From Hymenobacter yonginensis (GTDB lineage: Bacteria; Bacteroidota; Bacteroidia; Cytophagales; Hymenobacteraceae): DNA of 64,000 nt. The translations under genes were made by a program, and so were the position numbers. The notes under the pieces were generated by a model. That model made no database searches and was not told the origin of the DNA. It saw only the letters and a program-made list of their open reading frames with translations. Location of the stretch: NCBI RefSeq assembly GCF_027625995.1, contig NZ_CP115396.1:3100001-3164000 (forward strand), given 5' to 3'. This document shows, one piece after another, positions 1 through 64,000 of the stretch (position 1 is the stretch's first letter; every line of letters begins with the position of its first letter).

Positions 1-1
1 C

Positions 2-607
2 ACCAGTGCCGTCCAGGCGGCCGAAGTCCTGCGCACCCAGTCCGTGGATTTGCTGTTTCTGGACGTGGAGATGCCTTTGATGTCGGGCATCGACCTGCTC
101 CGTACGCTGCAGAACCCACCCCTGGTGGTGCTCATCACCAGCAGCCAGCAGTACGCCGTCGAGGCCTTCGAGCACGATGTGGTCGACTATCTGGTGAAGC
201 CCATCAGCTATGCCCGGTTCCTGAAAGCCTCGCAGCGCGCCCTGGAACTGGCCACTACCCGCTCCGAGCCCGAAGCCGCCACGGCCACCGAAACCGCCGA
301 TTTCACCTTCATGAAGGTGGATACCAAGCTAGTGAAGGTCATTTTTGATGAAGTGCGCTACGTAGAGGCCCTCGGCGACTACGTGCACGTGGTGACGGGA
401 CAGAGCAAGCTCATCGTGTACAGCACCATGAAAGCGGTGGAAGAGAAGTTTCCGGCCGGCCTTTTCGTACGGGTGCACCGCTCGTTTATCGTCAACCTGA
501 AACGCGTCCAGGCCATCGAGGACAACTCCATCATCATTGATGGCAAGCACATTCCCATCGGCCAGACTTACACGCGCGACGTATTTCAGCGGCTCAATAA
601 GTTCTAG
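2..607 (+). CDS. LytTR-family response regulator (5' end outside window)
   Basis: This is the C-terminal part of a two-component response regulator that binds DNA through a LytTR domain. The open frame runs in from the window edge, so the start is missing. The receiver domain shows the phospho-acceptor aspartate in 'FLDVEMP' (about positions 53-76), the conserved Thr/Ser region 'LITSS' and the switch lysine in 'YLVKP'. From about position 302 to the stop a typical LytTR domain follows ('EVRYVEALGDYVHV', 'RVHRSFIVNL'). Family knowledge: the partner is usually a membrane histidine kinase of the LytS/YehU type encoded immediately upstream, which cannot be seen here. The target genes are unknown. 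Confidence 0.93.
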   Translation, partial: TSAVQAAEVLRTQSVDLLFLDVEMPLMSGIDLLRTLQNPPLVVLITSSQQYAVEAFEHDVVDYLVKPISYARFLKASQRALELATTRSEPEAATATETADFTFMKVDTKLVKVIFDEVRYVEALGDYVHVVTGQSKLIVYSTMKAVEEKFPAGLFVRVHRSFIVNLKRVQAIEDNSIIIDGKHIPIGQTYTRDVFQRLNKF

Positions 608-643
608 CGCCGCTTCTGTTCACTGTACTTGGTTTGGCCAGCC

Positions 644-1264
644 GTGCACACCTGCCGTTTCTTTGCTCTACTTCTGCTGACCGCCTTGCTAGCGGCCCTG
701 CCACGGGCTACCCGCGCCCAAACGGCCGGCGACACCATCAGCGTGGAGTGTCCACCGGCACGTCTTGTAGAGCTGTGCGTGGAGCTGGACGCCCGCGCTT
801 CCGTCGACACGGCCGCCGGGCCTCTTAGCTACCGCTGGCTGATGGGAGATGGCACCACCCTTACCGGTGCCACCGTAGCGCATTGCTACGCCGAGCGCCG
901 CCGCTACACCGTGCAGCTGGACGTGGTAGACGAGAAAACCGGCGAAGTACGGGCCGCGGAAAAGCTCATTCCCGTTGATTTCACCCAGGAAATTGTCCTC
1001 AATTTCAAAGCCTCGCCAGCTAATGGCCACGTAGGCCAGCGGCTCACATTCGATGCGCTGGACTCGCAGCTGCCGCTTTGCGAGAATGTGATAGTGCTAT
1101 GGGATTTCCGGGACGGTACGGTGGCGAATGGTCGCCGGGTAGAGCACTCCTTCCGTCGCCCCGGCAACTACATCGTAAGAATGGCCCTGCGCGGCAACGG
1201 CCCCGACACCTGCCCCGACAGCCACTGCGTCACCCGGCAGGTAAGCATCCTGATCGAACCATAA
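644..1264 (+). CDS. Secreted PKD-domain protein
   Basis: Exported protein of about 206 residues. A hydrophobic signal peptide ('FALLLLTALLAALP') ends in an A-Q type cleavage region. Two PKD-like beta-sandwich domains follow: one containing 'YRWLMGDGTTL...HCYAERRRYTVQLDVVD' (residues about 35-110) and one containing 'VLWDFRDGT...HSFRRPGNYIVRMAL' (about 120-205). Both have the W-x-F/M-G/R-D-G and H-x-Y/F-x-x-x-G/R-x-Y patterns of the family. PKD domains are non-catalytic and mediate extracellular binding. The GTG at 644 gives a compact signal peptide; a TTG at 629 is possible. It follows the regulator by a few tens of bases and may be co-transcribed. Ligand unknown. Confidence 0.8.
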   Translation: MHTCRFFALLLLTALLAALPRATRAQTAGDTISVECPPARLVELCVELDARASVDTAAGPLSYRWLMGDGTTLTGATVAHCYAERRRYTVQLDVVDEKTGEVRAAEKLIPVDFTQEIVLNFKASPANGHVGQRLTFDALDSQLPLCENVIVLWDFRDGTVANGRRVEHSFRRPGNYIVRMALRGNGPDTCPDSHCVTRQVSILIEP

Positions 1265-1452
1265 TCCCTTCATTAAAAGTAATTTACAGACCATTTTTAC
1301 AGTGTACGTATCGTACACAGGGGGCCATGCATACTATTGAATAACAATATATTTCAATAATATGCTTTTAACACTGCACTTATCTAATAAACAATTGCTT
1401 TATTTGCGTACCCAAACAACTCACACCGTCTGTTTGCTCTTACGCACTCCCT

Positions 1453-1854
1453 ATGAAAAGCCTCTTTGCCATTCTGTTAGCTGGCAGCCTTAGCGCTGCG
1501 TCGTTCTCCGTTCAGGCTCAACAAGCCTCCGACCGGCTGCGGGCCGAAGCCATGGAAAACACCCGCCTGCTGGCCAATCGGATTGCGCTGGATGATGCCC
1601 GCTCCGTACGGGTCCGCCAGCTGACGTACGACCGACTGGTGCAGGAAAGCCAGATTGCGACCATGTACGGCGACGATCCGGCAATGCGCCAGAACAAATT
1701 GCGCGTAGTAGAAGAAGAATACACGGCAAAGCTCAAAGACCTGCTGACCTCGGTGCAGTTCGACCGGTATAAGGCGCTGGTAGCGGCCGGCACGGCTCCC
1801 GCTTCCCGGCATACTGCCTCGGTGCTCAACGCCTCGGCCACCTCGCCCAAGTAA
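1453..1854 (+). CDS. Small secreted helical protein, function unknown
   Basis: A 133-residue protein with a clear signal peptide (MKSLFAILLAG..., cleavage after about residue 22, 'VQAQQ'). The mature part is charged and predicted helical, with a long Arg/Glu-rich segment around residues 30-100 ('RVRQLTYDRLVQESQ', 'VVEEEYTAKLKDLLTSVQF'). The ending 'LTSVQFDRYKAL' resembles the LTxxQ-type periplasmic helical proteins (Spy/CpxP-like), but the motif is not exact, so this is only suggestive. It is probably monocistronic: 188 AT-rich bases lie upstream and a strong terminator hairpin follows at 1881. No enzymatic motif is visible. Confidence 0.75.
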   Translation: MKSLFAILLAGSLSAASFSVQAQQASDRLRAEAMENTRLLANRIALDDARSVRVRQLTYDRLVQESQIATMYGDDPAMRQNKLRVVEEEYTAKLKDLLTSVQFDRYKALVAAGTAPASRHTASVLNASATSPK

Positions 1855-1880
1855 CCTACTCCACACTGCTACCTGCTACA

Positions 1881-1922
1881 CGAGCAGGGGGTGTAGCCAG
1901 CTACATCCCCTGCTCGTTTTTG
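1881..1922 (+). terminator. Rho-independent terminator after the small secreted protein gene
   Basis: Near-perfect 16-bp stem (1881-1896 with 1901-1916) with a 4-base loop, followed by a T-run. It lies 27 bases after the stop codon at 1854. Confidence 0.85.
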
Positions 1923-2059
1923 TTTGCGTCTACGCAGCAACTGATTCAACATTGAGTACTGAGTAATAAGCAAGCTGTATCTACAGTTCGCTCAACAACC
2001 TGCTTGGCATTGCTTTAACAAGCACCTAAACACCCAGCACTTAGGCCTGACCACTTAGG

Positions 2060-3589
2060 CTATACCAGCTTTTTGTCCTGCTCAGCATTGTATAGTGCTG
2101 TCGTCTGCAGAATGTCCAGCGTAATCTGCCACAGCTGCTCGTAAGGCACAATTTCGATTTCAGCGAAGGCCTCGCCGGGAGGTGGCGATGACTGCAGCTT
2201 CTTCAGTATCGCCTCGCCCTTTTTGCGGCTGGTTACCGGGTTGAATTCCTCCTTAACCACAATTGCCAGCAGCCGGAAAAACAGCTGGCTTCGCACGTTG
2301 CCGGTTTCCCGCAGGTACCGCTGCTGGTATTTGCGCAGGCTTTCCAGCCGGGTAAGGATGTTTTCCAGGTCGCGCTGGCGCAGAAAGTGCAGAAACTGCA
2401 GAATCAGCACCGCCACGTTGTAGCCCTGTTTGTCGCGGCTGTGGTCGGGCACGGTTTGCACAAACGTGGTAAAGTTGCGCATCCGCAGCGGCGACAGTTC
2501 TGGCCGCACAAACTGCAGGTACGCCATGTACAGGTCCCAGCGTTGCTGGGCCACAGGCTGTTGCTTGTCGAAGTACACGTTTTTGCGGGCAGTACCCAGT
2601 AGTTCCAGTGCCTGCCCATACTGCCCGGCATGAATGGCCAGCAGCAGATAGATTTCCAGGTAATACAGCCAGTTGACCGAGGAGTGGTGAAACTCCTTGG
2701 CATGAAGCTCTGCCAGCCGCAGGCCACTTTCCACTTTCCGGCTCCGGAAGTGTGCGTACACGCTCATGTATGCGTTGTAACGCTTATCAAAGCGCTTGTT
2801 GTTGATCTTGCCCTTTTCCAGCAAGCGGGTTGTCTTACTGGTTACCTCTATTATTTCCTGATAATTACCTACCAGCTCCTCCTTGATGAGCTGTGCCCTA
2901 TAGTGATAGTGGAACGTGATGAATGTACCCGCGGCTTTGTAGAGCTCTGCCAGTTTCAGTACCACAGCATCCATCTTATCCAAGACCGTGCGCCGGCTGC
3001 GCACGTTGTAGGCTACCATCCCTTTCACGTCCCAGTACAGCTGCGCAGCCTCTTCCTCGATTACCAGTGTTTTCTTGCTTTTATCCAACAGCAGCCGGTT
3101 GGCTTGGTAGCGGGCGGGCATTCGGATATCCGCGTATATGCCGCGCAATAGCTGCCCGAACAGCACCACGTATTGCGTCATTTCGTGGGTTTGCGCCAAA
3201 CGCTGGCCCTTTCTGCTCAACGATTCAGCGGCCTTCAGCTCTCCCTCCGAGTACAGAACACTCACCTGCATATACAGATTAAGCACCTGATATTCATATC
3301 GCCGCGACACCAGATGGCGGCTGTCGGTTTCATCCAGGAAATACAGGTGATTAAGCAGTTTCTGCTGAACCCTCGACTTCAGCTTGCGAAACGCGGCGTA
3401 CCGGGTCTGGTCTGCTTTGCCATATAAGGTCTTGACGATTTGCTGCTGCGACTTCGGTTGGCCATTCACCAATTGTTGCACCAGCTGCATTTCCTTGTTG
3501 GAAGAATGACGGGCCGTAAAGTCAAGCAACGGAAGTACTTTCAGCTTCCTGTCTGTCACAATACGGGCCAAATTTATCAGTTCATCCAT
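2060..3589 (-). CDS. Large helical-repeat protein, function unknown
   Basis: A 509-residue protein with no signal peptide or membrane segment. It appears almost entirely alpha-helical with TPR-like spacing of large and small residues (e.g. 'GYNVAVLILQFLHFLRQ', 'LYYLEIYLLLAIHAGQYGQALELLGTA'). The first 90 residues form a distinct basic region ('YAAFRKLKSRVQQKLLNHLYFLD') that could be a small nucleic-acid- or protein-binding domain; no classical HTH can be assigned by eye. It is divergent from the repeat-peptide gene at 3960 across a 370-base AT-rich intergenic region. Similar uncharacterised proteins are, to my recollection, common in Hymenobacter and Spirosoma. A regulator or scaffold role is inference. 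Confidence 0.85.
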   Translation of the reverse strand: MDELINLARIVTDRKLKVLPLLDFTARHSSNKEMQLVQQLVNGQPKSQQQIVKTLYGKADQTRYAAFRKLKSRVQQKLLNHLYFLDETDSRHLVSRRYEYQVLNLYMQVSVLYSEGELKAAESLSRKGQRLAQTHEMTQYVVLFGQLLRGIYADIRMPARYQANRLLLDKSKKTLVIEEEAAQLYWDVKGMVAYNVRSRRTVLDKMDAVVLKLAELYKAAGTFITFHYHYRAQLIKEELVGNYQEIIEVTSKTTRLLEKGKINNKRFDKRYNAYMSVYAHFRSRKVESGLRLAELHAKEFHHSSVNWLYYLEIYLLLAIHAGQYGQALELLGTARKNVYFDKQQPVAQQRWDLYMAYLQFVRPELSPLRMRNFTTFVQTVPDHSRDKQGYNVAVLILQFLHFLRQRDLENILTRLESLRKYQQRYLRETGNVRSQLFFRLLAIVVKEEFNPVTSRKKGEAILKKLQSSPPPGEAFAEIEIVPYEQLWQITLDILQTTALYNAEQDKKLV

Positions 3590-3959
3590 CAGTAAAACGC
3601 CTTATACAGGTTCTTATCGTTATTTTTCAGATTGACTACTCCACGAAATTACTGTCACAAAACAACACAGTTTTTCCTTTACTGCCACTACTATCCTGTT
3701 GGACATTTGTAGTGGTGAAATATGTTTTTTTTAATCGAAAAATGTCACACTTTGACTGAATTTCAACACAGAATTAAGCCCGGTCAGACTTATCAGCAAC
3801 AACGCAGCAGGCCTATGCCAGAAAATACAATGTAATTAAACATATTTTTTATACATATTATACCAATCACTTTTCCGCAAATACTGTCCTTTACGTGGCT
3901 TGATCCAGCGCCCACCTTTGTGTCAATCAATCACTTGAAACACACAAAACCCAAGCGCC
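3590..3959. other. AT-rich divergent intergenic region with two promoter-like sites and a micro-ORF
   Basis: 370 bases, much more AT-rich than the surroundings. On the + strand CCTTTAC at 3676-3682 is followed after 19 bases by GACATTTG (3702-3709). A second site with CCTTTAC ending at 3894 and CACCTTTG (3913-3920) lies before the repeat-peptide gene. Downstream of the first site an ATG at 3722 opens a 37-codon frame ending at 3835 (MFFLIEKCHT...). It is too short to call as a gene but starts 12 bases after the -7-like box. The promoter of the minus-strand gene at 3589 must also lie here. Confidence 0.5.
3885..3920 (+). promoter_or_regulatory. Promoter-like element before the repeat-peptide gene
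   Basis: TGTCCTTTAC (3885-3894), an 18-base spacer, then CACCTTTG (3913-3920), a one-mismatch version of the Bacteroidetes -7 box TAnnTTTG. The same 10-base upstream element with the identical 18-base spacing recurs at 8311-8346 before another small gene. The start codon is 39 bases downstream. Confidence 0.5.
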
Positions 3960-4241
3960 ATGCTAGAATTAATCGCCCTCGCCCTGCTCCAGTTTTCGAG
4001 CTTCACCACTGAGTTCTCCGGCGGCATCCGTCCCGCAAACTCCCCCACGATGACGATGGCTGCCGACCACGGCACCGGCGGCTGGACGGGTATCGACGCT
4101 GACCACGGCACTGGCGGCTGGACGGGCATTGACGCTGACCACGGCACCGGCGGCTGGACGGGTATCGACGCTGACCATGGCACTGGCGGCTGGACGGGCA
4201 TTGACGCTGACCACGGCACTGGCGGCTGGGTTGGTCGCTAA
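3960..4241 (+). CDS. Tandem-repeat small peptide (five copies of a 12-residue unit)
   Basis: A 93-residue product with a 35-residue leader (MLELIALALLQFSSF..., partly hydrophobic, then 'GGIRPANSPTMTMAA'). Four perfect copies of DHGTGGWTGIDA follow, then a fifth cut to DHGTGGWVGR. There is no Cys or Lys in the repeats; each unit has one Trp, two Thr and two or three acidic or His residues. The leader/repeat organisation recalls multi-copy peptide precursors (secreted pheromone-like or modified peptides), but no modification enzyme or protease is adjacent. A structural low-complexity protein is the alternative. It is followed after 89 bases, without a terminator, by a peptide-type ABC import operon. 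I do not recognise the family. Confidence 0.65.
   Translation: MLELIALALLQFSSFTTEFSGGIRPANSPTMTMAADHGTGGWTGIDADHGTGGWTGIDADHGTGGWTGIDADHGTGGWTGIDADHGTGGWVGR
4065..4238 (+). repeat. 36-bp in-frame tandem repeat, 4.8 units
   Basis: Units begin at 4065, 4101, 4137, 4173 and 4209. Units 1 and 3 share the synonymous choices ACC and GGTATC, and units 2 and 4 share ACT and GGCATT. The array therefore grew by duplication of a 72-bp double unit. The few differences between units in these bases are synonymous, apart from the altered end of the last unit. Confidence 0.97.
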
Positions 4242-4330
4242 GCTAAGCGGCAACCAAGCGTGTGCGGTAGTCGCTACCACAAATTTCCTGGCTAACTTGC
4301 CTGTCGGGAAACTCTGCCGGCGATGCGCAC

Positions 4331-6061
4331 ATGAAGTCTATACTGTCCGGGGTATTGCTACTGCTTACAGGTTGGTACGGATTGGTTAGCTGCGACTCAG
4401 CAGCCAAGCCATCGGCAGCCATTCGTATTCGCTGGGCCGACGATCCACGCTCGCTTGACCCGCTGGCGGTGCCTACCCCGCAAGCCACGGAAGTTCTTAA
4501 CCTCTTGCACTGCAGCTTGCTCATGGGCGAGCCCGACAAGCAGCAGATAGTCCCGTGGCTCGCCGACTCGCTACCACGCATCGAGCAACAGGGGCCGCTT
4601 ACGTTGCTGCATTACCGCCTTCGGCCAGAGGCTACCTGGGACAACGGCACGCCGGTACTGGCGCAGGATGTAGCCTTCACGCTCCGTCTGCTGAATTGCC
4701 CCGGGCTCCCAACCGAGCTTTCCCGCCTCCAGTACGGCGACATTCTCGATATCCGGCTGGATGCATCAGACCCGCGGCGCTTTACGCTGGTTCGCGCCAG
4801 CTCTTCGCTGGATATGGTGCTGGCCTCTGGCGACTATTCCATCGTGCCGGAATATGCGCTGGATCCGGCAGGGCAGCTACGCGCTGTTCCGCTTGCGCTA
4901 CTGAAAACCGATACCGTTGCGGCCATCCGGCAATATCCGGCCATCCGGGCTTTTGCGACCCGTTACCGCCAGGCCCAGCTCGGCCAGCACCCGGAACGCC
5001 TGCCAGGCTGCGGCCCCTATACAGTGGCCGCGTGGCGCCCAAACCAGTATTTGCGCCTTCAGCGCAAAGCCAACTGGTGGGCCAACCGCCTGTCCCGGCC
5101 CGGCAGCTGGCTGCAAGCAAAGGCTGCACAGCTCGAATACCGCGTCATTCCGGATGATGCCACCGCTACTCTGGCCCTACGCAGAGGGAACCTGGATTTG
5201 TACCCGATGCCATCGGCCCGCATATTCACGCAGCTGAAGAACTCAGCCGACAGCACCCGCCTGACCTTCGCCACGGCCGACACCTACGAGTCGACGATGG
5301 CGGGCTTCAACACCCAGCACGCATTTCTGCGCGATGCCGCAACGCGCCGCGCACTCACGCTGCTGTTTGATGTTCCGAGGCTGATTCAGGCTACTCAGCC
5401 TGGGCTGGCTTACCGCAGCCCCAGCCTGATTTCACCACGGGATAAGCAGGCGTTCAACGACAGCCTGGCTCTACCCCAATTTTCTCCCACCCAGGCGGCT
5501 GCCCTTCTGCAACAGGCGGGCTGGCAGAAACACCCCGATGGCACCTGGTGGAAAGGCCGCACGGGTCCATTGGCTTTCAGTATAAGCTACCGCAGCGAAG
5601 CCGCGGCCCACGAAACCGTGGCCCTGCAGTTCCGCGAGGCCGCCGATAAGCTGGGCATTGCCGTGCAGCTGCGCCCGACGGAAACCAGCCTGCTCCAGCA
5701 GCGCCTTGCAGCCGGCGAGGTGGAAATATTCATCCGGACGATATCAGGCAACCCGTTCGCCTATAATTTCAAGCCCATCCTGCATTCACAGGGTATTGGG
5801 CTCTTCAATTTCACCCGATTCAGCTCACCTGCCGCCGACCATTTAATAGAGGCTATAGCCACTGCAAACCGCTTGGATGTGCGCAACCAGCTGCTGCACC
5901 GTTTTCAGCGGCTTCTGCAGCAGCAGGCTCCTCTTACGATACTGTATTTCTCGCGCAACCGGGTGGTAGCTTCCCGCCGGCTGCAGCCGGTGCAGGTCAC
6001 CAGCGTGCGGCCCGGCTACAATGCCCTCCAGCTGAAACTGGCAGCCCTTCCGGTCCGGTAA
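4331..6061 (+). CDS. ABC transporter substrate-binding lipoprotein, oligopeptide/dipeptide type (SBP family 5)
   Basis: A 576-residue lipoprotein. The signal sequence ends in a lipobox-like 'GLVSC' with Cys22 as the acylation site. The body matches the DppA/OppA family: 'IRWADDPRSLDPLAV' near the N-terminus, 'YRLRPEATWDNGTPVLAQDVAFTLRLL' (the family signature region), 'GCGPYTVAAWRPNQYLRLQRKANWW', and a C-terminal 'PILHSQGIGLFNFTRFSSPAAD'. These proteins capture peptides (sometimes nickel or sugars) at the membrane and hand them to a DppBC-type permease, here encoded directly downstream. Substrate cannot be read from sequence. The repeat-peptide gene upstream makes a peptide ligand an attractive inference. 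Confidence 0.9.
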   Translation: MKSILSGVLLLLTGWYGLVSCDSAAKPSAAIRIRWADDPRSLDPLAVPTPQATEVLNLLHCSLLMGEPDKQQIVPWLADSLPRIEQQGPLTLLHYRLRPEATWDNGTPVLAQDVAFTLRLLNCPGLPTELSRLQYGDILDIRLDASDPRRFTLVRASSSLDMVLASGDYSIVPEYALDPAGQLRAVPLALLKTDTVAAIRQYPAIRAFATRYRQAQLGQHPERLPGCGPYTVAAWRPNQYLRLQRKANWWANRLSRPGSWLQAKAAQLEYRVIPDDATATLALRRGNLDLYPMPSARIFTQLKNSADSTRLTFATADTYESTMAGFNTQHAFLRDAATRRALTLLFDVPRLIQATQPGLAYRSPSLISPRDKQAFNDSLALPQFSPTQAAALLQQAGWQKHPDGTWWKGRTGPLAFSISYRSEAAAHETVALQFREAADKLGIAVQLRPTETSLLQQRLAAGEVEIFIRTISGNPFAYNFKPILHSQGIGLFNFTRFSSPAADHLIEAIATANRLDVRNQLLHRFQRLLQQQAPLTILYFSRNRVVASRRLQPVQVTSVRPGYNALQLKLAALPVR

Positions 6062-6064
6062 CGT

Positions 6065-7117
6065 ATGCTGGGGCGCTTGGGTATCCGGCTGGGCCGGCAG
6101 CTGCTGGTAATGTGGGGCATTCTCACACTGCTGTTTCTGCTCACCCGGACGCTGCCCGAAGAGCAGCAGTTGTTGGCGCGCTTCGGTGGCATACCTACGG
6201 GCGCGGCTCCCACCGCCCGGCAGATTCAGGCCGCCCAGCAGCAGGCCCGCCACCGGCTGGGGCTCGATTATCCGCTGTTCTACTTTTCCCGGCACAGCGC
6301 TCCGCCCACGCAGATGCTGGCGCTGCGGTGGCAATGGGAAGGCCGCCACAACCAGTACCACCACTGGCTGGCAGGGCTTTGGCACGGAAACCTGGGCTAC
6401 TCCTACCAGACCCAGGAACCGGTATTGCCTCTGCTGGCCCAGGCATTGCGCACCACGGTGCCACTTACGCTGCTGGCTCTGCTGGTGCTGGTGCTGCTTA
6501 GCGGGGCACTTGGCATAAAGCTGGCCCAGGCCCGGCGACTTGGCCCGCTCCTGACGGTGCTGTTTGCGCTGGATGCACTGCCGCTGTTTGCAGTGGCCTC
6601 GCTGCTACTGCTGCTGCTGGCCAACCCCGACTTTCTCGCGCTTTTTCCGGCTTATGGTCTGGCAGATGAGGCGGACCCGGGCAGTTCTTTGACGTATCTG
6701 AGCTATCTGGTGTTGCCGGCCGCCAGCCTAGTGCTCACCGGCATTGCCGAGCCGGCAATTCAGCTGGCTACTGCGCTGCGCCACGAGTTGCAGCAACCGT
6801 ACGTGCTGGCTGCGCGTGCCAAAGGCCTGTCGGAGCGGCAGGTGCTCTGGCGCCATACCCTGCGCAACGCCGCATTGCCCAGCCTTGTACTCTTCACCGA
6901 TCTGCTGCCCAATCTGCTGGCGGGCTCGGTGGTGGTGGAGCTTATTTTTGCTCTGCCGGGCATAGGGCGGCTGCTCGCCGAAGCCGCCACCGCCCGCGAC
7001 TATCCGGTATTGTTAGGCGGTGTGCTGCTGCTTACGGTGTTGCGTCAACTGTCGCTCTGGGTGGCAGATGGGCTGCACTACCTGCTCGACCCACGCCTTA
7101 GTCCGGCTGCCACGTGA
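6065..7117 (+). CDS. ABC transporter permease, DppB/OppB type
   Basis: A 350-residue inner-membrane protein. N-terminal 'GRLGIRLGRQLLVMWGILTLLFLLTRTLP' is the standard first helix of DppB-like permeases. It is followed by a periplasmic stretch and five further hydrophobic segments. The cytoplasmic EAA loop is clear: 'RHELQQPYVLAARAKGLSERQ...LRNAALPSLV' (residues about 240-280), the site that docks the ATPase. The start codon lies 3 bases after the stop of the binding protein, and the end overlaps the next permease by 4 bases (GTGA), so the genes are translationally coupled. Confidence 0.93.
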   Translation: MLGRLGIRLGRQLLVMWGILTLLFLLTRTLPEEQQLLARFGGIPTGAAPTARQIQAAQQQARHRLGLDYPLFYFSRHSAPPTQMLALRWQWEGRHNQYHHWLAGLWHGNLGYSYQTQEPVLPLLAQALRTTVPLTLLALLVLVLLSGALGIKLAQARRLGPLLTVLFALDALPLFAVASLLLLLLANPDFLALFPAYGLADEADPGSSLTYLSYLVLPAASLVLTGIAEPAIQLATALRHELQQPYVLAARAKGLSERQVLWRHTLRNAALPSLVLFTDLLPNLLAGSVVVELIFALPGIGRLLAEAATARDYPVLLGGVLLLTVLRQLSLWVADGLHYLLDPRLSPAAT

Positions 7118-8103
7118 AACACCAACCACCTTTCTACCGCTGGGGCCAGGGCGTAGGCTGGAGCTGGCTGCTGCTACTGCTGGCCGCAGCCCTGCTCGCC
7201 GACCTGCTACCCCTACCTGCTTTTCCGGATCTGCTGCATACGAGCGCCCCACCCCTCACGCCCGGCCACCCGCTGGGTACCGACCCGCAGGGCCACGATG
7301 TTCTGGGCAGCCTGGTGCATGGCGCGCGCACGGTGCTACTGATGAGTGTACCGGCTACGCTGCTCGCCACGCTGCTGGGCGTGGTTTTAGGCGGAGGAGC
7401 CGGCTATTGGGGCAATACCGGCCTACGGCTGCCCTTAGCGGTCCTGGTTACGGGTGGCATAATCGGGCTGCTGTACCTGCTGCTGCAGGCCCCCGCCAGC
7501 GGCTGGTCCGCTATCTGGTGGCCCGCAGTGCTGCTGAGTATCGGTGCTGGTGGGGCTGGCCTGCTGGCCCGTCGCCGGTGGTTGCAGCGTCCCGTAGCCT
7601 TGCCCATAGACACCTGGTTTTCACTAGCTATTGTGATGTTGGCCGCATTGCCACGCCTGGTAGTGGTGCTGATAGTAGCAGCTTCTATCGAGCCCAACGC
7701 CATATTCATTACCGCCCTACTGGTGGTAGTTTCGTGGCCCGTACCGGCCCGGTTGATGCGCGCCGAGACCCGCCGAATCCGGCAGCTGCCCTATCTGGAA
7801 GCGGCCCGGGCCTTGGGGCTGCCTACCTACAGCCTGCTGTTGCATCATGTGTTGCCTAACAGTTGGCGCGTGCTACGCGCATCCCTGCCTATGAATCTGG
7901 CGGTCCTGATAGGCTTGGAAACCACCCTATCTTTCTTGGGAGTGGGGCTGCCGCCGGAACTGCCAAGCTGGGGCCGGCTGCTGGCAGCCAGTCGTTTATC
8001 GCCGGACAGCTGGTGGCTTATTGTGTTTCCCGTGGCAGCCCTGGTGCTCACTGCGCTAGCTTTACGCCAAGTGCTTCCGGCCACCAAAGCCCGGAGCAAT
8101 TAA
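7114..8103 (+). CDS. ABC transporter permease, DppC/OppC type
   Basis: A 329-residue second half of the peptide-type permease pair. It starts with GTG within the 4-base overlap. The first helix is 'GWSWLLLLLAAALLADLLPL' and a DppC-type 'HPLGTDPQGHDVLGSLVHGARTVL' motif follows; this motif is characteristic of OppC/DppC. An EAA loop is present ('RRIRQLPYLEAARALGLPTYS...VLPNSW'), and the C-terminus shows 'GLETTLSFLGVGLPPELPSWGRLL'. No ATP-binding protein of the DppD/DppF type follows: the next 300 bases are non-coding and no such gene lies elsewhere in the window. The importer must use an ATPase encoded elsewhere or be incomplete. Confidence 0.93.
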   Translation: MKHQPPFYRWGQGVGWSWLLLLLAAALLADLLPLPAFPDLLHTSAPPLTPGHPLGTDPQGHDVLGSLVHGARTVLLMSVPATLLATLLGVVLGGGAGYWGNTGLRLPLAVLVTGGIIGLLYLLLQAPASGWSAIWWPAVLLSIGAGGAGLLARRRWLQRPVALPIDTWFSLAIVMLAALPRLVVVLIVAASIEPNAIFITALLVVVSWPVPARLMRAETRRIRQLPYLEAARALGLPTYSLLLHHVLPNSWRVLRASLPMNLAVLIGLETTLSFLGVGLPPELPSWGRLLAASRLSPDSWWLIVFPVAALVLTALALRQVLPATKARSN

Positions 8104-8411
8104 AGCGTGCCCACTGATTTTCAATGTCACATCTGGGCATCTATAAAGCATTTTATTCGCTTCGGGCTAAGCCTGCATAGCCCTACTTTTCATCACAAAT
8201 CGTTGACTGTAAAAAATATAATAATTATTAAATATTTAATCAGCGTCGACACAACCTGCGTCTGAGTGCATTACGGCGCCGAAAAAGTATAGTCACAAAT
8301 ACGCGGCAACTGTCCTTTACAGCGGTAGCCCTGGCCTGTAGTTTTGTAATGTGCTAAGGGTTCTAGGTAGTTCTCTCAGCATTTCTACAGGCTGTTCTCT
8401 ACTGGCTATCT
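8104..8411. other. Intergenic region between the permease operon and a small gene
   Basis: 308 bases with a strongly AT-rich block (about 8208-8242) and, near its end, a promoter-like element (see 8311-8346). No convincing coding frame and no clear terminator for the permease operon was seen. Confidence 0.5.
8311..8346 (+). promoter_or_regulatory. Promoter-like element before the small gene at 8412
   Basis: TGTCCTTTAC (8311-8320), an 18-base spacer and a perfect TAnnTTTG box TAGTTTTG (8339-8346). The upstream 10-mer and the spacing are identical to the site before the repeat-peptide gene. Confidence 0.6.
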
Positions 8412-8636
8412 ATGGCCTCCTTACTTCTCAAACGCCGGCAAGGACACGCATTGCGCTACTTGCTTCTGGAAATGGCAGCTCGCCAGCGCGCTGCTACTAC
8501 GCTCGCCGGATTCCAGACGATTGATGGAGAAATGGTGTCTTACGTCACAGGAGAGCAGGCCATCCGGTCGGGCACTGCGGTGCTGATTGGCGGGCTGCTG
8601 GTAGGAACGGTTTTGCCTCAATTCGACAATTACTGA
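8412..8636 (+). CDS. Small protein with a C-terminal hydrophobic segment, function unknown
   Basis: A 74-residue product. The N-terminal half is basic and helical ('LLKRRQGHALRYLLLEMAARQRAATT'); the C-terminal half contains a glycine-rich hydrophobic stretch ('GTAVLIGGLLVGTVLP') ending in 'QFDNY'. It has its own perfect TAnnTTTG promoter 65 bases upstream and a strong terminator at 8719, which together argue that it is a real transcription unit. It shares its promoter element with the repeat-peptide gene. It is too small to assign a family. A non-coding RNA with a chance frame is the main alternative. Confidence 0.5.
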   Translation: MASLLLKRRQGHALRYLLLEMAARQRAATTLAGFQTIDGEMVSYVTGEQAIRSGTAVLIGGLLVGTVLPQFDNY

Positions 8637-8718
8637 TTCAATAGATTTTATTTTAGTATCCCGGCTGGCAGTGCCCCAGAGGCATTCCATCCCGTGAACA
8701 ATGTTGCAATAGGTGTGT

Positions 8719-8752
8719 AAAAACCCCGCCGGTTCTGCCCGCGGGGTTTTTG
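8719..8752 (+). terminator. Terminator hairpin
   Basis: AAAACCCCGC (8720-8729) pairs with GCGGGGTTTT (8741-8750) and is followed by more T. Its A-run and T-run make it usable from both directions, serving the small gene at 8412 and possibly the minus-strand gene ending at 8807. Confidence 0.8.
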
Positions 8753-8806
8753 CGTTTATCACTTTCTGGCCCTGACCGGCAGGCTGCGTGTGCGGGGGCG
8801 AGCCAC

Positions 8807-9712
8807 TCAGGTGGCGGCCGTCTGGCGCGCCACTTCAGCAATACCTTCTTCGAAGGAATGGGGCCGGTAGCCTAGCTCCCGGCGTGCTTTCTCAATGATA
8901 AAGCCGGTACGCAACGGCCGTTGCGCGGGCTGCGAGAATACACTGGCATCCACTTTTTCAATCAGGGCGCTATCCAGCTGGAAATAGGCGGCCACCCGGA
9001 GTGCCATTTGGTACGGGGTCAGCATTTCGTCACTGCTGATGTGGTAGAGGCCGGTGGCGTGGTGCCGGGCCACCAGCCAGCAGCCCTGTGCCAGATCCTC
9101 GGCTAGGGTAGGCGTCCGGAACTGGTCATTCACCACCTTAATGGGCTTTTTTGCCCGTAGCGAATCGCGCACCCAGAGCACGATGTTGGTGCGGCCGTAC
9201 TCATGCGCCACCCCATACACCAGCACGGTGCGCACAATGGCCCACGGTGCACGGCAGGCCTGCACCAAGCGCTCGGCCGCTACCTTGCTGGTACCGTAGA
9301 AATTCACCGGAGCCGGGACGGCGTCCTCGGCCAGCGGGCCAGCCTCGCCGCTAAATATAAAGTCGGTACTGAGGTGGGTGAAGTGAATCTGGTGCGTTTC
9401 GCAGACGGCTACCAGATGCCCGACGGCCGTCACGTTTTGGATCCAGCAGGCTTCCTGGTTTAGCTCGCACTCATCCACGTTGGTCATGGCGGCCGTGTGG
9501 ATGAGGTGCGTGGGCTGCTCCTGCGCCAGCACCGCCGCCACCTGGGCGCCATCCGTAACATCCAGCGGCACGAAGCGCACCTCGGGGTAGAGCGTGGCCA
9601 GCTTGTTGGGCCCGCGCGAAGTGGCAATGAGCGTCAGGCCGGGCTGGGTGCGGAGCAAGGCCACTAGCTTTTGCCCCAGCAAGCCATTGGAACCCGTGAC
9701 GAGAATACGCAT
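8807..9712 (-). CDS. RmlD-like NAD(P)-dependent sugar-nucleotide reductase/epimerase (extended SDR)
   Basis: A 301-residue cytoplasmic protein. It has an N-terminal Rossmann motif 'TGSNGLLG' (residues 7-14), 'HTAAMTNVDECE' as in dTDP-4-dehydrorhamnose reductases, a catalytic Ser/Thr region 'HLSTDFIFSG' and the Y-x-x-x-K pair 'YGTSK'. Length and motifs fit RfbD/RmlD, which reduces dTDP-4-keto-rhamnose. However, no other dTDP-rhamnose genes are adjacent, so the exact substrate is open; in Bacteroidota many stand-alone copies are annotated as generic SDR sugar-nucleotide-binding proteins. Confidence 0.88.
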   Translation of the reverse strand: MRILVTGSNGLLGQKLVALLRTQPGLTLIATSRGPNKLATLYPEVRFVPLDVTDGAQVAAVLAQEQPTHLIHTAAMTNVDECELNQEACWIQNVTAVGHLVAVCETHQIHFTHLSTDFIFSGEAGPLAEDAVPAPVNFYGTSKVAAERLVQACRAPWAIVRTVLVYGVAHEYGRTNIVLWVRDSLRAKKPIKVVNDQFRTPTLAEDLAQGCWLVARHHATGLYHISSDEMLTPYQMALRVAAYFQLDSALIEKVDASVFSQPAQRPLRTGFIIEKARRELGYRPHSFEEGIAEVARQTAAT

Positions 9713-9753
9713 AGCACTACCAAGTGAATGTGGAACGGGACGCAGAACGGGCC

Positions 9754-10395
9754 TTAGTAGGTGTAGCCGTAGAGCTCCGTGATTTTCTTTTTCTTCAGCT
9801 TTTCCACCTTCATCGTCATTTTGATGTCAGTCAGGGGCCGGTCGCGGCCGTCTTTGGGCTGGGCAGCAATCTTGTCGATGACGTCGAGGCCGCTCACTAC
9901 CTGGCCGTACACGGTGTACTGGCCGTTGAGGTGCGGTGTGCCGCGGTGGTTCTGCACCAGATAAAACTGCGAGGCACTGCTGGCCCGCTCGGGGTTCACG
10001 AAGTCGGCCTGGCGGGCGGCGGCCAGCGCGCCGAACTTGTGGGTGAATTCGGGCCGGATTTCGGCCGGGATGGTGCCTTCGTTGGGTTGGCCCTGGCCGT
10101 CGTTGGTGGGGTCGGCGTCTTTGCTGCCGGGGTCGCCGCCCTGCACCATGAAGTCGGAGATGATGCGGTGGAAGGTGGTGCCGTTATAGAAGCCGCTCTC
10201 GGCCAGCTTCAGGAAGTTGGCTTTGTGCTTGGGTGTGGCATCGAAGAGCACCAGCTTGATGTCGCCGAACGAGGTGCTGATGGTGACGAGCTGATCTTTC
10301 TTGCTGCTCTTAGGAAATTTGGCCGCGTAGAGGGCCGGCGCCAGCAGCAACAAAAACACCCCAAGCAGAACCGAAAAGCGGGAAGCAAAACGCAT
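9754..10395 (-). CDS. Exported cyclophilin-type peptidyl-prolyl isomerase
   Basis: A 213-residue protein that catalyses cis-trans isomerisation of prolyl bonds. A signal peptide (residues about 1-24, 'LLGVFLLLLAPALYA') precedes a single cyclophilin domain. Seen motifs are 'GDIKLVLFDATPKHKANFLKLAESG', 'GTTFHRIISDFMVQGGDP' (active-site Arg in FHR, Gln in FMVQGGD), 'SQFYLVQNHRGTPHLNGQYTVYGQVVSGLDVIDKIA'. The expected location is the periplasm, consistent with a folding role. It is divergent from the YjdF-like gene. Confidence 0.94.
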   Translation of the reverse strand: MRFASRFSVLLGVFLLLLAPALYAAKFPKSSKKDQLVTISTSFGDIKLVLFDATPKHKANFLKLAESGFYNGTTFHRIISDFMVQGGDPGSKDADPTNDGQGQPNEGTIPAEIRPEFTHKFGALAAARQADFVNPERASSASQFYLVQNHRGTPHLNGQYTVYGQVVSGLDVIDKIAAQPKDGRDRPLTDIKMTMKVEKLKKKKITELYGYTY

Positions 10396-10567
10396 AAACA
10401 GGAAGGATATGAAATTGAGAAGGCGAAAGTAAGGGGTTTGACGCAGAGCCGCCCGGTTTGCACGCCACCCATCTTCCGGTATAAGGTTGAATATATTTTT
10501 TCACGAATATCCTCCCTAATGCCGCCAATGGCGTATGAGGCGCCAGTTTCCCTCTCACTCTTTTTTC

Positions 10568-11218
10568 ATGACGACTACCTTACCCCCTACCGCTACCCCC
10601 AGCCTGGCTCCACCGCCGCCCCACTGGTTTCCGAAATTGCTGCTGGCCATCTACCTGATTGAGTTTGTGGCCCTGGGCATCAGCCCGGCCGAGCGCGGCA
10701 CCTGGTGGGCCGAAAACGTGCCGATTTTCCTGATTGTGCTGGCCCTGACGGTGCTGTACGTGCGTGGCACGCGCTTCTCCAACTTGGCCTACGCCCTGAT
10801 GAGCGTGTTGCTGTTTATGCATACTGTAGGTGGCCACTACACCTTCGAGAAAGTGCCGTTCGACTGGTTCAACAACCTGTTTGGCTTCAAGCGCAACATG
10901 TACGACCGGGTGGCGCACTTCTCGGTGGGCTTCTACGCCTACGCCATCATCGAGCTGACGGACCGCTACGGCACCATTCGCAACCGCGCCATCAGCTACC
11001 TGTTTCCGCTGTGCGTCATCGGCACGGTGGCCATGGCCTACGAGCTTATTGAGTGGGTGTACGCCGAAGTGGCCGGCGGCGACGCCGGCGCCGCCTTCCT
11101 GGGCAGCCAGGGCGACATCTGGGATGCGCAGAAAGACATGCTGGCCGATACCAGCGGCGCCATTTTCGCACTGATTCTGTACGCCCTCTTTGGCCGTGGC
11201 CGCCGCGAGGCCGCCTAG
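10568..11218 (+). CDS. YjdF/DUF2238-family inner-membrane protein
   Basis: A 216-residue polytopic membrane protein. About six hydrophobic segments are visible, including 'LLLAIYLIEFVALGISP', 'VPIFLIVLALTVLYV', 'YALMSVLLFMHTVGGHYTF', 'VAHFSVGFYAYAIIELT', 'LFPLCVIGTVAMAYELIEWV' and 'SGAIFALILYALFG'. The motifs 'GGHYTFEKVPF', 'YDRVAHFSVGF' and 'GDIWDAQKDMLADTSGA' are those of the DUF2238 family (E. coli YjdF), whose function is unknown. The ATG at 10568 is preferred over one at 10535 because it starts just before the Pro-rich N-terminus and first helix. A terminator follows at 11241. Confidence 0.88.
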   Translation: MTTTLPPTATPSLAPPPPHWFPKLLLAIYLIEFVALGISPAERGTWWAENVPIFLIVLALTVLYVRGTRFSNLAYALMSVLLFMHTVGGHYTFEKVPFDWFNNLFGFKRNMYDRVAHFSVGFYAYAIIELTDRYGTIRNRAISYLFPLCVIGTVAMAYELIEWVYAEVAGGDAGAAFLGSQGDIWDAQKDMLADTSGAIFALILYALFGRGRREAA

Positions 11219-11240
11219 CGCCTGCCGATACCCATTCAGC

Positions 11241-11277
11241 AAAAAGCCTCGTTTCTGCACAGAAACGAGGCTTTTTT
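11241..11277. terminator. Bidirectional terminator
   Basis: AAAAAGCCTCGTTTCTG pairs with CAGAAACGAGGCTTTTTT around a 2-base tip. It lies between convergent genes (plus ending 11218, minus ending 11306) and has A- and T-runs on both sides. Confidence 0.9.
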
Positions 11278-11305
11278 ATGCAGCCCAGACTCTTGGAAGC
11301 GGCGC

Positions 11306-12244
11306 TTACGCGTCTCTCTCCCGGCGGATTTCGTCGAGAATATGCTGGCCGCCGCGGGCCAGTACGCTTTCGGCAATGCGGATTCCCAGTGCTTCGGCCT
11401 GGCTGGCATCGGCGGTCTGGTCTTCTTCCAACAGCTTGCCGCCGTCGAGGCTGATGAGGCCGCCGTGCAGGTGCACCACGGCGCCGTCGGGGCTGAGGGT
11501 GGCCAGCGCGAAGCTGGGGATGCTGCAGCCGCCTTCCATGGTGCGCAGGAAGGCCCGCTCGGCGGCTAGGCACACGTGGGTGGCCGGGTGGTCGAGGATG
11601 CGGTGCAGCTCGGTTTTGAGGGCCGGTTCCAGGGTGCGGGCGCACTCAATGGCCACGCTGCCCTGCCCGGTGGCGGGCACAAACTGCGTTTCGGGCAGCA
11701 CGTGCCGGATCAGGTGGTCGTATTCCATACGGTGCACGCCGGCGTAGGCCAGCACCAGCGCGTCGTACTGGCCTTCTTCGAGCTTGCGCAGGCGCGTCTG
11801 GAGGTTGCCGCGGGCTTCGGCGGTGCTGGCGTTGGGCAGAAACCGGCGCAGCATGGCCTTGCGGCGGGTGCTACTGGTGCCCAGCACGAGGTTCGGCTTG
11901 CGCAGATCCAGGTCGGCCTGAAAGCTCACCACCACGTCGTTCACCTGCTCGCGCTCCATAAACGCCAGCAGCTCTAAGTCGTCGGGGATGGTGCTTTGCA
12001 CGTCTTTAGCGCTGTGCACAGCAATATCGATGTGGCCGGTGCGCAAGCCCACTTCCAGCTCTTCGGTGAACACACCTTTGGCCCCGATTTTATCCAGGGA
12101 GCGGTCCAGCACCACGTCGCCCTTGGTGGTGATGATGACGATTTCGGAAGCCAGCCCGGCCTGCTCCAGGCAAGCCGCTACGTGGTGGGCCTGCCACAGC
12201 GCCAGCTTGCTGCCCCGGGTGCCAATGCGAATGGGCTTTTTCAA
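11306..12244 (-). CDS. hemC: Hydroxymethylbilane synthase (porphobilinogen deaminase)
   Basis: Polymerises four porphobilinogen molecules to hydroxymethylbilane in tetrapyrrole (haem) biosynthesis. Motifs: 'IRIGTRGSKLALWQA' at the N-terminus, 'GVFTEELE', 'HSAKDV', 'GTSSTRRKA', 'RGNLQTRLRKL', 'TGQGSVAIECA' and 'RTMEGGCSIP', whose Cys carries the dipyrromethane cofactor. The family start is just before 'KKPIRIGTRGS', giving a TTG start at 12244 and 312 residues, the usual length. The longer frame would begin at a TTG (12349) that is actually part of a -7 box, TACCTTTG at 12347-12354 on this strand, which supports the shorter start. Confidence 0.95.
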   Translation of the reverse strand: MKKPIRIGTRGSKLALWQAHHVAACLEQAGLASEIVIITTKGDVVLDRSLDKIGAKGVFTEELEVGLRTGHIDIAVHSAKDVQSTIPDDLELLAFMEREQVNDVVVSFQADLDLRKPNLVLGTSSTRRKAMLRRFLPNASTAEARGNLQTRLRKLEEGQYDALVLAYAGVHRMEYDHLIRHVLPETQFVPATGQGSVAIECARTLEPALKTELHRILDHPATHVCLAAERAFLRTMEGGCSIPSFALATLSPDGAVVHLHGGLISLDGGKLLEEDQTADASQAEALGIRIAESVLARGGQHILDEIRRERDA

Positions 12245-12346
12245 GTAAGAATTCTGAATTAGAAAGTAAACGTGTAAGCTTGCGATGCGCAGCGGCTTTG
12301 CGGCTGGTTCTGCGCCGACATTGACGCCGGCCCTCAGCAGGTCTGG

Positions 12347-12354
12347 CAAAGGTA
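12347..12354 (-). promoter_or_regulatory. -7 promoter box of hemC
   Basis: TACCTTTG on the minus strand, a perfect TAnnTTTG, about 100 bases before the TTG start. No clear -33 TTTG is visible. Confidence 0.5.
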
Positions 12355-12442
12355 CGGTGCGGCTGGTTTAGGCGGGTGGCTATAGCGGTTTTAGCGGCAG
12401 CTATACCTTTTTAGCAAACTGTATTTTCTGCCTCTATTCGCT

Positions 12443-13582
12443 CTAAGCGGCCATTTTCAGCAGCGTGGCCATCCGCAGCGACACATCCACGAACACCATG
12501 CGCGGGTTAGCGTTGCGCTCTATGTGGTAGTGCGCGTCGTTCAGCTCGCGGGTGATAGGGTCGGCATTGAGGGGCGTGACGAAGCGGCTGAAGCCCTGCA
12601 CAAACGGCTGCTCCTGCGCCGGCAGGTGCGGCACCAGCTGCGGATCGAGGCCGAAGAGCAGAACCTTGCGCAGCAGCGTGAGGGCGTACTGCAGAAACTC
12701 CTTCTGGTTTTCGCGGCCCAGCTTCTGGAATTCGTCGCTCCGCTCCAGCATCTCGCTCACCTTATTGCTGAAGCAGGTGCGCATCCAGCCCGCAAACAGG
12801 GCAAAGTAGTCGTGGTCGGTGGCGGCGGCGTGCTGGGCGGCCAGGGCGGCGCCGGGGTTGCCTTCCGCGAGCTGGGCCAGTTGCCGGGCCTTCACTTCGG
12901 GCACCTGGTGCTCGTCGCGCAGCCAGTTGGTGAGGTCTTGCTCGGAGAGCGGGCGCACCACCACGGGCTGCACCCGGCTGATGATGGTGGGCAGCAGCTG
13001 CTCGGGCGCGTGGCTCACCAACAGAAACACGGTGGCCGTGGGCGGCTCTTCCAGCAGCTTGAGCACGGCATTGGCCGCGGCCGGGTGCATCAGCTCGGGC
13101 TGCCAGATCACCACCAGCTTGTACTGCGCCTCAAAGGCCTTGAGGCTCACCAGCCGCAGCAGCTGCAGGCTTTCTTCCTTGGAAATACTGCCCTGCTTGT
13201 TTTCGGCCCCGATGTGCTGCATCCAGTCGTTGAGGCCCTGGTAGGGGCTGTCGAGCACGAAGGTGCGCCAGTCGGCCATGAACTTGCTGCTGGTAGCGTC
13301 CTTGGCCACGGCCTTGGTGGTCGTGACGGGCACGATGAAGTTCAGGTCGGGGTGGATGAGCTTGTCGATTTTCTGGCAGCTCGGGCAATGGCCGCAGGAA
13401 TCGTCGGCGTCGGGCGTGCGGCTCTCACAGTTCAGAAAAGCCGCGAAGGCCAGCGCCAGCGGCAGCGCCGCCGAGCCCTCGGCCCCGCGAAACAGCTGGG
13501 CGTGCGCCACGTGGTTTTGCTGCACGCTGCGCACGAGCAGCTGCTTCACCTGTTGCTGGCCGGGAATGTCGGAGAAACGCAT
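12443..13582 (-). CDS. holB: DNA polymerase III clamp-loader subunit delta'
   Basis: A 379-residue AAA+-fold protein of the replication clamp loader. 'FSDIPGQQQVKQLLVRSVQQNHVAHAQLFRGAEGS' is the standard N-terminus. A zinc module with four Cys follows ('CESRTPDADDSCGHCPSCQK'), then 'KLVVIWQPELMHPAAANAVLKLLEEPP', 'FLLVSHAPEQLLPTIISR' (sensor 1/SRC region) and a helical C-terminal collar. The P-loop region 'GAEGSAALP' lacks the usual Lys, consistent with a non-hydrolysing delta' subunit. The ATG at 13582 is preferred over the frame start at 13654 because 'MRFSDIPGQ' is the family start. Confidence 0.92.
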   Translation of the reverse strand: MRFSDIPGQQQVKQLLVRSVQQNHVAHAQLFRGAEGSAALPLALAFAAFLNCESRTPDADDSCGHCPSCQKIDKLIHPDLNFIVPVTTTKAVAKDATSSKFMADWRTFVLDSPYQGLNDWMQHIGAENKQGSISKEESLQLLRLVSLKAFEAQYKLVVIWQPELMHPAAANAVLKLLEEPPTATVFLLVSHAPEQLLPTIISRVQPVVVRPLSEQDLTNWLRDEHQVPEVKARQLAQLAEGNPGAALAAQHAAATDHDYFALFAGWMRTCFSNKVSEMLERSDEFQKLGRENQKEFLQYALTLLRKVLLFGLDPQLVPHLPAQEQPFVQGFSRFVTPLNADPITRELNDAHYHIERNANPRMVFVDVSLRMATLLKMAA

Positions 13583-13669
13583 GGAACTGGGGGACGCGCG
13601 GTGGGCTTGGTTGATTGGAACGGCGGTGACCCGCGTGGCACCATCGTGCGCCACGCGGGCCGGGCCGGA

Positions 13670-14908
13670 TTACAGTTCCGTGCCGCCAACCGGCGCGGCG
13701 GGGGCGGTCCGCTCCCACACCCGGTCTTTCACGGTTTGCTCGTACACGTGGCGCATGATGTCCTGCTCCACCTGGTCGTAGGCCAGGCTGCGGCGGGCCA
13801 TTACGCGCTCCGCTACTTCGGCCACTTTGGGCAGCCGGAAGGTTTCGAAGCCGGCGGCGCCGCCCCAGCTGAAGCTTGGGATGAAGGTGCGCGGGAAGCC
13901 GGCCCCGAAGATATTGGCGCCCACGCCCACCACCGTGCCGGTGTTGAACATGGTGTTGATGCCGCACTTGCTGTGGTCGCCCATCATCAGGCCGCAGAAA
14001 GTCTGGCCGGTGTTCACGAAGCGGCCCGCCGAGTGGCTCCAGATCTTGACGGGCGCATAGTTGTTTTTGAGGTTGCTGGTGTTGGTGTCGGCGCCCAGGT
14101 TGCACCACTCGCCAATCACCGAGTTACCGAGGTAGCCGTCGTGACCTTTGTTGCTGTAGCCAAGCAGGATGCTGTTGCCGACTTCGCCGCCCACCTTGCT
14201 GAACGGGCCCACGGTGTTGTCGCCGCGCATTTTGGCGCCGGCGTTGATGTGGCTGCCTTCGCAGAGCGCCAGCGGCCCGCTGATGATGGCGCCTTCGTGC
14301 ACCTGCGAGTTTTTGCCGAGGTAAATCGGGCCGTTTTCGGCGTTGAGAATGGCGGCGCGAATCTTCACACCGGGCTCGATGAACACGTTTTCGGGCGCGT
14401 ACACGATAGTATGCGCGTCGCCGACGGGCGCCGACTCACGGTCTTTGGTCAGCAGGTCGAAGTCGCGGCGGATTTCGGCGCCGTTGCGCAGAAACAGGTG
14501 CCACACTTCCCGGATGATGGTAATGGGCTCGACCACGTCGCGGGTTTTCTGGAAGCCTTCCTGAATCAGCTCGGCCACCTGGGTGGCATCGGCGAGGTGG
14601 GCCGCTACCAGCGTTTCGTCGCAGAACAGGGCCTCGCCGGCCGCCAGAGCCTGCACCTGCTGCGCCAGCACGTCGTCGGGGCAGATGGCGCCGTTGATGA
14701 CCAGGGCCGGGCCCGCCGTGGCGCCGGCCGGGTACTTGGCCTGCAGATACGGCTCGGTGAGGTAGCCCACGGGCTGCCCGCCCAGCCGGTGCTGCCACTT
14801 TTCGGCCAGCGTCAGGATGCCGCAGCGCAGCGCCGCCACCGGGCGCGTAAACGTAAAGGGCAGCAGATGGGGCCGGATGGCCGGATCGTCGAAGAGCAGA
14901 ACGTGCAT
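13670..14908 (-). CDS. GlmU-like protein: degenerate nucleotidyltransferase plus left-handed beta-helix
   Basis: A 412-residue protein. The N-terminal half ('LLFDDPAIRPHLLPFTFTRPVAALRCGILTLAEKW') resembles the putative sugar nucleotidyltransferase domain found in Bacteroidota and lacks the GxGTRM signature of true GlmU. The C-terminal half (about residues 165-390) is a hexapeptide-repeat beta-helix ('AAILNAENGPIYLGKNSQVHEGAIISGPL', 'HINAGAKMRGDNTVGPFSKVGGEVGNSILLG'). Annotated homologues are called GlmU family protein; a role in UDP-GlcNAc or other nucleotide-sugar formation is plausible but unproven. A weak -7-like box CACCTTTG lies at 14985-14992 on this strand. Confidence 0.88.
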   Translation of the reverse strand: MHVLLFDDPAIRPHLLPFTFTRPVAALRCGILTLAEKWQHRLGGQPVGYLTEPYLQAKYPAGATAGPALVINGAICPDDVLAQQVQALAAGEALFCDETLVAAHLADATQVAELIQEGFQKTRDVVEPITIIREVWHLFLRNGAEIRRDFDLLTKDRESAPVGDAHTIVYAPENVFIEPGVKIRAAILNAENGPIYLGKNSQVHEGAIISGPLALCEGSHINAGAKMRGDNTVGPFSKVGGEVGNSILLGYSNKGHDGYLGNSVIGEWCNLGADTNTSNLKNNYAPVKIWSHSAGRFVNTGQTFCGLMMGDHSKCGINTMFNTGTVVGVGANIFGAGFPRTFIPSFSWGGAAGFETFRLPKVAEVAERVMARRSLAYDQVEQDIMRHVYEQTVKDRVWERTAPAAPVGGTEL

Positions 14909-14916
14909 GGAAACTT

Positions 14917-15084
14917 AGTGCTTAGTGCCTGATGCCTGGTGCTTGGCTTAAGCCAGCGCTCCAGGCGCAGCAAGTAATAAGCTGCAAAGGTGGGCAGAAA
15001 AGAAAAAACTCCTGCCAGGCGAGCCGGCAGGAGTTTTTAGAAAATCAGTTGTACGAAGCACCAGGCACTAAGCACCAGGCACTC
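14917..15084. repeat. Inverted repeat between glmU-like gene and rpmE2
   Basis: Imperfect arms of about 28 bases (14917-14945 and 15057-15084) built from short units such as AGTGCCTGATGCC and CACCAGGCACTA. They flank a core that contains the rpmE2 terminator. No coding capacity. Confidence 0.7.
15003..15039 (-). terminator. Terminator of rpmE2
   Basis: AAAAACTCCTGCC pairs with GGCAGGAGTTTTT around a short loop. On the minus strand it lies 51 bases after the rpmE2 stop and has a T-run. Confidence 0.85.
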
Positions 15085-15090
15085 AGAAAA

Positions 15091-15336
15091 CTACTTCTTC
15101 TTGTAGCGGGTCATGAACTTCTCTACGCGGCCAGCCGTGTCGAGCAGAACGTTTTTGCCGGTGTAGAAGGGGTGCGACTCCGAGCTAACTTCCACTTTCA
15201 CGACGGGATACGTCTTACCGTCTTCCATTGTGATGGTCTCGTTGGAGTTCATCGTCGAGCGGGTAACGAATTTGAAACCGCTGGAGCTGTCCTGGAATAC
15301 CACTTCGCGGTACTCGGGGTGGATGTCTTTTTTCAT
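15091..15336 (-). CDS. rpmE2: 50S ribosomal protein L31, type B
   Basis: An 81-residue ribosomal protein beginning '[23 protein letters not shown]'. It lacks the CxxC zinc ribbon of type A L31 and has the longer type B sequence ('[26 protein letters not shown]'). The ATG at 15336 is the family start; the upstream part of the open frame overlaps the promoter. The -33 TTTG and -7 TACTTTTG on this strand (15415-15418 and 15389-15396, 18-base spacer) form the best promoter match in the window, as expected for a strongly expressed gene. Confidence 0.97.
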
Positions 15337-15388
15337 GGTCGGAATACCGTTTGTGCCTAGTTGCCTGCCGATTTTGCGGAAGGGACTG

Positions 15389-15418
15389 CAAAAGTACACG
15401 TTACGCGCAACTTTCAAA
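15389..15418 (-). promoter_or_regulatory. Bacteroidetes-type promoter of rpmE2
   Basis: On the minus strand TTTG (15415-15418), an 18-base spacer, then TACTTTTG (15389-15396), matching the TTTG-N~19-TAnnTTTG consensus of the primary sigma factor. Confidence 0.8.
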
Positions 15419-15479
15419 AGCTTATCCGGCTCTTTTCTGCAATTCCGGTATCCGACAGCCTGAGCTACCGGAATTTGTT

Positions 15480-15487
15480 TATTTTTG
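15480..15487 (+). promoter_or_regulatory. -7 promoter box before the secreted protein at 15538
   Basis: TATTTTTG, a perfect TAnnTTTG, 50 bases before the ATG; no convincing -33 element. Confidence 0.5.
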
Positions 15488-15537
15488 AAGCCCTGCCTTA
15501 CCTATCTACTATCAGCCTACTTATTACTCTCTCCCCC

Positions 15538-15942
15538 ATGCTTCCCCACAAAGCTACGCGGCTGTTGCTGCTGCTCTTGCTCCTGTGCACTACGCTGGCA
15601 ATGGGTGCTACCATTACGCTCTTTCAGGCCGTATTTGACAGCAATAATGTGCGCGTGACCTGGGAAGTGGCCAGTGAAAGCGGCGTGCAGAGCTACGAGC
15701 TGTACCGCAAAACCAACGCCGACTCCGGCTTCAACCGCCTCACCACCCTCGCCCCCACCGGCCAGGGCCGCTACCAGTACCTCGACACCGACGTGTACCG
15801 CGGCGCGCAGGGCGGCGGGCCGTTCATTTACCGCCTGAACGTGCGCACCACCACCGGCGACCAGCAGTACACCAGCACCCTCGGCCAGACGCCCAGCGCC
15901 GTCCAGCGCTCCTGGGGCAGCATCAAGTCGATGTTTAGGTGA
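15538..15942 (+). CDS. Secreted fibronectin-type-III-like small protein
   Basis: A 134-residue exported protein. The signal peptide is 'RLLLLLLLLCTTLAMGA'. The mature part has one beta-sandwich domain with a typical Fn3/sorting-like start ('FQAVFDSNNVRVTWEVASESGVQSYELYRKTNADSGFNRLTTL') and a conserved 'YQYLDTDVY...YRLNV' second half. This pattern is common in Bacteroidota surface proteins, usually as one of several domains; here it stands alone. The ATG at 15538 starts the signal peptide; the longer open frame overlaps the -7 box. Ligand unknown. Confidence 0.8.
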   Translation: MLPHKATRLLLLLLLLCTTLAMGATITLFQAVFDSNNVRVTWEVASESGVQSYELYRKTNADSGFNRLTTLAPTGQGRYQYLDTDVYRGAQGGGPFIYRLNVRTTTGDQQYTSTLGQTPSAVQRSWGSIKSMFR

Positions 15943-15969
15943 ATTGTTTAATCGTTGAAAATTGCTTGT

Positions 15970-15993
15970 AGCCGGCTGGTCCGGCTTTTTTTG
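15970..15993 (+). terminator. Terminator after the Fn3-like gene
   Basis: AGCCGG/CCGGCT stem with a 5-base loop followed by seven T. Confidence 0.7.
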
Positions 15994-16081
15994 TGCCGTT
16001 TCCTTTTCCTTTGCGCCGGATCGTGGCCAAGCGTTCGACCATCAAGCCATTCAACCATCAAACAATTAAGCCATCCAATCC

Positions 16082-16666
16082 ATGCGCCTTTGCTTTGCTT
16101 CCAATAATGCTCATAAGCTCGACGAAATCCGGCCGCTGCTGCCCGCCGGCACCGAGCTGCTGAGCCTCGCCGACATCGGCTGCCACGAGGAGCTGCCCGA
16201 AACCCAGGACACGCTGGCCGGCAACGCCCGCCAGAAGGCCGAGTACGTGTGGGAGCACTACGGCGTGGCCTGCTTCGCCGACGATACGGGGCTGGAGGTA
16301 ACGGCGCTGGGCGGCGCGCCCGGCGTGTACTCGGCGCGCTATGCCGGGCCCCAGCGCTCGGCCGAAGACAACGTGCAGAAGCTACTGACGGAGCTGCGCA
16401 CCCACAATGACCGCTCGGCCCGGTTCCGGACGGTGGTGGCGCTGGTGCTGCCCGGCGGCGTGGTGCACGAGTTTGAAGGTGCCGTGGAAGGCCGCATCAC
16501 CGAGCAGCTCAGCGGCACCGGCGGCTTCGGCTACGACCCGGTGTTCCAGCCCACCGAGGGCGACGGCCGCACGTTTGCCGAAATGACCACCACCGAGAAA
16601 AACCAGATCAGCCACCGGGCGCGGGCCGTGGCCGGGCTGGTGGCGTTTTTGGGCGCAATGGCATAG
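16082..16666 (+). CDS. rdgB: Non-canonical purine NTP pyrophosphatase (RdgB/HAM1 family)
   Basis: A 194-residue enzyme that hydrolyses ITP, dITP and XTP to monophosphates, keeping them out of nucleic acids. Motifs: 'LCFASNNAHKLDEI' at the N-terminus, 'ETQDTLAGNARQKA', 'FADDTGLEV' with the catalytic/metal-binding acidic residues, 'GAPGVYSARYAG', 'GFGYDPVFQP', and 'ISHRARAV' near the end. Full length for the family and starting at the only sensible ATG. Confidence 0.97.
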   Translation: MRLCFASNNAHKLDEIRPLLPAGTELLSLADIGCHEELPETQDTLAGNARQKAEYVWEHYGVACFADDTGLEVTALGGAPGVYSARYAGPQRSAEDNVQKLLTELRTHNDRSARFRTVVALVLPGGVVHEFEGAVEGRITEQLSGTGGFGYDPVFQPTEGDGRTFAEMTTTEKNQISHRARAVAGLVAFLGAMA

Positions 16667-16806
16667 ACGGGCGGCGGGGAACGGCAGGAAGATAAATAGT
16701 GGCCGTCCTTTCCCATTTTATCCTATATCCATTCCCCGCGCCCCTGTTTGCCCCGCTGCTCAACACTTCCTTACCACTTACCTCATCACCTCATCACCTA
16801 ATTTCT

Positions 16807-16814
16807 TACTTTTG
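16807..16814 (+). promoter_or_regulatory. -7 promoter box of udk
   Basis: TACTTTTG, perfect TAnnTTTG, 39 bases before the ATG at 16854. It is immediately preceded by a CTCATCACC double repeat. Confidence 0.6.
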
Positions 16815-16853
16815 CAGGGTTGGCCCTGCCAGTACGGGCCGTTTTCCCACACC

Positions 16854-17480
16854 ATGCAACATCCTTTCATCGTCGGTATCACGGGCGGCAGTGCCTCCGG
16901 CAAGACCACCTTCCTGCGCCGGCTGCTGGCTTCGTTTCCCGAAGAAGAAATTTGCCTGATTTCGCAGGACAACTACTACCACCCGCGCGAAAACCAGTCG
17001 GTGGATGCGCAGGGCGTGACCAACTTCGACCTGCCATCTAGCATCGACTCGGCCGCTTACGCCGCCGACGTGCTACGCATCAGCCAGGGCCTGGAGGTGC
17101 GCCGCCCGGAGTACACGTTCAACAATCCCGGCGTGGTGCCGCAGGAGCTGGTGTTCAAGCCGGCTCCTATTGTAGTAGTGGAAGGCATCTTCGTGTTCTA
17201 CTTCGAGGAAGTAGCCAAGCTGCTCGACCTGAAGGTCTACATCGATGCGCGGGAGCATGTGAAGCTGCAGCGCCGTATTGTGCGCGACCGGGACGAGCGC
17301 GGCTACGACCTGGAGGACGTGCTCTACCGCTACACCAACCACGTGGCGCCCACCTACGAGAAATACATCAAGCCCTTCAAGCAGGACGCCGACATCGTGA
17401 TTCCCAACAACCGGCACTTCGACCGGGGCCTGGATGTGCTGGTGTCGTTCCTGAAAAGCAAAGCCGCCATCAACGGATAA
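16854..17480 (+). CDS. udk: Uridine kinase
   Basis: A 208-residue kinase phosphorylating uridine and cytidine with ATP in pyrimidine salvage. P-loop 'GITGGSASGKTTFLRRLL' lies at the N-terminus, followed by 'LISQDNYYHPRE', 'FDLPSSIDSAAYAAD', 'VVVEGIFVFYF' and 'RRIVRDRDERGYDLEDVLYRY', all typical of Udk/PRK family members. The ATG at 16854 begins 'MQHPFIVGITGGSASGK'. The upstream TTG at 16812 belongs to the -7 box. A terminator follows at 17514. Confidence 0.96.
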   Translation: MQHPFIVGITGGSASGKTTFLRRLLASFPEEEICLISQDNYYHPRENQSVDAQGVTNFDLPSSIDSAAYAADVLRISQGLEVRRPEYTFNNPGVVPQELVFKPAPIVVVEGIFVFYFEEVAKLLDLKVYIDAREHVKLQRRIVRDRDERGYDLEDVLYRYTNHVAPTYEKYIKPFKQDADIVIPNNRHFDRGLDVLVSFLKSKAAING

Positions 17481-17513
17481 CGCCCTTCCGGCCTGACATA
17501 GCCTGACATAGAT

Positions 17514-17546
17514 AGAGCTCTGCCACGCGGCAGGGCTCTTTTTTTG
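17514..17546 (+). terminator. Terminator of udk
   Basis: AGAGCTCTGCC pairs with GGCAGGGCTCT (one bulge) and is followed by seven T. Confidence 0.85.
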
Positions 17547-17586
17547 GCGCCTCAGGATGCCGGCCTGCCTGAATAGCCCGCGGCCG

Positions 17587-17617
17587 TTGCCTCGCCCGGC
17601 CGGTTTGGCTATATTTG
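17587..17617 (+). promoter_or_regulatory. Promoter before the gene at 17635
   Basis: TTG at 17587-17589, a 20-base spacer and TATATTTG at 17610-17617, a perfect -7 box, 18 bases before the ATG. Confidence 0.6.
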
Positions 17618-17634
17618 TAGCTCTTAGGTTTTTC

Positions 17635-18006
17635 ATGCTCCCCTTTTTCTCTCACTTTTTGCCCCGCGTGCGTTTTGCGCTGCTCACAGCCACCGTGCTG
17701 TTTGTGCTGTCGCTGAACCACCAAGCCGTGGCCACCTTCCGGGTGCCGGCCGGCAAAACCACGCGCATCGGGCAGCCGCTGCGCGTGTCGGTGGTGAAGC
17801 AGAAAGTAACGCTGGAAGCCACCGGCCCTTTGGTGCTGCATACGGCGCCCGAGCTGGCCGCGTGGCTGCCCTGGCCCGCCCCGCAGAGCTGGCTGCCGGC
17901 CGTGCGCCGGGCGCTGGCCGTGCCGCGCCCCCTGGCGGGCATCCGGCCGGCGGCCGTGTTCCGTGCCCGCCTGCTGGTGGCGGCGCTTTCGCCGCAGGCT
18001 CCCTAG
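17635..18006 (+). CDS. Small exported or membrane protein, function unknown
   Basis: A 123-residue product. The N-terminus is hydrophobic ('RVRFALLTATVLFVLSLNHQAVA'), acting as signal peptide or anchor. The rest is Ala/Pro/Arg-rich without recognised motifs ('FRVPAGKTTRIGQPLRVSVVKQKVTLEATGPLVLHTAPELAAWLP'). It has a good promoter and a sensible ATG and sits between udk and secDF on the same strand. Codon pattern is consistent with coding, but no family is recognised. Confidence 0.65.
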   Translation: MLPFFSHFLPRVRFALLTATVLFVLSLNHQAVATFRVPAGKTTRIGQPLRVSVVKQKVTLEATGPLVLHTAPELAAWLPWPAPQSWLPAVRRALAVPRPLAGIRPAAVFRARLLVAALSPQAP

Positions 18007-18186
18007 CGGCTGCGCTGATAGGTTGGTGAGCGGTGGTGCTGTGTTCCCGGAGCTGATGCGGGCCAGCCATACCGCAAGCGCATCCGTGCTTTGCCGGCAG
18101 TTGCCGGACATTTCCTCGCCACCTATAGCCACAGCAGACTCCGGGCACATCAGCACATCCAGAAGCAGCTCATCAATTCATTAAAC

Positions 18187-21100
18187 ATGCGTAATAAAGG
18201 ACTCATCATTGCGCTGACCATCATTGTGTCGGCGCTGTGTATCTACTTTCTGACCTTCACGTTCATTTCGCGGCGGGTGCAGAACGACGCCGTGGTGTAT
18301 GCCACCAAAGGCGGCCAGGTTGACCAGAAACTGCGCCAGCGCTACCTCGACTCGGTGTGGCGCGCGCCCGTAACCAGCCTGCTTGGCGTTGACTATACGT
18401 ACCGCGACGTGCGCTCGTCGGAGCTGGGCCTCGGCCTTGACCTGAAAGGCGGCATGCACGTGACGCTGGAAGTGTCGCCGGTGGAGATTGTGCGCGCCAT
18501 GAGCGGCAACTCCAAAGACCCCAAGTTCAACCAGGCCATGGAGCAGGCGCAGGAAGCCCAGAAGGCGAATCCTTCGACGCCGTTCACGACCCTCTTCGCG
18601 CAGGCGTACCAGACGGCCGCTCCCGGCCAAAACCTGGCCCGCATCTTCGCTAACACCACCAACAAGAGCCGCGGCATCGACATCAACTCGACCAACGAAA
18701 AGGTTATCGGCGCCATCAACAAGGAAGTGGAAGAAGCCATTGACCGCTCGTTCAACATCCTGCGGACCCGTATTGACAAATTCGGCACCAGCCAGCCCAG
18801 CATTCAGCGCGTGAAAGGCACGGGCCGCATTCAGGTGGAGCTGCCCGGCGTGGATAACCCCGACCGTGTGCGCAAACTGCTGCAAGGCCAAGCCAAGCTG
18901 GAGTTCTGGGAAGTATGGCGCCAGGATGAGTTCGGCCCTTACCTGCAGCAGCTCGACCAGGCTCTGATTGCCAAAGAGAAAACCGCTACCACCGCCAAGC
19001 CGGCCACCGTAGCCGCCGCTACCGATACCGCCACGGCCGCCGCCGGCGACTCTACCTCGCTGGCCAGCCAGCTGGCCAAGAAAAACGCCGCTACGGCCGC
19101 TAAAACCGATACCGCCGCCGCTGCTCAGCAGGGCTCAGTACTGGCCCGCCTGTTCACGATGCCGGTACCCGGCCAGCTGGGCGTAAACGTGCAGGACACG
19201 GCCCGCATGAACACCATCCTGCGTTCCGACGAAGCCCGCGCCATTCTGCCGCCTAACCTGACGTTCCTGTGGAGCGTGAAGCCGGAGACCATTGAAGGCA
19301 AGGAATACCTGAAACTGAACGCCATCCGCAAGCAGCCCGGCACTGAGGCTCCGCTGGGTGGTGAAGTGGTAGCTGATGCCCGCCAGGACTACGACCAGGG
19401 CGGCCGCCCCGAAGTGAGCATGGCCATGAACCCCTCGGGCGCCAAGAAATGGCAGAAACTGACCGGCGCCAACATCGGCCGCCAGGTAGGTATCGTGCTC
19501 GACGACTACGTGTACTCGGACCCAGTGGTGCAGTCGGAAATTGCCGGCGGCAACACCAGCATTTCGGGCAACTTCTCCATCGAGGAAGCCCAGGACCTTT
19601 CCAACGTACTGAAAGCCGGTAAGCTGCCCGCCCCGACGCGCATCGTGGAAGAAGCCGTAGTAGGTCCGTCGCTGGGCCAGGAGGCTATCAACCAGGGTCT
19701 GTACTCGTCGCTGGCCGGCCTGATCATCATCATGGCCTTCATGGCCCTGTACTATGGCCGAGCTGGTCTGGTGGCTGATGCCGCCCTGCTGTTCAACGGC
19801 TTCCTGATTCTGGGCGTACTGGCCCAGTTCTCCTTCGCCCTCACGCTGCCCGGTATTGCCGGTCTGATCCTGGTGTTTGCCTCGTCGGTGGATGCCAACG
19901 TACTGATCTTCGAACGGATCCGGGAAGAGCTGGACCACGGTCTGACTTTGCACGACGCCATCAACAAAGGCTACTCGCGCGCCTTCTCGGCCATTTTCGA
20001 CTCCAACGTTACCACGCTCATCATCGCCCTGATCCTGTTCATCTTCGGTACGGGTCCGGTGCAGAACTTCGCCGTAACGCTGCTCATCGGTATTTTCACC
20101 TCGTTCCTGTCGGCCGTGTTCATCTCGCGCCTCATCATTGAGTGGCTGGTGAAAGGCAAGGAGAAGAGCAGCATGACCTTCTCGACCTTCCTGTCGCGCA
20201 AGCTGTTCAAGGGTGTCAACTTCGACATCGTGGGCAAGCGCAAGTGGGCCTATGCCTTCTCGACCATCGTTATTGTGGTGGGCTTCGTGCTGATGGCCAT
20301 TCAGGGCGGCCCGAACCTGGGCGTTGACTTCCGCGGCGGCCGTGCCTACGTGGTAGACTTCAACAAAGACATGGACGCTTCTAAGGTGCACGACGCCCTG
20401 GTGGAGCGGGCTTTCCAGGGTGCCGGTACGGAGGTGAAAACCTTCGGCGCCCCGAACCGTCTGCGCGTCACGACCGGCTATCTAGCCGATGACGAATCGG
20501 TGGTAGCTGACAAGAAAGTGGAAGCTGCCATGGTGAAGGAACTCACCAAAGACTTCGCGGCCGATGCCCCAGTTATTAAATCAACCTCGAAAGTAGGCGC
20601 CACCATCGCCGACGACATCAAGCGTACTTCGGTGCTGAGCCTGGGCCTGACGCTGCTCGGCATCTTCATCTACGTACTGTTCCGCTTCGAGAAGTGGCAG
20701 TACTCGATGGCCGCCGTAGTGGCGCTCTTCCACGATGCGCTGCTGGTAATTGCCTGCTACCCGATTGCCCGTCTGTTCGGTCTCAACTACGAGATGGACC
20801 AGATTTTTGTGGCCGCCGTGCTCACCGTAATCGGTTTCTCGATGAACGACACCGTGGTTATCTACGACCGGATCCGCGAGTATCTGCGGGAAAACCCCAA
20901 GCTGACGTTTGCGCAGGTAGCCAACCCAGCCCTGAACTCCACGTTCTCACGTACCATGATTACGTTCACCACGGTATTCCTGGTGGTGGCCGTACTCTAC
21001 ATCTTCGGTGGTGAAACGCTGCGCTCGTTCTCGTTTGCCATGCTCGTGGGTATGATCTTCGGTACGTACTCGTCGCTGTTCATTGCCACGCCTATCATCC

Positions 21101-21204
21101 TCGACACCTACGGCCGCAAAGAGGCCCGCGAGCGGGGCACCGATATGTCGACGCACATCGGCGACGGCACCGACGCCCCGAAACTCTCGACGGCGCAGGT
21201 ATAA
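18187..21204 (+). CDS. secDF: Fused protein-export membrane protein SecDF
   Basis: A 1005-residue single-chain SecD-SecF that uses the proton gradient to pull proteins through SecYEG. N-terminal helix 'GLIIALTIIVSALCIYFLTF', SecD signature 'GLGLDLKGGMHVTLEV', 'INKEVEEAIDRSFNILRTRIDKFGTSQPSIQR', 'GRIQVELPGVDNPDRVRKLLQGQAKLEFW'. Six-helix SecD block with 'SSVDANVLIFERIREEL', then the SecF half from about residue 670 ('GGPNLGVDFRGGRAYVV', 'TVIGFSMNDTVVIYDRIREYLREN'). The fusion is usual in Bacteroidota. Residues about 260-320 form an Ala/Thr/Lys-rich low-complexity insertion in the periplasmic P1 region. A terminator follows. Confidence 0.97.
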   Translation: MRNKGLIIALTIIVSALCIYFLTFTFISRRVQNDAVVYATKGGQVDQKLRQRYLDSVWRAPVTSLLGVDYTYRDVRSSELGLGLDLKGGMHVTLEVSPVEIVRAMSGNSKDPKFNQAMEQAQEAQKANPSTPFTTLFAQAYQTAAPGQNLARIFANTTNKSRGIDINSTNEKVIGAINKEVEEAIDRSFNILRTRIDKFGTSQPSIQRVKGTGRIQVELPGVDNPDRVRKLLQGQAKLEFWEVWRQDEFGPYLQQLDQALIAKEKTATTAKPATVAAATDTATAAAGDSTSLASQLAKKNAATAAKTDTAAAAQQGSVLARLFTMPVPGQLGVNVQDTARMNTILRSDEARAILPPNLTFLWSVKPETIEGKEYLKLNAIRKQPGTEAPLGGEVVADARQDYDQGGRPEVSMAMNPSGAKKWQKLTGANIGRQVGIVLDDYVYSDPVVQSEIAGGNTSISGNFSIEEAQDLSNVLKAGKLPAPTRIVEEAVVGPSLGQEAINQGLYSSLAGLIIIMAFMALYYGRAGLVADAALLFNGFLILGVLAQFSFALTLPGIAGLILVFASSVDANVLIFERIREELDHGLTLHDAINKGYSRAFSAIFDSNVTTLIIALILFIFGTGPVQNFAVTLLIGIFTSFLSAVFISRLIIEWLVKGKEKSSMTFSTFLSRKLFKGVNFDIVGKRKWAYAFSTIVIVVGFVLMAIQGGPNLGVDFRGGRAYVVDFNKDMDASKVHDALVERAFQGAGTEVKTFGAPNRLRVTTGYLADDESVVADKKVEAAMVKELTKDFAADAPVIKSTSKVGATIADDIKRTSVLSLGLTLLGIFIYVLFRFEKWQYSMAAVVALFHDALLVIACYPIARLFGLNYEMDQIFVAAVLTVIGFSMNDTVVIYDRIREYLRENPKLTFAQVANPALNSTFSRTMITFTTVFLVVAVLYIFGGETLRSFSFAMLVGMIFGTYSSLFIATPIILDTYGRKEARERGTDMSTHIGDGTDAPKLSTAQV

Positions 21205-21254
21205 ACCACTAGGGGCGCGCTTCGCTCGCCTCCGTGCAACTTCCCATTTGCTTG

Positions 21255-21286
21255 AAAAGTCCGGCCCCCTGGCCGGACTTTTTTTG
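21255..21286 (+). terminator. Terminator of secDF
   Basis: AAAAGTCCGGCC pairs with GGCCGGACTTTTT, 4-base loop, T-run. Confidence 0.9.
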
Positions 21287-21359
21287 TGTAAATTCCTGAA
21301 GCTCAGGCAACCTTTATAAGAGGCCGGCCGAGTGGGCTGGTGTACTTCCTCTCTCTGCC

Positions 21360-21959
21360 GTGGCTCGTCCTGACCTGGATTCTGCGCTACTTATGCCCCT
21401 GCTGGCAGGCTGCCAGCGGCAGGAGCGCGGCTGCCAGCGCCAGCTCTACGTGCAGTACTACGGCTACGCCCTGAGCGTGTGCCTGCGCTACCTGCACGAC
21501 CGGGACACCGCCCTGGAAGCCGTAAACGACGGATTCCTCAAGATTTTCCAGGAACTGCCGCGCTTTGATGCCGCCCGCTACCCCGACCTAGCCGGCTCTT
21601 GGCGCGGCTGGATGCGGCGCATTCTGGTGCGCACGGCCATCGACCGGTTTCGGGCCGGCATGCGCCACGCTTTCCAGACCGACCTGGAAACCGTAGCGCC
21701 CTTCTACCCCGACGACAGCCACTCCCCGCTCGATACCCTTTCCTTCGAGGAGCTGCTGGCCGTGGTAGGGCAGCTGACACCGGCTTACCGGGCCGTGTTC
21801 AATATGTTCGCCATCGATGGCTACACCCACGAAGAAATAGCCGAGCAGCTGGGCATTTCGGTGGGCGCGTCTAAATCCAATCTCTCGAAGGCGCGGGCCC
21901 ACCTGCGTGCCTCGCTCAAAAGAAGCCACCACCATGCGTACGCCACTCATGTCGGATGA
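21360..21959 (+). CDS. ECF-family RNA polymerase sigma factor
   Basis: A 199-residue group 4 sigma factor with a GTG start. Region 2 is visible as 'QRQLYVQYYGYALSVCLRYLHDRDTALEAVNDGFLKIFQELPRFD'. Region 4 is 'QLTPAYRAVFNMFAIDGYTHEEIAEQLGISVGASKSNLSKARAHLR', with the helix-turn-helix at residues about 155-185. The 3' end overlaps the next gene by 26 bases. That gene encodes a membrane protein with an anti-sigma-like N-terminus, so sigma activity is probably controlled by it. This is a standard genetic arrangement for ECF sigma/anti-sigma pairs; target promoters are unknown. Confidence 0.94.
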   Translation: MARPDLDSALLMPLLAGCQRQERGCQRQLYVQYYGYALSVCLRYLHDRDTALEAVNDGFLKIFQELPRFDAARYPDLAGSWRGWMRRILVRTAIDRFRAGMRHAFQTDLETVAPFYPDDSHSPLDTLSFEELLAVVGQLTPAYRAVFNMFAIDGYTHEEIAEQLGISVGASKSNLSKARAHLRASLKRSHHHAYATHVG

Positions 21960-23283
21960 AGAGCTGGACGCGCTGGCCCGGCGTAGCGCCGCGGCGTACC
22001 CCGACGAGCTGCCGCTTGGTGCGTGGCAGCAGTTGGAAAACCAACTGGATGCCGCCGCCCAACAGCGGCAGGTGCAGCAGCAGGTCCGGCATCGGGTGGC
22101 CGAGCTTTTTCTGCTGGAAATGCTGCTGCTGGGCTTTCTGATGATCGGCTGGCAAAGCCAGCAGCTGCTGCAAAAACAGCGGCCGGCGCGGCCGGAACCT
22201 CTGGCCGCAACCCCAGCTTCCGCACCGGATAAGCAGCAGGCGGCGTCTGTAGCCCGGCGCTCCGGCCGTTTGGAGCCAGTTGCCGCGGCAGTTTCCCGGC
22301 CGCCGGCAGCTTCGGCGGGAATGCCCGGTAGCAGCGGCACTGAGGCCCTGGCACTGCCCCAAGCAGATGCTTTCTATCAGCCGACGCAGCCTGCCACACG
22401 CCGGCAGTTGCCGTTGCAATATCTGGCAGCCGGCCGGCCGTATCACGTGACTTGGCAGGCCAACAAGCCGCAGGAGCAACTTGGTAGCCCGGTCGGGCAG
22501 CAGCAGCCTGCGGTGGTGGCAGAGCCTGCGGTTGCTGGGCTTTCTGATTCACCAACCGCGGCACAAGCCACCCCACTAATAGCCCCGCAGGACTCCGGCC
22601 GGATGCAGCCGGCGGCCGTGCCACCTGCTTCTGCAGTTGCAGCCGATTCCATGCAGCCTCGTTCCGCCACCGCAAAGCCGATGTACCGGCTGCTGCTGGG
22701 GGTGACGGTGGCTCCGGAGCTGGCTGCCGTCAGGCCCCGGCAGCTGGCCGGGCCGGGCCTGACGGCCGGGCTGGTGGCCGAGTACCGGCTGACGCCGCAC
22801 TGGCGGGTGCGTAGCGGCCTGCTGTATAGTGTAAAGCGCTACGAAGCCCGCGGCTCCGACTACCGGCCGCCCGCCTCCTACTGGACCTGGCGCACCCCCG
22901 TTGACCGTATCGAAGCCGACTGCCGGCTGGTGGAAATTCCGCTGGATGTGCGCTACGAAGTGCGGCCCCAGCCCACATACTCGCTGTTTGCCAGCGCCGG
23001 CCTTTCGTCATTTCTCATGCGCAACGAGCAATACACTTACGACTACAGCCTCAACGGGCAGTATCTGGAGCGCACCTGGAGCCTGGCGCGCGGCAGCAAC
23101 CACATGCTGAGCGTGCTCAATCTGTCGGTAGGCTGTGAGCGGACGCTGGGAGGGCGCTGGGCGGCGCAGGCCGAGCCGTTTGTGAAGCTGCCGCTGGGAG
23201 GCGTGGGCTTCGGGCGCATTCAGCTGCGGAGCGCCGGCCTGGCAGTGGGCCTCAAGTATGGGCTGCTGGCTGCCCGGCCCTGA
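21934..23283 (+). CDS. Putative anti-sigma factor fused to an outer-membrane beta-barrel-like domain
   Basis: A 449-residue protein. Residues 1-55 are soluble and resemble the cytoplasmic part of Bacteroidota anti-sigma-like proteins ('MSDEELDALARRSAAAYPDELPLGAWQQLENQL'). One transmembrane helix follows (about 60-85, 'ELFLLEMLLLGFLMIGW'), then a roughly 150-residue Pro/Ala/Gln-rich linker. A C-terminal domain (about residues 245-449) has PorT-like beta-barrel features ('YRLLLGVTVAPELAAV', 'GLVAEYRLTPHWRVRSGLLYSVKRYEA', 'VEIPLDVRYEV', 'SAGLSSFLMRNEQYTY', 'VGLKYGLL'). A start at 21949 is also possible. Overlap with the sigma gene implies translational coupling. Confidence 0.8.
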   Translation: MRTPLMSDEELDALARRSAAAYPDELPLGAWQQLENQLDAAAQQRQVQQQVRHRVAELFLLEMLLLGFLMIGWQSQQLLQKQRPARPEPLAATPASAPDKQQAASVARRSGRLEPVAAAVSRPPAASAGMPGSSGTEALALPQADAFYQPTQPATRRQLPLQYLAAGRPYHVTWQANKPQEQLGSPVGQQQPAVVAEPAVAGLSDSPTAAQATPLIAPQDSGRMQPAAVPPASAVAADSMQPRSATAKPMYRLLLGVTVAPELAAVRPRQLAGPGLTAGLVAEYRLTPHWRVRSGLLYSVKRYEARGSDYRPPASYWTWRTPVDRIEADCRLVEIPLDVRYEVRPQPTYSLFASAGLSSFLMRNEQYTYDYSLNGQYLERTWSLARGSNHMLSVLNLSVGCERTLGGRWAAQAEPFVKLPLGGVGFGRIQLRSAGLAVGLKYGLLAARP

Positions 23284-23425
23284 AGCGGAGCGCAACTGAC
23301 CATCATCAAATAACACGAATAGCGGCCTACTAAGGGCTTGCTGATACGCCTTTGCCGCAACCGCCCTGGCAGTTGGCTTGGCCAGCGGCCCCTCTCTTCC
23401 GGTCTTTCTTTTCCTCCCGACAACG

Positions 23426-23824
23426 ATGAAAACCAAGCACCCCGTGCGCGCCGCTCTGCCGGGGCGTTGGCTGATGCTGGGGCTTCTGGTGCTGGCGGCC
23501 TGTGCCTCCGAAAACACCGAAGACCTGCTCGGCAACGTCCCGCCCACCCCCGCCTGCGACCCGGCGGCCAATACCTACGCGGCCGTGGTGGCCCCGCTGT
23601 TGCAGCAGCGGTGTGTGGTCTGCCACAACAACGTCGCGCGGGAAGGCAATGTCAGCCTGGAAACCCATGCCCAGGTGCAGGCCGTGGCCCGCAATGGGCT
23701 GCTGGTGGGGGTGGTGAGCCAAGCGCCCGGCTACCAGGCTATGCCGCAGGGTGGCCCCAAGCTCAGCAACTGTGAAATCGACCATATCCGGCGTTGGGTG
23801 GATGCCGGAGCCCTCAACAACTAA
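23426..23824 (+). CDS. Cytochrome c-like lipoprotein with one CxxCH haem site
   Basis: A 132-residue lipoprotein: signal sequence ending 'LLVLAACAS' with a lipobox Cys. The mature part holds 'YAAVVAPLLQQRCVVCHNN', a single covalent haem-binding CxxCH typical of small c-type cytochromes attached to larger oxidoreductases, and a C-terminal 'EIDHIRRWVDAGALNN' that is standard for this domain. A possible axial Met lies in 'YQAMPQGG'. It is the first gene of a three-gene run with a YceI-like protein (14 bases downstream) and a DUF5777-like protein, suggesting an envelope redox or lipid-related unit. Confidence 0.87.
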   Translation: MKTKHPVRAALPGRWLMLGLLVLAACASENTEDLLGNVPPTPACDPAANTYAAVVAPLLQQRCVVCHNNVAREGNVSLETHAQVQAVARNGLLVGVVSQAPGYQAMPQGGPKLSNCEIDHIRRWVDAGALNN

Positions 23825-23838
23825 CCTGCCTCCTGCTC

Positions 23839-24456
23839 ATGCCAAGCTGCCTGCCAAGTATTGCCGGTCGTTGGGGGCCGGTGCTCCTGCTGTTTCTGGG
23901 GCTGTTGCCGCACCTAGCTGCCGGTCAGGCCCGCTTCCAGACGCGGACTGGCCTGCTGTCGTTCTTTTCGGCCAGCCCGCTCGAAGATATTGAGGCCCGC
24001 TCGCAGCAAACCGCAGCCGTGCTCGACCTGAACACCCGGCAGGTGGCCTTTTCACTTCCGGTGAAGTCGTTTCAGTTTCGGCGCACCCTGATGCAGGAGC
24101 ACTTCAACGAAAACTACCTGGAGTCGGACCGCTACCCGCGGGCTACGTTTGCGGGCCGGCTGCTGGCGCTGGACGAGGAAGCCCTCCGCGCCGGCGGCGC
24201 CCGGCCCGTGACGGCTGAGGGCGACCTGACCATCCATGGAGTAACGCGGCATGTGCAGGTGCCCGGCACGCTGGAGCTGCAAAACGGCCGCCTACGGGTG
24301 CTGGCCACCTTCAACGTAGCCCCGGCCGACTACCAAATTGACATTCCGGCGCTGGTGCGCGACCATATTGCCAAAGTGGTGCAGGTTCGCTTGGACCTGA
24401 GCTGCGAGGCCGTAGCGGCCACGGCCGGAGCGCCGGCTCCTTCGGCCCGTCCCTGA
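23839..24456 (+). CDS. YceI-like secreted lipid-binding protein
   Basis: A 205-residue protein with a signal peptide ('WGPVLLLFLGLLPHLAAGQA'). The YceI pattern is visible: 'TGLLSFFSASPLEDIEARSQQTAAVLDLNTRQVAFSLPVKSFQFRRTLMQEHFNENYLESDRYPRATF', then 'AEGDLTIHGVTRHVQVPGTLEL' and 'DIPALVRDHIAKVVQVRLDLSCEA'. YceI proteins are lipocalin-like barrels that bind polyisoprenoids or similar amphiphiles. The ATG at 23839 starts the signal peptide. It lies between the cytochrome-like lipoprotein and the DUF5777-like protein and is probably in one operon with them. Confidence 0.92.
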   Translation: MPSCLPSIAGRWGPVLLLFLGLLPHLAAGQARFQTRTGLLSFFSASPLEDIEARSQQTAAVLDLNTRQVAFSLPVKSFQFRRTLMQEHFNENYLESDRYPRATFAGRLLALDEEALRAGGARPVTAEGDLTIHGVTRHVQVPGTLELQNGRLRVLATFNVAPADYQIDIPALVRDHIAKVVQVRLDLSCEAVAATAGAPAPSARP

Positions 24457-24483
24457 TTTGCTTCTCTGTCTGCCGTTGCGCTT

Positions 24484-25407
24484 ATGGCACTCCTCTCCCG
24501 TTTCTGCTTTTGCCTGGGCTGGCTGCTGCTGGCCGGCTGGCTGCCCGCCACCCGCGTGCAGGCCCAGAATACGCCGCCCCCACCCGACCTACTCGGCGAC
24601 CTGGAGCGCCAAACCACCGACACGCTGCGGCGCGAGCTGGTGGCGGCTACGTTCAAGGGCACACGCATCATCAACGGGCACTCGGTGGAAACGCCGGGCG
24701 GCGGCACGCTGGTGTTCCTGATTTCGCACCGGTTCGGCACGCTCAACAGCGGGGCCTACAACTTCTTCGGCCTCGACCAAGCCACCATCCGGCTGGGGCT
24801 GGAATACGGCGCCACCGACCGCCTGACGGTGGGCATCGGCCGCAGCTCGCTGGACAAAACCTACGATGGTTTCCTGAAATACCAGGCGCTACGCCAGACC
24901 ACCGGCCTGCACGCCATACCGGTCAGTGTCACGCTGTTTGGCAGCTCGGCCCTCACCTCCTTGCGCTACTTCGATGGCCTCGACCACACCCTGCCGCGCC
25001 GGCTCACCTACACGGTGCAGGCGCTGGTGGCACGCCGGTTCAGCCCCGGCTTGTCGGTGCAATTGAGCCCCACCGTGGTGCACCGCAACCTGGTAGACAC
25101 GCGCCGGCAGCACAACGACGTGTACGCGCTGGGCGTGGCGGGCCGCCAGAAGCTCAACAAGCGCACCGCCCTCATGCTGGAATACTACTACCGCCTGCCT
25201 ACAACCGCCGACCCCAGCACCCGCAACGCGCTGGCCGCGGGCTTCGATATCGAAACCGGCGGGCACGTGTTTCAGCTGCACGTCACGAACTCGCAGGGTA
25301 TGATTGAGCGGCATTTCCTGACCCAGACCACCGGCAACTTCTTCGACGGCGACATTTACTTCGGCTTCAACGTGGCCCGCAATTTCACGCTCAAACCCCG
25401 TCTGTAG
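24484..25407 (+). CDS. DUF5777-like outer-membrane beta-barrel protein
   Basis: A 307-residue protein with a signal peptide (residues about 1-28). The mature sequence alternates short amphipathic strands characteristic of an outer-membrane barrel: 'GGGTLVFLISHRFGTLNSGAYNFFGLDQATIRLGLEYGATDRLTVGIGRSS', 'ALVARRFSPGLSVQLSPTVVHRN', ending 'GDIYFGFNVARNFTLKPRL' with a C-terminal aromatic/hydrophobic pattern. These features match DUF5777, often found next to YceI and cytochrome genes in Bacteroidota. Function unknown; probably co-transcribed with the two upstream genes. Confidence 0.85.
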   Translation: MALLSRFCFCLGWLLLAGWLPATRVQAQNTPPPPDLLGDLERQTTDTLRRELVAATFKGTRIINGHSVETPGGGTLVFLISHRFGTLNSGAYNFFGLDQATIRLGLEYGATDRLTVGIGRSSLDKTYDGFLKYQALRQTTGLHAIPVSVTLFGSSALTSLRYFDGLDHTLPRRLTYTVQALVARRFSPGLSVQLSPTVVHRNLVDTRRQHNDVYALGVAGRQKLNKRTALMLEYYYRLPTTADPSTRNALAAGFDIETGGHVFQLHVTNSQGMIERHFLTQTTGNFFDGDIYFGFNVARNFTLKPRL

Positions 25408-25481
25408 CGGGGTATGGCTCCCCAGTCCTGCTCAGAGAGGAAGCCAGGACTGCCCGACGGCTCCGTTGCGCCGCTCGTGGG

Positions 25482-25569
25482 GCCCGGTCAGGGGGCAGAC
25501 GTCCTGACCGGGCTGGAGGCAGCCATTTATCAACGCAAAAGCCCCGAACCAACTGGCTCGGGGCTTTTG
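25482..25569. terminator. Convergent terminator region (two hairpins)
   Basis: A first hairpin pairs GCCCGGTCAGG with CCTGACCGGGC (about 25483-25513). A second pairs CAAAAGCCCCGA with the CGGGGCTTTTG at 25559-25569 and has A- and T-runs for both directions. They separate convergent genes ending at 25407 (+) and 25591 (-). Confidence 0.8.
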
Positions 25570-25590
25570 ATTTCTTCAGGTTGAAGCAGC

Positions 25591-26229
25591 TTAGTGCTGG
25601 GCCGTAATGCCTTCGGCTACTACCTCTTTCACCTCGGGCACCATCCGCTTGAGCAGGTTCTCGATGCCCGACTTCAGTGTAACGGTAGCCGAAGGGCAGC
25701 CCGAGCACGAACCCTGCAGGTTCACGGTCACGATGCCTTCGTGGTAACTTTTGAAGGTGATGTTGCCACCATCCTGCTCCACGGCGGGGCGCACGTAGTT
25801 ATCGAGCAGGTCGATGATTTTCTGGCTGGTCTGCTGGTCGGCTTCCGACGAGTTGGCCGAGCCGCTGGCGGCGGCCTGCTGGGCGGCTTTCTGCTCGGCA
25901 GCGGGGTCGACGGTGAAAATCGGGCCACTGGCTTCCACATACGACTTCAGGAAGGTGCGCAACTCAGGAATGAGCTGGGCCCACTGGTGGTCGGTCGTTT
26001 TGGTGACCGTAACGAAGTTCTGGGCAATGAACACGCGGCCCACATAATCGAAGTTGAAAAGCTCTTGGGCCAGCGGCGAATTGGCCGCGGCTTCGAGGTT
26101 AGGATAGTCCACGCTTACGCCATCAGCCAAGAGCTGGGCGTTGAGCACGAACTTCATGGATTCGGGGTTGGGCGAGGCTTCGGCGTAGATAGAAACCGGG
26201 CCGGCGGGGGCAGTGAGTTGTTCAGCCAT
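25591..26229 (-). CDS. Nfu-type iron-sulfur scaffold protein
   Basis: A 212-residue protein that carries a [4Fe-4S] cluster and delivers it to target proteins. N-terminal Nfu_N domain: 'IYAEASPNPESMKFVLNAQLLADG...LAQELFNFDYVGRVFIAQNFVTVTK'. A linker rich in Ala/Ser follows, then the NifU-like C-terminal domain 'IDLLDNYVRPAVEQDGGNITFKSY...GSCSGCPSATVTLKSGIENLL' with the cluster-binding CxxC. The ATG at 26229 starts 'MAEQLTAPAGP'; a perfect -7 box TACCTTTG lies upstream at 26316-26323 on this strand. Confidence 0.95.
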   Translation of the reverse strand: MAEQLTAPAGPVSIYAEASPNPESMKFVLNAQLLADGVSVDYPNLEAAANSPLAQELFNFDYVGRVFIAQNFVTVTKTTDHQWAQLIPELRTFLKSYVEASGPIFTVDPAAEQKAAQQAAASGSANSSEADQQTSQKIIDLLDNYVRPAVEQDGGNITFKSYHEGIVTVNLQGSCSGCPSATVTLKSGIENLLKRMVPEVKEVVAEGITAQH

Positions 26230-26315
26230 GTTTGAAAGACTTGGAGACAAGCGGGAGAAAGTCGGCCGAATCTGTTCGGCCTGACACGTAAAACCGCGCG
26301 GGGCGGCAATAGTTG

Positions 26316-26323
26316 CAAAGGTA
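26316..26323 (-). promoter_or_regulatory. -7 promoter box of nfu
   Basis: TACCTTTG on the minus strand, perfect TAnnTTTG, 87 bases before the nfu ATG. Confidence 0.5.
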
Positions 26324-26364
26324 GCTAGGAAATGGAGGATGTGGGCTGTGGGCCTCCGTCAGCG

Positions 26365-27681
26365 TTAGGCGCCGGGAGCAGCCGGCGCGCTGCGCAGCAG
26401 CAGGAAGCCCACGGTGCCCGACACAAAGGAGGCGCACAGAATGGCCACCTTGGCCACCGGCTCGCCGGCCGAATGCTCGCCCAGCGCCAGCAGCGTTATA
26501 AACAATGACATCGTGAAGCCAATGCCGCCCAGCACGCCCGCGCCCCACAGGTGCCGCCACGTCACGCCGGCCGGCAGCTCGGCCCAGCCCAGCCGGATAC
26601 TCAGCCACGACAGCGCCCCAATGCCCAGCGGCTTGCCCACCACCAGCCCCAGCAGAATGCCCAGTCCCAGCGGCGAAAGCAGCTGCCCGAACACGCTGCC
26701 ATCAATGATGAGGCTGGTGTTGGCGAAGGCAAATAGCGGGATGATGCCAAAGGCCACCACAGAGTGCAGGCGCTGCTCCAGCTTCTGGGCCGGCGAGCTA
26801 ATGGCATCCGACAGGTACTCCAGCTCCTCGCTGATGATGCGCGGATTGGCTTCGGCCCCGTGCACCTCGTGCTGCAGTATGCCCAGCCGGTCGTTCAGCA
26901 TCAGCAGGATTTCGGGGCGGGCCCGCCCGATGCGCGCCGGAATAGCCAGCGCCAGCAGCACGCCCGCCAGCGTGGCATGAATGCCCGACTGGTGCATGAA
27001 AAACCAGAGCAGCACGCCCAGCGGCAGGTAGATGGCCAGGCTGCGCGCGCCCAGAAAATTCAGGTTTAACAGCAGCGCCCACACGCCCAGCGCCAGCAGC
27101 AGGTAGGTCAGGTCGAGGTTGGTGGTGTAGAAGCCGGCAATAACCAGCACCGCACCCAAATCATCGACGATGGCCAGGGCCGTGAGGAACACCTTGAGGC
27201 CCAGCGGCACGCGCGGCCCCAGCAGCTGCAGCACCGCCAGCGCAAAGGCAATATCGGTAGCCATCGGGATGCCCCAGCCGTTTTGGGTGGGTAGGCCGCG
27301 GTTTACCAGAAAGTAGAGCAGCGCCGGCAGCAGCATGCCGCCCAGCGCCCCCGCAATCGGCAGGGCCGCCTGCCGCCATTCCGACAGCTCGCCCTCCATC
27401 ACCTCTCGCTTGATTTCCAAGCCAACAATCAGGAAGAACACGCTCATCAGCCCGTCGTTGATCCAGTGCGCCAAACTCATGTCGAGCACCACGCCGTTGA
27501 GCGAGAGTTTCAGGTGCTTTTCCCAGATCTGCGGAAAGTAGGCGGCCGGCCCCCAGCTGGTATTGGCCAGCAGCAACGCCAGCGCGGCACTGGCCATCAG
27601 CATAATGCCGCCGGCGGCTTCGCGCCGAAAAAACTCCGTAAAAGGCCGCACTAGCGGACGCACAAGTTGAGGAACAGCCAT
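26365..27681 (-). CDS. nhaA: Na+/H+ antiporter NhaA
   Basis: A 438-residue inner-membrane antiporter exchanging sodium or lithium for protons. It begins 'MAVPQLVRPLVRPFTEFFRREAAGGIMLMASAALALLLANTSWG', the NhaA N-terminus. Family motifs: 'LSLNGVVLDMSLAHWINDGLMSVFFLIVGLEIKREVMEGELS', 'GWGIPMATDIAFALAVLQLLG' and 'LTALAIVDDLGAVLVIAGFYT', the latter holding the paired Asp residues of the ion-binding site. The ATG at 27681 fits the family; the open frame upstream is non-homologous. Downstream (minus) there is a 135-base gap before nfu. Confidence 0.96.
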   Translation of the reverse strand: MAVPQLVRPLVRPFTEFFRREAAGGIMLMASAALALLLANTSWGPAAYFPQIWEKHLKLSLNGVVLDMSLAHWINDGLMSVFFLIVGLEIKREVMEGELSEWRQAALPIAGALGGMLLPALLYFLVNRGLPTQNGWGIPMATDIAFALAVLQLLGPRVPLGLKVFLTALAIVDDLGAVLVIAGFYTTNLDLTYLLLALGVWALLLNLNFLGARSLAIYLPLGVLLWFFMHQSGIHATLAGVLLALAIPARIGRARPEILLMLNDRLGILQHEVHGAEANPRIISEELEYLSDAISSPAQKLEQRLHSVVAFGIIPLFAFANTSLIIDGSVFGQLLSPLGLGILLGLVVGKPLGIGALSWLSIRLGWAELPAGVTWRHLWGAGVLGGIGFTMSLFITLLALGEHSAGEPVAKVAILCASFVSGTVGFLLLRSAPAAPGA

Positions 27682-27701
27682 AGGCAATGAGCAACGCAAA
27701 A

Positions 27702-27788
27702 GCTGCCGGCGCGGCCAAAAATGACCGCGCCGGCAATGCAGGAAAATACCGAGCCCGGTTGCGGCTTCAGCGTGGATTGCAACCGGGC
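27702..27788. terminator. Two hairpins between aroC and nhaA
   Basis: TGCCGGCGCGG / CCGCGCCGGCA (about 27703-27735) and GCCCGGTTGC / GCAACCGGGC (about 27752-27788). They follow aroC on the minus strand and precede nhaA; the second is the likelier aroC terminator, although its T-run is weak. Confidence 0.55.
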
Positions 27789-27820
27789 CCTTGAATATCG
27801 TTGAGTATAACAGCCGTTGC

Positions 27821-28897
27821 CTACACCCGGTTGGCGCGGGCGCGCAGCAGCATGTCGGCCAGCACGAGGCTGGACATGGCATCCACGATGGGCACGGCAC
27901 GGGGCAGCACGCAGGGATCGTGGCGGCCGCGGCCGGCCAGGCTGATGGCCTCGCCCTGGTCGTTGATGGTGGCCTGGGGCTGCAGAATGGTGGCTACGGG
28001 CTTGAAAGCTACTCTAAAGTAAATGTCCTGCCCGTTGCTGATGCCGCCCTGAATCCCACCCGAATGGTTGGTGCGGGTCCGAACTTGGCCGGTTTCGTCG
28101 GTGTAGAATGGGTCGTTGTGCTCGGAGCCGAACAGCAGTGTGCCGGCAAAGCCGGAGCCGTACTCGAAGCCCTTTACGGCGTTGATGCCCAGCATGGCCC
28201 GGCCCAGCTCGGAATGCAGCTTGTCGAACACCGGCTCGCCGAGGCCGGCCGGCACGCCCGTCAGCACGCCCGTCACGAGGCCGCCTACCGTGTCGTGCCG
28301 GTCGCGGGTCTGGCGGATCAGCTCGGCCATGCGCTCGGCGGTTTCGGGGTGTGGGCAGCGCACCGGGTTGGAGTCGATGAGGCTCAGGTCCAGCTGCTCG
28401 TAGCCCACCGGCACGGCCACCGCCCCCACCTGCGACACGTAGCTTTGCACCCGAATGCCGTGCTGATTCAGAAACTGCTGCGCCACGGCCCCGGCGGCCA
28501 CGCGGGCGGCCGTTTCGCGGGCCGAGCTGCGGCCGCCACCGCGGTAGTCGCGCCGCCCGTACTTCTGGTCGTAGGTGTAGTCGGCGTGCGAAGGGCGGTA
28601 GGCGTGCTCGATGTGCGAGTAGTCGTGGCTGGCCTGGTCCTGGTTGCGGATGTAGAGGCTGATGGGCGTGCCCGTGGTCTGCCCCTGAAAAATGCCCGAC
28701 TGCACTTCCACCCGGTCGGCTTCCTGGCGCGGAGTGGTCAGGTCGCTCTGGCCGGGGCGGCGCCGGTCCAGCGCCGCCTGAATGTCTTCGGTAGCCACCG
28801 CCAGCCCGGCCGGACAGCCGTCAATCACCACCCCAATGCCCGGCCCGTGCGATTCTCCAAACGTGGTAATGCGAAACAGTGAGCCGAAAGAATTCAT
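27821..28897 (-). CDS. aroC: Chorismate synthase
   Basis: A 358-residue enzyme converting 5-enolpyruvylshikimate-3-phosphate to chorismate with reduced FMN, the last step of the shikimate pathway. It begins '[31 protein letters not shown]'. Other signatures: '[19 protein letters not shown]', '[13 protein letters not shown]', '[14 protein letters not shown]', '[17 protein letters not shown]' and '[21 protein letters not shown]'. The ATG at 28897 is the family start; the longer frame begins at a TTG inside the -7 box TACCTTTG (28943-28950). The 5' leader contains the TGATGAGG-type repeats. Confidence 0.97.
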
Positions 28898-28906
28898 ATG
28901 GTTTGG

Positions 28907-29135
28907 GGTGATGAGGTGATGAGGTGATGGGGTGACAGGTGACAAAGGTAGCTGTCATGCTGAGCCCGCACAGAACAGCAGCACGCATGAACAGAAAGGT
29001 TGACAGGATTTTCGGGGTGGCAAGACATTCCACAGGTTCAGAGTAACCGTTACCCTCATAATCCCATCACCTCATCACCCCATAACCTCATTACTTCATC
29101 CCCTTTCACCCCATCCCCTTTCACCCCATCACCTC
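28907..29135. repeat. CTCATCACC-type inverted repeat region between batD and aroC
   Basis: The left part (28907-28935) is a run of GGTGATGAGGTGATGA-like units. The right part (about 29064-29135) holds several CCCATCACCTCATCACC-like units in the opposite sense. The same motif occurs before udk (about 16780-16800) and inside hrpB (about 50695-50815). The stop codon of the batD gene (29129-29131) lies within the right copy. No coding capacity in the core. Confidence 0.75.
28943..28950 (-). promoter_or_regulatory. -7 promoter box of aroC
   Basis: TACCTTTG on the minus strand, perfect TAnnTTTG, 45 bases before the aroC start. Confidence 0.55.
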
Positions 29136-30625
29136 TTAGCCTGCCACCAGCCCCAGCCAGCTATGGCCAGCAGCCCGGCCAGGATGTAGGTGGCGTAGCG
29201 GCGCACGTCGCGGTAGGCGTCCAGCGGCTGCAGGCGGTTGCTGGCCTCGAAGAGCACAGCCTGGTAATACGGGTCGTCGGTGCGGGCGCGGAAGGGCAGC
29301 TCGGTCCGGACTGCACCGCGCACAGTGGGGCGCAGCTCCGGCCGCAGCGTATCATAGCGGCCGGTTTCGGGGTCGAAATACACCAGCTGCAGCAGGCTGT
29401 CCAATGGCAGCACACCCGGCTGGCGCGCCACCAGCCGGTAGCGGAACACCTTGCGCCCTCCTACCCGACCAGCCTGCCGGGTCAGCTCCTGCTGCACGTC
29501 GGGGCCATACACTTCCAGGCCGGTCCGGGGCTGCACCACCGGCGCGTTCAGAGCCGCCAGGTTGCCTTCGCCTTCCGCGCCGAACGTGTAGGTGAAGGCC
29601 TGCCCGGTCCGGAACGCAGTCCGGTCGATGGCCTCGCGCAGTTGGTAGCTGCCCACCGCCACTTGGTCGCGCAGCGGGTGGGGCGGCAGCGGCTTCACGG
29701 CAATGGTGCGGGCGGCGGCACGGTAGGTTTTGTAGCCTTCCATCCGGTTGTCGAGGCCCTCAGCCGGCTTTTTGGCCAGGCGGTACTTCACCATCTGCAG
29801 CGCCACTTCCCCAAAAACCAGCGGCTCGCTGTTCAGCGGATAGTACTCGGCTTCGTAGAGCCGGTAGCGCAGAAACGGTTTGCCGCCCATCGTCACCGGC
29901 TCCGGCACAATCTCCTGCTCGTTGAACGACTCCTCCCAAGCCGTGCGCTGCCGCAGCTGGCGCAGAATGCCCGGCAGCTGCCCCGGGAAGTTGTAGAAAT
30001 CCAGCAGGCCCTGATCGGATGGGGTGAGGTAGAAGTAAAGCCCTACGTGCACGCCTTCGCCTACGTACACGCTGGTTTTATCGGGCACAAGGGCCAGAAA
30101 GGCGTTGTCTTTGGGCTCCACGTACTCCTGCGGCTTGGGCTTGCCAAACAGCAGATCCATCAGGCCAATGCCCTGCGGAGCGCTGCCGGCGGGTGGCGGG
30201 GCTGTGGCGGTCGGGGCCTGGCCTACTGTGAGCTTTGCCCCCGCCGAGCGCGCCACCTGCCCATTCACGGTCATCGAAAACGGCTTAATGGTGTACTCGC
30301 CCTCGGCGTAGGCGGCGTAGCGCTGCGTGATAGTCAGCTCGGTGGTGGTGCGGCCCTCTACGATGCGCGTGGTGGTGGTGCTGGACTTGCCGCTTTTCTT
30401 GAATCCCTCCAAGTCGGGGAAGGCCGAATACCGCTCCAGCGGCGCCCCGCTCAGCCGGAAGCTGATGGTGAAATACTCCGTCACCGGAAAAGTGGCACGG
30501 CCCAGCTCCAGCTCCACCCGGACTGCTGACGTGGTAGCGGGCGGACGTACAGGCTGTTGGGCCCAAACCTGCGGACCGGCAATAGTACACAACACCAAGA
30601 GCATCCAGCCCAAAAACCGCATCAT
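29129..30625 (-). CDS. batD: BatD-like (oxygen tolerance) membrane-anchored protein
   Basis: About 498 residues: signal peptide ('FLGWMLLVLCTIAGPQVWAQQ'), an extended beta-rich periplasmic region and one C-terminal transmembrane helix ('YATYILAGLLAIAGWGWWQ'). Seen BatD features: 'VRVELELGRATFPVTEYFTISFRLSG', 'QRYAAYAEGEYTIKPFSMTVNG', 'VPDKTSVYVGEGVHVGLYFYL', 'AFRTGQAFTYTFGAEGEGNLAALNAP'. Bat proteins are linked to aerotolerance and stress in Bacteroides; the role here is inferred. The ATG at 30625 lies 18 bases after the perfect -7 box TAATTTTG (30643-30650), excluding the longer start. The other bat genes are not in the window. Confidence 0.88.
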   Translation of the reverse strand: MMRFLGWMLLVLCTIAGPQVWAQQPVRPPATTSAVRVELELGRATFPVTEYFTISFRLSGAPLERYSAFPDLEGFKKSGKSSTTTTRIVEGRTTTELTITQRYAAYAEGEYTIKPFSMTVNGQVARSAGAKLTVGQAPTATAPPPAGSAPQGIGLMDLLFGKPKPQEYVEPKDNAFLALVPDKTSVYVGEGVHVGLYFYLTPSDQGLLDFYNFPGQLPGILRQLRQRTAWEESFNEQEIVPEPVTMGGKPFLRYRLYEAEYYPLNSEPLVFGEVALQMVKYRLAKKPAEGLDNRMEGYKTYRAAARTIAVKPLPPHPLRDQVAVGSYQLREAIDRTAFRTGQAFTYTFGAEGEGNLAALNAPVVQPRTGLEVYGPDVQQELTRQAGRVGGRKVFRYRLVARQPGVLPLDSLLQLVYFDPETGRYDTLRPELRPTVRGAVRTELPFRARTDDPYYQAVLFEASNRLQPLDAYRDVRRYATYILAGLLAIAGWGWWQAKR

Positions 30626-30642
30626 AGAATCAGCATGAGTTT

Positions 30643-30650
30643 CAAAATTA
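30643..30650 (-). promoter_or_regulatory. -7 promoter box of batD
   Basis: TAATTTTG on the minus strand, perfect TAnnTTTG, immediately upstream of the start at 30625. Confidence 0.6.
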
Positions 30651-30913
30651 CGCCAAAAAGCCTGCATCGTGCTAATGAGCTGATCCTCGCCTCTTTCCCG
30701 ACCCAACCCTAGACTATTCCTGTATTTTTTCTGTACCAACCGTTACGCAATAGGTACAAAATTTCGGCTTCCGACAATCCCTGCTTTGCAAGGCCCCGTA
30801 AGTGCTGTCAAATACCCACCCCTCCTTTATTTCCTCTTTCTAAACAAAAGCGGCTTTGCAGGCTGGCAGGTATTCTATTGCCGAAACTTTCCCTTACCTA
30901 ATCTTCTACCCCC

Positions 30914-31666
30914 ATGTCCAACAACCTCAAAAAAGGTGGCGAAGAGGCTGATTTCACTAAGCCGCTTCACGTTCCTATCAAGCGCCGTTCGTTCTTCATG
31001 TATGCCGGTGCCACTGCCGGTGCTACCGCCCTGCTACTCTCGGGCTGCGACGATGACGAAGATGAAAACAACATCCCCGGCATGGTGAACGTTGGTTCTG
31101 GTAGCGTGGGCGTACTGAACTATGCGTATGCTCTGGAGCAGCTTGAGGCAGCATTCTACACTTCGCTTCGTACAGGCACCTATTACACGGGCCTTGCAGG
31201 CAACAGTGCTGAAAAACAGATCCTTGACGATTTGTATTACCATGAAGTAATTCACCGCGAATTCTTCAAAGCGGCTTTGGGTCGTGACGCTGCCTCTTCT
31301 AAAATCAAAGACAACCTAGAGCCTGATTTCAGCAAGATCAACTTTAACGACCGTACTAGCGTGCTTGGCGCCGCCAAATCCTTTGAGGATCTGGGCGTAG
31401 CAGCTTACAACGGTGCTGGTCGTTTTATCGGTACCGACAACTCCGGCCTCAATTATTTGGTAGCTGCCGGCAAAATCGTATCCGTAGAGGCACGTCACGC
31501 AGCCATCATCCGCGACCTTATTTCGGAAGGCTCATTTATTGATTCCGACGTGGTGAGAACCGGTGAAAATGGCCTGGAAATATCCAAGTCGCCTTCGGAA
31601 GTAGTTGCCGTAGCTAACACTTTCCTGAAGGACGGCTCTAAGCTCAATGTTTCTGGCCTCGTGTAG
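30914..31666 (+). CDS. Tat-exported ferritin-like lipoprotein (copy A1)
   Basis: A 250-residue protein. The N-terminus has a twin-arginine motif 'KRRSFF' and then a hydrophobic stretch ending in the lipobox 'LLLSGC'. The mature part is a four-helix ferritin-like domain (Ferritin_2 / PCC13-62 type): 'VLNYAYALEQLEAAFYTSL', 'YHEVIHREFFKAALG', 'SFEDLGVAAYNGAGRF', 'IVSVEARHAAIIRDLI', with Glu/His residues at metal-ligand-like positions. Homologues in plants are desiccation-related; in bacteria the function is unclear. First member of a pair with the next gene, and paralogous to the gene at 32909. Confidence 0.9.
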   Translation: MSNNLKKGGEEADFTKPLHVPIKRRSFFMYAGATAGATALLLSGCDDDEDENNIPGMVNVGSGSVGVLNYAYALEQLEAAFYTSLRTGTYYTGLAGNSAEKQILDDLYYHEVIHREFFKAALGRDAASSKIKDNLEPDFSKINFNDRTSVLGAAKSFEDLGVAAYNGAGRFIGTDNSGLNYLVAAGKIVSVEARHAAIIRDLISEGSFIDSDVVRTGENGLEISKSPSEVVAVANTFLKDGSKLNVSGLV

Positions 31667-31707
31667 CCCAGCTGCACCCCTCACTCCCATCTAAACTCGC
31701 ATTCACC

Positions 31708-32724
31708 ATGAATTTCTTCCATATCCTTTCCGAAATCGAGAAAACTGATCCTGAAGTTTTCGAACGTTTCGATTCCCGCCGCCAAGTGTTCAAGCACCTG
31801 AGTGGCTTTGGCAAGAAAATGACTGCTGCCGCACTGCCACTGGCTATGGGCGCCATTTTCAACAAAGCATACGGTCAGTCATCCAGTGCCCCCAGCGTAA
31901 ACGACGTGCTCAACTTCGCGTTGAAACTGGAGTATCTGGAAGCCTATTTCTACAATATCGGTCTGTCAGGCGACGGCACTATCGGCAACAACACGACTAC
32001 TGCCGCGCAAACTGCTTTGCGTGCACAGTTTAGCACTACCAATTTGTCGTCGCTGCTGAAAATCCGTACCGATGAAAATAACCACGTAAACTTCTTGCGC
32101 ACAGCTCTTGGCAACAATGCCATTGCTGCACCAGCCGTTTCGCAGTTCGATTTTACGGGTGGTAAAGGCACTAACGCCGGTCCGTTTGCAGGCTTGTTCA
32201 GCAATGCTGCGCTGTTCCTGGCAGTAGCTCAGTCTTTGGAAGACACCGGCGTGCGTGCCTACAAAGGCGGTGCACCCTACTTGGCTTCCAACAAAGACAT
32301 TCTGACGGCTGCCCTCAACATACATTCTGTTGAAGCTCGCCATGCTTCTCGTCTGCGCACTATGCGTCGTGGTGGCCCGCTTAACAACGCTGCTTCCGGC
32401 ACGGCTGGTGCCGGCACTGGTGCTTCGCCGAAAAGCTGGATTTCTGGCACCGATGGTGGCGGCGCTTCGCCAGCTCAAACGGCTCCAATCTATGGTGCTG
32501 GTTCGGCACCCACTTACACGCCTGCTGGTATTACGTTCCCAGCTGAGGATAACGTGACGCAGGGCGCTACCGGCGCCAACCCAGGTGTAAATCTGCAAAC
32601 GGCGCTGGCATCGTTGAATTTCCCGGCAGCTGCTTTCTCGGAAGCCTTCGATGAGCCACTGGACGTACCAACGGTTTCGACCATTGCCCGCACGTTCACT
32701 ATCACTGGTAGCACGCTGTTCTAA
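31708..32724 (+). CDS. Exported ferritin-like protein (copy B1)
   Basis: A 338-residue protein. The N-terminus contains 'SRRQVFKHLSGFGKKMTAAALPLAMG', a Tat-like twin arginine before a hydrophobic segment. The ferritin-like domain shows 'VLNFALKLEYLEAYFYNIG', 'RTDENNHVNFLRTALG', 'AQSLEDTGVRAYKGG' and 'IHSVEARHASRLRTMR'. A Gly/Ala/Pro-rich tail follows from about residue 225, ending in 'EAFDEPLDVPTVSTIARTF'. It lies 41 bases after copy A1 and is followed by a terminator. Codon use is more T-rich than in the paralogue at 33639, consistent with strong expression or different origin. Confidence 0.9.
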   Translation: MNFFHILSEIEKTDPEVFERFDSRRQVFKHLSGFGKKMTAAALPLAMGAIFNKAYGQSSSAPSVNDVLNFALKLEYLEAYFYNIGLSGDGTIGNNTTTAAQTALRAQFSTTNLSSLLKIRTDENNHVNFLRTALGNNAIAAPAVSQFDFTGGKGTNAGPFAGLFSNAALFLAVAQSLEDTGVRAYKGGAPYLASNKDILTAALNIHSVEARHASRLRTMRRGGPLNNAASGTAGAGTGASPKSWISGTDGGGASPAQTAPIYGAGSAPTYTPAGITFPAEDNVTQGATGANPGVNLQTALASLNFPAAAFSEAFDEPLDVPTVSTIARTFTITGSTLF

Positions 32725-32746
32725 GAACGCTAGTGTTTGTTTTTTG

Positions 32747-32784
32747 AAAAGAGGATGGCCTGATAGGCCATCCTCTTTTTGTTT
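32747..32784 (+). terminator. Terminator after the first ferritin-like pair
   Basis: GAGGATGGCC pairs perfectly with GGCCATCCTC, 5-base loop, followed by a T-rich tail. Confidence 0.92.
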
Positions 32785-32850
32785 TAGGACGATGCAACTG
32801 TGTTTATTACCCAGTACTCTTGTTACTAGGGCATCCCATCTTAACAGGCT

Positions 32851-32858
32851 ATCTTTGT
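32851..32858 (+). promoter_or_regulatory. -7 promoter box of the second ferritin-like pair
   Basis: TATCTTTG, perfect TAnnTTTG, 50 bases before the ATG at 32909 and just after the terminator of the first pair, so the two pairs are separate transcription units. Confidence 0.6.
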
Positions 32859-32908
32859 TGGGTTGGAACCGAGCTATTTTTTGTTCTGGTACCGCCCGAC
32901 CTTTTCTT

Positions 32909-33625
32909 ATGCACACTCCTTCTTCTCCGGCGCGGATGCTTGCCCGCCGCTCCTTCTTTCGCGTAGCCGGGGCCGGTGCGGCCGCGTCGGCACTGGTTCT
33001 GGCTGGCTGCGGCAAAGACGACCCCGAGCCGACCGTGGCTGGCACGCCTACCCTGACGCTGGGCAGCTTCGTGACCACCACCTCCTCCGACCCCAACATC
33101 ACGGTACTAAACTATGCGTACCTGCTGGAGCAGATTGAGGCCGCCTTCTACGACAAAGTCGTGGCCACGCCGCCCGCCGATCTGCAGCCGGGCGAGCTGG
33201 CGTACCTCACCGACCTGCGCGACCATGAGCTGATCCATCGGGAGTACCTGAAGTACGCGCTGGGAACCTCGGCCTACGACAATTCGCTCTCCGCGCCGCT
33301 GGTTTTCAACTTCTCCACGTTCACGCTCACCACCCGCACCGGCGTCTGGACGGCGGCGCGGCAATTAGAGGAAATTGGGGTGGCGGCCTACAACGGCGCG
33401 GCTAAGTACCTGACCTCGGCCGAGCATCTGAACGCCCTGGGCAAGATTGTATCGGTGGAAGCCCGGCACGCCGCGCTGGCCCGCGAGGTGCTGCAGCCCG
33501 GCTCCTTTGCCGACAACGTAGGCACCACAGGCCTCGACGACGCCAAAACCCCGGCCCAGATTGTCGCCCTGATTCAGCCGTTCGTTCCGGTAGTTATTTC
33601 CACGGCAAACCTGCCGACCACCTAA
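32909..33625 (+). CDS. Tat-exported ferritin-like lipoprotein (copy A2)
   Basis: A 238-residue paralogue of the gene at 30914. The twin-arginine signal 'ARRSFFRVAGAG' ends with a lipobox 'LVLAGC'. The same ferritin-like motifs occur in order: 'VLNYAYLLEQIEAAFYDKV', 'DHELIHREYLKYALG', 'QLEEIGVAAYNGAAKY', 'IVSVEARHAALAREVL'. The ATG at 32909 starts the Tat signal; the long upstream frame is not homologous. It is 13 bases from the next gene. More GC-rich than copy A1. Confidence 0.9.
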   Translation: MHTPSSPARMLARRSFFRVAGAGAAASALVLAGCGKDDPEPTVAGTPTLTLGSFVTTTSSDPNITVLNYAYLLEQIEAAFYDKVVATPPADLQPGELAYLTDLRDHELIHREYLKYALGTSAYDNSLSAPLVFNFSTFTLTTRTGVWTAARQLEEIGVAAYNGAAKYLTSAEHLNALGKIVSVEARHAALAREVLQPGSFADNVGTTGLDDAKTPAQIVALIQPFVPVVISTANLPTT

Positions 33626-33638
33626 GGCACCGCTTGCT

Positions 33639-34502
33639 ATGTACCTCCTGAAGCTTCTGGCCGAACTGGCCACTACCGATACCACCCCGCTGGAGCAGTC
33701 GGCCCCACGCCGCGCTGCGCTGGAGAGCCTGGGCCGTTTCAGCGCCAAAACGCTGGCAGCCGCGCTACCGCTGGGCCTGGCGGCCCTGCCCACCCAGGCC
33801 GGCACCACCACCATCCTCGACTCGCTGACGCTGGCGCTGCAGCTGGAGCGCCTGCAGGAAGCCTTCTACGCGCGGGCGCTAGCCGCCCCGGCCGGCTTCT
33901 TCCCCGCCGATGCCACCATCCGCGCTTCCATCGTCACGATGCAGCGCCACCAGCAGCAGCACATCACGCTGCTCACCGATGCCATTACCAACTCGGGCGG
34001 CACAGCCCCGGCCCGGCCCAACTACGATTTCACGGGCAGCCGCAACGGCACGCAGCCAGCCTTTTTTGCCTCGGTGTTCAGCAACTTCGATGATTTTCTG
34101 CGGCTTGCGCAGCTGCTCGAAGATGCCGGCGTGCGGGCCTATAAAGGCCAGGTAGAAGCCCTGATCAGCAACGACTTTATCCTGCAGACTGCCTTGCAGA
34201 TGCATTCTACTGAGGCCCGCCACGCTGCCCGCATCCGCATCATCCGGCAGAAGCGCGCGGCCGTGGTGAAGCCCTGGCCCAGCCCGGCGGATGCTTCTAT
34301 TACGGTAGCAGGCAAAACCGACATCGTGTATAGCGGCGAGAATGCGCTGGAGCAATCGGTGCCCGGCTACCGGCCGGTGCCGTTCCGGCTGTTGCCCATT
34401 GGCTCCGGAGCCAACATCCTCACGCAGGGCGTACCAGAGGCCTTCGATGAGTTGCTCAACACGGCGCAAGCCAGCACTTTGCTGGGGCTATTCACCTACT
34501 AG
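33639..34502 (+). CDS. Exported ferritin-like protein (copy B2)
   Basis: A 287-residue paralogue of the gene at 31708. N-terminal 'PRRAALESLGRFSAKTLAAALPLGLAAL' is again Tat-like. Ferritin-like motifs: 'LTLALQLERLQEAFYARAL', 'MQRHQQQHITLLTDAI', 'AQLLEDAGVRAYKGQ', 'MHSTEARHAARIRIIR'. The tail ends 'EAFDELLNTAQASTLLGLFTY', parallel to copy B1 but without its long Gly/Ala/Pro-rich insert, which explains the 51-residue length difference. Terminator follows at 34538. Confidence 0.9.
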   Translation: MYLLKLLAELATTDTTPLEQSAPRRAALESLGRFSAKTLAAALPLGLAALPTQAGTTTILDSLTLALQLERLQEAFYARALAAPAGFFPADATIRASIVTMQRHQQQHITLLTDAITNSGGTAPARPNYDFTGSRNGTQPAFFASVFSNFDDFLRLAQLLEDAGVRAYKGQVEALISNDFILQTALQMHSTEARHAARIRIIRQKRAAVVKPWPSPADASITVAGKTDIVYSGENALEQSVPGYRPVPFRLLPIGSGANILTQGVPEAFDELLNTAQASTLLGLFTY

Positions 34503-34537
34503 CAGCACCCCTATGGCGGTTGCCACCCATTGCCTGA

Positions 34538-34567
34538 AAGGAACGACTAACGTCGTTCCTTTTTTGT
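34538..34567 (+). terminator. Terminator after the second ferritin-like pair
   Basis: AGGAACGAC / GTCGTTCCT stem with a short loop and seven T. Confidence 0.92.
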
Positions 34568-34768
34568 TGAATATTCTGCTTTCACGATACGTACAGGCCC
34601 TTTTTGGCCATAATACTGTTTGAACCTAACGGATTTTATTTTGTAATTTTCAATAAAATAACGTGACACTCCCGGCACGGAATCGACTGTTTTTTCCCGG
34701 TTCCGTATAGTTCTCCTGCAATCGTCCTGTTCTGCATCTGCCCCACCCAGAAAACAAGCCTTACCCCA

Positions 34769-34963
34769 ATGCTCGAGTACGCTAAAACCATCCTGCTAAA
34801 AGTTAGCTTCGATAAGATTCTCTTCGAGAAAGAACTGCGCAAAGCCTTGCGCACCATGCTCCCCGACGAGCTGCTTCAGCTCAAGGCGTGGTGCTACGAG
34901 CAGTTCTCCAAGCTCTACCGCCGCATCCTGAACCGCGTTTTCACGCAGGCCACCCTCGCCTAA
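34769..34963 (+). CDS. Small basic helical protein, function unknown
   Basis: A 64-residue product without signal peptide, rich in Lys, Arg and Leu ('FEKELRKALRTMLPDELLQLKAWCYEQFSKLYRRILNRVF'). It appears to be one or two amphipathic helices. It is preceded by a long AT-rich leader with a promoter-like TTTG (34619-34622) and TATTTTG (34637-34643), and followed by a strong terminator at 34987, so a real short transcript is likely. I do not recognise the family. Confidence 0.65.
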   Translation: MLEYAKTILLKVSFDKILFEKELRKALRTMLPDELLQLKAWCYEQFSKLYRRILNRVFTQATLA

Positions 34964-34986
34964 AACGCCCGGACTGCCAGAAACCC

Positions 34987-35036
34987 ACCGGCCCCGGCTG
35001 CCAGCAGTACGCTGGTGGCCGGGGCCGGTTTTTTAT
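34987..35036 (+). terminator. Terminator after the small basic protein gene
   Basis: ACCGGCCCCGGCTGCCAGC pairs with GCTGGTGGCCGGGGCCGGT (small bulge) and is followed by six T. Confidence 0.9.
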
Positions 35037-35045
35037 GCTTTTAAG

Positions 35046-35981
35046 CTACTCGTCGCCGGTTACGAAGCGGATGTTGCGCTGCAGGCCCGCGTAGCCGGTG
35101 CGCTTCACGGCCGACTGCCGAAACAGCTCCGAAAACAGCTCGTGCGTGATTTCCTGCCAGTCGCCGCGGGTGAGGTCTTTCAGGCCGGGGTGCGGGTTGA
35201 ACTGGGGCTCTTGGTGGGGCTTGCTGAACCGGTTCCAGGGGCACACATCTTGGCAGATGTCGCACCCGAACACCCAGTTGCCGAATTTGCCGTCCACCTC
35301 ACGCGGAATCTGGTCTTTCAGCTCGATGGTGAAGTAGCTGATGCACTTGCTGCCGTCTACCACGTAAGGCTCGGTAATGGCCTGGGTGGGGCAGGCATCC
35401 ACGCATTTGGTGCAGGTACCACAATAGTCCCGGATGGGGCCGTCGTAGTCCAGCGGCACGTCCACAATCAGCTCGGCAATGAAGAAGAAGCTGCCGGTAC
35501 CGGGCCGGATTAGGTTGGCGTTCTTACCTACCCAGCCCAGCCCGCTCTTCTTGGCCCAGGCCTTGTCCATCACCGGCGCCGAATCGACAAAGCAGCGTCC
35601 CCCGATTTCGCCGATTTCCTCTTGCATATCGGCCAGCAGCGTCTTCAGCTTGTCTTTGATGACGAAGTGATAGTCGCGGCCGTAGGCGTATTTGCTGATC
35701 TGGAGCGTGTCGTCGGGCTGCTGGGTTTCCTCGGGCGGGTAGTAGTTGAGTAGCAGCGAAATCACCGATTTGGCCCCGTCTACGAGCAAACGCGGGTCGA
35801 GGCGCTTGTCAAAGTGGTTGGCCATGTAGGCCATCCGGCCGTGCATGTTCTGGTTCAGCCAGCTTTCGAGGCGCGGTGCCTCTTCCTCCAGAAACCCGGC
35901 CTCGGAAATCCCGCAGTACATAAAGCCCAACTCCGCCGCGCGGCGCTTGACGAAAGCAGTGTAGTGGGCAGTAGGAAGCAC
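35046..35981 (-). CDS. queG: Epoxyqueuosine reductase
   Basis: A 311-residue iron-sulfur, cobalamin-dependent enzyme that reduces epoxyqueuosine to queuosine in tRNA. Motifs: '[38 protein letters not shown]', '[31 protein letters not shown]', two 4Fe-4S clusters '[16 protein letters not shown]' and '[13 protein letters not shown]'. The open frame extends to an ATG at 36017, but that ATG lies inside an inverted repeat. The GTG at 35981 ('[20 protein letters not shown]') gives the family N-terminus, so I chose it. Confidence 0.94.
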
Positions 35982-36012
35982 AGGAGGACAGGTAGGTAAG
36001 CCGTAAAAATAC

Positions 36013-36098
36013 GTCATCCTGAGCGAAGCGAAGGATCTGATTACACCGGAACGAGTAGGTTCTAATGTAATCAGGTCCTTCGCTTTGCTCAGGATGAC
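36013..36098. repeat. TCATCCTGAGC-type inverted repeat between queG and ruvB
   Basis: 33-base arms (36013-36045 and 36066-36098) with few mismatches around a 20-base loop. The outer ends read GTCATCCTGAGC / GCTCAGGATGAC. Similar elements occur at 42703-42806 and 53979-54096. The arms could form a long hairpin and terminate transcription from ruvB (minus strand). Confidence 0.85.
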
Positions 36099-36112
36099 AG
36101 GAGGTTTTTCGG

Positions 36113-37153
36113 CTACGAGAACAGCTCGCCGGTATTGCCGCGCAGGTGCTGTGGCATGGCGCGGCCCAGGTGCAGGTAGGCAGCTTCCGTGGCCTCGCGG
36201 CCGCGGCTGGTGCGCTTGATGTAGCCTTCCTGAATCAGGAACGGCTCGTACACTTCCTCGATGGTTTCGCCTTCCTCGCCGCAGGCCGTAGCAATGGTGC
36301 TGATACCCACCGGCCCGCCTTTGAACTTATCGATGATGGTGGTCAGGATGCGCTTGTCCATGTCGTCGAGGCCGCGGGCGTCTACGTCGAGGGCGTTGAG
36401 AGCAAACTGGGCAATGTCCATCGTGATGCTGCCATCGCCTTTCACCTGCGCAAAGTCGCGGGTGCGGCGCAGCAGGTTGTTGGCGATACGCGGCGTACCA
36501 CGCGAGCGGCGGGCAATTTCATAGGCCGCGTCCTCGTAAATCGGGGTGCCCAGGATTTCGGCCGAGCGCTGCACAATACTGGTCAGCAGCTTGGAATCGT
36601 AGTATTCGAGGCGGGAGCTGATGCCGAAGCGGGCCCGTAGCGGCGAGGTGAGCATGCCCGAGCGGGTGGTCGCGCCAATCAGCGTAAACGGCGACAACGA
36701 AATCTGCACCGACCGCGCATTCGGGCCCGAATCGAGCATGATGTCGATGCGGTAGTCCTCCATGGCCGAGTACAAATACTCTTCCACCACGGGGTTTAGG
36801 CGGTGGATTTCGTCGATGAACAGCACGTCGTGCGGCTCCAGATTGGTGAGCAGGCCGGCCAGGTCGGAGGGCTTGTCGAGCACCGGGCCGCTGGTCATTT
36901 TAATGCCAGCCTGCAGCTCGTTGGCAATGATGTGCGAGAGGGTGGTTTTGCCGAGGCCGGGAGGGCCGTGCAGCAGCACGTGGTCGAGGGCGTCGCCGCG
37001 GCGGCGGGCGGCGGCCACAAACACCTTTAGGTTTTCGACCACCTTATCCTGGCCCGCGAAGTCGTCGAAGGAAAGCGGCCGCAGCGCCTTGTCAATGTCT
37101 TTTTCGGTGGCGTCCATGTGGTCGGCGCCGCCGGTGAGAAATGGTTCGCGCAT
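36113..37153 (-). CDS. ruvB: Holliday junction branch-migration helicase subunit RuvB
   Basis: A 346-residue AAA+ motor of RuvAB. It begins 'MREPFLTGG' and has the standard '[30 protein letters not shown]'. Walker A is '[12 protein letters not shown]', Walker B '[23 protein letters not shown]', sensor region '[19 protein letters not shown]', and the C-terminal winged helix is '[20 protein letters not shown]'. The ATG at 37153 precedes the conserved region; the frame start at 37183 is less likely. Confidence 0.97.
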
Positions 37154-37323
37154 AGGGCGGAAAGTGAAAGTTGATAGCAGCAAGGTAACACCGGCATCGG
37201 GCAGATTGTGCCCTTTTTAGCAAAAAAATAGTCCGGCGCTATTATCTGCTAATTTCACTAGCAAAACCCCGCCTATGCCGGCTGCCTGAAGCCGGTTGGA
37301 AGGCATCTGCGCGGCGTGCTGCC

Positions 37324-37331
37324 TACCTTTG
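37324..37331 (+). promoter_or_regulatory. -7 promoter box before the gene at 37353
   Basis: TACCTTTG, perfect TAnnTTTG, 22 bases before the ATG; a TTG at 37296-37298 is 25 bases upstream, slightly far for a -33 element. Confidence 0.55.
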
Positions 37332-37352
37332 TGTTCTTCCGCACGCTGCCTT

Positions 37353-38330
37353 ATGCCTACGCCTTCCGCCCCCCACGACTGGCTGCACGCCATTCCCACC
37401 GACTTCTACGACCAGCTGGCGCACTGCCTTTCCCTGCACGGCATGGCCTGCGCCGAGCTGCTGAGCCGCCCGCAGGATGCGCCGCTGCTGCAGCTCATGG
37501 CCCTCACCGGCCTCAATACCCTGCGCGTAGCCGAGCTGAACGCCATTGCCAGCCACGAGCAGCTGCTGCAGGCGCTAGAACAGCAGCCCCGCGCCCTCTA
37601 CGACTTGCTGCTGCTGGGCCGCCTCACCCTCGATACCAGCCTGGCCACGCCCGTGCTGCAGTATGTGCAGCGCCAGATGGCCATTGAACCCGAGCAGGTG
37701 CAGGCGCTGAAAACCTATTGCCTGGAGCTGAGCGGCGCTTTTCTGGCGCTGCTGGAAGAGCACCTGCCGGCCACGCCTTCGCTGGGGCTGCACCGGCTGA
37801 GCGTGGAGGAAGCATTTGTGCACTACTTGGCCGCCCACCCGGCTCCGGCGCCGCCGGCAGCCACGGTGCGCTTCTCGGAGCCGCAGCTGCAGATGATGCG
37901 GCTGGCCTTGCTGCTGGTGCACTCGCTGCCCGAAGCTGGCGAGCATCCGTTCCTGACCGCCGTGGCCGACCTAGAAGACCTGCGCCCGGCCGCGCTGGAG
38001 CCTATGATAGCACGCCTGAGCACGCTGGAGCCCGGCGAAGAATTGGCGCTGAGCATGCCGGAGCTGGTGCAGCTCTACCAGGCCATGCAGGTGTGCGGCA
38101 TGGTGTTCGTGAGCGAGGTGCTGGAAAAAGTGGGCCTGGGCAGCGTATTCCCCACCGTGGCACCCGAAGAAGTGGCCGCCTCCGCGCCCGCCACCACCGA
38201 ACCCAGCGGCCGGCAGGCCGTGGGCGAGATGGTGAGCGGCTTCACGCGCTGGGTGCAGCACACGTTCCCGCAGGAGCCGGCGCTGCACAAGGCCCGCGAG
38301 CAGGTGCTGGCCCTGGCCGATTCTCTTTAG
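37353..38330 (+). CDS. Helical cytoplasmic protein, function unknown
   Basis: A 325-residue protein without signal peptide, very rich in Leu, Ala and Glu ('LAHCLSLHGMACAELLSRPQDAPLLQLMALTGLNTLRVAELNAIASHEQLLQALEQQ'), apparently all-helical with repeat-like spacing. No enzymatic or DNA-binding motif was recognised. The ATG at 37353 sits just after a perfect -7 box and gives a short 5' leader. It is divergent from ruvB and followed by a 27-base perfect inverted repeat. Confidence 0.8.
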   Translation: MPTPSAPHDWLHAIPTDFYDQLAHCLSLHGMACAELLSRPQDAPLLQLMALTGLNTLRVAELNAIASHEQLLQALEQQPRALYDLLLLGRLTLDTSLATPVLQYVQRQMAIEPEQVQALKTYCLELSGAFLALLEEHLPATPSLGLHRLSVEEAFVHYLAAHPAPAPPAATVRFSEPQLQMMRLALLLVHSLPEAGEHPFLTAVADLEDLRPAALEPMIARLSTLEPGEELALSMPELVQLYQAMQVCGMVFVSEVLEKVGLGSVFPTVAPEEVAASAPATTEPSGRQAVGEMVSGFTRWVQHTFPQEPALHKAREQVLALADSL

Positions 38331-38396
38331 GGATTAAGGATTGGGGATGAGGGTATGGGGATTAGACCGTTAGGTACAGAAATCGGCCTGCGTGTT

Positions 38397-38494
38397 GTAG
38401 AGACGCAATATTTTGCGTCTCGTCGTTGAACGACCGGCACCGCGCAGATCAAACAACATCAGCAACCACGAGACGCAAAATATTGCGTCTCTAC
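38397..38494. repeat. Nested palindromic inverted repeat (GAGACGCAA type)
   Basis: Perfect 27-base arms (38397-38423 and 38468-38494) with a 44-base core. Each arm itself contains the palindrome GAGACGCAA-TATT-TTGCGTCTC. It lies between convergent genes ending at 38330 (+) and 38526 (-), where it could act as a bidirectional terminator or a miniature mobile element. Confidence 0.9.
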
Positions 38495-38525
38495 AGCAAC
38501 CAACCCCCTAATCCCTAACGACCAT

Positions 38526-38855
38526 TTACCGCGGCATCAGCACTTCGATTTCCAGGTGCAGCCACTCGTCTTCCCAGGCTTTGTGGGTGAGGCGGCCGGT
38601 CAGGGGGAAGCCGGCGTCGAGCATGCGGGCGACGGTTTCGTTGTGGCCCTCGGGCAGGTAGCCTAGCCAGAACGGCTCGGCGCCTTCGGTCAGCACTTTC
38701 ACGGCCCAGTCGTCGTAGGCGCTGTCGGCTTCGCGCTGCAGGGCCAGGCGCTGGCCGGCTTTCAGCTGGGGCTCGAACTCACGCAGGCCGGGGCGGTGGG
38801 TGGTGCCGGCTACCAGGCATTCAAGCAGAATCAGGGAATCGGAGGTTTTGGGCAT
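38526..38855 (-). CDS. HIRAN-domain protein
   Basis: A 109-residue protein consisting of little more than one HIRAN domain: 'LLECLVAGTTHRPGL', 'QLKAGQRLALQREADSAYDDWAVKVLTEGAEPFWLGYLPEGHNETVARMLDAG'. The core pattern L-x-L-x-R-E-x-x-N/S-x-x-D-x-x-A-V and G-Y-L-P is clear. HIRAN domains bind DNA ends or stalled forks in larger helicases; stand-alone bacterial copies are poorly understood. The ATG at 38855 ('MPKTSDSL') is preferred. Confidence 0.85.
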   Translation of the reverse strand: MPKTSDSLILLECLVAGTTHRPGLREFEPQLKAGQRLALQREADSAYDDWAVKVLTEGAEPFWLGYLPEGHNETVARMLDAGFPLTGRLTHKAWEDEWLHLEIEVLMPR

Positions 38856-39092
38856 GGAGGAGAGCCGTAATGAGGCAGTAAAATACACAGCAAAATAGTT
38901 TTACGCCGTCAGGCCGACAATTCGGGCGCTGCTCACCGGGCTTGCCGCCACCGCGCGGCGCGTGCTTGACTGTACCTGGCCGCCTGTCCTGCGCGTAGAA
39001 TCCTGCCCGGCGCGCTGGGTGCCGCCGCCGCCCTGCCTGGCTGGCCGCTACCCGCCGGCGCGGCGCGGGCTTCATTCCCCTATCAGAAGCGT

Positions 39093-39100
39093 TATTTTTG
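39093..39100 (+). promoter_or_regulatory. -7 promoter box directly before the DUF4268 gene
   Basis: TATTTTTG, perfect TAnnTTTG, ending only 6 bases before the ATG at 39107, implying a leaderless or nearly leaderless transcript. Confidence 0.55.
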
Positions 39101-39106
39101 CGGCCC

Positions 39107-39568
39107 ATGTATAGCAAAACTGAAGTAACACAGCTCCGCCAGGCTTTCTGGACCACTTTCGGCCAGTATATGGCGCCCGTGCCTTCCGCCGAGGGCGTGC
39201 CCACCAACTGGATCAACTACAAAACCGGCCTCAAGCACGTGCACTTCCGCCTGCACGCCGACGCCCGCCACGCCACCATAGCCATCGAGCTGACGCACCC
39301 GGACGCCGGGGTGCGGGAGCTGTTCTTTGAGCAGTTGCGCGAGTTAAAAACGATGCTGCAGGAGGCCGTGGGTGAGCCCTGGCGCTGGGAAGCCGACACC
39401 ACCGATGCCAACGGTCAGCCCCTGAGCCGCGTGTTCACCGAGCTGACGCCCGTCAACCTGTTCAGCCGCGACGACTGGCCCGCCCTGATTTCGTTCTTCA
39501 AGCCCCGCCTGATTGCCCTGGACGAGTTCTGGAGCACCGGCCAGTATGCCTTCGACGAGCTGCGGTAA
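39107..39568 (+). CDS. DUF4268-family protein
   Basis: A 153-residue protein beginning 'MYSKTEVTQLRQAFWTTFGQYMAPV'. The pattern 'WINYKTGLKHVHFRLHADARHATIAIELTHPD' and 'FFKPRLIALDEFW' matches DUF4268, which elsewhere is the C-terminal part of nuclease-like or restriction-associated proteins; here it stands alone. No catalytic motif is evident. The start follows a -7 box by 6 bases. The next gene begins 21 bases after its stop. Confidence 0.85.
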   Translation: MYSKTEVTQLRQAFWTTFGQYMAPVPSAEGVPTNWINYKTGLKHVHFRLHADARHATIAIELTHPDAGVRELFFEQLRELKTMLQEAVGEPWRWEADTTDANGQPLSRVFTELTPVNLFSRDDWPALISFFKPRLIALDEFWSTGQYAFDELR

Positions 39569-39589
39569 GGTTTTTGAACGGCGGGTAGC

Positions 39590-39946
39590 ATGAAAAAATC
39601 TATCCTCTATCTGCTCGCACTACTGGCCATATGTAGCAGCCTAGCATTCCACCCCAAGCCAACCTCCGAGGAGGGCTATATGCTGCTGATGCTGCACACC
39701 GGGGGCCGTCCTACGCTGGTTTCCATCTCCCCCACCGGGGAGCAGCACGAATACCCGTTAATCAAAAAGACCAAAGGGTCGCATGATTATCACGCGCAGA
39801 TTATATTGAAAATCAACGAGTTGCGGCAGCAAGGCTGGACCGTAGTACAAATGCAAACCACCGAATCCGTAGTTCCGGATCTGCAACACCCACTGCTGAG
39901 ACCGGATAAGCTCAATACGCTCACATTTCTGCTGGAAAAACGGTAA
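39590..39946 (+). CDS. Small secreted protein, function unknown
   Basis: A 118-residue protein with a signal peptide ('KKSILYLLALLAICSSLAF'). The mature part has a pattern 'GYMLLMLHTGGRPTLVSISPTGEQHEYPLI' and 'INELRQQGWTVVQMQTTESVV', suggesting a compact alpha/beta domain. More AT-rich than its neighbours. No family recognised. It may be co-transcribed with the DUF4268 gene. Confidence 0.75.
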   Translation: MKKSILYLLALLAICSSLAFHPKPTSEEGYMLLMLHTGGRPTLVSISPTGEQHEYPLIKKTKGSHDYHAQIILKINELRQQGWTVVQMQTTESVVPDLQHPLLRPDKLNTLTFLLEKR

Positions 39947-40008
39947 GCTTTGGTAATTCCAACTTGACTCCGGGTTGTATTTATCAATTGGGAGTTTAGT
40001 TGGCATTC

Positions 40009-40611
40009 TCAATCCATGCCCAAGTCGTTGGTGAAGCTGTCGGTTAGCCGGATTTCGGGCACCGGCACGCCGCACCGGTCGCTGGTGAGGCCGACGACGG
40101 CCCGCTGCACCTCGTAGAGCGTAGCGGGTTGTGGCAGCAGCAGCTGGTAGTTCTGGGCCAGCAGCCACTCCGTGAGGTCGGCGACGATGCTTTGGGCCCA
40201 GTCGGGTGAAAGTGGCGGCGGCGTGGGGGGCGCTGCCGCAGTCCCGAACAGGCGCTGCCACCAGCCCGGCAGACGGGGCTGCCAGCTGGCCTGCGGCAAA
40301 TCGGGCATCTGCAGCTGCAGGCAGGCGGCCAGCTCCTGGGCTCGCGCTTTGTTGGCGCCCAGCAGCTCCAGTTGGGTGAGCAGTGTGGCCTCGGTGGGGG
40401 CCGGGTGGCGCGGAGACAGGCACGCCAGCAGGCGCGCGAGCAACTGGTAGTACACTGCCGTGCGCGCCGGGTCGGTGGGCAGTCCTTTCAGGTGGGCGAT
40501 GGCCGCCGCGGCCTGCTCCACGGTGCCGATTGTTTCCGCCATCTGGTTCGGGATGGCCAGCTGAAAATGTTCCTCAAAAGCAACGACGAGTTCAACGGTA
40601 TCGAGGCCCAT
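40009..40611 (-). CDS. Acyl-carrier-protein-like protein with permuted halves
   Basis: About 200 residues. The N-terminus 'MGLDTVELVVAFEEHFQLAIPNQMAETIGTVEQAAAAIAHL' looks like the second part of an acyl carrier protein, from the D-S-L motif through helices II-IV, but with Thr instead of the phosphopantetheine Ser. A roughly 110-residue helical and Pro-rich middle follows. The C-terminus 'EVQRAVVGLTSDRCGVPVPEIRLTDSFTNDLGMD' looks like ACP helix I and the loop that leads to the motif, and stops (TGA) exactly where the Ser would be. Start chosen at 40611; 40641 is possible. The gene overlaps or abuts the upstream gene (40629). Confidence 0.75.
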   Translation of the reverse strand: MGLDTVELVVAFEEHFQLAIPNQMAETIGTVEQAAAAIAHLKGLPTDPARTAVYYQLLARLLACLSPRHPAPTEATLLTQLELLGANKARAQELAACLQLQMPDLPQASWQPRLPGWWQRLFGTAAAPPTPPPLSPDWAQSIVADLTEWLLAQNYQLLLPQPATLYEVQRAVVGLTSDRCGVPVPEIRLTDSFTNDLGMD

Positions 40612-40628
40612 AAACGAATGTCTGGCTA

Positions 40629-41327
40629 CTAACTCACCCAACTATTCAACAACCACGCTATGCGCCACTTGCCCTGGTGGCGCTTCAGCACCCACGTATC
40701 GCCACCGCCGCACAGGCCACGGCAGTTGGTGGTGACGCCCACAATCACCGTCTTGCCGTCGCGGGAAAAGAGTGGGCAAGTCAGGTAGGATATTTCCTCC
40801 AACAGGTACTGAGCGTAAAGCTTTTTCCAGAACTTATCCAGGTATTTTTCCCGCGTCCTCAGCGCCCGGAGCGTATCAGCCGGAATAACTCGATGGTTGG
40901 GCAGGAACCGTTGTTCCAGCCCAAACCCGGCGGAATACTTCATTTGCAGCCGCATATACGCAGTATCAGCCGGAGCCAACAGGCGGCGGTTGCATAGCTC
41001 CTGCAATGTCCAGCCATCTTCCTGAGCAGCGTAGCGATACGGGAAATACCCTACCGCCGGGGTAAGGCTGTGCTCTACCAGTGTTCGACTGATGTAGAAA
41101 TCGGCGTGCGCCATGCCTTCGGGCAGTATACCGGAGCTGGACTGCGCCAGCAGCTCCCGCACAAACCCATACAGTACGCTGTCGGACACCAGCAGGCGCG
41201 GCGCCCCCCACTGCCGCTCCGGCTTTAGCTCCGGCGGCGGCGGATACGCCACCCGCACATACACCGCGCAAAACACGGCCCCCAGCAACAGGGCAGCACC
41301 AAAGAAACGACGGGTATCGGCTTGCAT
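40629..41327 (-). CDS. Membrane-anchored or exported protein, function unknown
   Basis: A 232-residue protein with an N-terminal signal anchor ('RRFFGAALLLGAVFCAVYVRVAYPP'). The remainder is soluble and ends in a conserved-looking 'FSRDGKTVIVGVTTNCRGLCGGGDTWVLKRHQGKWRIAWLLNSWVS', the kind of strand-rich C-terminus seen in NTF2- or DUF-type lipoproteins. The ATG at 41327 is right for the signal; the open frame continues to 42188 only because it shadows the acyl-CoA dehydrogenase gene. It abuts the ACP-like gene and is probably co-transcribed with it. Confidence 0.75.
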   Translation of the reverse strand: MQADTRRFFGAALLLGAVFCAVYVRVAYPPPPELKPERQWGAPRLLVSDSVLYGFVRELLAQSSSGILPEGMAHADFYISRTLVEHSLTPAVGYFPYRYAAQEDGWTLQELCNRRLLAPADTAYMRLQMKYSAGFGLEQRFLPNHRVIPADTLRALRTREKYLDKFWKKLYAQYLLEEISYLTCPLFSRDGKTVIVGVTTNCRGLCGGGDTWVLKRHQGKWRIAWLLNSWVS

Positions 41328-41347
41328 AGTCGAGTAGATAACAAATA

Positions 41348-41384
41348 AAAAACGGCCGCTCTGCTTCCAGAACGGCCGTTTGAA
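41348..41384 (-). terminator. Terminator of the acyl-CoA dehydrogenase gene
   Basis: AAACGGCCG / CGGCCGTTT stem, loop of about 15 bases, T-run on the minus strand. Confidence 0.75.
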
Positions 41385-41401
41385 GATACGGGGGCAGACG
41401 C

Positions 41402-42634
41402 TTACTTGAACGCCTGAATGCCGGTAATATCGGCACCGGTGATGAGCAGGTGGATATCGTGGGTGCCTTCGTAGGTCACCACCGACTCCAGGTTCATCAT
41501 GTGGCGCATGATGGGGTACTCGCCGGTGATGCCCATGCCGCCATGAATCTGGCGGGCTTCGCGGGCAATGTGCAGGGCAATTTCCACGGAGTTGCGCTTG
41601 GCCATCGAAATCTGAGCCGAGGTGGCCTTGCCTTCGTTTTTGAGCACCCCGAGGCGCCACACCAGCAGCTGGGCCTTGGTGATTTCGGTCAGCATTTCGG
41701 CCAGCTTCTTCTGTTGCAGCTGGAAGCCGCCAATCGGCTTGCCGAACTGCTCGCGCTCCAGCGAGTACTTCAGCGCCGACTCGTAGCAGTCGATGGCGGC
41801 CCCAATGGCGCCCCAGGCAATGCCGAAGCGGGCCGAGTCGAGGCAGGAGAGCGGGCCGCGGAGGCCGTCGATGTTGGGCAGCAGGTTTTCCTTCGGGATT
41901 TTCACGTTGTCGAACACCAGCTCGCCGGTGGTGCTGGCGCGCAGGCTCCACTTGTTGTGGATTTCGGGGGTAGTGAAGCCTTCCATGCCGCGTTCCACGA
42001 TGACGCCCTTGATGCGGCCGTTTTCGTCTTTGGCCCACACCACCGCTACCTGGCACTCGGGCGAGTTGCTGATCCAGAGCTTGGCCCCGTTCAGCAGGTA
42101 GTAGTCGCCCATGTCCTTGATGTTGGTGGTCATGCCGCCGGGGTTGGAGCCGTGGTCGGGCTCCGTGAGGCCGAAGCAGCCCAGCCACTCGCCGGAGGCC
42201 AGCTTGGGCAGGAACTTCTTGCGCTGCTCTTCCGAGCCGTAGGCGTAAATCGGGAACATTACCAGGGAGCCCTGCACCGAGGCCGTGGAGCGCATGCCGG
42301 AGTCGCCGCGCTCAATTTCCTGCATAATCAGGCCATAGCTGATGTAGTCGAGGCCGCCACCGCCGTACTCGGTGGGAATGGTGGGCCCGAACGCGCCCAC
42401 GTCGCCGAACTTGCGCACGATTTCCGACGGGAAGTGCGCGTCCTGCGCCCACTTCTCGATGCTGGGGCTGATTTCCTTTTTAACGAAGTCGCGGATGCTT
42501 TGGCGGATGAGCTTGTGCTCCTCGGTCAGCAGGCCGTCGAGGTCGAAATAATCGGTGAAGCCGGCGGCGTTGGTGGAGCCGTGCGCTTTGGCCGCTTTGG
42601 CCTGGGGCGAGAGAACGTCAGCTTGCGAAGACAT
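41402..42634 (-). CDS. Acyl-CoA dehydrogenase, glutaryl-CoA dehydrogenase-like
   Basis: A 410-residue flavoprotein dehydrogenating acyl-CoA thioesters. Motifs: 'LLTEEHKLIRQSIRDFVKKEISPSIEKWAQDAHFP', 'GCFGLTEPDHGSNPGGMTT', 'GAKLWISNSPECQVAVVWAK', 'LDSARFGIAWGAIGAAIDCYESALKYSLEREQFGKPIGGFQLQQ', 'EARQIHGGMGITGEYPIMRHMMNLESVVTYEGTHDIHLL', where the catalytic Glu lies in 'TYEGTHDIH'. The combination is closest to glutaryl-CoA dehydrogenase (lysine/tryptophan catabolism), but substrate is not proven. A perfect -7 box TATCTTTG is at 42663-42670 on this strand. Confidence 0.93.
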   Translation of the reverse strand: MSSQADVLSPQAKAAKAHGSTNAAGFTDYFDLDGLLTEEHKLIRQSIRDFVKKEISPSIEKWAQDAHFPSEIVRKFGDVGAFGPTIPTEYGGGGLDYISYGLIMQEIERGDSGMRSTASVQGSLVMFPIYAYGSEEQRKKFLPKLASGEWLGCFGLTEPDHGSNPGGMTTNIKDMGDYYLLNGAKLWISNSPECQVAVVWAKDENGRIKGVIVERGMEGFTTPEIHNKWSLRASTTGELVFDNVKIPKENLLPNIDGLRGPLSCLDSARFGIAWGAIGAAIDCYESALKYSLEREQFGKPIGGFQLQQKKLAEMLTEITKAQLLVWRLGVLKNEGKATSAQISMAKRNSVEIALHIAREARQIHGGMGITGEYPIMRHMMNLESVVTYEGTHDIHLLITGADITGIQAFK

Positions 42635-42662
42635 GAGGTAAGGATTGGGTGGGAATCAGATT

Positions 42663-42670
42663 CAAAGATA
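42663..42670 (-). promoter_or_regulatory. -7 promoter box of the acyl-CoA dehydrogenase gene
   Basis: TATCTTTG on the minus strand, perfect TAnnTTTG, 29 bases before the ATG. Confidence 0.6.
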
Positions 42671-42702
42671 CAGAATCTGCCAGGTTGGCCGACGAAAACC
42701 GT

Positions 42703-42806
42703 CTGTCATCCTGAGCCGAGCGAAAGACCTTGTGGCGGTTGAACAACCGATGCCACTGCAACATGTTCTGGCGTGGTAAGGTCCTTCGCTCGGCTCAGGA
42801 TGACAG
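42703..42806. repeat. TCATCCTGAGC-type inverted repeat after the TonB receptor gene
   Basis: 29-base arms (42703-42731 and 42778-42806) beginning CTGTCATCCTGAGC, with a 46-base core. It lies between the TonB receptor stop (42826, minus strand) and the start of the next minus gene, where it can act as a terminator. Confidence 0.85.
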
Positions 42807-42825
42807 GCAATTACCCGATAACACC

Positions 42826-45321
42826 CTACAGCTTCACGCCCACCGACACCAGGAAGTTGCGCGTGGCCTGCGGGTAGTACCAGTTGAAGGTATCGAGGCC
42901 GCCGCTGGCGCCGGGGTAGCTGTAGGTGTAGCCGTTGGCCACGTACTCGCGGTTGAGCACGTTGTTCACCAGCAGGCCCAACTCAATCTCCTTCACAAAC
43001 TGCGGCCGGAGGGCGTAGCGCACCCGGAAATCGAGCACCTGGTAGGGCTTGATGCTGCGGTTGAGGCTCTCGGAGTTGTCGAGGTACTGGCGGCTCACGG
43101 TTTTGTAAAGCAGCGCCAGGCGCAGCCCTTTCAGCGGCTGCCCCTCCAGCGTGTGCGCCGACACCGCGCTTGGCGAGTAGGAAATGGTGCTGTTACGCGC
43201 GATGAACGTGCTGTCGGAGATTGGCTCCTGGTAGCCCCGGATGCGGTTCTGGCTGAGCGTGAGCGTGCTGCTAAGGCTGATTTTGTCGTTGGCCGACAGA
43301 AAACCGGTCAATTCCACACCGCGGCGGTAGCTGCGGGCCACGTTGGTGCGCAACGGCGTGCCCACATCGTTCAGCTGCCCAATGGATACCAGCTGGTTGC
43401 GGTAGTTCATGTAGAATAAGTTAGCCTCCAGCCGCGCCACGGCCCGGGTGCCCAGCACGCTGGCGTTGGGCAGGCTGAGGCGGTAGCCGCCTTCCAGATC
43501 AGTCAGGCGCTCGGATTTGGGGACGGCGTCGGCCGCAATCCGGTCGGTGAAGTCGGAGCGCACGGGCTCGCGCTGGCCCACCGCGAAGCTGGCGTAGAGC
43601 TGCTGGCCCTCGGCCAGCGTGAGGGTGGCGCCGGCTTTGGGGTTGAAGAACGTATAGCGGGCGCGGGTGCGCACGTCCACCACGCCGCGCACGGCGCTGG
43701 GGTCGTCGGGCTTGTGCTCGGTGCCATCAATAGCGTACTCGATGTGGCGCAGTTGCAGGTCGCCGTAGACGCCCAGCTGGGGCAGCACCTGCCAGGTGGC
43801 GCGGGCGTAGCCGTTGTAGTCAGTCTTAACGGCGTTGTTGAAGTAGTAGCGCTGCCGGATGGCGCCGTTGGAGGCATACTGCGCCCAGATGATTTCGCCG
43901 TAATGGTCGCCGTCGTAACGGTTCCAGACGCCGCCCAGCGTGGCCTGCAGCCGGTCGTCGGCCTTGGGCTGGTAGTTGAGGGCGAAGGTGCCGCCGTAGA
44001 AATAGTTGTCCAGCCACTTGCGGTCAATCAGGTCGGTGCGCGTGAGCGTCTGGTTCCCAATTACCACGTTGTCGAGGCCGTAGTTGAGGAAGCGGCGGCG
44101 GGCCCGGTAGCTTTCGTAGTAGCCGAAGCCGCGGGTGAGGTGCAGGGCCCCGCCCAGGTTCCAGTCCTGGCCCAGTCCCTGCGAGAGGTGCAGCTGGTAG
44201 TGGTTTTGCTGGTAGTTGTCGGTCTGGTTATCGTAGGTGTAGGAGCTGTAGCGGCGGCCTTCCTGGCGGACCCGCACGGCATCGGCTTCAGTCAGTTCGC
44301 CGTTGTCGATGTAGTTCTGCAGCAGCGTTTGGTCGCCGGTGAGGGCGGGCTCGGGCACGCCGTTCCAGGCCTGGTAGGTTTTCTCGCGGCCTGAGAAGGT
44401 GATGAACTTGAGCAGCGTATTGGCCTGCTGGTAGCCGGCCGCGAAGTAGTACGACTTCAAATCCGACGACGCCCGGTTCATGTAGCCATCAGACTTGATG
44501 CGAGACAACCGGCCGTCCAGCGTGAAGTGCCCGCTCACCAGCCCGGTGCCAAACTGCACCGTGTTTTTCACCGTGCCGAAGGAGCCGACGCTGTTCTGGG
44601 TTTCGCCGTAGGCCTCGCGGCGGTTGTCGAGGGTGCTGATGTTCACGCTGGCCCCGAAGGCCGCGCCGCCGTTCTGGCTGGTGCCCACGCCGCGCTGCAC
44701 CTGCAGGCTGCTTACCGACGAGGCCAGGTCGGGCAGGTTCACCAGAAACGCCCCGCGCGACTCGGCATCGTTCAGCGGCACCCCGTTGATGGTCATGTTG
44801 ATGCCCGTGGTGCTCGTGCCCCGGATGCGGATATCGGTGTAGCCTACGCCCGCGCCGGCATCGGAGGTCACCACCACGGAAGGCGTCTGGTCGAGCAGGT
44901 AGGGCAAATCCTGGCCGAAATTGCGCTTGGCCAGGTCTTCTTTGCTGAGGTTGGTATAGGCCGTGGCCGTGCGCTCGTTGGCGCGGCTGGCCGTCACGAG
45001 GGCCTCGCCGGTGAGCACGCCGCCAGGCTGCAGCGCGGCCGTCAGGCGCTGGGCCTCGGCCTGGCCCTGCAGCGGCCGCACCAGCGGCTCGTAGCCCACA
45101 AACGTGATGCGCAGCTCGTGCGCGCCGGCCGCTACGGCCGGGATGGTGAAGGTGCCCGCCGCGTCGGTGGCGGCGCTGGCCGCGCCGTCGAGCAGGATGG
45201 TGGCGCCGGGCAGCGGCGTGCCCGTCTGGGCATCGGTAAGCGTGCCGGACACGGGGCCTTGCGCCCATGCCGGACCGGACAGCGCCAGAAGCGCTACGCC
45301 GGTGGGTAGAAGATTTTTCAA
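42826..45321 (-). CDS. TonB-dependent outer-membrane receptor, TPP-riboswitch controlled
   Basis: About 831 residues. The signal peptide is 'LLPTGVALLALSGPAWAQ'. A carboxypeptidase-like regulatory domain follows ('GTLTDAQTGTPLPGATILLDGAASAATDAAGTFTIPAV'), then a plug ('KRNFGQDLPYLLDQTPSVVVTSDAGAGVGYTDIRIRGTSTTGINMTINGVPLNDAESRGAF') and a beta-barrel ending 'ATRNFLVSVGVKL'. Such proteins import ligands across the outer membrane using TonB energy. The TPP riboswitch in the leader implies thiamin or a precursor as ligand (inference). The open frame reaches 45414, but that ATG lies inside the aptamer; TTG at 45321 before 'KNLLPTG' is the plausible start. Confidence 0.93.
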   Translation of the reverse strand: MKNLLPTGVALLALSGPAWAQGPVSGTLTDAQTGTPLPGATILLDGAASAATDAAGTFTIPAVAAGAHELRITFVGYEPLVRPLQGQAEAQRLTAALQPGGVLTGEALVTASRANERTATAYTNLSKEDLAKRNFGQDLPYLLDQTPSVVVTSDAGAGVGYTDIRIRGTSTTGINMTINGVPLNDAESRGAFLVNLPDLASSVSSLQVQRGVGTSQNGGAAFGASVNISTLDNRREAYGETQNSVGSFGTVKNTVQFGTGLVSGHFTLDGRLSRIKSDGYMNRASSDLKSYYFAAGYQQANTLLKFITFSGREKTYQAWNGVPEPALTGDQTLLQNYIDNGELTEADAVRVRQEGRRYSSYTYDNQTDNYQQNHYQLHLSQGLGQDWNLGGALHLTRGFGYYESYRARRRFLNYGLDNVVIGNQTLTRTDLIDRKWLDNYFYGGTFALNYQPKADDRLQATLGGVWNRYDGDHYGEIIWAQYASNGAIRQRYYFNNAVKTDYNGYARATWQVLPQLGVYGDLQLRHIEYAIDGTEHKPDDPSAVRGVVDVRTRARYTFFNPKAGATLTLAEGQQLYASFAVGQREPVRSDFTDRIAADAVPKSERLTDLEGGYRLSLPNASVLGTRAVARLEANLFYMNYRNQLVSIGQLNDVGTPLRTNVARSYRRGVELTGFLSANDKISLSSTLTLSQNRIRGYQEPISDSTFIARNSTISYSPSAVSAHTLEGQPLKGLRLALLYKTVSRQYLDNSESLNRSIKPYQVLDFRVRYALRPQFVKEIELGLLVNNVLNREYVANGYTYSYPGASGGLDTFNWYYPQATRNFLVSVGVKL

Positions 45322-45389
45322 CAGTGAAAACTGGAAAAAGTGGAACGGACCGGGCCCCAGGGGTCGGGGCCTTCGGCTTGTCGCTCGCG

Positions 45390-45480
45390 GATCGTTTGTT
45401 CCCTTCGCCGGCATTACCCGGACAGGTTCAATGGGTATGATCTCAGCCGCGCACCACTCCCGGTACGGGGCACCCCTAAA
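45390..45480 (-). promoter_or_regulatory. TPP (thiamin pyrophosphate) riboswitch
   Basis: Reading the minus strand from about 45480: GGGGTGCC, then GGCTGAGATCATACCC, then TTGAACCTGTCCGGGTAAT, then GCCGGCGAAGGGAA. These are the conserved THI-box blocks in order and spacing. The aptamer starts nine bases downstream of the -7 box at 45489-45496 and ends about 70 bases before the chosen start of the TonB receptor. Binding of TPP normally lowers expression. Confidence 0.95.
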
Positions 45481-45488
45481 CTATGCCG

Positions 45489-45496
45489 CAAAGGTA
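45489..45496 (-). promoter_or_regulatory. -7 promoter box of the riboswitch-TonB receptor transcript
   Basis: TACCTTTG on the minus strand, perfect TAnnTTTG, directly upstream of the TPP aptamer. Confidence 0.65.
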
Positions 45497-45752
45497 CGCG
45501 GGCATTCGGCTTTTGCAGCAATACCGGGCATTTTTCGCGGTTTCGGCCGCCGCTCCTGCTCTCAGGCACCACTGCCGGGGCGCATGGCAGGCACGGGCCG
45601 GGTACTTTCGTTTTGATTGATTATCAGTTAACTTAGAAAGACCATCGCCCGCCAAAATCCCCGCATTTTCTAAAACAACCGCCCCGCACGCCCCGTTACT
45701 TAGTAGGCGGTACCCAGTGAGGCCGCCCGTTCGTTTTTCAGCTCTCCCAGCC

Positions 45753-45998
45753 ATGACTCCCCTTGTCTACCTGCTGCTGTTTCTGGCTCTAGCCATCTAT
45801 TTCGTCGTGATTCCGCGGCGCCGCTTCCCCAGTCCGCCCCACCCCGACAACGACGACGAAGGCGGCGAACCACTCGACGACGGCCTGCCCGACCTGGACC
45901 TGCCCCCCGGCATCACGCGCCCCATCAACGACTGGGAGCCTGACTACAACCGCCGCCCCCAAACGCCCGTGCGCCCCACCGAGCCGCTGATGGTATAA
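45753..45998 (+). CDS. Small single-helix membrane protein, function unknown
   Basis: An 81-residue protein: one N-terminal transmembrane helix ('MTPLVYLLLFLALAIYFVVIP') then a basic 'RRRF' stop and a Pro/Asp-rich soluble tail ('PDNDDEGGEPLDDGLPDLDLPPGITRPINDWEPDY'). The ATG at 45753 is better than the frame start at 45717 because it begins the helix. Nothing indicates function; the tail is probably disordered. The 59-base inverted repeat at 46029 follows. Confidence 0.65.
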   Translation: MTPLVYLLLFLALAIYFVVIPRRRFPSPPHPDNDDEGGEPLDDGLPDLDLPPGITRPINDWEPDYNRRPQTPVRPTEPLMV

Positions 45999-46028
45999 AG
46001 CGGATGGGCTGATGATACAATACTAGAG

Positions 46029-46199
46029 CTAGTTCCCTTCCTTGGAAAATGTCGCGCATCGAGCGAGTGTGGGTTAGGGGTGGTTGATGGACGTCAGATC
46101 GATTCTAGGATCTACTTCTAGTTGACGTTCCAGCGCAAGGTCAACCACCCCTAGCCCACACTCGCTCGATGCGCGACATTTTCCAAGGAGGGAAACTAG
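46029..46199. repeat. Long inverted repeat (59-base arms)
   Basis: Arms 46029-46087 and 46141-46199, nearly perfect over 59 bases (TTGGAAAATGTCGCGCATCG... and its complement), with a 53-base core that has further short complementarity (GACGTC/GACGTT). No ORF inside. It lies between convergent genes and has the form of a miniature inverted-repeat element. Confidence 0.92.
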
Positions 46200-46218
46200 T
46201 TTTTAGCTTTAAACCGCA

Positions 46219-46635
46219 CTACAGTTCCACCCCCATCCGCACGTACGGAATGTCGCCCTTGTAAAACACGGCGCCTTCGGGCTGCAGGTGGAAGCGGGCG
46301 TAGAAAGCGGCGCTGTCCTGGCGGGCGTCGCACCAAAGGCGGCGGGCGCCCAGGCGGCGCGCTTCCGCCACCACGTAGCGCAGCAGGGCGCTGCCGATGC
46401 CTTGGCGCTGGTAGGTGGGCATGACGGCAAACTTGCGGAACCGCGCCTCGTCGCCGTCTACGAACAGGGAAACAACTCCCACCAGCTGGTCGTCCTGGAA
46501 GGCGCCGTAGTGGTAGCCGGCAGCGTCTTCGGGCAGCTGCACGTAGTCCAGCGGCTTATCGGGCCAGAGCACTTCGTGGCGCAGCAGGTAGGTATGGCTG
46601 GGCGCAATGGCCCAAATGGCGGGTTCGGCGGCCAT
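46219..46635 (-). CDS. GNAT-family N-acetyltransferase
   Basis: A 138-residue enzyme of the acetyl-CoA-dependent GNAT superfamily. The core is 'YHYGAFQDDQLVGVVSLFVDGDEARFRKFAVMPTYQRQGIGSALLRYVVAEARRLGARRLWCDARQDSAAFYARFHLQPEG'. The Q/RxxGxG/A pyrophosphate-binding motif is 'QRQGIGSAL' and the family's FY-x-x-x-G/F element is present. Substrate unknown. Its start is 2 bases after the stop of the upstream mutarotase-like gene, indicating an operon. Confidence 0.92.
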   Translation of the reverse strand: MAAEPAIWAIAPSHTYLLRHEVLWPDKPLDYVQLPEDAAGYHYGAFQDDQLVGVVSLFVDGDEARFRKFAVMPTYQRQGIGSALLRYVVAEARRLGARRLWCDARQDSAAFYARFHLQPEGAVFYKGDIPYVRMGVEL

Positions 46636-46637
46636 GC

Positions 46638-47513
46638 TTACTCTACGGTGATGCTGTAGGACGTGCTGAACTGCTGGCCGGGCTCCAGCGCCAGGATGCC
46701 TTCCTTGTCGGCCAGCTCAACCGGGGCGCCCACGCTGCCGGCAATGCCGTGCCAGGGCTCGATGCACACGAAGGGCGCGCCGGGGCCTTTGGTCCAGAGG
46801 CCGAGGTAGGGAAACCCATCGAAGCGCACCCGCACGGCGCGGCCCGACTGGCGGCTGCGCAGCGTGATGTGCGTGAAGTCGAAGTGTTTCAGCACCAGCG
46901 CATCCTGCGCAAACAGGTCGTAGCTGAGCGGCAGGGTGGTTTGCTGCTCCATTACGGGCTCGGTCTGGCCGGTGAGCAGGCCGCCGTCCAGCAGGTACCG
47001 CTCGAAGCTCACCGGGTGGTCGAACACGAACTCGTAGTCCTGGAACGTCTCGCCGGGCAGCAGCGGGCACCGGAACGCTGGGTGCGCCCCGATGCTGAAC
47101 AGCAGTTCTGTAGTGTCCACGTTGCGCACGTCCCAGCTGATAGTAAGCTGCGAGCCGGCCAGACGATACGAAATCTGCAAGCTGAACCCGAACGGAAACA
47201 CGGCGCGGGTGGCCTCGCTGGCCTGCAGCTCCAGCACCAGCTCGGCCGCCGTCTGGCGCACCAGCCGGAACTCCTGGTCGCGGGCGAAACCGTGCTGGGG
47301 CAACTGGTAGGCCTGGTCCTGGTGCTGGTAGGTGTCCTGGGGCAGACGGCCGACTATCGGAAACAGCACCGGCGCGTGGCGGCCCCACACGGCCGGGTCG
47401 GCCTCCCAGATGTATTCCAGGTTGTCGAGGTCTTTGCGCACAAAGCTGCTCAGCTCGGCGCCGTGGGTTTGCACCTGCACGCGGCACAGCTCGTTTTCGA
47501 GGGTATAAGTCAT
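46638..47513 (-). CDS. Aldose 1-epimerase (galactose mutarotase)-like protein
   Basis: A 291-residue protein of the LacX/YeaD-type mutarotase branch. 'YTLENELCRVQVQTHGAELSSFVRKDLDNLEYIWEADPAVWGRHAPVLFPIVGRLPQDTY', 'LPQHGFARDQEF', 'SIGAHPAFRCPLLPGETFQDYEFVFD' and 'LGLWTKGPGAPFVCIEPWHGIAGS' are characteristic, with catalytic His/Glu candidates in 'GAHPAF' and 'CIEPWHG'. It interconverts sugar anomers or sugar-phosphate anomers; the precise sugar is unknown. The ATG at 47513 is preferred. Confidence 0.92.
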   Translation of the reverse strand: MTYTLENELCRVQVQTHGAELSSFVRKDLDNLEYIWEADPAVWGRHAPVLFPIVGRLPQDTYQHQDQAYQLPQHGFARDQEFRLVRQTAAELVLELQASEATRAVFPFGFSLQISYRLAGSQLTISWDVRNVDTTELLFSIGAHPAFRCPLLPGETFQDYEFVFDHPVSFERYLLDGGLLTGQTEPVMEQQTTLPLSYDLFAQDALVLKHFDFTHITLRSRQSGRAVRVRFDGFPYLGLWTKGPGAPFVCIEPWHGIAGSVGAPVELADKEGILALEPGQQFSTSYSITVE

Positions 47514-47574
47514 AGGAAGCATACTACGCATCGGCCCAAAGCTGGTGCGGTGGAAGGGTGATATGGCGTATACT

Positions 47575-47659
47575 GTAGCGCGAACTTTGTAGTTCGCGTT
47601 TCGGCACCGTTCGGCTAGCTGTGACGGCGCCGAAACGCGAACTACAAAGTTCGCGCTAC
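47575..47659. repeat. Nested palindromic inverted repeat (CGCGAACT type)
   Basis: Perfect 31-base arms (47575-47605 and 47629-47659), 23-base core. Each arm contains the palindrome CGCGAACT-TTGT-AGTTCGCG. It lies 61 bases upstream of the mutarotase-like gene and 4 bases beyond the stop of the NadR-like gene (minus strand), so it is a possible terminator of the latter. Same architecture as the element at 38397 but different sequence. Confidence 0.92.
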
Positions 47660-47663
47660 TGTG

Positions 47664-48197
47664 TTAGCCCAGCAGCAGCTCGTCCACGTGGTAGCAGGCC
47701 TGCTCGAAGCGCTGGGATGGCGGGCCGCTGATTTCGGCGAAGTGCGAAAGCTGCTCCTGCAGCGTGTGGTGGTAGAGGCGGTAGAACTGCTGCCGCAGGT
47801 GCGGGTGCTCCCGCAGCGGGTCGGGCGCCCACGGCAAATCCACGTTCAGCAGCAGCACCAGATGATACTGCTGCTGCTCAATCTGCTCCAGAATCCACTC
47901 GGGGCAGTGCCCAAACGCGTGCTCCGACCAGATTTTAATCACCAACAGATCAGTGTCGCAGAAGAACAGCGGCCGGTCTTGCTGGATGGCCTGGATTTCG
48001 GCTTCGGCCTCGGCCCGCAGCTGGCCGTGGGCAATATCCTCCAGGTCGGCGAGGGTGTAGCGGTAGCTGGCCCCGCGCTTCTCTAGATACTCCCGGGCAT
48101 ACTCGGGGGCCCAGCTGGTCTGGTAGTGGGCGGCCAGCTGGCGGCTGAGGGTGGTTTTGCCCGTCGATTCGGGGCCGGTGAGAGCTACGCGCAGCAT
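47664..48197 (-). CDS. NadR-like P-loop kinase (AAA_28 family)
   Basis: A 177-residue protein starting 'MLRVALTGPESTGKTTLSRQLAAHYQTSWAPEYAREYLEKRG', with Walker A 'GPESTGKTTL' and the 'PEYAREY' motif shared with the ribosylnicotinamide kinase domain of NadR. 'FFCDTDLLVIKIW' is the Walker B-like element. In NadR this domain phosphorylates nicotinamide riboside. The PnuC-like gene lies immediately upstream (69 bases), so the pair probably takes up and phosphorylates a vitamin-type nucleoside: nicotinamide riboside by family, thiamin as alternative. The ATG at 48197 fits the family. Confidence 0.88.
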   Translation of the reverse strand: MLRVALTGPESTGKTTLSRQLAAHYQTSWAPEYAREYLEKRGASYRYTLADLEDIAHGQLRAEAEAEIQAIQQDRPLFFCDTDLLVIKIWSEHAFGHCPEWILEQIEQQQYHLVLLLNVDLPWAPDPLREHPHLRQQFYRLYHHTLQEQLSHFAEISGPPSQRFEQACYHVDELLLG

Positions 48198-48265
48198 GGA
48201 TAAGGGGCAACAAGGAATAAGCAAGGAAAGGCAGCGCCAACAGCGTCAGCAGAGCATGTTACAGA

Positions 48266-48901
48266 TCAGGCGCTCAGGCCGGATTGCGCTTGGGCGGCCT
48301 GCTCTTTGCGCATCGACCGGTGCCACTCCCAGTAGCCGTACACGGCCAGCCCCAGGTACAGCGCATACAGCACGCTGGTGGGGTAGAGCTGCTTGTACCA
48401 CAGAATGGGCACGTAGATCAGGTCAACCACAATCCAGAGCCACCAGTTTTCCAGGCGCTTGCGCATGAGCAGAAACTGCGCCGCCAGGCTGCCGGCCGTT
48501 GTGAAACTGTCCCAGTGCGGCAGGGCGGCGTCGGTGCGGGTGCTGAGGTAGTAGCCGAAGCCGGCCGTGAAGGCGCCTACAAACGCCAGCGTAGCCAGCC
48601 ACTCCCAGCGCCGCGTGCGCGACACTGGCAGCTCGGTTTTGCTGCGCCCGCCGTACAGCCATTCGTACCAGCCGTAGAGGCTCAGCACGATGAACATGAT
48701 CTGCAGCAGCGAGTCGGAATAGAGGCCGGCGCGGTAGTACACCACAATGTAGAGCGCACAGCTGACCAGGGCCACCGGAAAATTCCACAACGACTCGCGG
48801 GCGGCCAGCCACACGCAGGCAAAGCCGGTGAGCACCGCAATCCACTCCAAAGGCCCGGGCCCGGCGGCGGCGGTCCAGAACTCGTACAACGTCTGCGTCA
48901 A
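48266..48901 (-). CDS. PnuC/PnuT-family vitamin transporter
   Basis: A 211-residue polytopic membrane protein. Helices include 'LEWIAVLTGFACVWLAARESLWNFPVALVSCALYIVVYY', 'LQIMFIVLSLYGWYEWLYGG', 'TLAFVGAFTAGFGYYL' and 'LYALYLGLAVYGYWEWHRSM'. The W-x-x-W / YGWYEW motifs are those of PnuC (nicotinamide riboside) and PnuT (thiamin) facilitators. The start is uncertain: TTG at 48901 ('LTQTLYEFW') is preferred over an ATG at 48952 whose leading residues look non-coding. No riboswitch is visible upstream. Confidence 0.88.
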   Translation of the reverse strand: MTQTLYEFWTAAAGPGPLEWIAVLTGFACVWLAARESLWNFPVALVSCALYIVVYYRAGLYSDSLLQIMFIVLSLYGWYEWLYGGRSKTELPVSRTRRWEWLATLAFVGAFTAGFGYYLSTRTDAALPHWDSFTTAGSLAAQFLLMRKRLENWWLWIVVDLIYVPILWYKQLYPTSVLYALYLGLAVYGYWEWHRSMRKEQAAQAQSGLSA

Positions 48902-48983
48902 AGGTGACAGGTAACAGGTGAGAAGGCAGGGGCTCGGGCGGGCAGCCCACAAAGGCCGGGGCCAAAGCTAACCAGCCACCGAC

Positions 48984-48991
48984 TAATTTTG
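48984..48991 (+). promoter_or_regulatory. -7 promoter box of the rhodanese gene
   Basis: TAATTTTG, perfect TAnnTTTG, 27 bases before the ATG. Confidence 0.55.
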
Positions 48992-49018
48992 CGCTTTCCC
49001 CTCACCTGCTCTGCTGCC

Positions 49019-49342
49019 ATGCTGCCCGAACTCACGCCCGAAGACCTGCACGCCCGCCTCGCCACCGGCGAAAACCTGCAGCTCGTGGATGTGCGCCAGC
49101 CCGAGGAATACGCCTACTGCCGCATCGAAGGCAGCGTGCTGATTCCGCTGGGCGAGCTGGCCCGCCGCGCCGACGAAATCGACGACACCCGGCCCGTGGT
49201 GCTCATCTGCCACCACGGCGTGCGCTCCATGCAGGCCCTGGCCTACCTGCAGCACCGCCACGAGCTGACCAACCTGCTGAACCTGCGCGGCGGCATCCAC
49301 GCCTGGAGCACGCGCGTGGACCCGTCGGTGGCCGTGTACTAA
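49019..49342 (+). CDS. Single-domain rhodanese-like sulfurtransferase
   Basis: A 107-residue cytoplasmic protein: 'LTPEDLHARLATGENLQLVDVRQPEEYAYCRIEGSVLIPLGEL' then 'VVLICHHGVRSMQALAYLQ' and 'LLNLRGGIHAWS'. The active-site loop C-H-H-G-V-R contains the persulfide-forming Cys and the Arg of the CxxxxR loop. These proteins transfer sulfane sulfur; acceptor unknown. The ATG at 49019 follows a -7 box. It is divergent from the PnuC-like gene. Confidence 0.92.
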   Translation: MLPELTPEDLHARLATGENLQLVDVRQPEEYAYCRIEGSVLIPLGELARRADEIDDTRPVVLICHHGVRSMQALAYLQHRHELTNLLNLRGGIHAWSTRVDPSVAVY

Positions 49343-49356
49343 CCCTTGCGTCGGTT

Positions 49357-49430
49357 CCCGCAGAGGGCGCAGAGGAAGGCGCAGAATGTTCTTCGGCGCC
49401 CTCTGCGCTTTCTTCCGCGCCCTCTGCGGG
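49357..49430. repeat. Inverted repeat after the rhodanese gene
   Basis: The left half holds two overlapping copies of CGCAGAGGGCGC-like sequence; the right half has GCGCCCTCTGCG copies. Arms are about 20 bases (49357-49378 and 49411-49430). It may terminate the rhodanese transcript before hrpB starts at 49453. Confidence 0.7.
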
Positions 49431-49452
49431 CTCAATTCATCAGAACCTCCCT

Positions 49453-52128
49453 ATGCAATTCCCCGACCTCCCGATAGTAGCCGCCCTGCCCGACCTGCTT
49501 GCGGCGCTCAGCCAGCACGAGCGGGTGGTGCTACAAGCCCCGCCCGGCGCCGGCAAAACCACCGTGGTGCCGCTGGCGTTGCTGGAGGCCGCCTGGCGAG
49601 ACGGAGGCCGGATTCTGATGCTGGAGCCCCGGCAGTTGGCCGCCCGCGCCGCCGCCACCCGCCTGGCCAAGCTCCTGCACGAGCCCGTAGGCGAAACCGT
49701 GGGCTACCGCGTGCGGCTGGAAAGCAAGGTTTCCAGCCGCACCCGCATTGAGGTCATCACCGAAGGCATCCTGACGCGCCTCATCCAGGACGACCCGGCC
49801 CTGGAAGGCGTGGCGGCCGTCATCTTCGACGAATTCCACGAGCGCAGCCTGCGCGCCGACCTGGGTTTAGCGCTGGCCCTCGATGCCCAGGCCGTGCTGC
49901 GGCCCGAGCTGCGCATTCTGGTGATGAGCGCCACACTGGAAGCCGAGCGCATGGGGGCTTGGCTGCAGGCCCCGGTGGTGAGCAGCGCGGGCTTTCTGTT
50001 CCCGGTCGAGACGCACTACCTGAGCCCGCGCCAGGCCGCGGCCGGCGGCAGCCGCCCCGCCGAGCGACTGGCCACGCTGGTGCCCACGGCCGTGCGCGAA
50101 GCCCTGCGCCAGCACCCCACCGGCGACGTGCTGGTGTTTCTGCCCGGCCTCGCTGACCTGCGCCGCGTGGCCGACAAGCTACAGCCCGCCCTGCCCGACG
50201 CCGTGCAGCTGCACCTGCTCCACGGCGAGCTGCCCCTGGCCGAGCAGGACGCGGCCCTGCGCCCGGTGCCGGCCGGGCAGCGCAAAATCGTACTCAGCAC
50301 GGCTATTTCGGAAACCAGCCTCACCATTGAGGGCGTTACGGTAGTAGTTGACGGCGGCTTTGCGCGGGTGCCGCGCTTCCAAGCCCGCACCGGCTTCAGC
50401 ACCCTTGAAACCGTGCCCGTCAGCCAGGCTGCCGCCGACCAGCGCCGGGGCCGCGCCGGCCGCCTCGGGCCCGGCACCTGCTACCGCCTCTGGACCGCCG
50501 CCGAGCACGACGCCCTGCCCGCCTACCTGCCCCCCGAAATCCTCACCGCCGACCTCAGCGGCTTGGCCCTGGAGCTGGCTCTCTGGGGCGCCGCCCCGCA
50601 AAGCCTGCGCTGGCTCGACGCGCCCCCCGCCCCCGCCCTGGCCCTCGCCCACGACCTGCTCCGCCGCCTGGGAGCCGTTGTTGGTGATGGAGTTGTTTCA
50701 GGTGATGAGGTGAACAGTGATGAAGTGAATATGAATAGTGATGAAGCTGGTTCATCCCTTTCCACCTTTTCCCCCCATCACCCCATCACCTCATCACCTA
50801 AAAACACCTCATCACTTCCACTGAAACCCACGCCGCATGGCCGGGCGCTGGCGCGGCTGGGGCTGGCGCCGCGGCTGGGCCATCTGGTGGTGCGTGGGCA
50901 CGAACTGGGCCACGGCCCCGCCGCCGCCGCGCTGGCGGCGCTGCTCTCAGAGCGCGACGTGCTACGCGCCGCTGATGCCCATCCTACCCCGCCCGATCTG
51001 CGGCTGCGGTTTGAGGCCATTGCCAGCGGGCGGGCGCCGCTGCCGGGCTTGCTGGTGCAGCACAACACCCTGCACCGCGTCCGCGACGCGGCCCGCAACC
51101 TGCGCCAGCGCGCCGGAATCCGCGACGCGGCTACCTCAGCGGATGCTGACGCGGCCGGCCTGCTCACGGCCCTGGCCTACCCCGACCGCCTGGCCCAGCG
51201 CGAAACCCCGGACCGGGTGCGCCTCGCCACCGGCCAGCGCGTGGCCCTGCCCGCCGAGCATTTCGGCCGCGACGACCAATTTCTGGCCGTGGCCTACCTC
51301 GATGGCCCGCCACACCAGCTGCGCGCCGCGCTGGCCGCGCCCGTGAGCCGCCAGGAGCTGGAAGAGCTGTTTTCGGAGCAGATTGAACAAGTGGACGAGG
51401 TGCGCTGGGATGCCGCCACCGGCCGCGTGCAGGCCCGACGCCAGCGCCGCTTGGGCGCGCTGCTGCTCTCCGATGCCGCCCTGCCCCAACCCGACACCAA
51501 CTTAGTAGCGGCCGCCCTGCTGGAGGCCCTGCGCACGGCAGGCGTGGCATGCCTGCCGTGGAGCGGGGCCGCCACGGCGCTGCGGCAGCGGCTGGCGTTT
51601 CTGCACACACACTTCCCCGAAACCTGGCCCGACGTGTCGGATGAGGCGCTGGCGGCGGAGCTGGACGAGTGGCTGGACCCACACCTGCCGGGCCTTAGAA
51701 GCCTGAACGATGTAAGCCGCCTCGACTGGCCCGAGTTGCTGCTGCAGCGCCTGCCCGGCGGCTGGGCGCAGCGCCAGGAGCTGGACCGCCTCGCCCCTGC
51801 CCACCTGGAGGTGCCCAGCGGCTCGCACGTCGCCCTCGACTACACCGACCCCACCACGCCGGTACTGGCCGTGAAGCTGCAGGAGCTGTTTGGCCTCGTC
51901 GAAACGCCCGCTGTGGCCGGGGGCCGGGTGCCGCTGCTGCTGCACCTGCTCTCGCCCGGCGGCCGCCCCGCCCAGGTCACCCGCGACCTGCACAGCTTCT
52001 GGGAGAAGGGCTACTTCGAGGTGCGCAAAGACCTGAAAGGCCGCTACCCCAAGCATCCCTGGCCCGACAAGCCCATGGAGCACGTGCCCACCAAGCTCAC
52101 CAAAAAGCGCTTCGAGGCGAATCAGTAG
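49453..52128 (+). CDS. hrpB: ATP-dependent helicase HrpB, with an in-frame repeat insertion
   Basis: An 891-residue DEAH-type helicase. Motif I 'QAPPGAGKTTVVPLAL', motif II 'VIFDEFHERSLRADL', 'VMSATLEAERM', 'VLVFLPGLADLRRV', 'STAISETSLTIEGVTVVVDGG' and motif VI 'QRRGRAGRLGPGTCYRLW' are all present, followed by a C-terminal HrpB domain ending 'LKGRYPKHPWPDKPMEHVPTK'. Residues about 413-456 form a Ser/Asp/Thr-rich stretch ('VNSDEVNMNSDEAGSSLSTFSPH') encoded by a CTCATCACC-type repeat inserted in frame (about 50680-50820). The role of HrpB (RNA or DNA helicase) is poorly defined. Confidence 0.95.
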   Translation: MQFPDLPIVAALPDLLAALSQHERVVLQAPPGAGKTTVVPLALLEAAWRDGGRILMLEPRQLAARAAATRLAKLLHEPVGETVGYRVRLESKVSSRTRIEVITEGILTRLIQDDPALEGVAAVIFDEFHERSLRADLGLALALDAQAVLRPELRILVMSATLEAERMGAWLQAPVVSSAGFLFPVETHYLSPRQAAAGGSRPAERLATLVPTAVREALRQHPTGDVLVFLPGLADLRRVADKLQPALPDAVQLHLLHGELPLAEQDAALRPVPAGQRKIVLSTAISETSLTIEGVTVVVDGGFARVPRFQARTGFSTLETVPVSQAAADQRRGRAGRLGPGTCYRLWTAAEHDALPAYLPPEILTADLSGLALELALWGAAPQSLRWLDAPPAPALALAHDLLRRLGAVVGDGVVSGDEVNSDEVNMNSDEAGSSLSTFSPHHPITSSPKNTSSLPLKPTPHGRALARLGLAPRLGHLVVRGHELGHGPAAAALAALLSERDVLRAADAHPTPPDLRLRFEAIASGRAPLPGLLVQHNTLHRVRDAARNLRQRAGIRDAATSADADAAGLLTALAYPDRLAQRETPDRVRLATGQRVALPAEHFGRDDQFLAVAYLDGPPHQLRAALAAPVSRQELEELFSEQIEQVDEVRWDAATGRVQARRQRRLGALLLSDAALPQPDTNLVAAALLEALRTAGVACLPWSGAATALRQRLAFLHTHFPETWPDVSDEALAAELDEWLDPHLPGLRSLNDVSRLDWPELLLQRLPGGWAQRQELDRLAPAHLEVPSGSHVALDYTDPTTPVLAVKLQELFGLVETPAVAGGRVPLLLHLLSPGGRPAQVTRDLHSFWEKGYFEVRKDLKGRYPKHPWPDKPMEHVPTKLTKKRFEANQ
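50690..50820 (+). repeat. CTCATCACC-type palindromic repeat inserted in hrpB
   Basis: The left part has GGTGATGAGGTGA and TGATGAAGTGA units, the right part TCACCCCATCACCTCATCACC units, so the two halves are complementary. It is clearly AT-richer than hrpB and keeps the reading frame. The same units occur upstream of udk and between batD and aroC. Confidence 0.8.
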
Positions 52129-52226
52129 CCGATAAGCCATTCATCTTTCACACAGTTACTTGCAGTTGCAAAAATATAGTTGGTAACATTGGCGTAACAA
52201 ACATCATAATTTGGCAATATGGGTCT

Positions 52227-53021
52227 ATGACCCCACTTCTACCTGTCCTGTCCTGGAAGCAGATGCTGGCGGTGCTGGCCCTGACCCTGGCAGCAGGTAC
52301 GGTCGGCTACGCCCAGCGCCCCGTTTCCTCGCCCATTGCCGCCCCTGCCGGCGCCAACACGTGGCTCACGTTCCTCAGCGACGCCCGCCTCAGCCAGCGC
52401 TGGGGCCTGCACCTCGACGGGCAGCTGCGCCGCGCCAAAGACGCCTACCAACCGCAGCAGCTGGCCCGCATCGGCTTGAACTACCACGTAGCGCCGGCTT
52501 TGCAGCTCACGGCCGGCTACGCCCGCGCCTCGTCCTACTTCTACAACGACTACGCCTCAGCCAGCCCGCTGCCCGAGCATCGCCTCTACCAGCAGGTGCT
52601 GCTGCGCGAAGACTCCGGCCGGGTGCATACCCAGCACCGCTACCGTCTGGAGCAGCGCTGGGTGCGCCGCCCCGGCGACGCCCGCGCCACCTACCTCAAC
52701 CGTATGCGCTACCAGCTGCGCCTGGTTGTGCCGCTCGGCCACAAAGGCAAACTGGAGCCGGGCGCACCCTACCTGGCCGGCGCCGACGAGCTTTTTCTGG
52801 GCTTCGGGGCCAGTGCGGGCCGCAATTTCTTCGAGCAGAACCGGGCGTATCTGGCATTCGGCTACCAGTTCACCCGGGCGGTGGCCGTAGAAGCCGGCTA
52901 CCAGCATCAGATGGTGCAGCCCGCCGCCGGCTACGCCCTGCAGTACCACCACACGTTGCAGCTGGCCCTCAGCTTCCAGCCCGACTTACGGCGCGGCCTG
53001 GCGATGGCCTCGGCACTGTAA
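52227..53021 (+). CDS. DUF2490-family outer-membrane beta-barrel protein
   Basis: A 264-residue exported protein: signal peptide ('LAVLALTLAAGTVGYAQ'), then repeated amphipathic strands with alternating aromatic residues ('WGLHLDGQLRRAKDAYQPQQLARIGLNYHVAPALQLTAGYARASSYFYNDYA', 'RLYQQVLLREDSGRVHTQHRYRLEQRWV', 'RNFFEQNRAYLAFGYQFTRAVAVEAGYQHQMVQ'). The pattern E/Q-x-R-x-Y-x-Q and YRLEQRW matches DUF2490. Barrel in the outer membrane with unknown cargo. Monocistronic. Confidence 0.88.
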   Translation: MTPLLPVLSWKQMLAVLALTLAAGTVGYAQRPVSSPIAAPAGANTWLTFLSDARLSQRWGLHLDGQLRRAKDAYQPQQLARIGLNYHVAPALQLTAGYARASSYFYNDYASASPLPEHRLYQQVLLREDSGRVHTQHRYRLEQRWVRRPGDARATYLNRMRYQLRLVVPLGHKGKLEPGAPYLAGADELFLGFGASAGRNFFEQNRAYLAFGYQFTRAVAVEAGYQHQMVQPAAGYALQYHHTLQLALSFQPDLRRGLAMASAL

Positions 53022-53069
53022 GGGCGGGCTGTTGCGGCAGCGTTTCAGCGCGCAACGCCGCCCGGCTTC

Positions 53070-53909
53070 TCACCCCGGAATCTGGTCGTCGAGCAGGTCC
53101 TGGGCGGTTTGGCCGGGTGTGGGCGTGTAGTGGCGGTGCAACCAGCGGCTCAGGCCCCCGAGGCCCGGAAACAGCACCCGCTCCGTGATGCCGGCCTGGT
53201 CGAGCTTGTCGCGGATTTCCCACTTCAGCCGGGCCGGAATGATGATGCGGAAATACAGCTCCGGATGCTGCTCCAGCCAGCCGTGCAGCGTATCCTGGGC
53301 CGTATTGATCAGCGAGAACAGGGCGTACTGGTGCACGATGCGGGCATCCAGCGAAGGCGGCTCCAGAAACAGAAGAAACGGCTCCCGCTGCAGCAGCTCC
53401 AGCTCGCGCAGGTTGGTGCAGAGCGGCTCCAGCAGCTCGGGCGTAAACACGTTGGAGCCTTCGTTGCGCAGCGCCTCTCGCAGGCTGGGCGGCAGGAATT
53501 CGGCCGTTTTCACATAGTTGATGGCCCAGATGACGCCCGGCTGGTCGTAGGCTTCCAGGTCGTCGGTGGCAAAGTGCAGGGCCACGTAGGGCGAGTAGGT
53601 CCAGTCGAGCAGGCGGGTGGGCAGGCCGTGGTGCTGGGCCAGTGCCAGCCAGTTCCACACCGAAGCGCCGGGCAGCGCTGAGTCGCGGGCGTACTTGCGA
53701 AAGTTGCGCAGCAGGTGGTTTTCCAGCAGCTGGTACTCACCGCCGAGGCGCTGCAGACTGGTGGTCAGGGGCCAGCTTTGCGTGCGCAGGCCGCGGTACA
53801 CAAACGGCGAGCGGAACCGCCCGATGCGGCCGTCCCAGGTTTCCTGAAACAGCGCCTGCTGCAAATCAGCCCAGGAAGTTACTTCGACATCGTTGGAGGT
53901 GTGGGGCAC
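53070..53909 (-). CDS. FRG-domain protein
   Basis: A 279-residue soluble protein with an FRG domain: 'SPFVYRGLRTQSWPLTTSLQRL' (the F/Y-R-G motif), 'NFRKYARDSALPG', 'LALAQHHGLPTRLLDWTYSPYVALHFAT' and later 'PSLDARIVHQYALFSLI'. The domain is named after its F/Y-R-G signature; its function is unknown, and it is found in phage-defence and stress contexts. It occurs alone here, not next to a toxin or nuclease. The TCATCCTGAGC-type inverted repeat lies upstream of its start, toward the SDR gene. Confidence 0.88.
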   Translation of the reverse strand: MPHTSNDVEVTSWADLQQALFQETWDGRIGRFRSPFVYRGLRTQSWPLTTSLQRLGGEYQLLENHLLRNFRKYARDSALPGASVWNWLALAQHHGLPTRLLDWTYSPYVALHFATDDLEAYDQPGVIWAINYVKTAEFLPPSLREALRNEGSNVFTPELLEPLCTNLRELELLQREPFLLFLEPPSLDARIVHQYALFSLINTAQDTLHGWLEQHPELYFRIIIPARLKWEIRDKLDQAGITERVLFPGLGGLSRWLHRHYTPTPGQTAQDLLDDQIPG

Positions 53910-53978
53910 GGCAGCAGGTTTTGAGGCGGATGATGGCAGGCCCGGGCAAGATAAGCACGGCAGGCCGGGCTCCTAACG

Positions 53979-54096
53979 AAAAACGCCTGTCATCCTGAGC
54001 TTGCAAAGGAGCTTATGCCAACCAAACGACGGCCGCCATAACGACCCGTTCAACTGCAATAAGATCCTTCGCAAGCTCAGGATAACAGGCGTTTTT
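53979..54096. repeat. TCATCCTGAGC-type inverted repeat between the SDR and FRG genes
   Basis: 38-base arms (53979-54016 and 54059-54096) with a few mismatches and a 42-base core; the outer ends read AAAAACGCCTGTCATCCTGAGC. The terminal A/T-runs make it a likely terminator for the minus-strand SDR gene ending at 54109. Confidence 0.85.
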
Positions 54097-54108
54097 CTGT
54101 CAGATGCC

Positions 54109-54954
54109 TTACTCGCCGGCCGGGAAGTCGGCCGAGTCGCCGGTTTCGGCTACGGCGGCCAGCTCTTCAATCAGGGCCGTGAACTTCTCGCGGGCGCCTT
54201 TCACGGCGGCTTTGCCGAGAGGCAGGTGCAGCGGCGGATTTTCCTGGCGCACGAGGTCGTACATGATCTGGGCGGCGCGGTCGGGGTCGCCGGGCTGGCG
54301 GCCGCTGTAGCTCTGGATGCCTTTCAGGTTTTCGCCCACGGTGGCGCGGTAGTCCTCAATCTGGGTGTCGGCGAAGGTAGCCGAGCTACCTGCCCACTCC
54401 GTGCGGAAGCCGCTGGGCTCGATGTTGGTGACCTTGATGCCGAGCGGCTTCACCTGCTGAGCCAGGCTCTCACCGATGGCCTCCAAGGCAAACTTGCTGG
54501 CATTGTAGACGCCTACACCGGGGAAGGTTTTCAGGCCGCCGATACTGGTGATGTTGAGCACGTGGCCGCTTTTCCGCTCGCGCAGGTGGGGCAGCACGGC
54601 CCGCAGCACGTGCAGCGGCCCGAACACGTTCACATCAAACTGCCGGTGCACCTCGGCGGCATCAATCTCCTCGATGCTGCCCAGCGAGCCGTAGCCGGCG
54701 TTGTTTACAATAACATCGAGGTGGCCGAAGCGCGCAATGGCGTCCTGCACGCCCTGCTTCACCTGGGCTTCGTCGGTTACTTCCACCACGAAGCCGTGGC
54801 CGTTTTCGCCGGCTTTCTTCGTGAAGGCGTCGGCCTGCTCCTGCTTGCGGAACGTGGCCGCTACTTTGTCGCCTTTGGCCAGCAGCAGCTCAGCCAGCGA
54901 GGCGCCAAATCCGGTGCTGACGCCGGTGATAAACCAGTTTTTGGTGGTTGACAT
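54109..54954 (-). CDS. Short-chain dehydrogenase/reductase
   Basis: A 281-residue classical SDR. Cofactor motif 'FITGVSTGFGASLAELLLAKGDKVAATFRK' (TGxxxGxG), 'DVIVNNAGYGSLG', 'HVLNITSIGG' with the catalytic Ser, and 'GVYNASKFALEAIGESLAQ' containing the YxxxK pair; 'GIKVTNIEPSGFRTEW' follows. NAD(P)-dependent; substrate unknown. The ATG at 54954 begins 'MSTTKNWFITG'; the long frame upstream is not homologous. It is divergent from guaB. Confidence 0.93.
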   Translation of the reverse strand: MSTTKNWFITGVSTGFGASLAELLLAKGDKVAATFRKQEQADAFTKKAGENGHGFVVEVTDEAQVKQGVQDAIARFGHLDVIVNNAGYGSLGSIEEIDAAEVHRQFDVNVFGPLHVLRAVLPHLRERKSGHVLNITSIGGLKTFPGVGVYNASKFALEAIGESLAQQVKPLGIKVTNIEPSGFRTEWAGSSATFADTQIEDYRATVGENLKGIQSYSGRQPGDPDRAAQIMYDLVRQENPPLHLPLGKAAVKGAREKFTALIEELAAVAETGDSADFPAGE

Positions 54955-54978
54955 GGATTTTTTCGAAAGGAATGATGA

Positions 54979-56706
<1,728 letters not shown>

Positions 56707-56731
56707 GGCTGGGGGCACTGCCCCTTCTGCA

Positions 56732-56797
56732 GAAAGCCGGGAAGCCGGGTCGGAGGGAAGCTTAGCCGTAGCCCTCCGGTCGGCCTCCCGGCTTTTC
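56732..56797 (+). terminator. Terminator of guaB
   Basis: AAAGCCGGGAAGCCGGGTCGGAGGG pairs with CCCTCCGGTCGGCCTCCCGGCTTTT, an imperfect long stem ending in four T. Confidence 0.7.
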
Positions 56798-56908
56798 GCA
56801 TATTGAAGCCGCTGTTTCCCACATAGAAAAGCCGTCTTATCTTAGCGGTCCGTTTTGCCCCCGCGTTTTAAAGATTCTGCGGATCACGGGGGACACTATT
56901 CCGCCTCT

Positions 56909-59011
56909 ATGCCCCTTCGCCACCGCTTGCAATCTGCTGTGTACCCGCTGACTATCCTCAGTTGGGTGCTGTTGCTGCTCAGTACCCTCAGCAACACGCA
57001 GGGCAAAGCCGCCATCTGGCTGAATGGGCCGTGGCCGGAGTGGGTGACGCTGGTATCGCAGGCCTGTTTTGCGGCTGGTGTGTTTATACACCAGCGCGAG
57101 CTACCGGACCCGTTGCGCGGCAACGACTTCGTGGGCCTGTTGCGGCGGCTGGTGCTGGGCCCGGGCCTGCTGGCCACCCTGTGCGTAGGGCTGCACCTGC
57201 TGGAGCGCGTCATCCAGTACCAGCTTCCCACCAACGACCGGACACTGTTTGCCCTGATTTACACCATCAACCTGGCGTTGTTTGTGTTCTTCCTGGCCAA
57301 AACCAATTACTCCTGGCGCAGCCTAGTGCTGTTCCGGTCCAGCCCCCGCATCCAGCGCGAGTGGGTGTGGTTTGAGGTGCTGCTGGGCGCCACGCTGTTG
57401 TTCCGGCTCTTCGATTGGGTGCCGCCGCACCCAGTCGACTACATCATTATTGGTAGCCTGGGGGCTTTTGGTGTGTACCTGAGCGGCAACCAGCAATGGG
57501 TGGCCTACCTCAACCGCCGCCAGAAGTTGGAGGCCGTGCTGCTGCAGGTGGCTATGCTGCTCTCGATGGCCGTATTCGTGTCGTACTTCGTACGCATTGC
57601 CCAAGACCCCAAGCTGGTGGCCCCGGCGCCGCAGCACGCGTTTCTGCTGCTCACGGTCTTCTTCTCCACCTTCTATGCCTTTATGGGGCTGCTCGTGACG
57701 CTGTTCAACCTGCCCACGGCGGGGGTCTTTGAGCAGAAGCGCGAGGAAATCCTGAGTCTGCAGCGCCTCACGCAGCTGATCCAGAAAGGCCAGAGTGAAG
57801 AGGAGATTTACCGGATGCTGCTCGACTCGGCGGTGCAGACCGTGGACGCCGACGCCGCCTGGATTATGCTGGAAGGCGACGACGCCAGCCCGCAGGTAGC
57901 CCAGAGCTTCCAGATTGCTCCCGGGCAGATGACGCAGGTGTACCAGCTGCTGCAGGAATACAACCTGCACCTGATTGAGTACCTCAACAACGACCTGCCC
58001 AACTCCAACGGGTTCCGCAGCCTGGGCATTCCCTACGGCTCGCTGATTGCCATGCCGTTGCGCTCGGCCAAGCGCCGCTACGGCGCCATCTACATGCTCA
58101 AGAAAAGCCGCCAGGGCTTCGACCGCGAAAACCTGAGCATCCTGCAGACCTTCGCCAGCCAGACGGTGCTCAGCATCGAGAACCTGCGCCTGATGAGCGT
58201 GTCGTTGGAAAACCAGCGCGTGCAGGAAGAGCTGAAAATCGCCTCGCTCGTGCAGGACAGCCTGATTCCGAAAAACCTGCCCATCGACAGCTGGTTTGCC
58301 ATCAGCTCCTACGCGGCTTCGGCCAAGGAAGTGGGCGGCGACTTTTACGACTTCCTGCATCTGCCGGGCCGCCGCCTGGCCATCCTCATCGGCGACGTGA
58401 GCGGCAAAGGCGTGACGGCCGCCTTCCACGTGGCCCAGATGAAGGGCATTTTCCACGCCCTGATGCAGGAAAACCCGCTGGCTCGCAATGAGCGCGACAA
58501 GTTTCCGCTGCCCAGCAAGTTTATGGCCCAAGCCAACAACGCTCTGGCGCGCTGCATGGAGAAGTCGGCGTTCATCACGGCTTCGCTCTACATCATCGAT
58601 TATGAGAACGGCGGCTTCATGTTTGCGCGCGCCGGGCACTGCCACACGCTTTACTACCACTCCATCAAGGAAGAAGTGTCCTACTTCCAGACGGCGGGGC
58701 TGGGCTTGGGCATCATCCGCAACGAGTCGTACGAGAAGCACATCAAGAATCAGTTCTACGACTACAATCCTGGCGACGTGATGGTGATTTACACCGACGG
58801 CATCGTGGAAGCCCGCAACGCGGCCCAAGACGAGTACGGCGAAGAGCGCCTGCAGCAGATGCTGGAGCAGACCTATTTCCTGGACGCCGACGACATCAAA
58901 AAACGGATTCTGGCAGATCTGGGCGAGTTCAGCCACGGCCAGCCCATGCACGACGACCAGACGTTGCTGGTGGTGAAGTTCAAAGCCGCCCAACCTGCCT
59001 CCCACAACTGA
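56909..59011 (+). CDS. Membrane-bound GAF/PP2C-type serine phosphatase (RsbU/SpoIIE-like)
   Basis: A 700-residue protein. About eight N-terminal transmembrane helices (residues 12-285, e.g. 'VYPLTILSWVLLLLSTL', 'TLFALIYTINLALFVFFLA', 'FLLLTVFFSTFYAFMGLLVTLFNL'). A GAF domain follows (about 310-450, 'DADAAWIMLEGDDAS'...'GIPYGSLIAMPLRSAKRRYGAIYMLKK'), then a C-terminal SpoIIE-type PP2C domain (about 480-695): 'VGGDFYDFLHLPGRRLAILIGDVSGKGVTAAFHVAQMKGIFHALM', 'RAGHCHTLYYH', 'DVMVIYTDGIVEARN', 'HDDQTLLVVKF' with metal-binding Asp residues. It probably dephosphorylates the STAS protein downstream. Confidence 0.94.
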   Translation: MPLRHRLQSAVYPLTILSWVLLLLSTLSNTQGKAAIWLNGPWPEWVTLVSQACFAAGVFIHQRELPDPLRGNDFVGLLRRLVLGPGLLATLCVGLHLLERVIQYQLPTNDRTLFALIYTINLALFVFFLAKTNYSWRSLVLFRSSPRIQREWVWFEVLLGATLLFRLFDWVPPHPVDYIIIGSLGAFGVYLSGNQQWVAYLNRRQKLEAVLLQVAMLLSMAVFVSYFVRIAQDPKLVAPAPQHAFLLLTVFFSTFYAFMGLLVTLFNLPTAGVFEQKREEILSLQRLTQLIQKGQSEEEIYRMLLDSAVQTVDADAAWIMLEGDDASPQVAQSFQIAPGQMTQVYQLLQEYNLHLIEYLNNDLPNSNGFRSLGIPYGSLIAMPLRSAKRRYGAIYMLKKSRQGFDRENLSILQTFASQTVLSIENLRLMSVSLENQRVQEELKIASLVQDSLIPKNLPIDSWFAISSYAASAKEVGGDFYDFLHLPGRRLAILIGDVSGKGVTAAFHVAQMKGIFHALMQENPLARNERDKFPLPSKFMAQANNALARCMEKSAFITASLYIIDYENGGFMFARAGHCHTLYYHSIKEEVSYFQTAGLGLGIIRNESYEKHIKNQFYDYNPGDVMVIYTDGIVEARNAAQDEYGEERLQQMLEQTYFLDADDIKKRILADLGEFSHGQPMHDDQTLLVVKFKAAQPASHN

Positions 59012-59025
59012 CGTAAGCCCGACTC

Positions 59026-59355
59026 ATGAAAATAACCCAACACTCTTCTGCCACTACCCTTACCCTGAGCCTGGATGGCGAACTGGACGCCAGTTCTTCT
59101 GTGTTGCTGGACACGGAGCTGGCCAAGCCTGAAACTCTTCAGTTTCAAAAAGTCCTGATTGACTGCCAAAAGCTGAACTACATCTCTTCGGCCGGGCTGG
59201 GTGTATTCATTTCGCACCTGCAGCAGTTTCAGGATGCCGGCGTAAAGCTGGTATTCTTCAACATGCAGGAAAAGGTGCACAACGTATTCGAAATTCTGGG
59301 GCTGGATGCGCTGATGACCATCGTCCCCTCAGAAGCCGAAGCCACAGCTATTTAG
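59026..59355 (+). CDS. STAS-domain anti-sigma-factor antagonist
   Basis: A 109-residue SpoIIAA/RsbV-like protein: 'LTLSLDGELDASSSVLLDTEL' and 'VLIDCQKLNYISSAGLGVFISHLQQFQDAGVKLVFFNMQEKVHNVFEILGLDALM'. The phosphorylatable Ser lies in 'SSAGLG'. It starts 14 bases after the phosphatase and 29 bases before the kinase-like gene, forming a partner-switching operon. By family knowledge the dephosphorylated form binds the anti-sigma kinase; the final target here is unknown. Confidence 0.94.
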   Translation: MKITQHSSATTLTLSLDGELDASSSVLLDTELAKPETLQFQKVLIDCQKLNYISSAGLGVFISHLQQFQDAGVKLVFFNMQEKVHNVFEILGLDALMTIVPSEAEATAI

Positions 59356-59384
59356 GCTGCCCCGTATTCCGATAGGTTCGCAGG

Positions 59385-59801
59385 ATGAAAAACGCCCTCC
59401 GTATCAGCTGTAGCCGCAACAACCTCAAGGTTGTTCGCGACTTCGTGACGGATTACCTCGCCGCCTATCACCTGGCCGATCTGCAGCTCAACCAGATTGT
59501 GCTGGCCGTAGACGAGGTAGTAGCCAACCTGATCATCCATGCCAACGCCGAAGACGAATCGCAGCACCTGGATCTGGCGCTGCGTGTTGAGGGCGAAATG
59601 TTCGGCATTGAGATTCTGGACCAGGCCACCCGCTCGTACCGGCCTTCCAGCTACCAGGAGCCCGACCTGCAGGAATTCATCCGGCAGGGCAAAAAGGGCG
59701 GCATGGGCATGACGCTGGTCAACCGCATCATGGATCGGGTTGAGTTCACCACCAGCGGCAACTACAACGTGTGCCGGCTCTTCAAACGAATTGCCATCTG
59801 A
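59385..59801 (+). CDS. Anti-sigma-type serine kinase/ATP-binding protein (RsbW-like)
   Basis: A 138-residue HATPase_c protein. The N box is 'QIVLAVDEVVANLIIHANAED', the G1 box region 'FGIEILDQATR', and the G2 box 'KKGGMGMTLVNRIMDRVEF'. These fit RsbW/SpoIIAB, which phosphorylates the STAS partner and, when free of it, inhibits a target such as a sigma factor. No sigma factor is adjacent; the only ECF gene in the window, at 21360, has its own anti-sigma candidate. The terminator hairpin is at 59853. Confidence 0.94.
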   Translation: MKNALRISCSRNNLKVVRDFVTDYLAAYHLADLQLNQIVLAVDEVVANLIIHANAEDESQHLDLALRVEGEMFGIEILDQATRSYRPSSYQEPDLQEFIRQGKKGGMGMTLVNRIMDRVEFTTSGNYNVCRLFKRIAI

Positions 59802-59852
59802 GCGGGCCGCCACCGCCACCGCCGCCCCGCACGCCTTACCGCCTGATTACGA

Positions 59853-59890
59853 AGCGCCTCCCCTACTGCCAGCAGTACGGGAGGCGTTTG
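59853..59890 (+). terminator. Terminator of the partner-switching operon
   Basis: CGCCTCCC (59855-59862) pairs with GGGAGGCG (59879-59886), followed by a short T-run. Confidence 0.6.
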
Positions 59891-60048
59891 TGTTGGCAGC
59901 CACTTTGCCGGCTGCACTGCCGTGGCGGGCGACCTTGGCCGCGAAAGTGCTTTCCCCCGAAAAAAATCCGTAAAATTGCAACAGGCAGATTGCCAGGTTC
60001 CGCCTCGTCGGCAGTATTTGCCGCGTATTGCAGTTTCTACTATCTCGT

Positions 60049-62361
60049 ATGCACAAACGCATTTTGTACGCCGGCACTGCTGCCGTCGGGCTACTGGCCG
60101 CGTGCCAGGCCACCAAGCCTACCACCGCTTCCAAGCAACCCGTTATTGAAACGCTGGGCACCACGCCGGTTCCGGCCGGAGAGTTTGCCTACGTGTACCG
60201 CAAAAACAACGGCACGGCGCCCGAGTACGGCACCCGCCCCAGCGTCACGGAGTATCTGGATCTGTACACCAACTTCAAGCTGAAGGTGCTGGAAGCCGAA
60301 CAACGCGGCCTCGACACCACCCAGGCCTTCAAGCGCGAGCTGGACGGCTACAAGCAGCAACTGGCCCAGCCCTACCTCACCGAGAAAAGCGTGACCGACC
60401 AGCTGGTGCGCGAGGCTTACGAGCGGATGGGCAAGGAAATCAACGCCTCGCACATTCTACTACGCCTCGCCCCTGATGCTGAGCCCAAGGATACGCTGGC
60501 TGCTTACCAGAAGATCGTGGCCCTGCGCCAGCGCGTGAGCGGCGGCGAAAACTTCGAGCAGGTAGCCCGCGAAGTGAGCGAAGACCCTTCGGCCCGCGAA
60601 AACGGCGGCAAGCTGGGCTACTTTACAGCCATGCAGATGGTGTATCCGTTTGAGTCGGCCGCGTTCAAAACGCCGGTCGGCCAGGTGTCGCAGCCGGTGC
60701 GCACCCGCTTCGGCTACCACCTGATCAAGGTCAACGACATCCGGCCGGCGCAGGGCGAAATCAAGGTGGCTCACCTGATGATCCGCTCCACGCCCGGCAT
60801 GCCCAAAGCCGACTCGGTGACGGCCAAAAAGAAAATCGACGAGCTATACAGCCGCCTCACCCAGCGCAAAGAGCCCTGGGAGAAGCTGGTAGCGCAGTTT
60901 TCGGAAGACGCCGGTTCTGCCGCCAACGGTGGCGAACTGCCGCCCTTCGGCACGGGCCGCATGATTCCGAGCTTCGAGGAAGTGGCCTTCAAGATGAGCA
61001 CGCCCGGCGAGCTGTCGAAGCCGGTGCAGACGCCCTACGGCTGGCACATCATCAAGCTGATTGAAAAGCAGCCGGTGCCCACGTTTGCGGCCATGGAGCC
61101 TTCGCTGAAAAGCAAGGTGGCCAAAGACTCCCGCTCGGAGCTCAACAAGGCAGCCTTCCTCAAGCGCGTGCGCCAGGAAAACCAGTTCGTGGAAAACCAG
61201 GCCGCCAAAGACTACGTGCTAGGCAAAGCCGACACCGCGCTGGTGAACGGCCGCTTCAAGTACGCGGCCCCCGCTGCGCCTGCCGCCACCGGCAAAGCCA
61301 GCAAAAAGGCTGAGGGCGACGCCCAGACGCTATTCAGCATCAAAGGCAAGCCCTACACGGCCGCCGACTTCTTCACCTACGCCCAGCAGAACCAGCGCCC
61401 CCGCCCCGGCGCCGAACCCCGCTTCGTGACCCAGCAGCTCTACGACCAGTACGTGGAGCAGAGCCTGACCAACTACGAGCGCGACAACCTGGAAACCAAG
61501 TACGAAGACTACCGCATGCTCGTGAAAGAGTACCGCGACGGGATTCTGCTGTTCCAGCTCATGGATGAGAAGGTATGGAGCAAGGCCATCGAGGACACGG
61601 TGGGTTTGCAGAAGTTCTTCACTGAAAACCAGAGCAAGTACCAGTGGGACGCCCGCGTGCAGGGCACGGTTATCAGCGCGGCCTCACCAGAGCTGCTGGC
61701 CAAAGCCAAGCAGCAGCTCAAAGCCGGCCGCTACGAGCTGACTCGCCTCACGCTGCAGCCCGCCGGCTACTCGCCCGGCACCGATAAGCTCCTGAAAGGC
61801 GCCAAGCTCAACCTCGACCGCCTAGTAAGCGCCCTGCAGGCCGACACCAGCCTAAGCGTAACCCTGACCGGCCGCGCCCGCAAAGGCGAAGCTGCCGGCA
61901 TGGCCCGCCGCCGCGCCGCCGCCGTAGCCACCTACCTCACCGAAAAAGGCGTGGCTGCCGGCCGCATCCGGCAGGTGGCCCAGGCCAAGCCCGCCACCGA
62001 AATTTCCACGCTGCAGGTGATGTCCAGCACCAGCACCTCGGCGCTAGAAGAACAGCTGAATGCGCAGAACCCGCTGTCGGTGCAAATCACGCAGAAGGCG
62101 TTTGCCAAAGGCGACAACAAAGTGGTAGACGAGCTGATGGGCCGCGGCCCCGGCTCCTACGACGTGCAGAAAGACGGCCGCTTCTACTCCGTCATGATCG
62201 ACAAAGTGCTGCCCGCCGGGCCCAAAACGCTGGCCGAGGCCCGCGGCCAGGCTACCTCCGACTACCAGAACTACCTGGAAAAAGAGTGGATAGCCCAGCT
62301 CAAAGCCAAGAACCCGGTGCAGATCAACCAGGCCGAAGTAGACAAGCTGGTCACGAAATAA
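60049..62361 (+). CDS. Parvulin-type PPIase lipoprotein (PpiC/SurA-like) with OmpA-like segment
   Basis: A 770-residue lipoprotein (lipobox 'LLAAC') with two PpiC domains: 'INASHILLRLAPDAEPKDTLAAYQKIVALRQRVSGGENFEQVAREVSEDPSARENGGKLGYF...FGYHLIKV' (about 135-235) and 'KVAHLMIRSTPGMPKADS...EDAGSAANGGELPPFGTGRM...GWHIIKLIEKQPV' (about 240-340). Further on (about residues 585-645) 'LQADTSLSVTLTGRARKGEAAGMARRRAAAVATYLTEKGVAAGRI' resembles an OmpA-type peptidoglycan-binding domain lacking its Asp. Probably a periplasmic chaperone for outer-membrane proteins. ATG at 60049. Terminator at 62363. Confidence 0.92.
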   Translation: MHKRILYAGTAAVGLLAACQATKPTTASKQPVIETLGTTPVPAGEFAYVYRKNNGTAPEYGTRPSVTEYLDLYTNFKLKVLEAEQRGLDTTQAFKRELDGYKQQLAQPYLTEKSVTDQLVREAYERMGKEINASHILLRLAPDAEPKDTLAAYQKIVALRQRVSGGENFEQVAREVSEDPSARENGGKLGYFTAMQMVYPFESAAFKTPVGQVSQPVRTRFGYHLIKVNDIRPAQGEIKVAHLMIRSTPGMPKADSVTAKKKIDELYSRLTQRKEPWEKLVAQFSEDAGSAANGGELPPFGTGRMIPSFEEVAFKMSTPGELSKPVQTPYGWHIIKLIEKQPVPTFAAMEPSLKSKVAKDSRSELNKAAFLKRVRQENQFVENQAAKDYVLGKADTALVNGRFKYAAPAAPAATGKASKKAEGDAQTLFSIKGKPYTAADFFTYAQQNQRPRPGAEPRFVTQQLYDQYVEQSLTNYERDNLETKYEDYRMLVKEYRDGILLFQLMDEKVWSKAIEDTVGLQKFFTENQSKYQWDARVQGTVISAASPELLAKAKQQLKAGRYELTRLTLQPAGYSPGTDKLLKGAKLNLDRLVSALQADTSLSVTLTGRARKGEAAGMARRRAAAVATYLTEKGVAAGRIRQVAQAKPATEISTLQVMSSTSTSALEEQLNAQNPLSVQITQKAFAKGDNKVVDELMGRGPGSYDVQKDGRFYSVMIDKVLPAGPKTLAEARGQATSDYQNYLEKEWIAQLKAKNPVQINQAEVDKLVTK

Positions 62362-62362
62362 G

Positions 62363-62393
62363 GAAAAAGCCCGGCCCCGGCCGGGCTTTTTTT
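62363..62393 (+). terminator. Terminator of the parvulin lipoprotein gene
   Basis: AAAAAGCCCGGCC pairs with GGCCGGGCTTTTTTT, 3-base tip; strong T-run. Confidence 0.9.
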
Positions 62394-62650
62394 GTGGCCC
62401 GGATTTCCGCCCGGCACCCGGCGGCACCGGGCCGCCAGTGCAGTATAGAAGGGCCTTGGGCTGAAGTCCGGGCTGCGGCCGGGCGCGTGCAACTTCCAGC
62501 CTGGTTTGCGGCTCTGTAGCGTGTGGCCTGGCCGGCGGGGGTTGTTTTTGCCGGATAAGGGATTTATGTTGAAATTTACCGGCGGTTTTGTGCGTTCAGC
62601 CAACTACCGGGGCCCGGGCTTGCGCGCGGGCCATACCTATTATTGCTTCC

Positions 62651-64000
62651 ATGATTCAGTTCTTTTCCTTGCCCAAGCGGGCTGCCCTGCTGACTGCCGT
62701 GTTGCTGGCGGGCACCATCACCTCGGGTTTTGCCCAGCTCGGCATCGGCCGGCCGGCTGGCCGCCAGGTCGTTGACGGCATCATCGCCAAAATCGACAAC
62801 CAGATTGTGCTGCGCTCCGACCTGGAGGCCATCTACGCCCAGGAAGTAGCCCGGGCCGATGGCAAGCCGCTGCCGCCCGACCTGCAGTGCCGCATCATGC
62901 AGAGCTTGGCCCTCAACAAGCTGCTGCTGGCCAAAGCCGAAACCGACTCGGTGGTAGTGGAAGATGCGCAGGTGAAAAGCGAGCTGGACCGCCGCATGAA
63001 CTACTTCGCCCAGCAGATCGGGTCAGAGAAGAAGCTGGAAGAGTACTACAATAAGCCCATCAAACAGCTCAAGGAAGACCTGCGCCCGCAGGTGCGCGAG
63101 CAGCTCACGCAACAGAAGATGCAGGAGCAGATTGCGGGCAAAGTAACCGTGACGCCCCGCGAGGTGCGCCAGTACTTCAGCCGCATTCCCAAAGACAGTC
63201 TGCCCTACTACTCCACCGAGGTGGAAGTGGGCCAGATCATCAAGTACGCCAAGGTCAACTCGTCGGCGAAGCAGGCCACGCAGGCCAAGCTCAACGAGTT
63301 GCGCGCCCGCATTCTGGCCGGCGAAAGTTTCGAGGAGTTGGCCAAGAAGTACTCCGAAGACCCCGGCTCGGGGGCGCAGGGCGGCTACCTGGGCTTCTTC
63401 AAGCGCAAGGAGCTGGTGCCCGAGTACGAGGCCGCCGCGCTGCGCCTGGAGCCGGGCGGGTTGTCGCCGGTAGTGGAGTCGCAGTTCGGCTTTCACCTCA
63501 TCCAGCTGATTGAGCGCAAGGGCGAGCAGTACAGCACCCGCCACATCCTGCTCAAGCCCGCCACCGGCACCACCGATGCCAACGAGGCGTCGCTGGACCT
63601 GGCCAAGCTCCGTCGCCGCATTCTGGCCGACAGCATCACCTTCGCCAAAGCCGCCAAAGACAACTCCGACGACAAAACCAGCGGCGCCAACGGCGGCCTG
63701 ATTTCCAACCGTGAAGACGGCAGCAGCTACCTGCCCCTCGACAAGCTGGACCCCGCCATCTTCTTCACCATCGACACAATGAAGGTGGGCCACATCACGC
63801 CGCCCATGCCCTACCGCACCGACGACGGCAAAGACGCCGTGCGCATCATCTGGCTGAAGTCGAACACGGCCCCGCACCAGGCCAACTTCAAGGACGACTA
63901 CCAGAAACTGTCGCAGGCGGCCCTGACCGAGAAGAAAAACAAGGCGCTGGATGGCTGGTTCCGCGAAAACCGCGGCAGCGTCTACATCGAAGTAGACCCG
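62651..64000 (+). CDS. SurA-like periplasmic chaperone/PPIase (3' end outside window)
   Basis: First 450 residues of a SurA-type protein, reading through the window edge without a stop. The signal peptide 'RAALLTAVLLAGTITSGFAQ' is followed by the SurA N-terminal helical domain ('IIAKIDNQIVLRSDLEAIYAQEVA', 'LALNKLLLAKAETDSVVV'). Two parvulin domains follow: 'VEVGQIIKYAKVNSSAKQATQAKLNELRARILAGESFEELAKKYSEDPGSGAQGGYLGFFKRKELVPEYE...FGFHLIQLIERKGEQY' and 'STRHILLKP...DDKTSGANGGLISN...AVRIIWLK'. Chaperone for outer-membrane proteins, tandem with the parvulin lipoprotein upstream. Confidence 0.95.
   Translation, partial: MIQFFSLPKRAALLTAVLLAGTITSGFAQLGIGRPAGRQVVDGIIAKIDNQIVLRSDLEAIYAQEVARADGKPLPPDLQCRIMQSLALNKLLLAKAETDSVVVEDAQVKSELDRRMNYFAQQIGSEKKLEEYYNKPIKQLKEDLRPQVREQLTQQKMQEQIAGKVTVTPREVRQYFSRIPKDSLPYYSTEVEVGQIIKYAKVNSSAKQATQAKLNELRARILAGESFEELAKKYSEDPGSGAQGGYLGFFKRKELVPEYEAAALRLEPGGLSPVVESQFGFHLIQLIERKGEQYSTRHILLKPATGTTDANEASLDLAKLRRRILADSITFAKAAKDNSDDKTSGANGGLISNREDGSSYLPLDKLDPAIFFTIDTMKVGHITPPMPYRTDDGKDAVRIIWLKSNTAPHQANFKDDYQKLSQAALTEKKNKALDGWFRENRGSVYIEVDP

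Follow-up and report, generated by a model that had tools for sequence, protein, structure and literature searches.

Within the 64,000-nucleotide stretch of Hymenobacter yonginensis DNA analysed here (the window) lies a small gene for a repeat peptide, next to genes for a peptide-type importer and, in divergent orientation, for a large helical protein. What is this gene for, and do its neighbors belong with it? The initial annotation had read the three as a system in which a multi-copy precursor is cut into short peptides that are re-imported or sensed, an interpretation that is supported by the comparisons below.

Structure of the repeat gene and conservation of its neighborhood

The predicted product has a hydrophobic N-terminus (MLELIALALLQFSSF), with leader and spacer taking up residues 1-35 of the 93; these are followed by four full 12-residue units, DHGTGGWTGIDA, encoded at 4065-4100, 4101-4136, 4137-4172 and 4173-4208, and by a truncated fifth unit, DHGTGGWVGR (4209-4238), and the stop codon. 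The open reading frame at 3960-4241 and a tandem repeat array reported by TRF at 4065-4229 (score 281 for a 36-bp period, 316 for a 72-bp period) confirmed the earlier description of a leader, four identical units and a modified fifth. It had also been correctly observed that the units agree in amino acids and differ at synonymous sites: in pairwise comparison the four full units showed 0-4 codon differences, every one of them synonymous and at the third position, while the encoded protein was identical. Between units 5 and 4, the first 8 codons contained one synonymous change and one that altered the amino acid. The repeat ORF matched PHROG models of collagen-like or tail proteins weakly (E of 0.0044 or worse); these matches were judged to reflect low complexity, and a phage origin was rejected. 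No known RNA family reached the gathering score in positions 1-12000, and no tRNA was found within the 64-kb window. Short tandem repeats of 8 bp and 15 bp also occur elsewhere in the window (28907-29135).

Table 1. Coordinates of the cassette features in the window
Feature	Position	Strand	Basis
Putative intracellular peptide receptor/regulator, 509 aa, predicted all-helical and TPR-like	2060..3589	-	
Promoter-like element, copy A, TCAC-N16-TCCTTTAC ... TTTG	3655..3709	+	+63 to +66 from receptor gene in 42/80 loci (best 80 of 297)
Middle half-site TGTCACA, no CCTTT box	3743..3749	+	conserved block among 21 aligned intergenic sequences
Promoter-like element, copy B, immediately before propeptide gene	3867..3920	+	
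Multi-copy propeptide gene encoding 93 aa (leader, spacer, four full units, one truncated unit)	3960..4241	+	ORF, TRF, conserved family
Repeat units with core GTGGW (presumed region of mature peptide)	4065..4238	+	TRF, codon comparison
Oligopeptide-type substrate-binding protein (SBP), invariant Cys21, probable lipoprotein	4331..6061	+	PF00496/SBP_bac_5, E=1.4e-47
Permease 1 (OppB/NikB type)	6065..7117	+	PF00528/BPD_transp_1, E=7.2e-27; Opp2B best, under curated cut-off
Permease 2 (OppC type)	7114..8103	+	PF00528/BPD_transp_1, E=2.6e-18; Opp4C best, under curated cut-off
Promoter-like element, copy C, upstream of small gene 8412	8293..8346	+	3.5-7 kb from receptor gene in 51/80 loci (best 80 of 297)
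Small conserved protein of 74 aa with C-terminal GTAVLIGGLLVGT stretch; probable member of the regulon	8412..8636	+	

In 20 same-genus neighborhoods, which were selected by the repeat gene itself and are thus informative on its neighbors only, the gene order was helical gene (divergent), repeat gene, SBP, permease 1 and permease 2, followed by genes that we take, from reading the ORFs, to be rmlD, a peptidyl-prolyl isomerase gene and hemC; the names holB, rnr, lspA and ileS were presumptively given in the same manner. Since the entire block is syntenic, adjacency alone is limited evidence. GTDB genomes were scanned with the helical protein, and the best 80 of 297 confirmed stretches were kept (L081-L160). 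Co-occurrence was counted on the 77 of these loci that extend at least 900 nt past the helical gene (in L123, L128 and L132 the contig stops within 570 nt); two spurious, frame-shifted ORFs of L120 were disregarded, and a tally of 90/120 at E<=1 for the repeat gene was set aside, as it contained many chance matches. Of these 77 loci (from the best 80 of 297), 72 had the importer genes, i.e., SBP and two permeases, in every case with the propeptide between them and the helical gene, and the propeptide was the divergent neighbor of the receptor gene in 74. Since the propeptide is thus conserved in loci picked through the helical gene, independently of the repeat, a chance ORF was rejected. The co-occurrence check proposed in the initial annotation was thereby carried out, and importer, propeptide and helical gene were found together in the 72 loci. 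Exceptions were L117 and L126, where a propeptide is present without permeases and the opposite strand has an SBP-like stretch at a distance of some 1.7 kb or more, and L181, outside the family, which has a propeptide and no importer nearby. Neither importer nor propeptide was found in L110, L111 and L155. The short gene and its place persist while the receptor drops to 46% and the SBP to 42% identity. In the family's other GTDB genera (L161-L180), the SBP was found in 20/20 loci, both permeases in 19/20, and a divergent small propeptide ORF, judged by eye, likewise in 19/20; L179, with receptor and SBP, was the exception on both counts.

Propeptides, importer, helical protein and promoter-like element

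The sequences of these relatives show the repeat ORF to be a propeptide gene. The 95 propeptide loci comprise 74 of L081-L160 (best 80 of 297), 19 of L161-L180, and L181 and L182; the members of the pairs L131/L170, L129/L178 and L159/L182 have identical propeptides, and each pair probably represents a single genome. The regular expression used to collect propeptides needed a Trp core and is therefore fitted to the family, and eight that escaped it were added by hand (L092, L094, L108, L118, L153, L159, L164, L182). A criterion blind to Trp, based on the leader only, nevertheless placed a divergent leader ORF at 16/25 receptor genes of the family's other genera versus 11/173 control ORFs (Fisher p=1e-10). 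One Trp unit was present in 36/95 propeptides and 2-18 units in 59/95, with lengths of up to 297 aa among relatives. In the other genera, 17/19 propeptides were single-copy, consisting of a hydrophobic leader, a spacer and a C-terminal Trp peptide, for example MIELLIALLLQLGVLTGG..., a Thr-rich spacer and the C-end ...GGTGNWDTKD. The leader is hydrophobic, with K or R among its first 12 residues in just 6/95 propeptides. The last Trp is located 3-7 residues before the C-end in 85/95, a position that would indicate where the mature peptide has its C-terminus.

The units differ among species (GTGGWTGI, GSGGWGND, GTSGWGEG, GGSGWEND and others) and are conserved inside genes. Over the 6-codon core, unit pairs differed on average, in 47 genes, by 1.556 synonymous versus 0.105 nonsynonymous codons (raw differences, not per site), and the nonsynonymous differences were confined to L091, L098, L137, L145, L149 and L151. 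Unit distance tracked receptor distance beyond the distance of the presumed rmlD (partial Mantel r=0.37, p=0.0005, 60 loci from the best 80 of 297). Two loci under the title Hymenobacter negativus BT442, L122 and L117, bear different assembly prefixes, have the units GIGGWGGD and GSGGWGND, respectively, and are perhaps from separate genomes; it is the latter that is without permeases.

The earlier assignment of the downstream SBP and permeases to a peptide-import family was upheld by Pfam (Table 1). Cys21 of the SBP was invariant across 17 sequences. The SBP was matched by NikA and OppA-type models alike, the importer families being those of peptide/nickel-type ABC transporters, and every NCBIfam model for the importer proteins scored below its curated cut-off. 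Two SBP_bac_5 loci per genome were found in 10/10 genomes, one of each pair being the cassette. No ATPase gene occurs inside the cassette, and PF08352 had two matches away from it in each of 10 genomes. In genome G001 both matches sit in one 677-aa ORF (6369-8402, minus strand, of locus L205) that encodes a fused double Dpp/Opp-type ATPase and has no cassette-type permeases nearby; tblastn with the cassette proteins around the PF08352 ORF gave no match nearby in G001, G070 and G054. Since the cassette has no ATPase and the PF08352 matches lie elsewhere, the importer would be driven by an unlinked, probably shared ATPase.

The divergent ORF of 509 amino acids is indeed present, and its product is predicted to be all-helical and to form a TPR-like superhelix. 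On structural realignment of the model, the top eight rows were six Rap and two NprR entries, with other TPR proteins scoring close, and the Rap matches ended at model residue 502; the predicted fold thus bears out the TPR-like character suggested at the outset. No sequence match to a solved structure was obtained at E<=1. Detection of TPRs by HMM was weak: no TPR family was assigned to the window protein, and TPR_12 and TPR_MalT appeared in 2/70 and 1/70 members, respectively, at E<=0.01, along with scattered non-TPR matches in the Pfam search of the 70 receptors (for example NNH6, 2/70, and Trans_reg_C, 1/70). The RRNPP members that are transcription factors have an N-terminal HTH, which Rap lacks. 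HTH_24 was matched in 5/64 receptor members (best E 0.042), and an HTH search with the N-terminal 160 residues, for which the model is of low confidence, returned mostly generic TPR or helical segments. In 70 receptor sequences R73 and K77 were invariant and K53 almost so, all of them in predicted helices. A few relatives have receptors of 489-500 aa. Two tandem receptor homologues occur beside one propeptide-importer operon in L161, L162, L164, L175 and L177.

A promoter-like element recurs at the cassette (Table 1), the starts of copies A and B being 212 bp apart. The window holds three full elements, all at the cassette, where 0.01 would be expected with the TTTG box and 0.06 for the core pattern. 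The core pattern had 6 matches in G001, three of them the cassette elements and the other three without TTTG box, and 85 matches over 10 genomes versus 131 for a reversed control; there is thus no genome-wide enrichment, as would be the case for an element restricted to the cassette locus, the matches having been inspected in G001 together with two in G013. A further core-pattern match in the latter genome lies on a second contig (C4, 3957-3982). The three copies stand at their positions in 42, 44 and 51 of the best 80 of 297 loci, with 3 other matches on the same strand and 5 on the opposite one. A strict family pattern was found 78-105 nt before the propeptide start in 53/95 loci (0.13 expected from the same loci), and a relaxed one (CCTTT box, 15-32 nt, TTTG) in 92/95 propeptide loci versus 22/3800 control windows; in the other genera the layout is kept with a GTTAC variant. 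In many of the listed loci, although not in every one, copy C is followed by the gene of a relative of the 8412 protein (...DGxxV...G.AL..GTAVLVGGLLVG...), and the 8412 protein itself matched no known family in Pfam, NCBIfam, PADLOC or PHROG.

A proposed signaling circuit and its rivals

Taken together, we consider it fairly likely that the cassette is a self-contained peptide-signaling circuit in which a peptide is exported, processed, taken up again and sensed by the helical protein, and that it operates in the manner of RRNPP systems in a member of the Bacteroidota. The propeptide would be exported through its hydrophobic leader and cleaved to short peptides that contain Trp and are some 8-12 residues long. 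With energy from the putative unlinked ATPase, the dedicated SBP and its two permeases would carry the peptide into the cytosol, where it may bind the TPR-like protein. The latter, as candidate regulator, would act directly or via a partner on the repeated promoter element, thereby making the propeptide-importer operon, together with the 8412 gene, responsive to the peptide.

The same peptide loop could also operate with a helical protein that resembles Rap in function as well, i.e., one that does not bind DNA and instead binds or blocks another regulator. A possible target would be the product of the response-regulator gene at 44-607 (LytR/BtsR-like, and presumably of LytTR type), which belongs to the syntenic block of the cassette and is found within it in most of the 20 same-genus loci; moreover, Rap proteins lead the predicted structural matches, and HTH matches among the receptor members were few and weak. 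We nonetheless regard this variant as rather unlikely, as the helical gene is divergent over a shared operator region, and the conserved R73, K77 and K53 would be compatible with DNA binding. A leader followed by a repeated core is also the plan of multi-core precursor peptides, and antibacterial peptides can travel through peptide importers; the propeptide might accordingly be a secreted antimicrobial or modified natural product, with the importer serving uptake or self-protection and the helical protein as its regulator. No obvious modification or export gene was, however, recognized on reading the ORFs of positions 1-16000, eight of which were scanned with Pfam, so that a modified natural product was rejected. 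A defense system was rejected as well, PADLOC having given no match to such a system or family, and the broader proposal appears improbable.

Since the SBP fits NikA-type models as well as OppA-type ones, and the units in the window contain His and Asp, an importer of an external ligand, either a metal complex or a nutrient peptide, with the small gene encoding a periplasmic accessory or chelator, was also considered. It is very improbable, given that many units are devoid of His (GGSGGWGND, IGGSGWEND), that the propeptide has a single-copy C-terminal form, and that a divergent receptor-like gene is kept alongside the importer. Gly-rich repeats of variable copy number and the collagen-like PHROG match might suggest a structural or low-complexity repeat protein, or again a chance ORF. 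This proposal is already contradicted, and we give it almost no credence: a structural repeat protein is disfavored because single-copy propeptides exist (the 36/95 above), and was rejected on this ground together with the conservation of the units against amino-acid change, and the propeptide keeps a fixed genomic place.

The circuit proposed above invites comparison with the RRNPP quorum-sensing systems of Gram-positive bacteria (Rap, Rgg, NprR, PlcR, PrgX; also AimR), in which binding of the mature peptide to the receptor alters gene expression. With these it shares a small propeptide with a presumed C-terminal signal beside the gene of a TPR-type receptor, a peptide-type importer, and a predicted receptor fold nearest to Rap and NprR. 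In the excerpted text of PMC10075063, these systems are defined by a propeptide of 10-100 aa, secretion by Sec (or by PptAB for SHP/PrgQ), a receptor of 250-500 aa with TPRs, and adjacency of the two genes. The propeptide in the window, at 93 aa, is within these limits, and the receptor, at 509 aa, is 9 above; TPRs are indicated by the predicted fold and weakly by HMM, and the two genes are divergent neighbors in 74/77 loci (from the best 80 of 297). In contrast to RRNPP systems, the host is a Gram-negative member of the Bacteroidota, the propeptide is divergent from the receptor gene and has a dedicated SBP and permeases downstream, the precursor has up to 18 Trp units and a leader mostly without basic residues, and no solved structure matches the receptor in sequence at E<=1. 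We therefore propose that the cassette works like an RRNPP system and do not file it as a member, since its receptor is 9 residues over the published length, and its Sec export, HTH and peptide binding are putative. The importer resembles Opp/Dpp systems in its family-5 SBP (SBP_bac_5) and two BPD_transp_1 permeases, the ATPase they also require being the putative unlinked partner; it differs from them in the absence of a linked ATPase and in NCBIfam scores below the curated cut-offs. N-acyl-cyclolysine signaling, a recent cell-cell pathway of the Bacteroidota (Linares-Otoya et al. 2025, as cited in an excerpt of PMC13419125), is similar in being cell-cell signaling in this phylum, but uses a small molecule and not a ribosomal peptide.

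In excerpts of PMC10075063 and PMC13220807, signaling by imported peptides via TPR receptors is presented as a trait of the Gram-positive Firmicutes, and among the matches listed from the open-licence PMC literature there was no report in print of a peptide-signal system of this type in Bacteroidota. A conserved counterpart in these Gram-negative bacteria, if true, would be a surprise and would raise the question of peptide passage across two membranes. It would also mean that species-specific signal peptides can be read from genomes, synthesized and tested at once, and would offer dozens of natural receptor-ligand pairs for specificity studies.

Homologues of the putative receptor beyond the family

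Homologues of the helical protein were found in 89/341 genomes of the order at E<=1e-5 and in 15/296 genomes sampled from the phylum at E<=1e-20; of these 15, three belong to the window's own genus. In comparisons whose locus sets partly overlap and which are therefore not independent, a divergent leader ORF was recorded at 7/19 loci versus 8/148 controls in other families of the order (three of the seven, L188, L192 and L194, seem spurious on visual inspection); at 8/19 receptor homologues versus 3/58 controls in the phylum sample (p=4e-4), with 11/19 receptor genes devoid of one; at 3/6 receptor genes versus 0/9 controls in family f43 (p=0.044); and at 4/28 versus 0/14 in family f27, which was not significant (p=0.18). 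The leader ORFs of the phylum sample hint at a wider family. Those of f43 end in QIDRRED, GIDRTED, NIDRAED and IFDRYED (L214, L216, L225 and L229), and these IDRxED-like endings may represent a possible second signal type. In f27, up to 11 receptor matches per genome were found (G766, G772), some of them perhaps pieces of one gene, and most of the fetched receptor homologues were without a divergent propeptide by the leader criterion.

It is tempting, although we would stop just short of an even chance, to think that the Bacteroidota own a large superfamily of peptide-pheromone circuits, in which TPR-like receptors of about 500 aa are paired with divergent propeptides. Their C-terminal signals would be lineage-specific, with Trp in the Hymenobacter family and IDRxED-like endings in another family, and the Hymenobacter branch would have evolved multi-copy precursors and a dedicated importer. 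At one locus outside the family (L191; contig C10 of G188), a receptor homologue is convergent with genes in the order permease 2, permease 1 and SBP, and its divergent leader ORF ends in TTWPVA.
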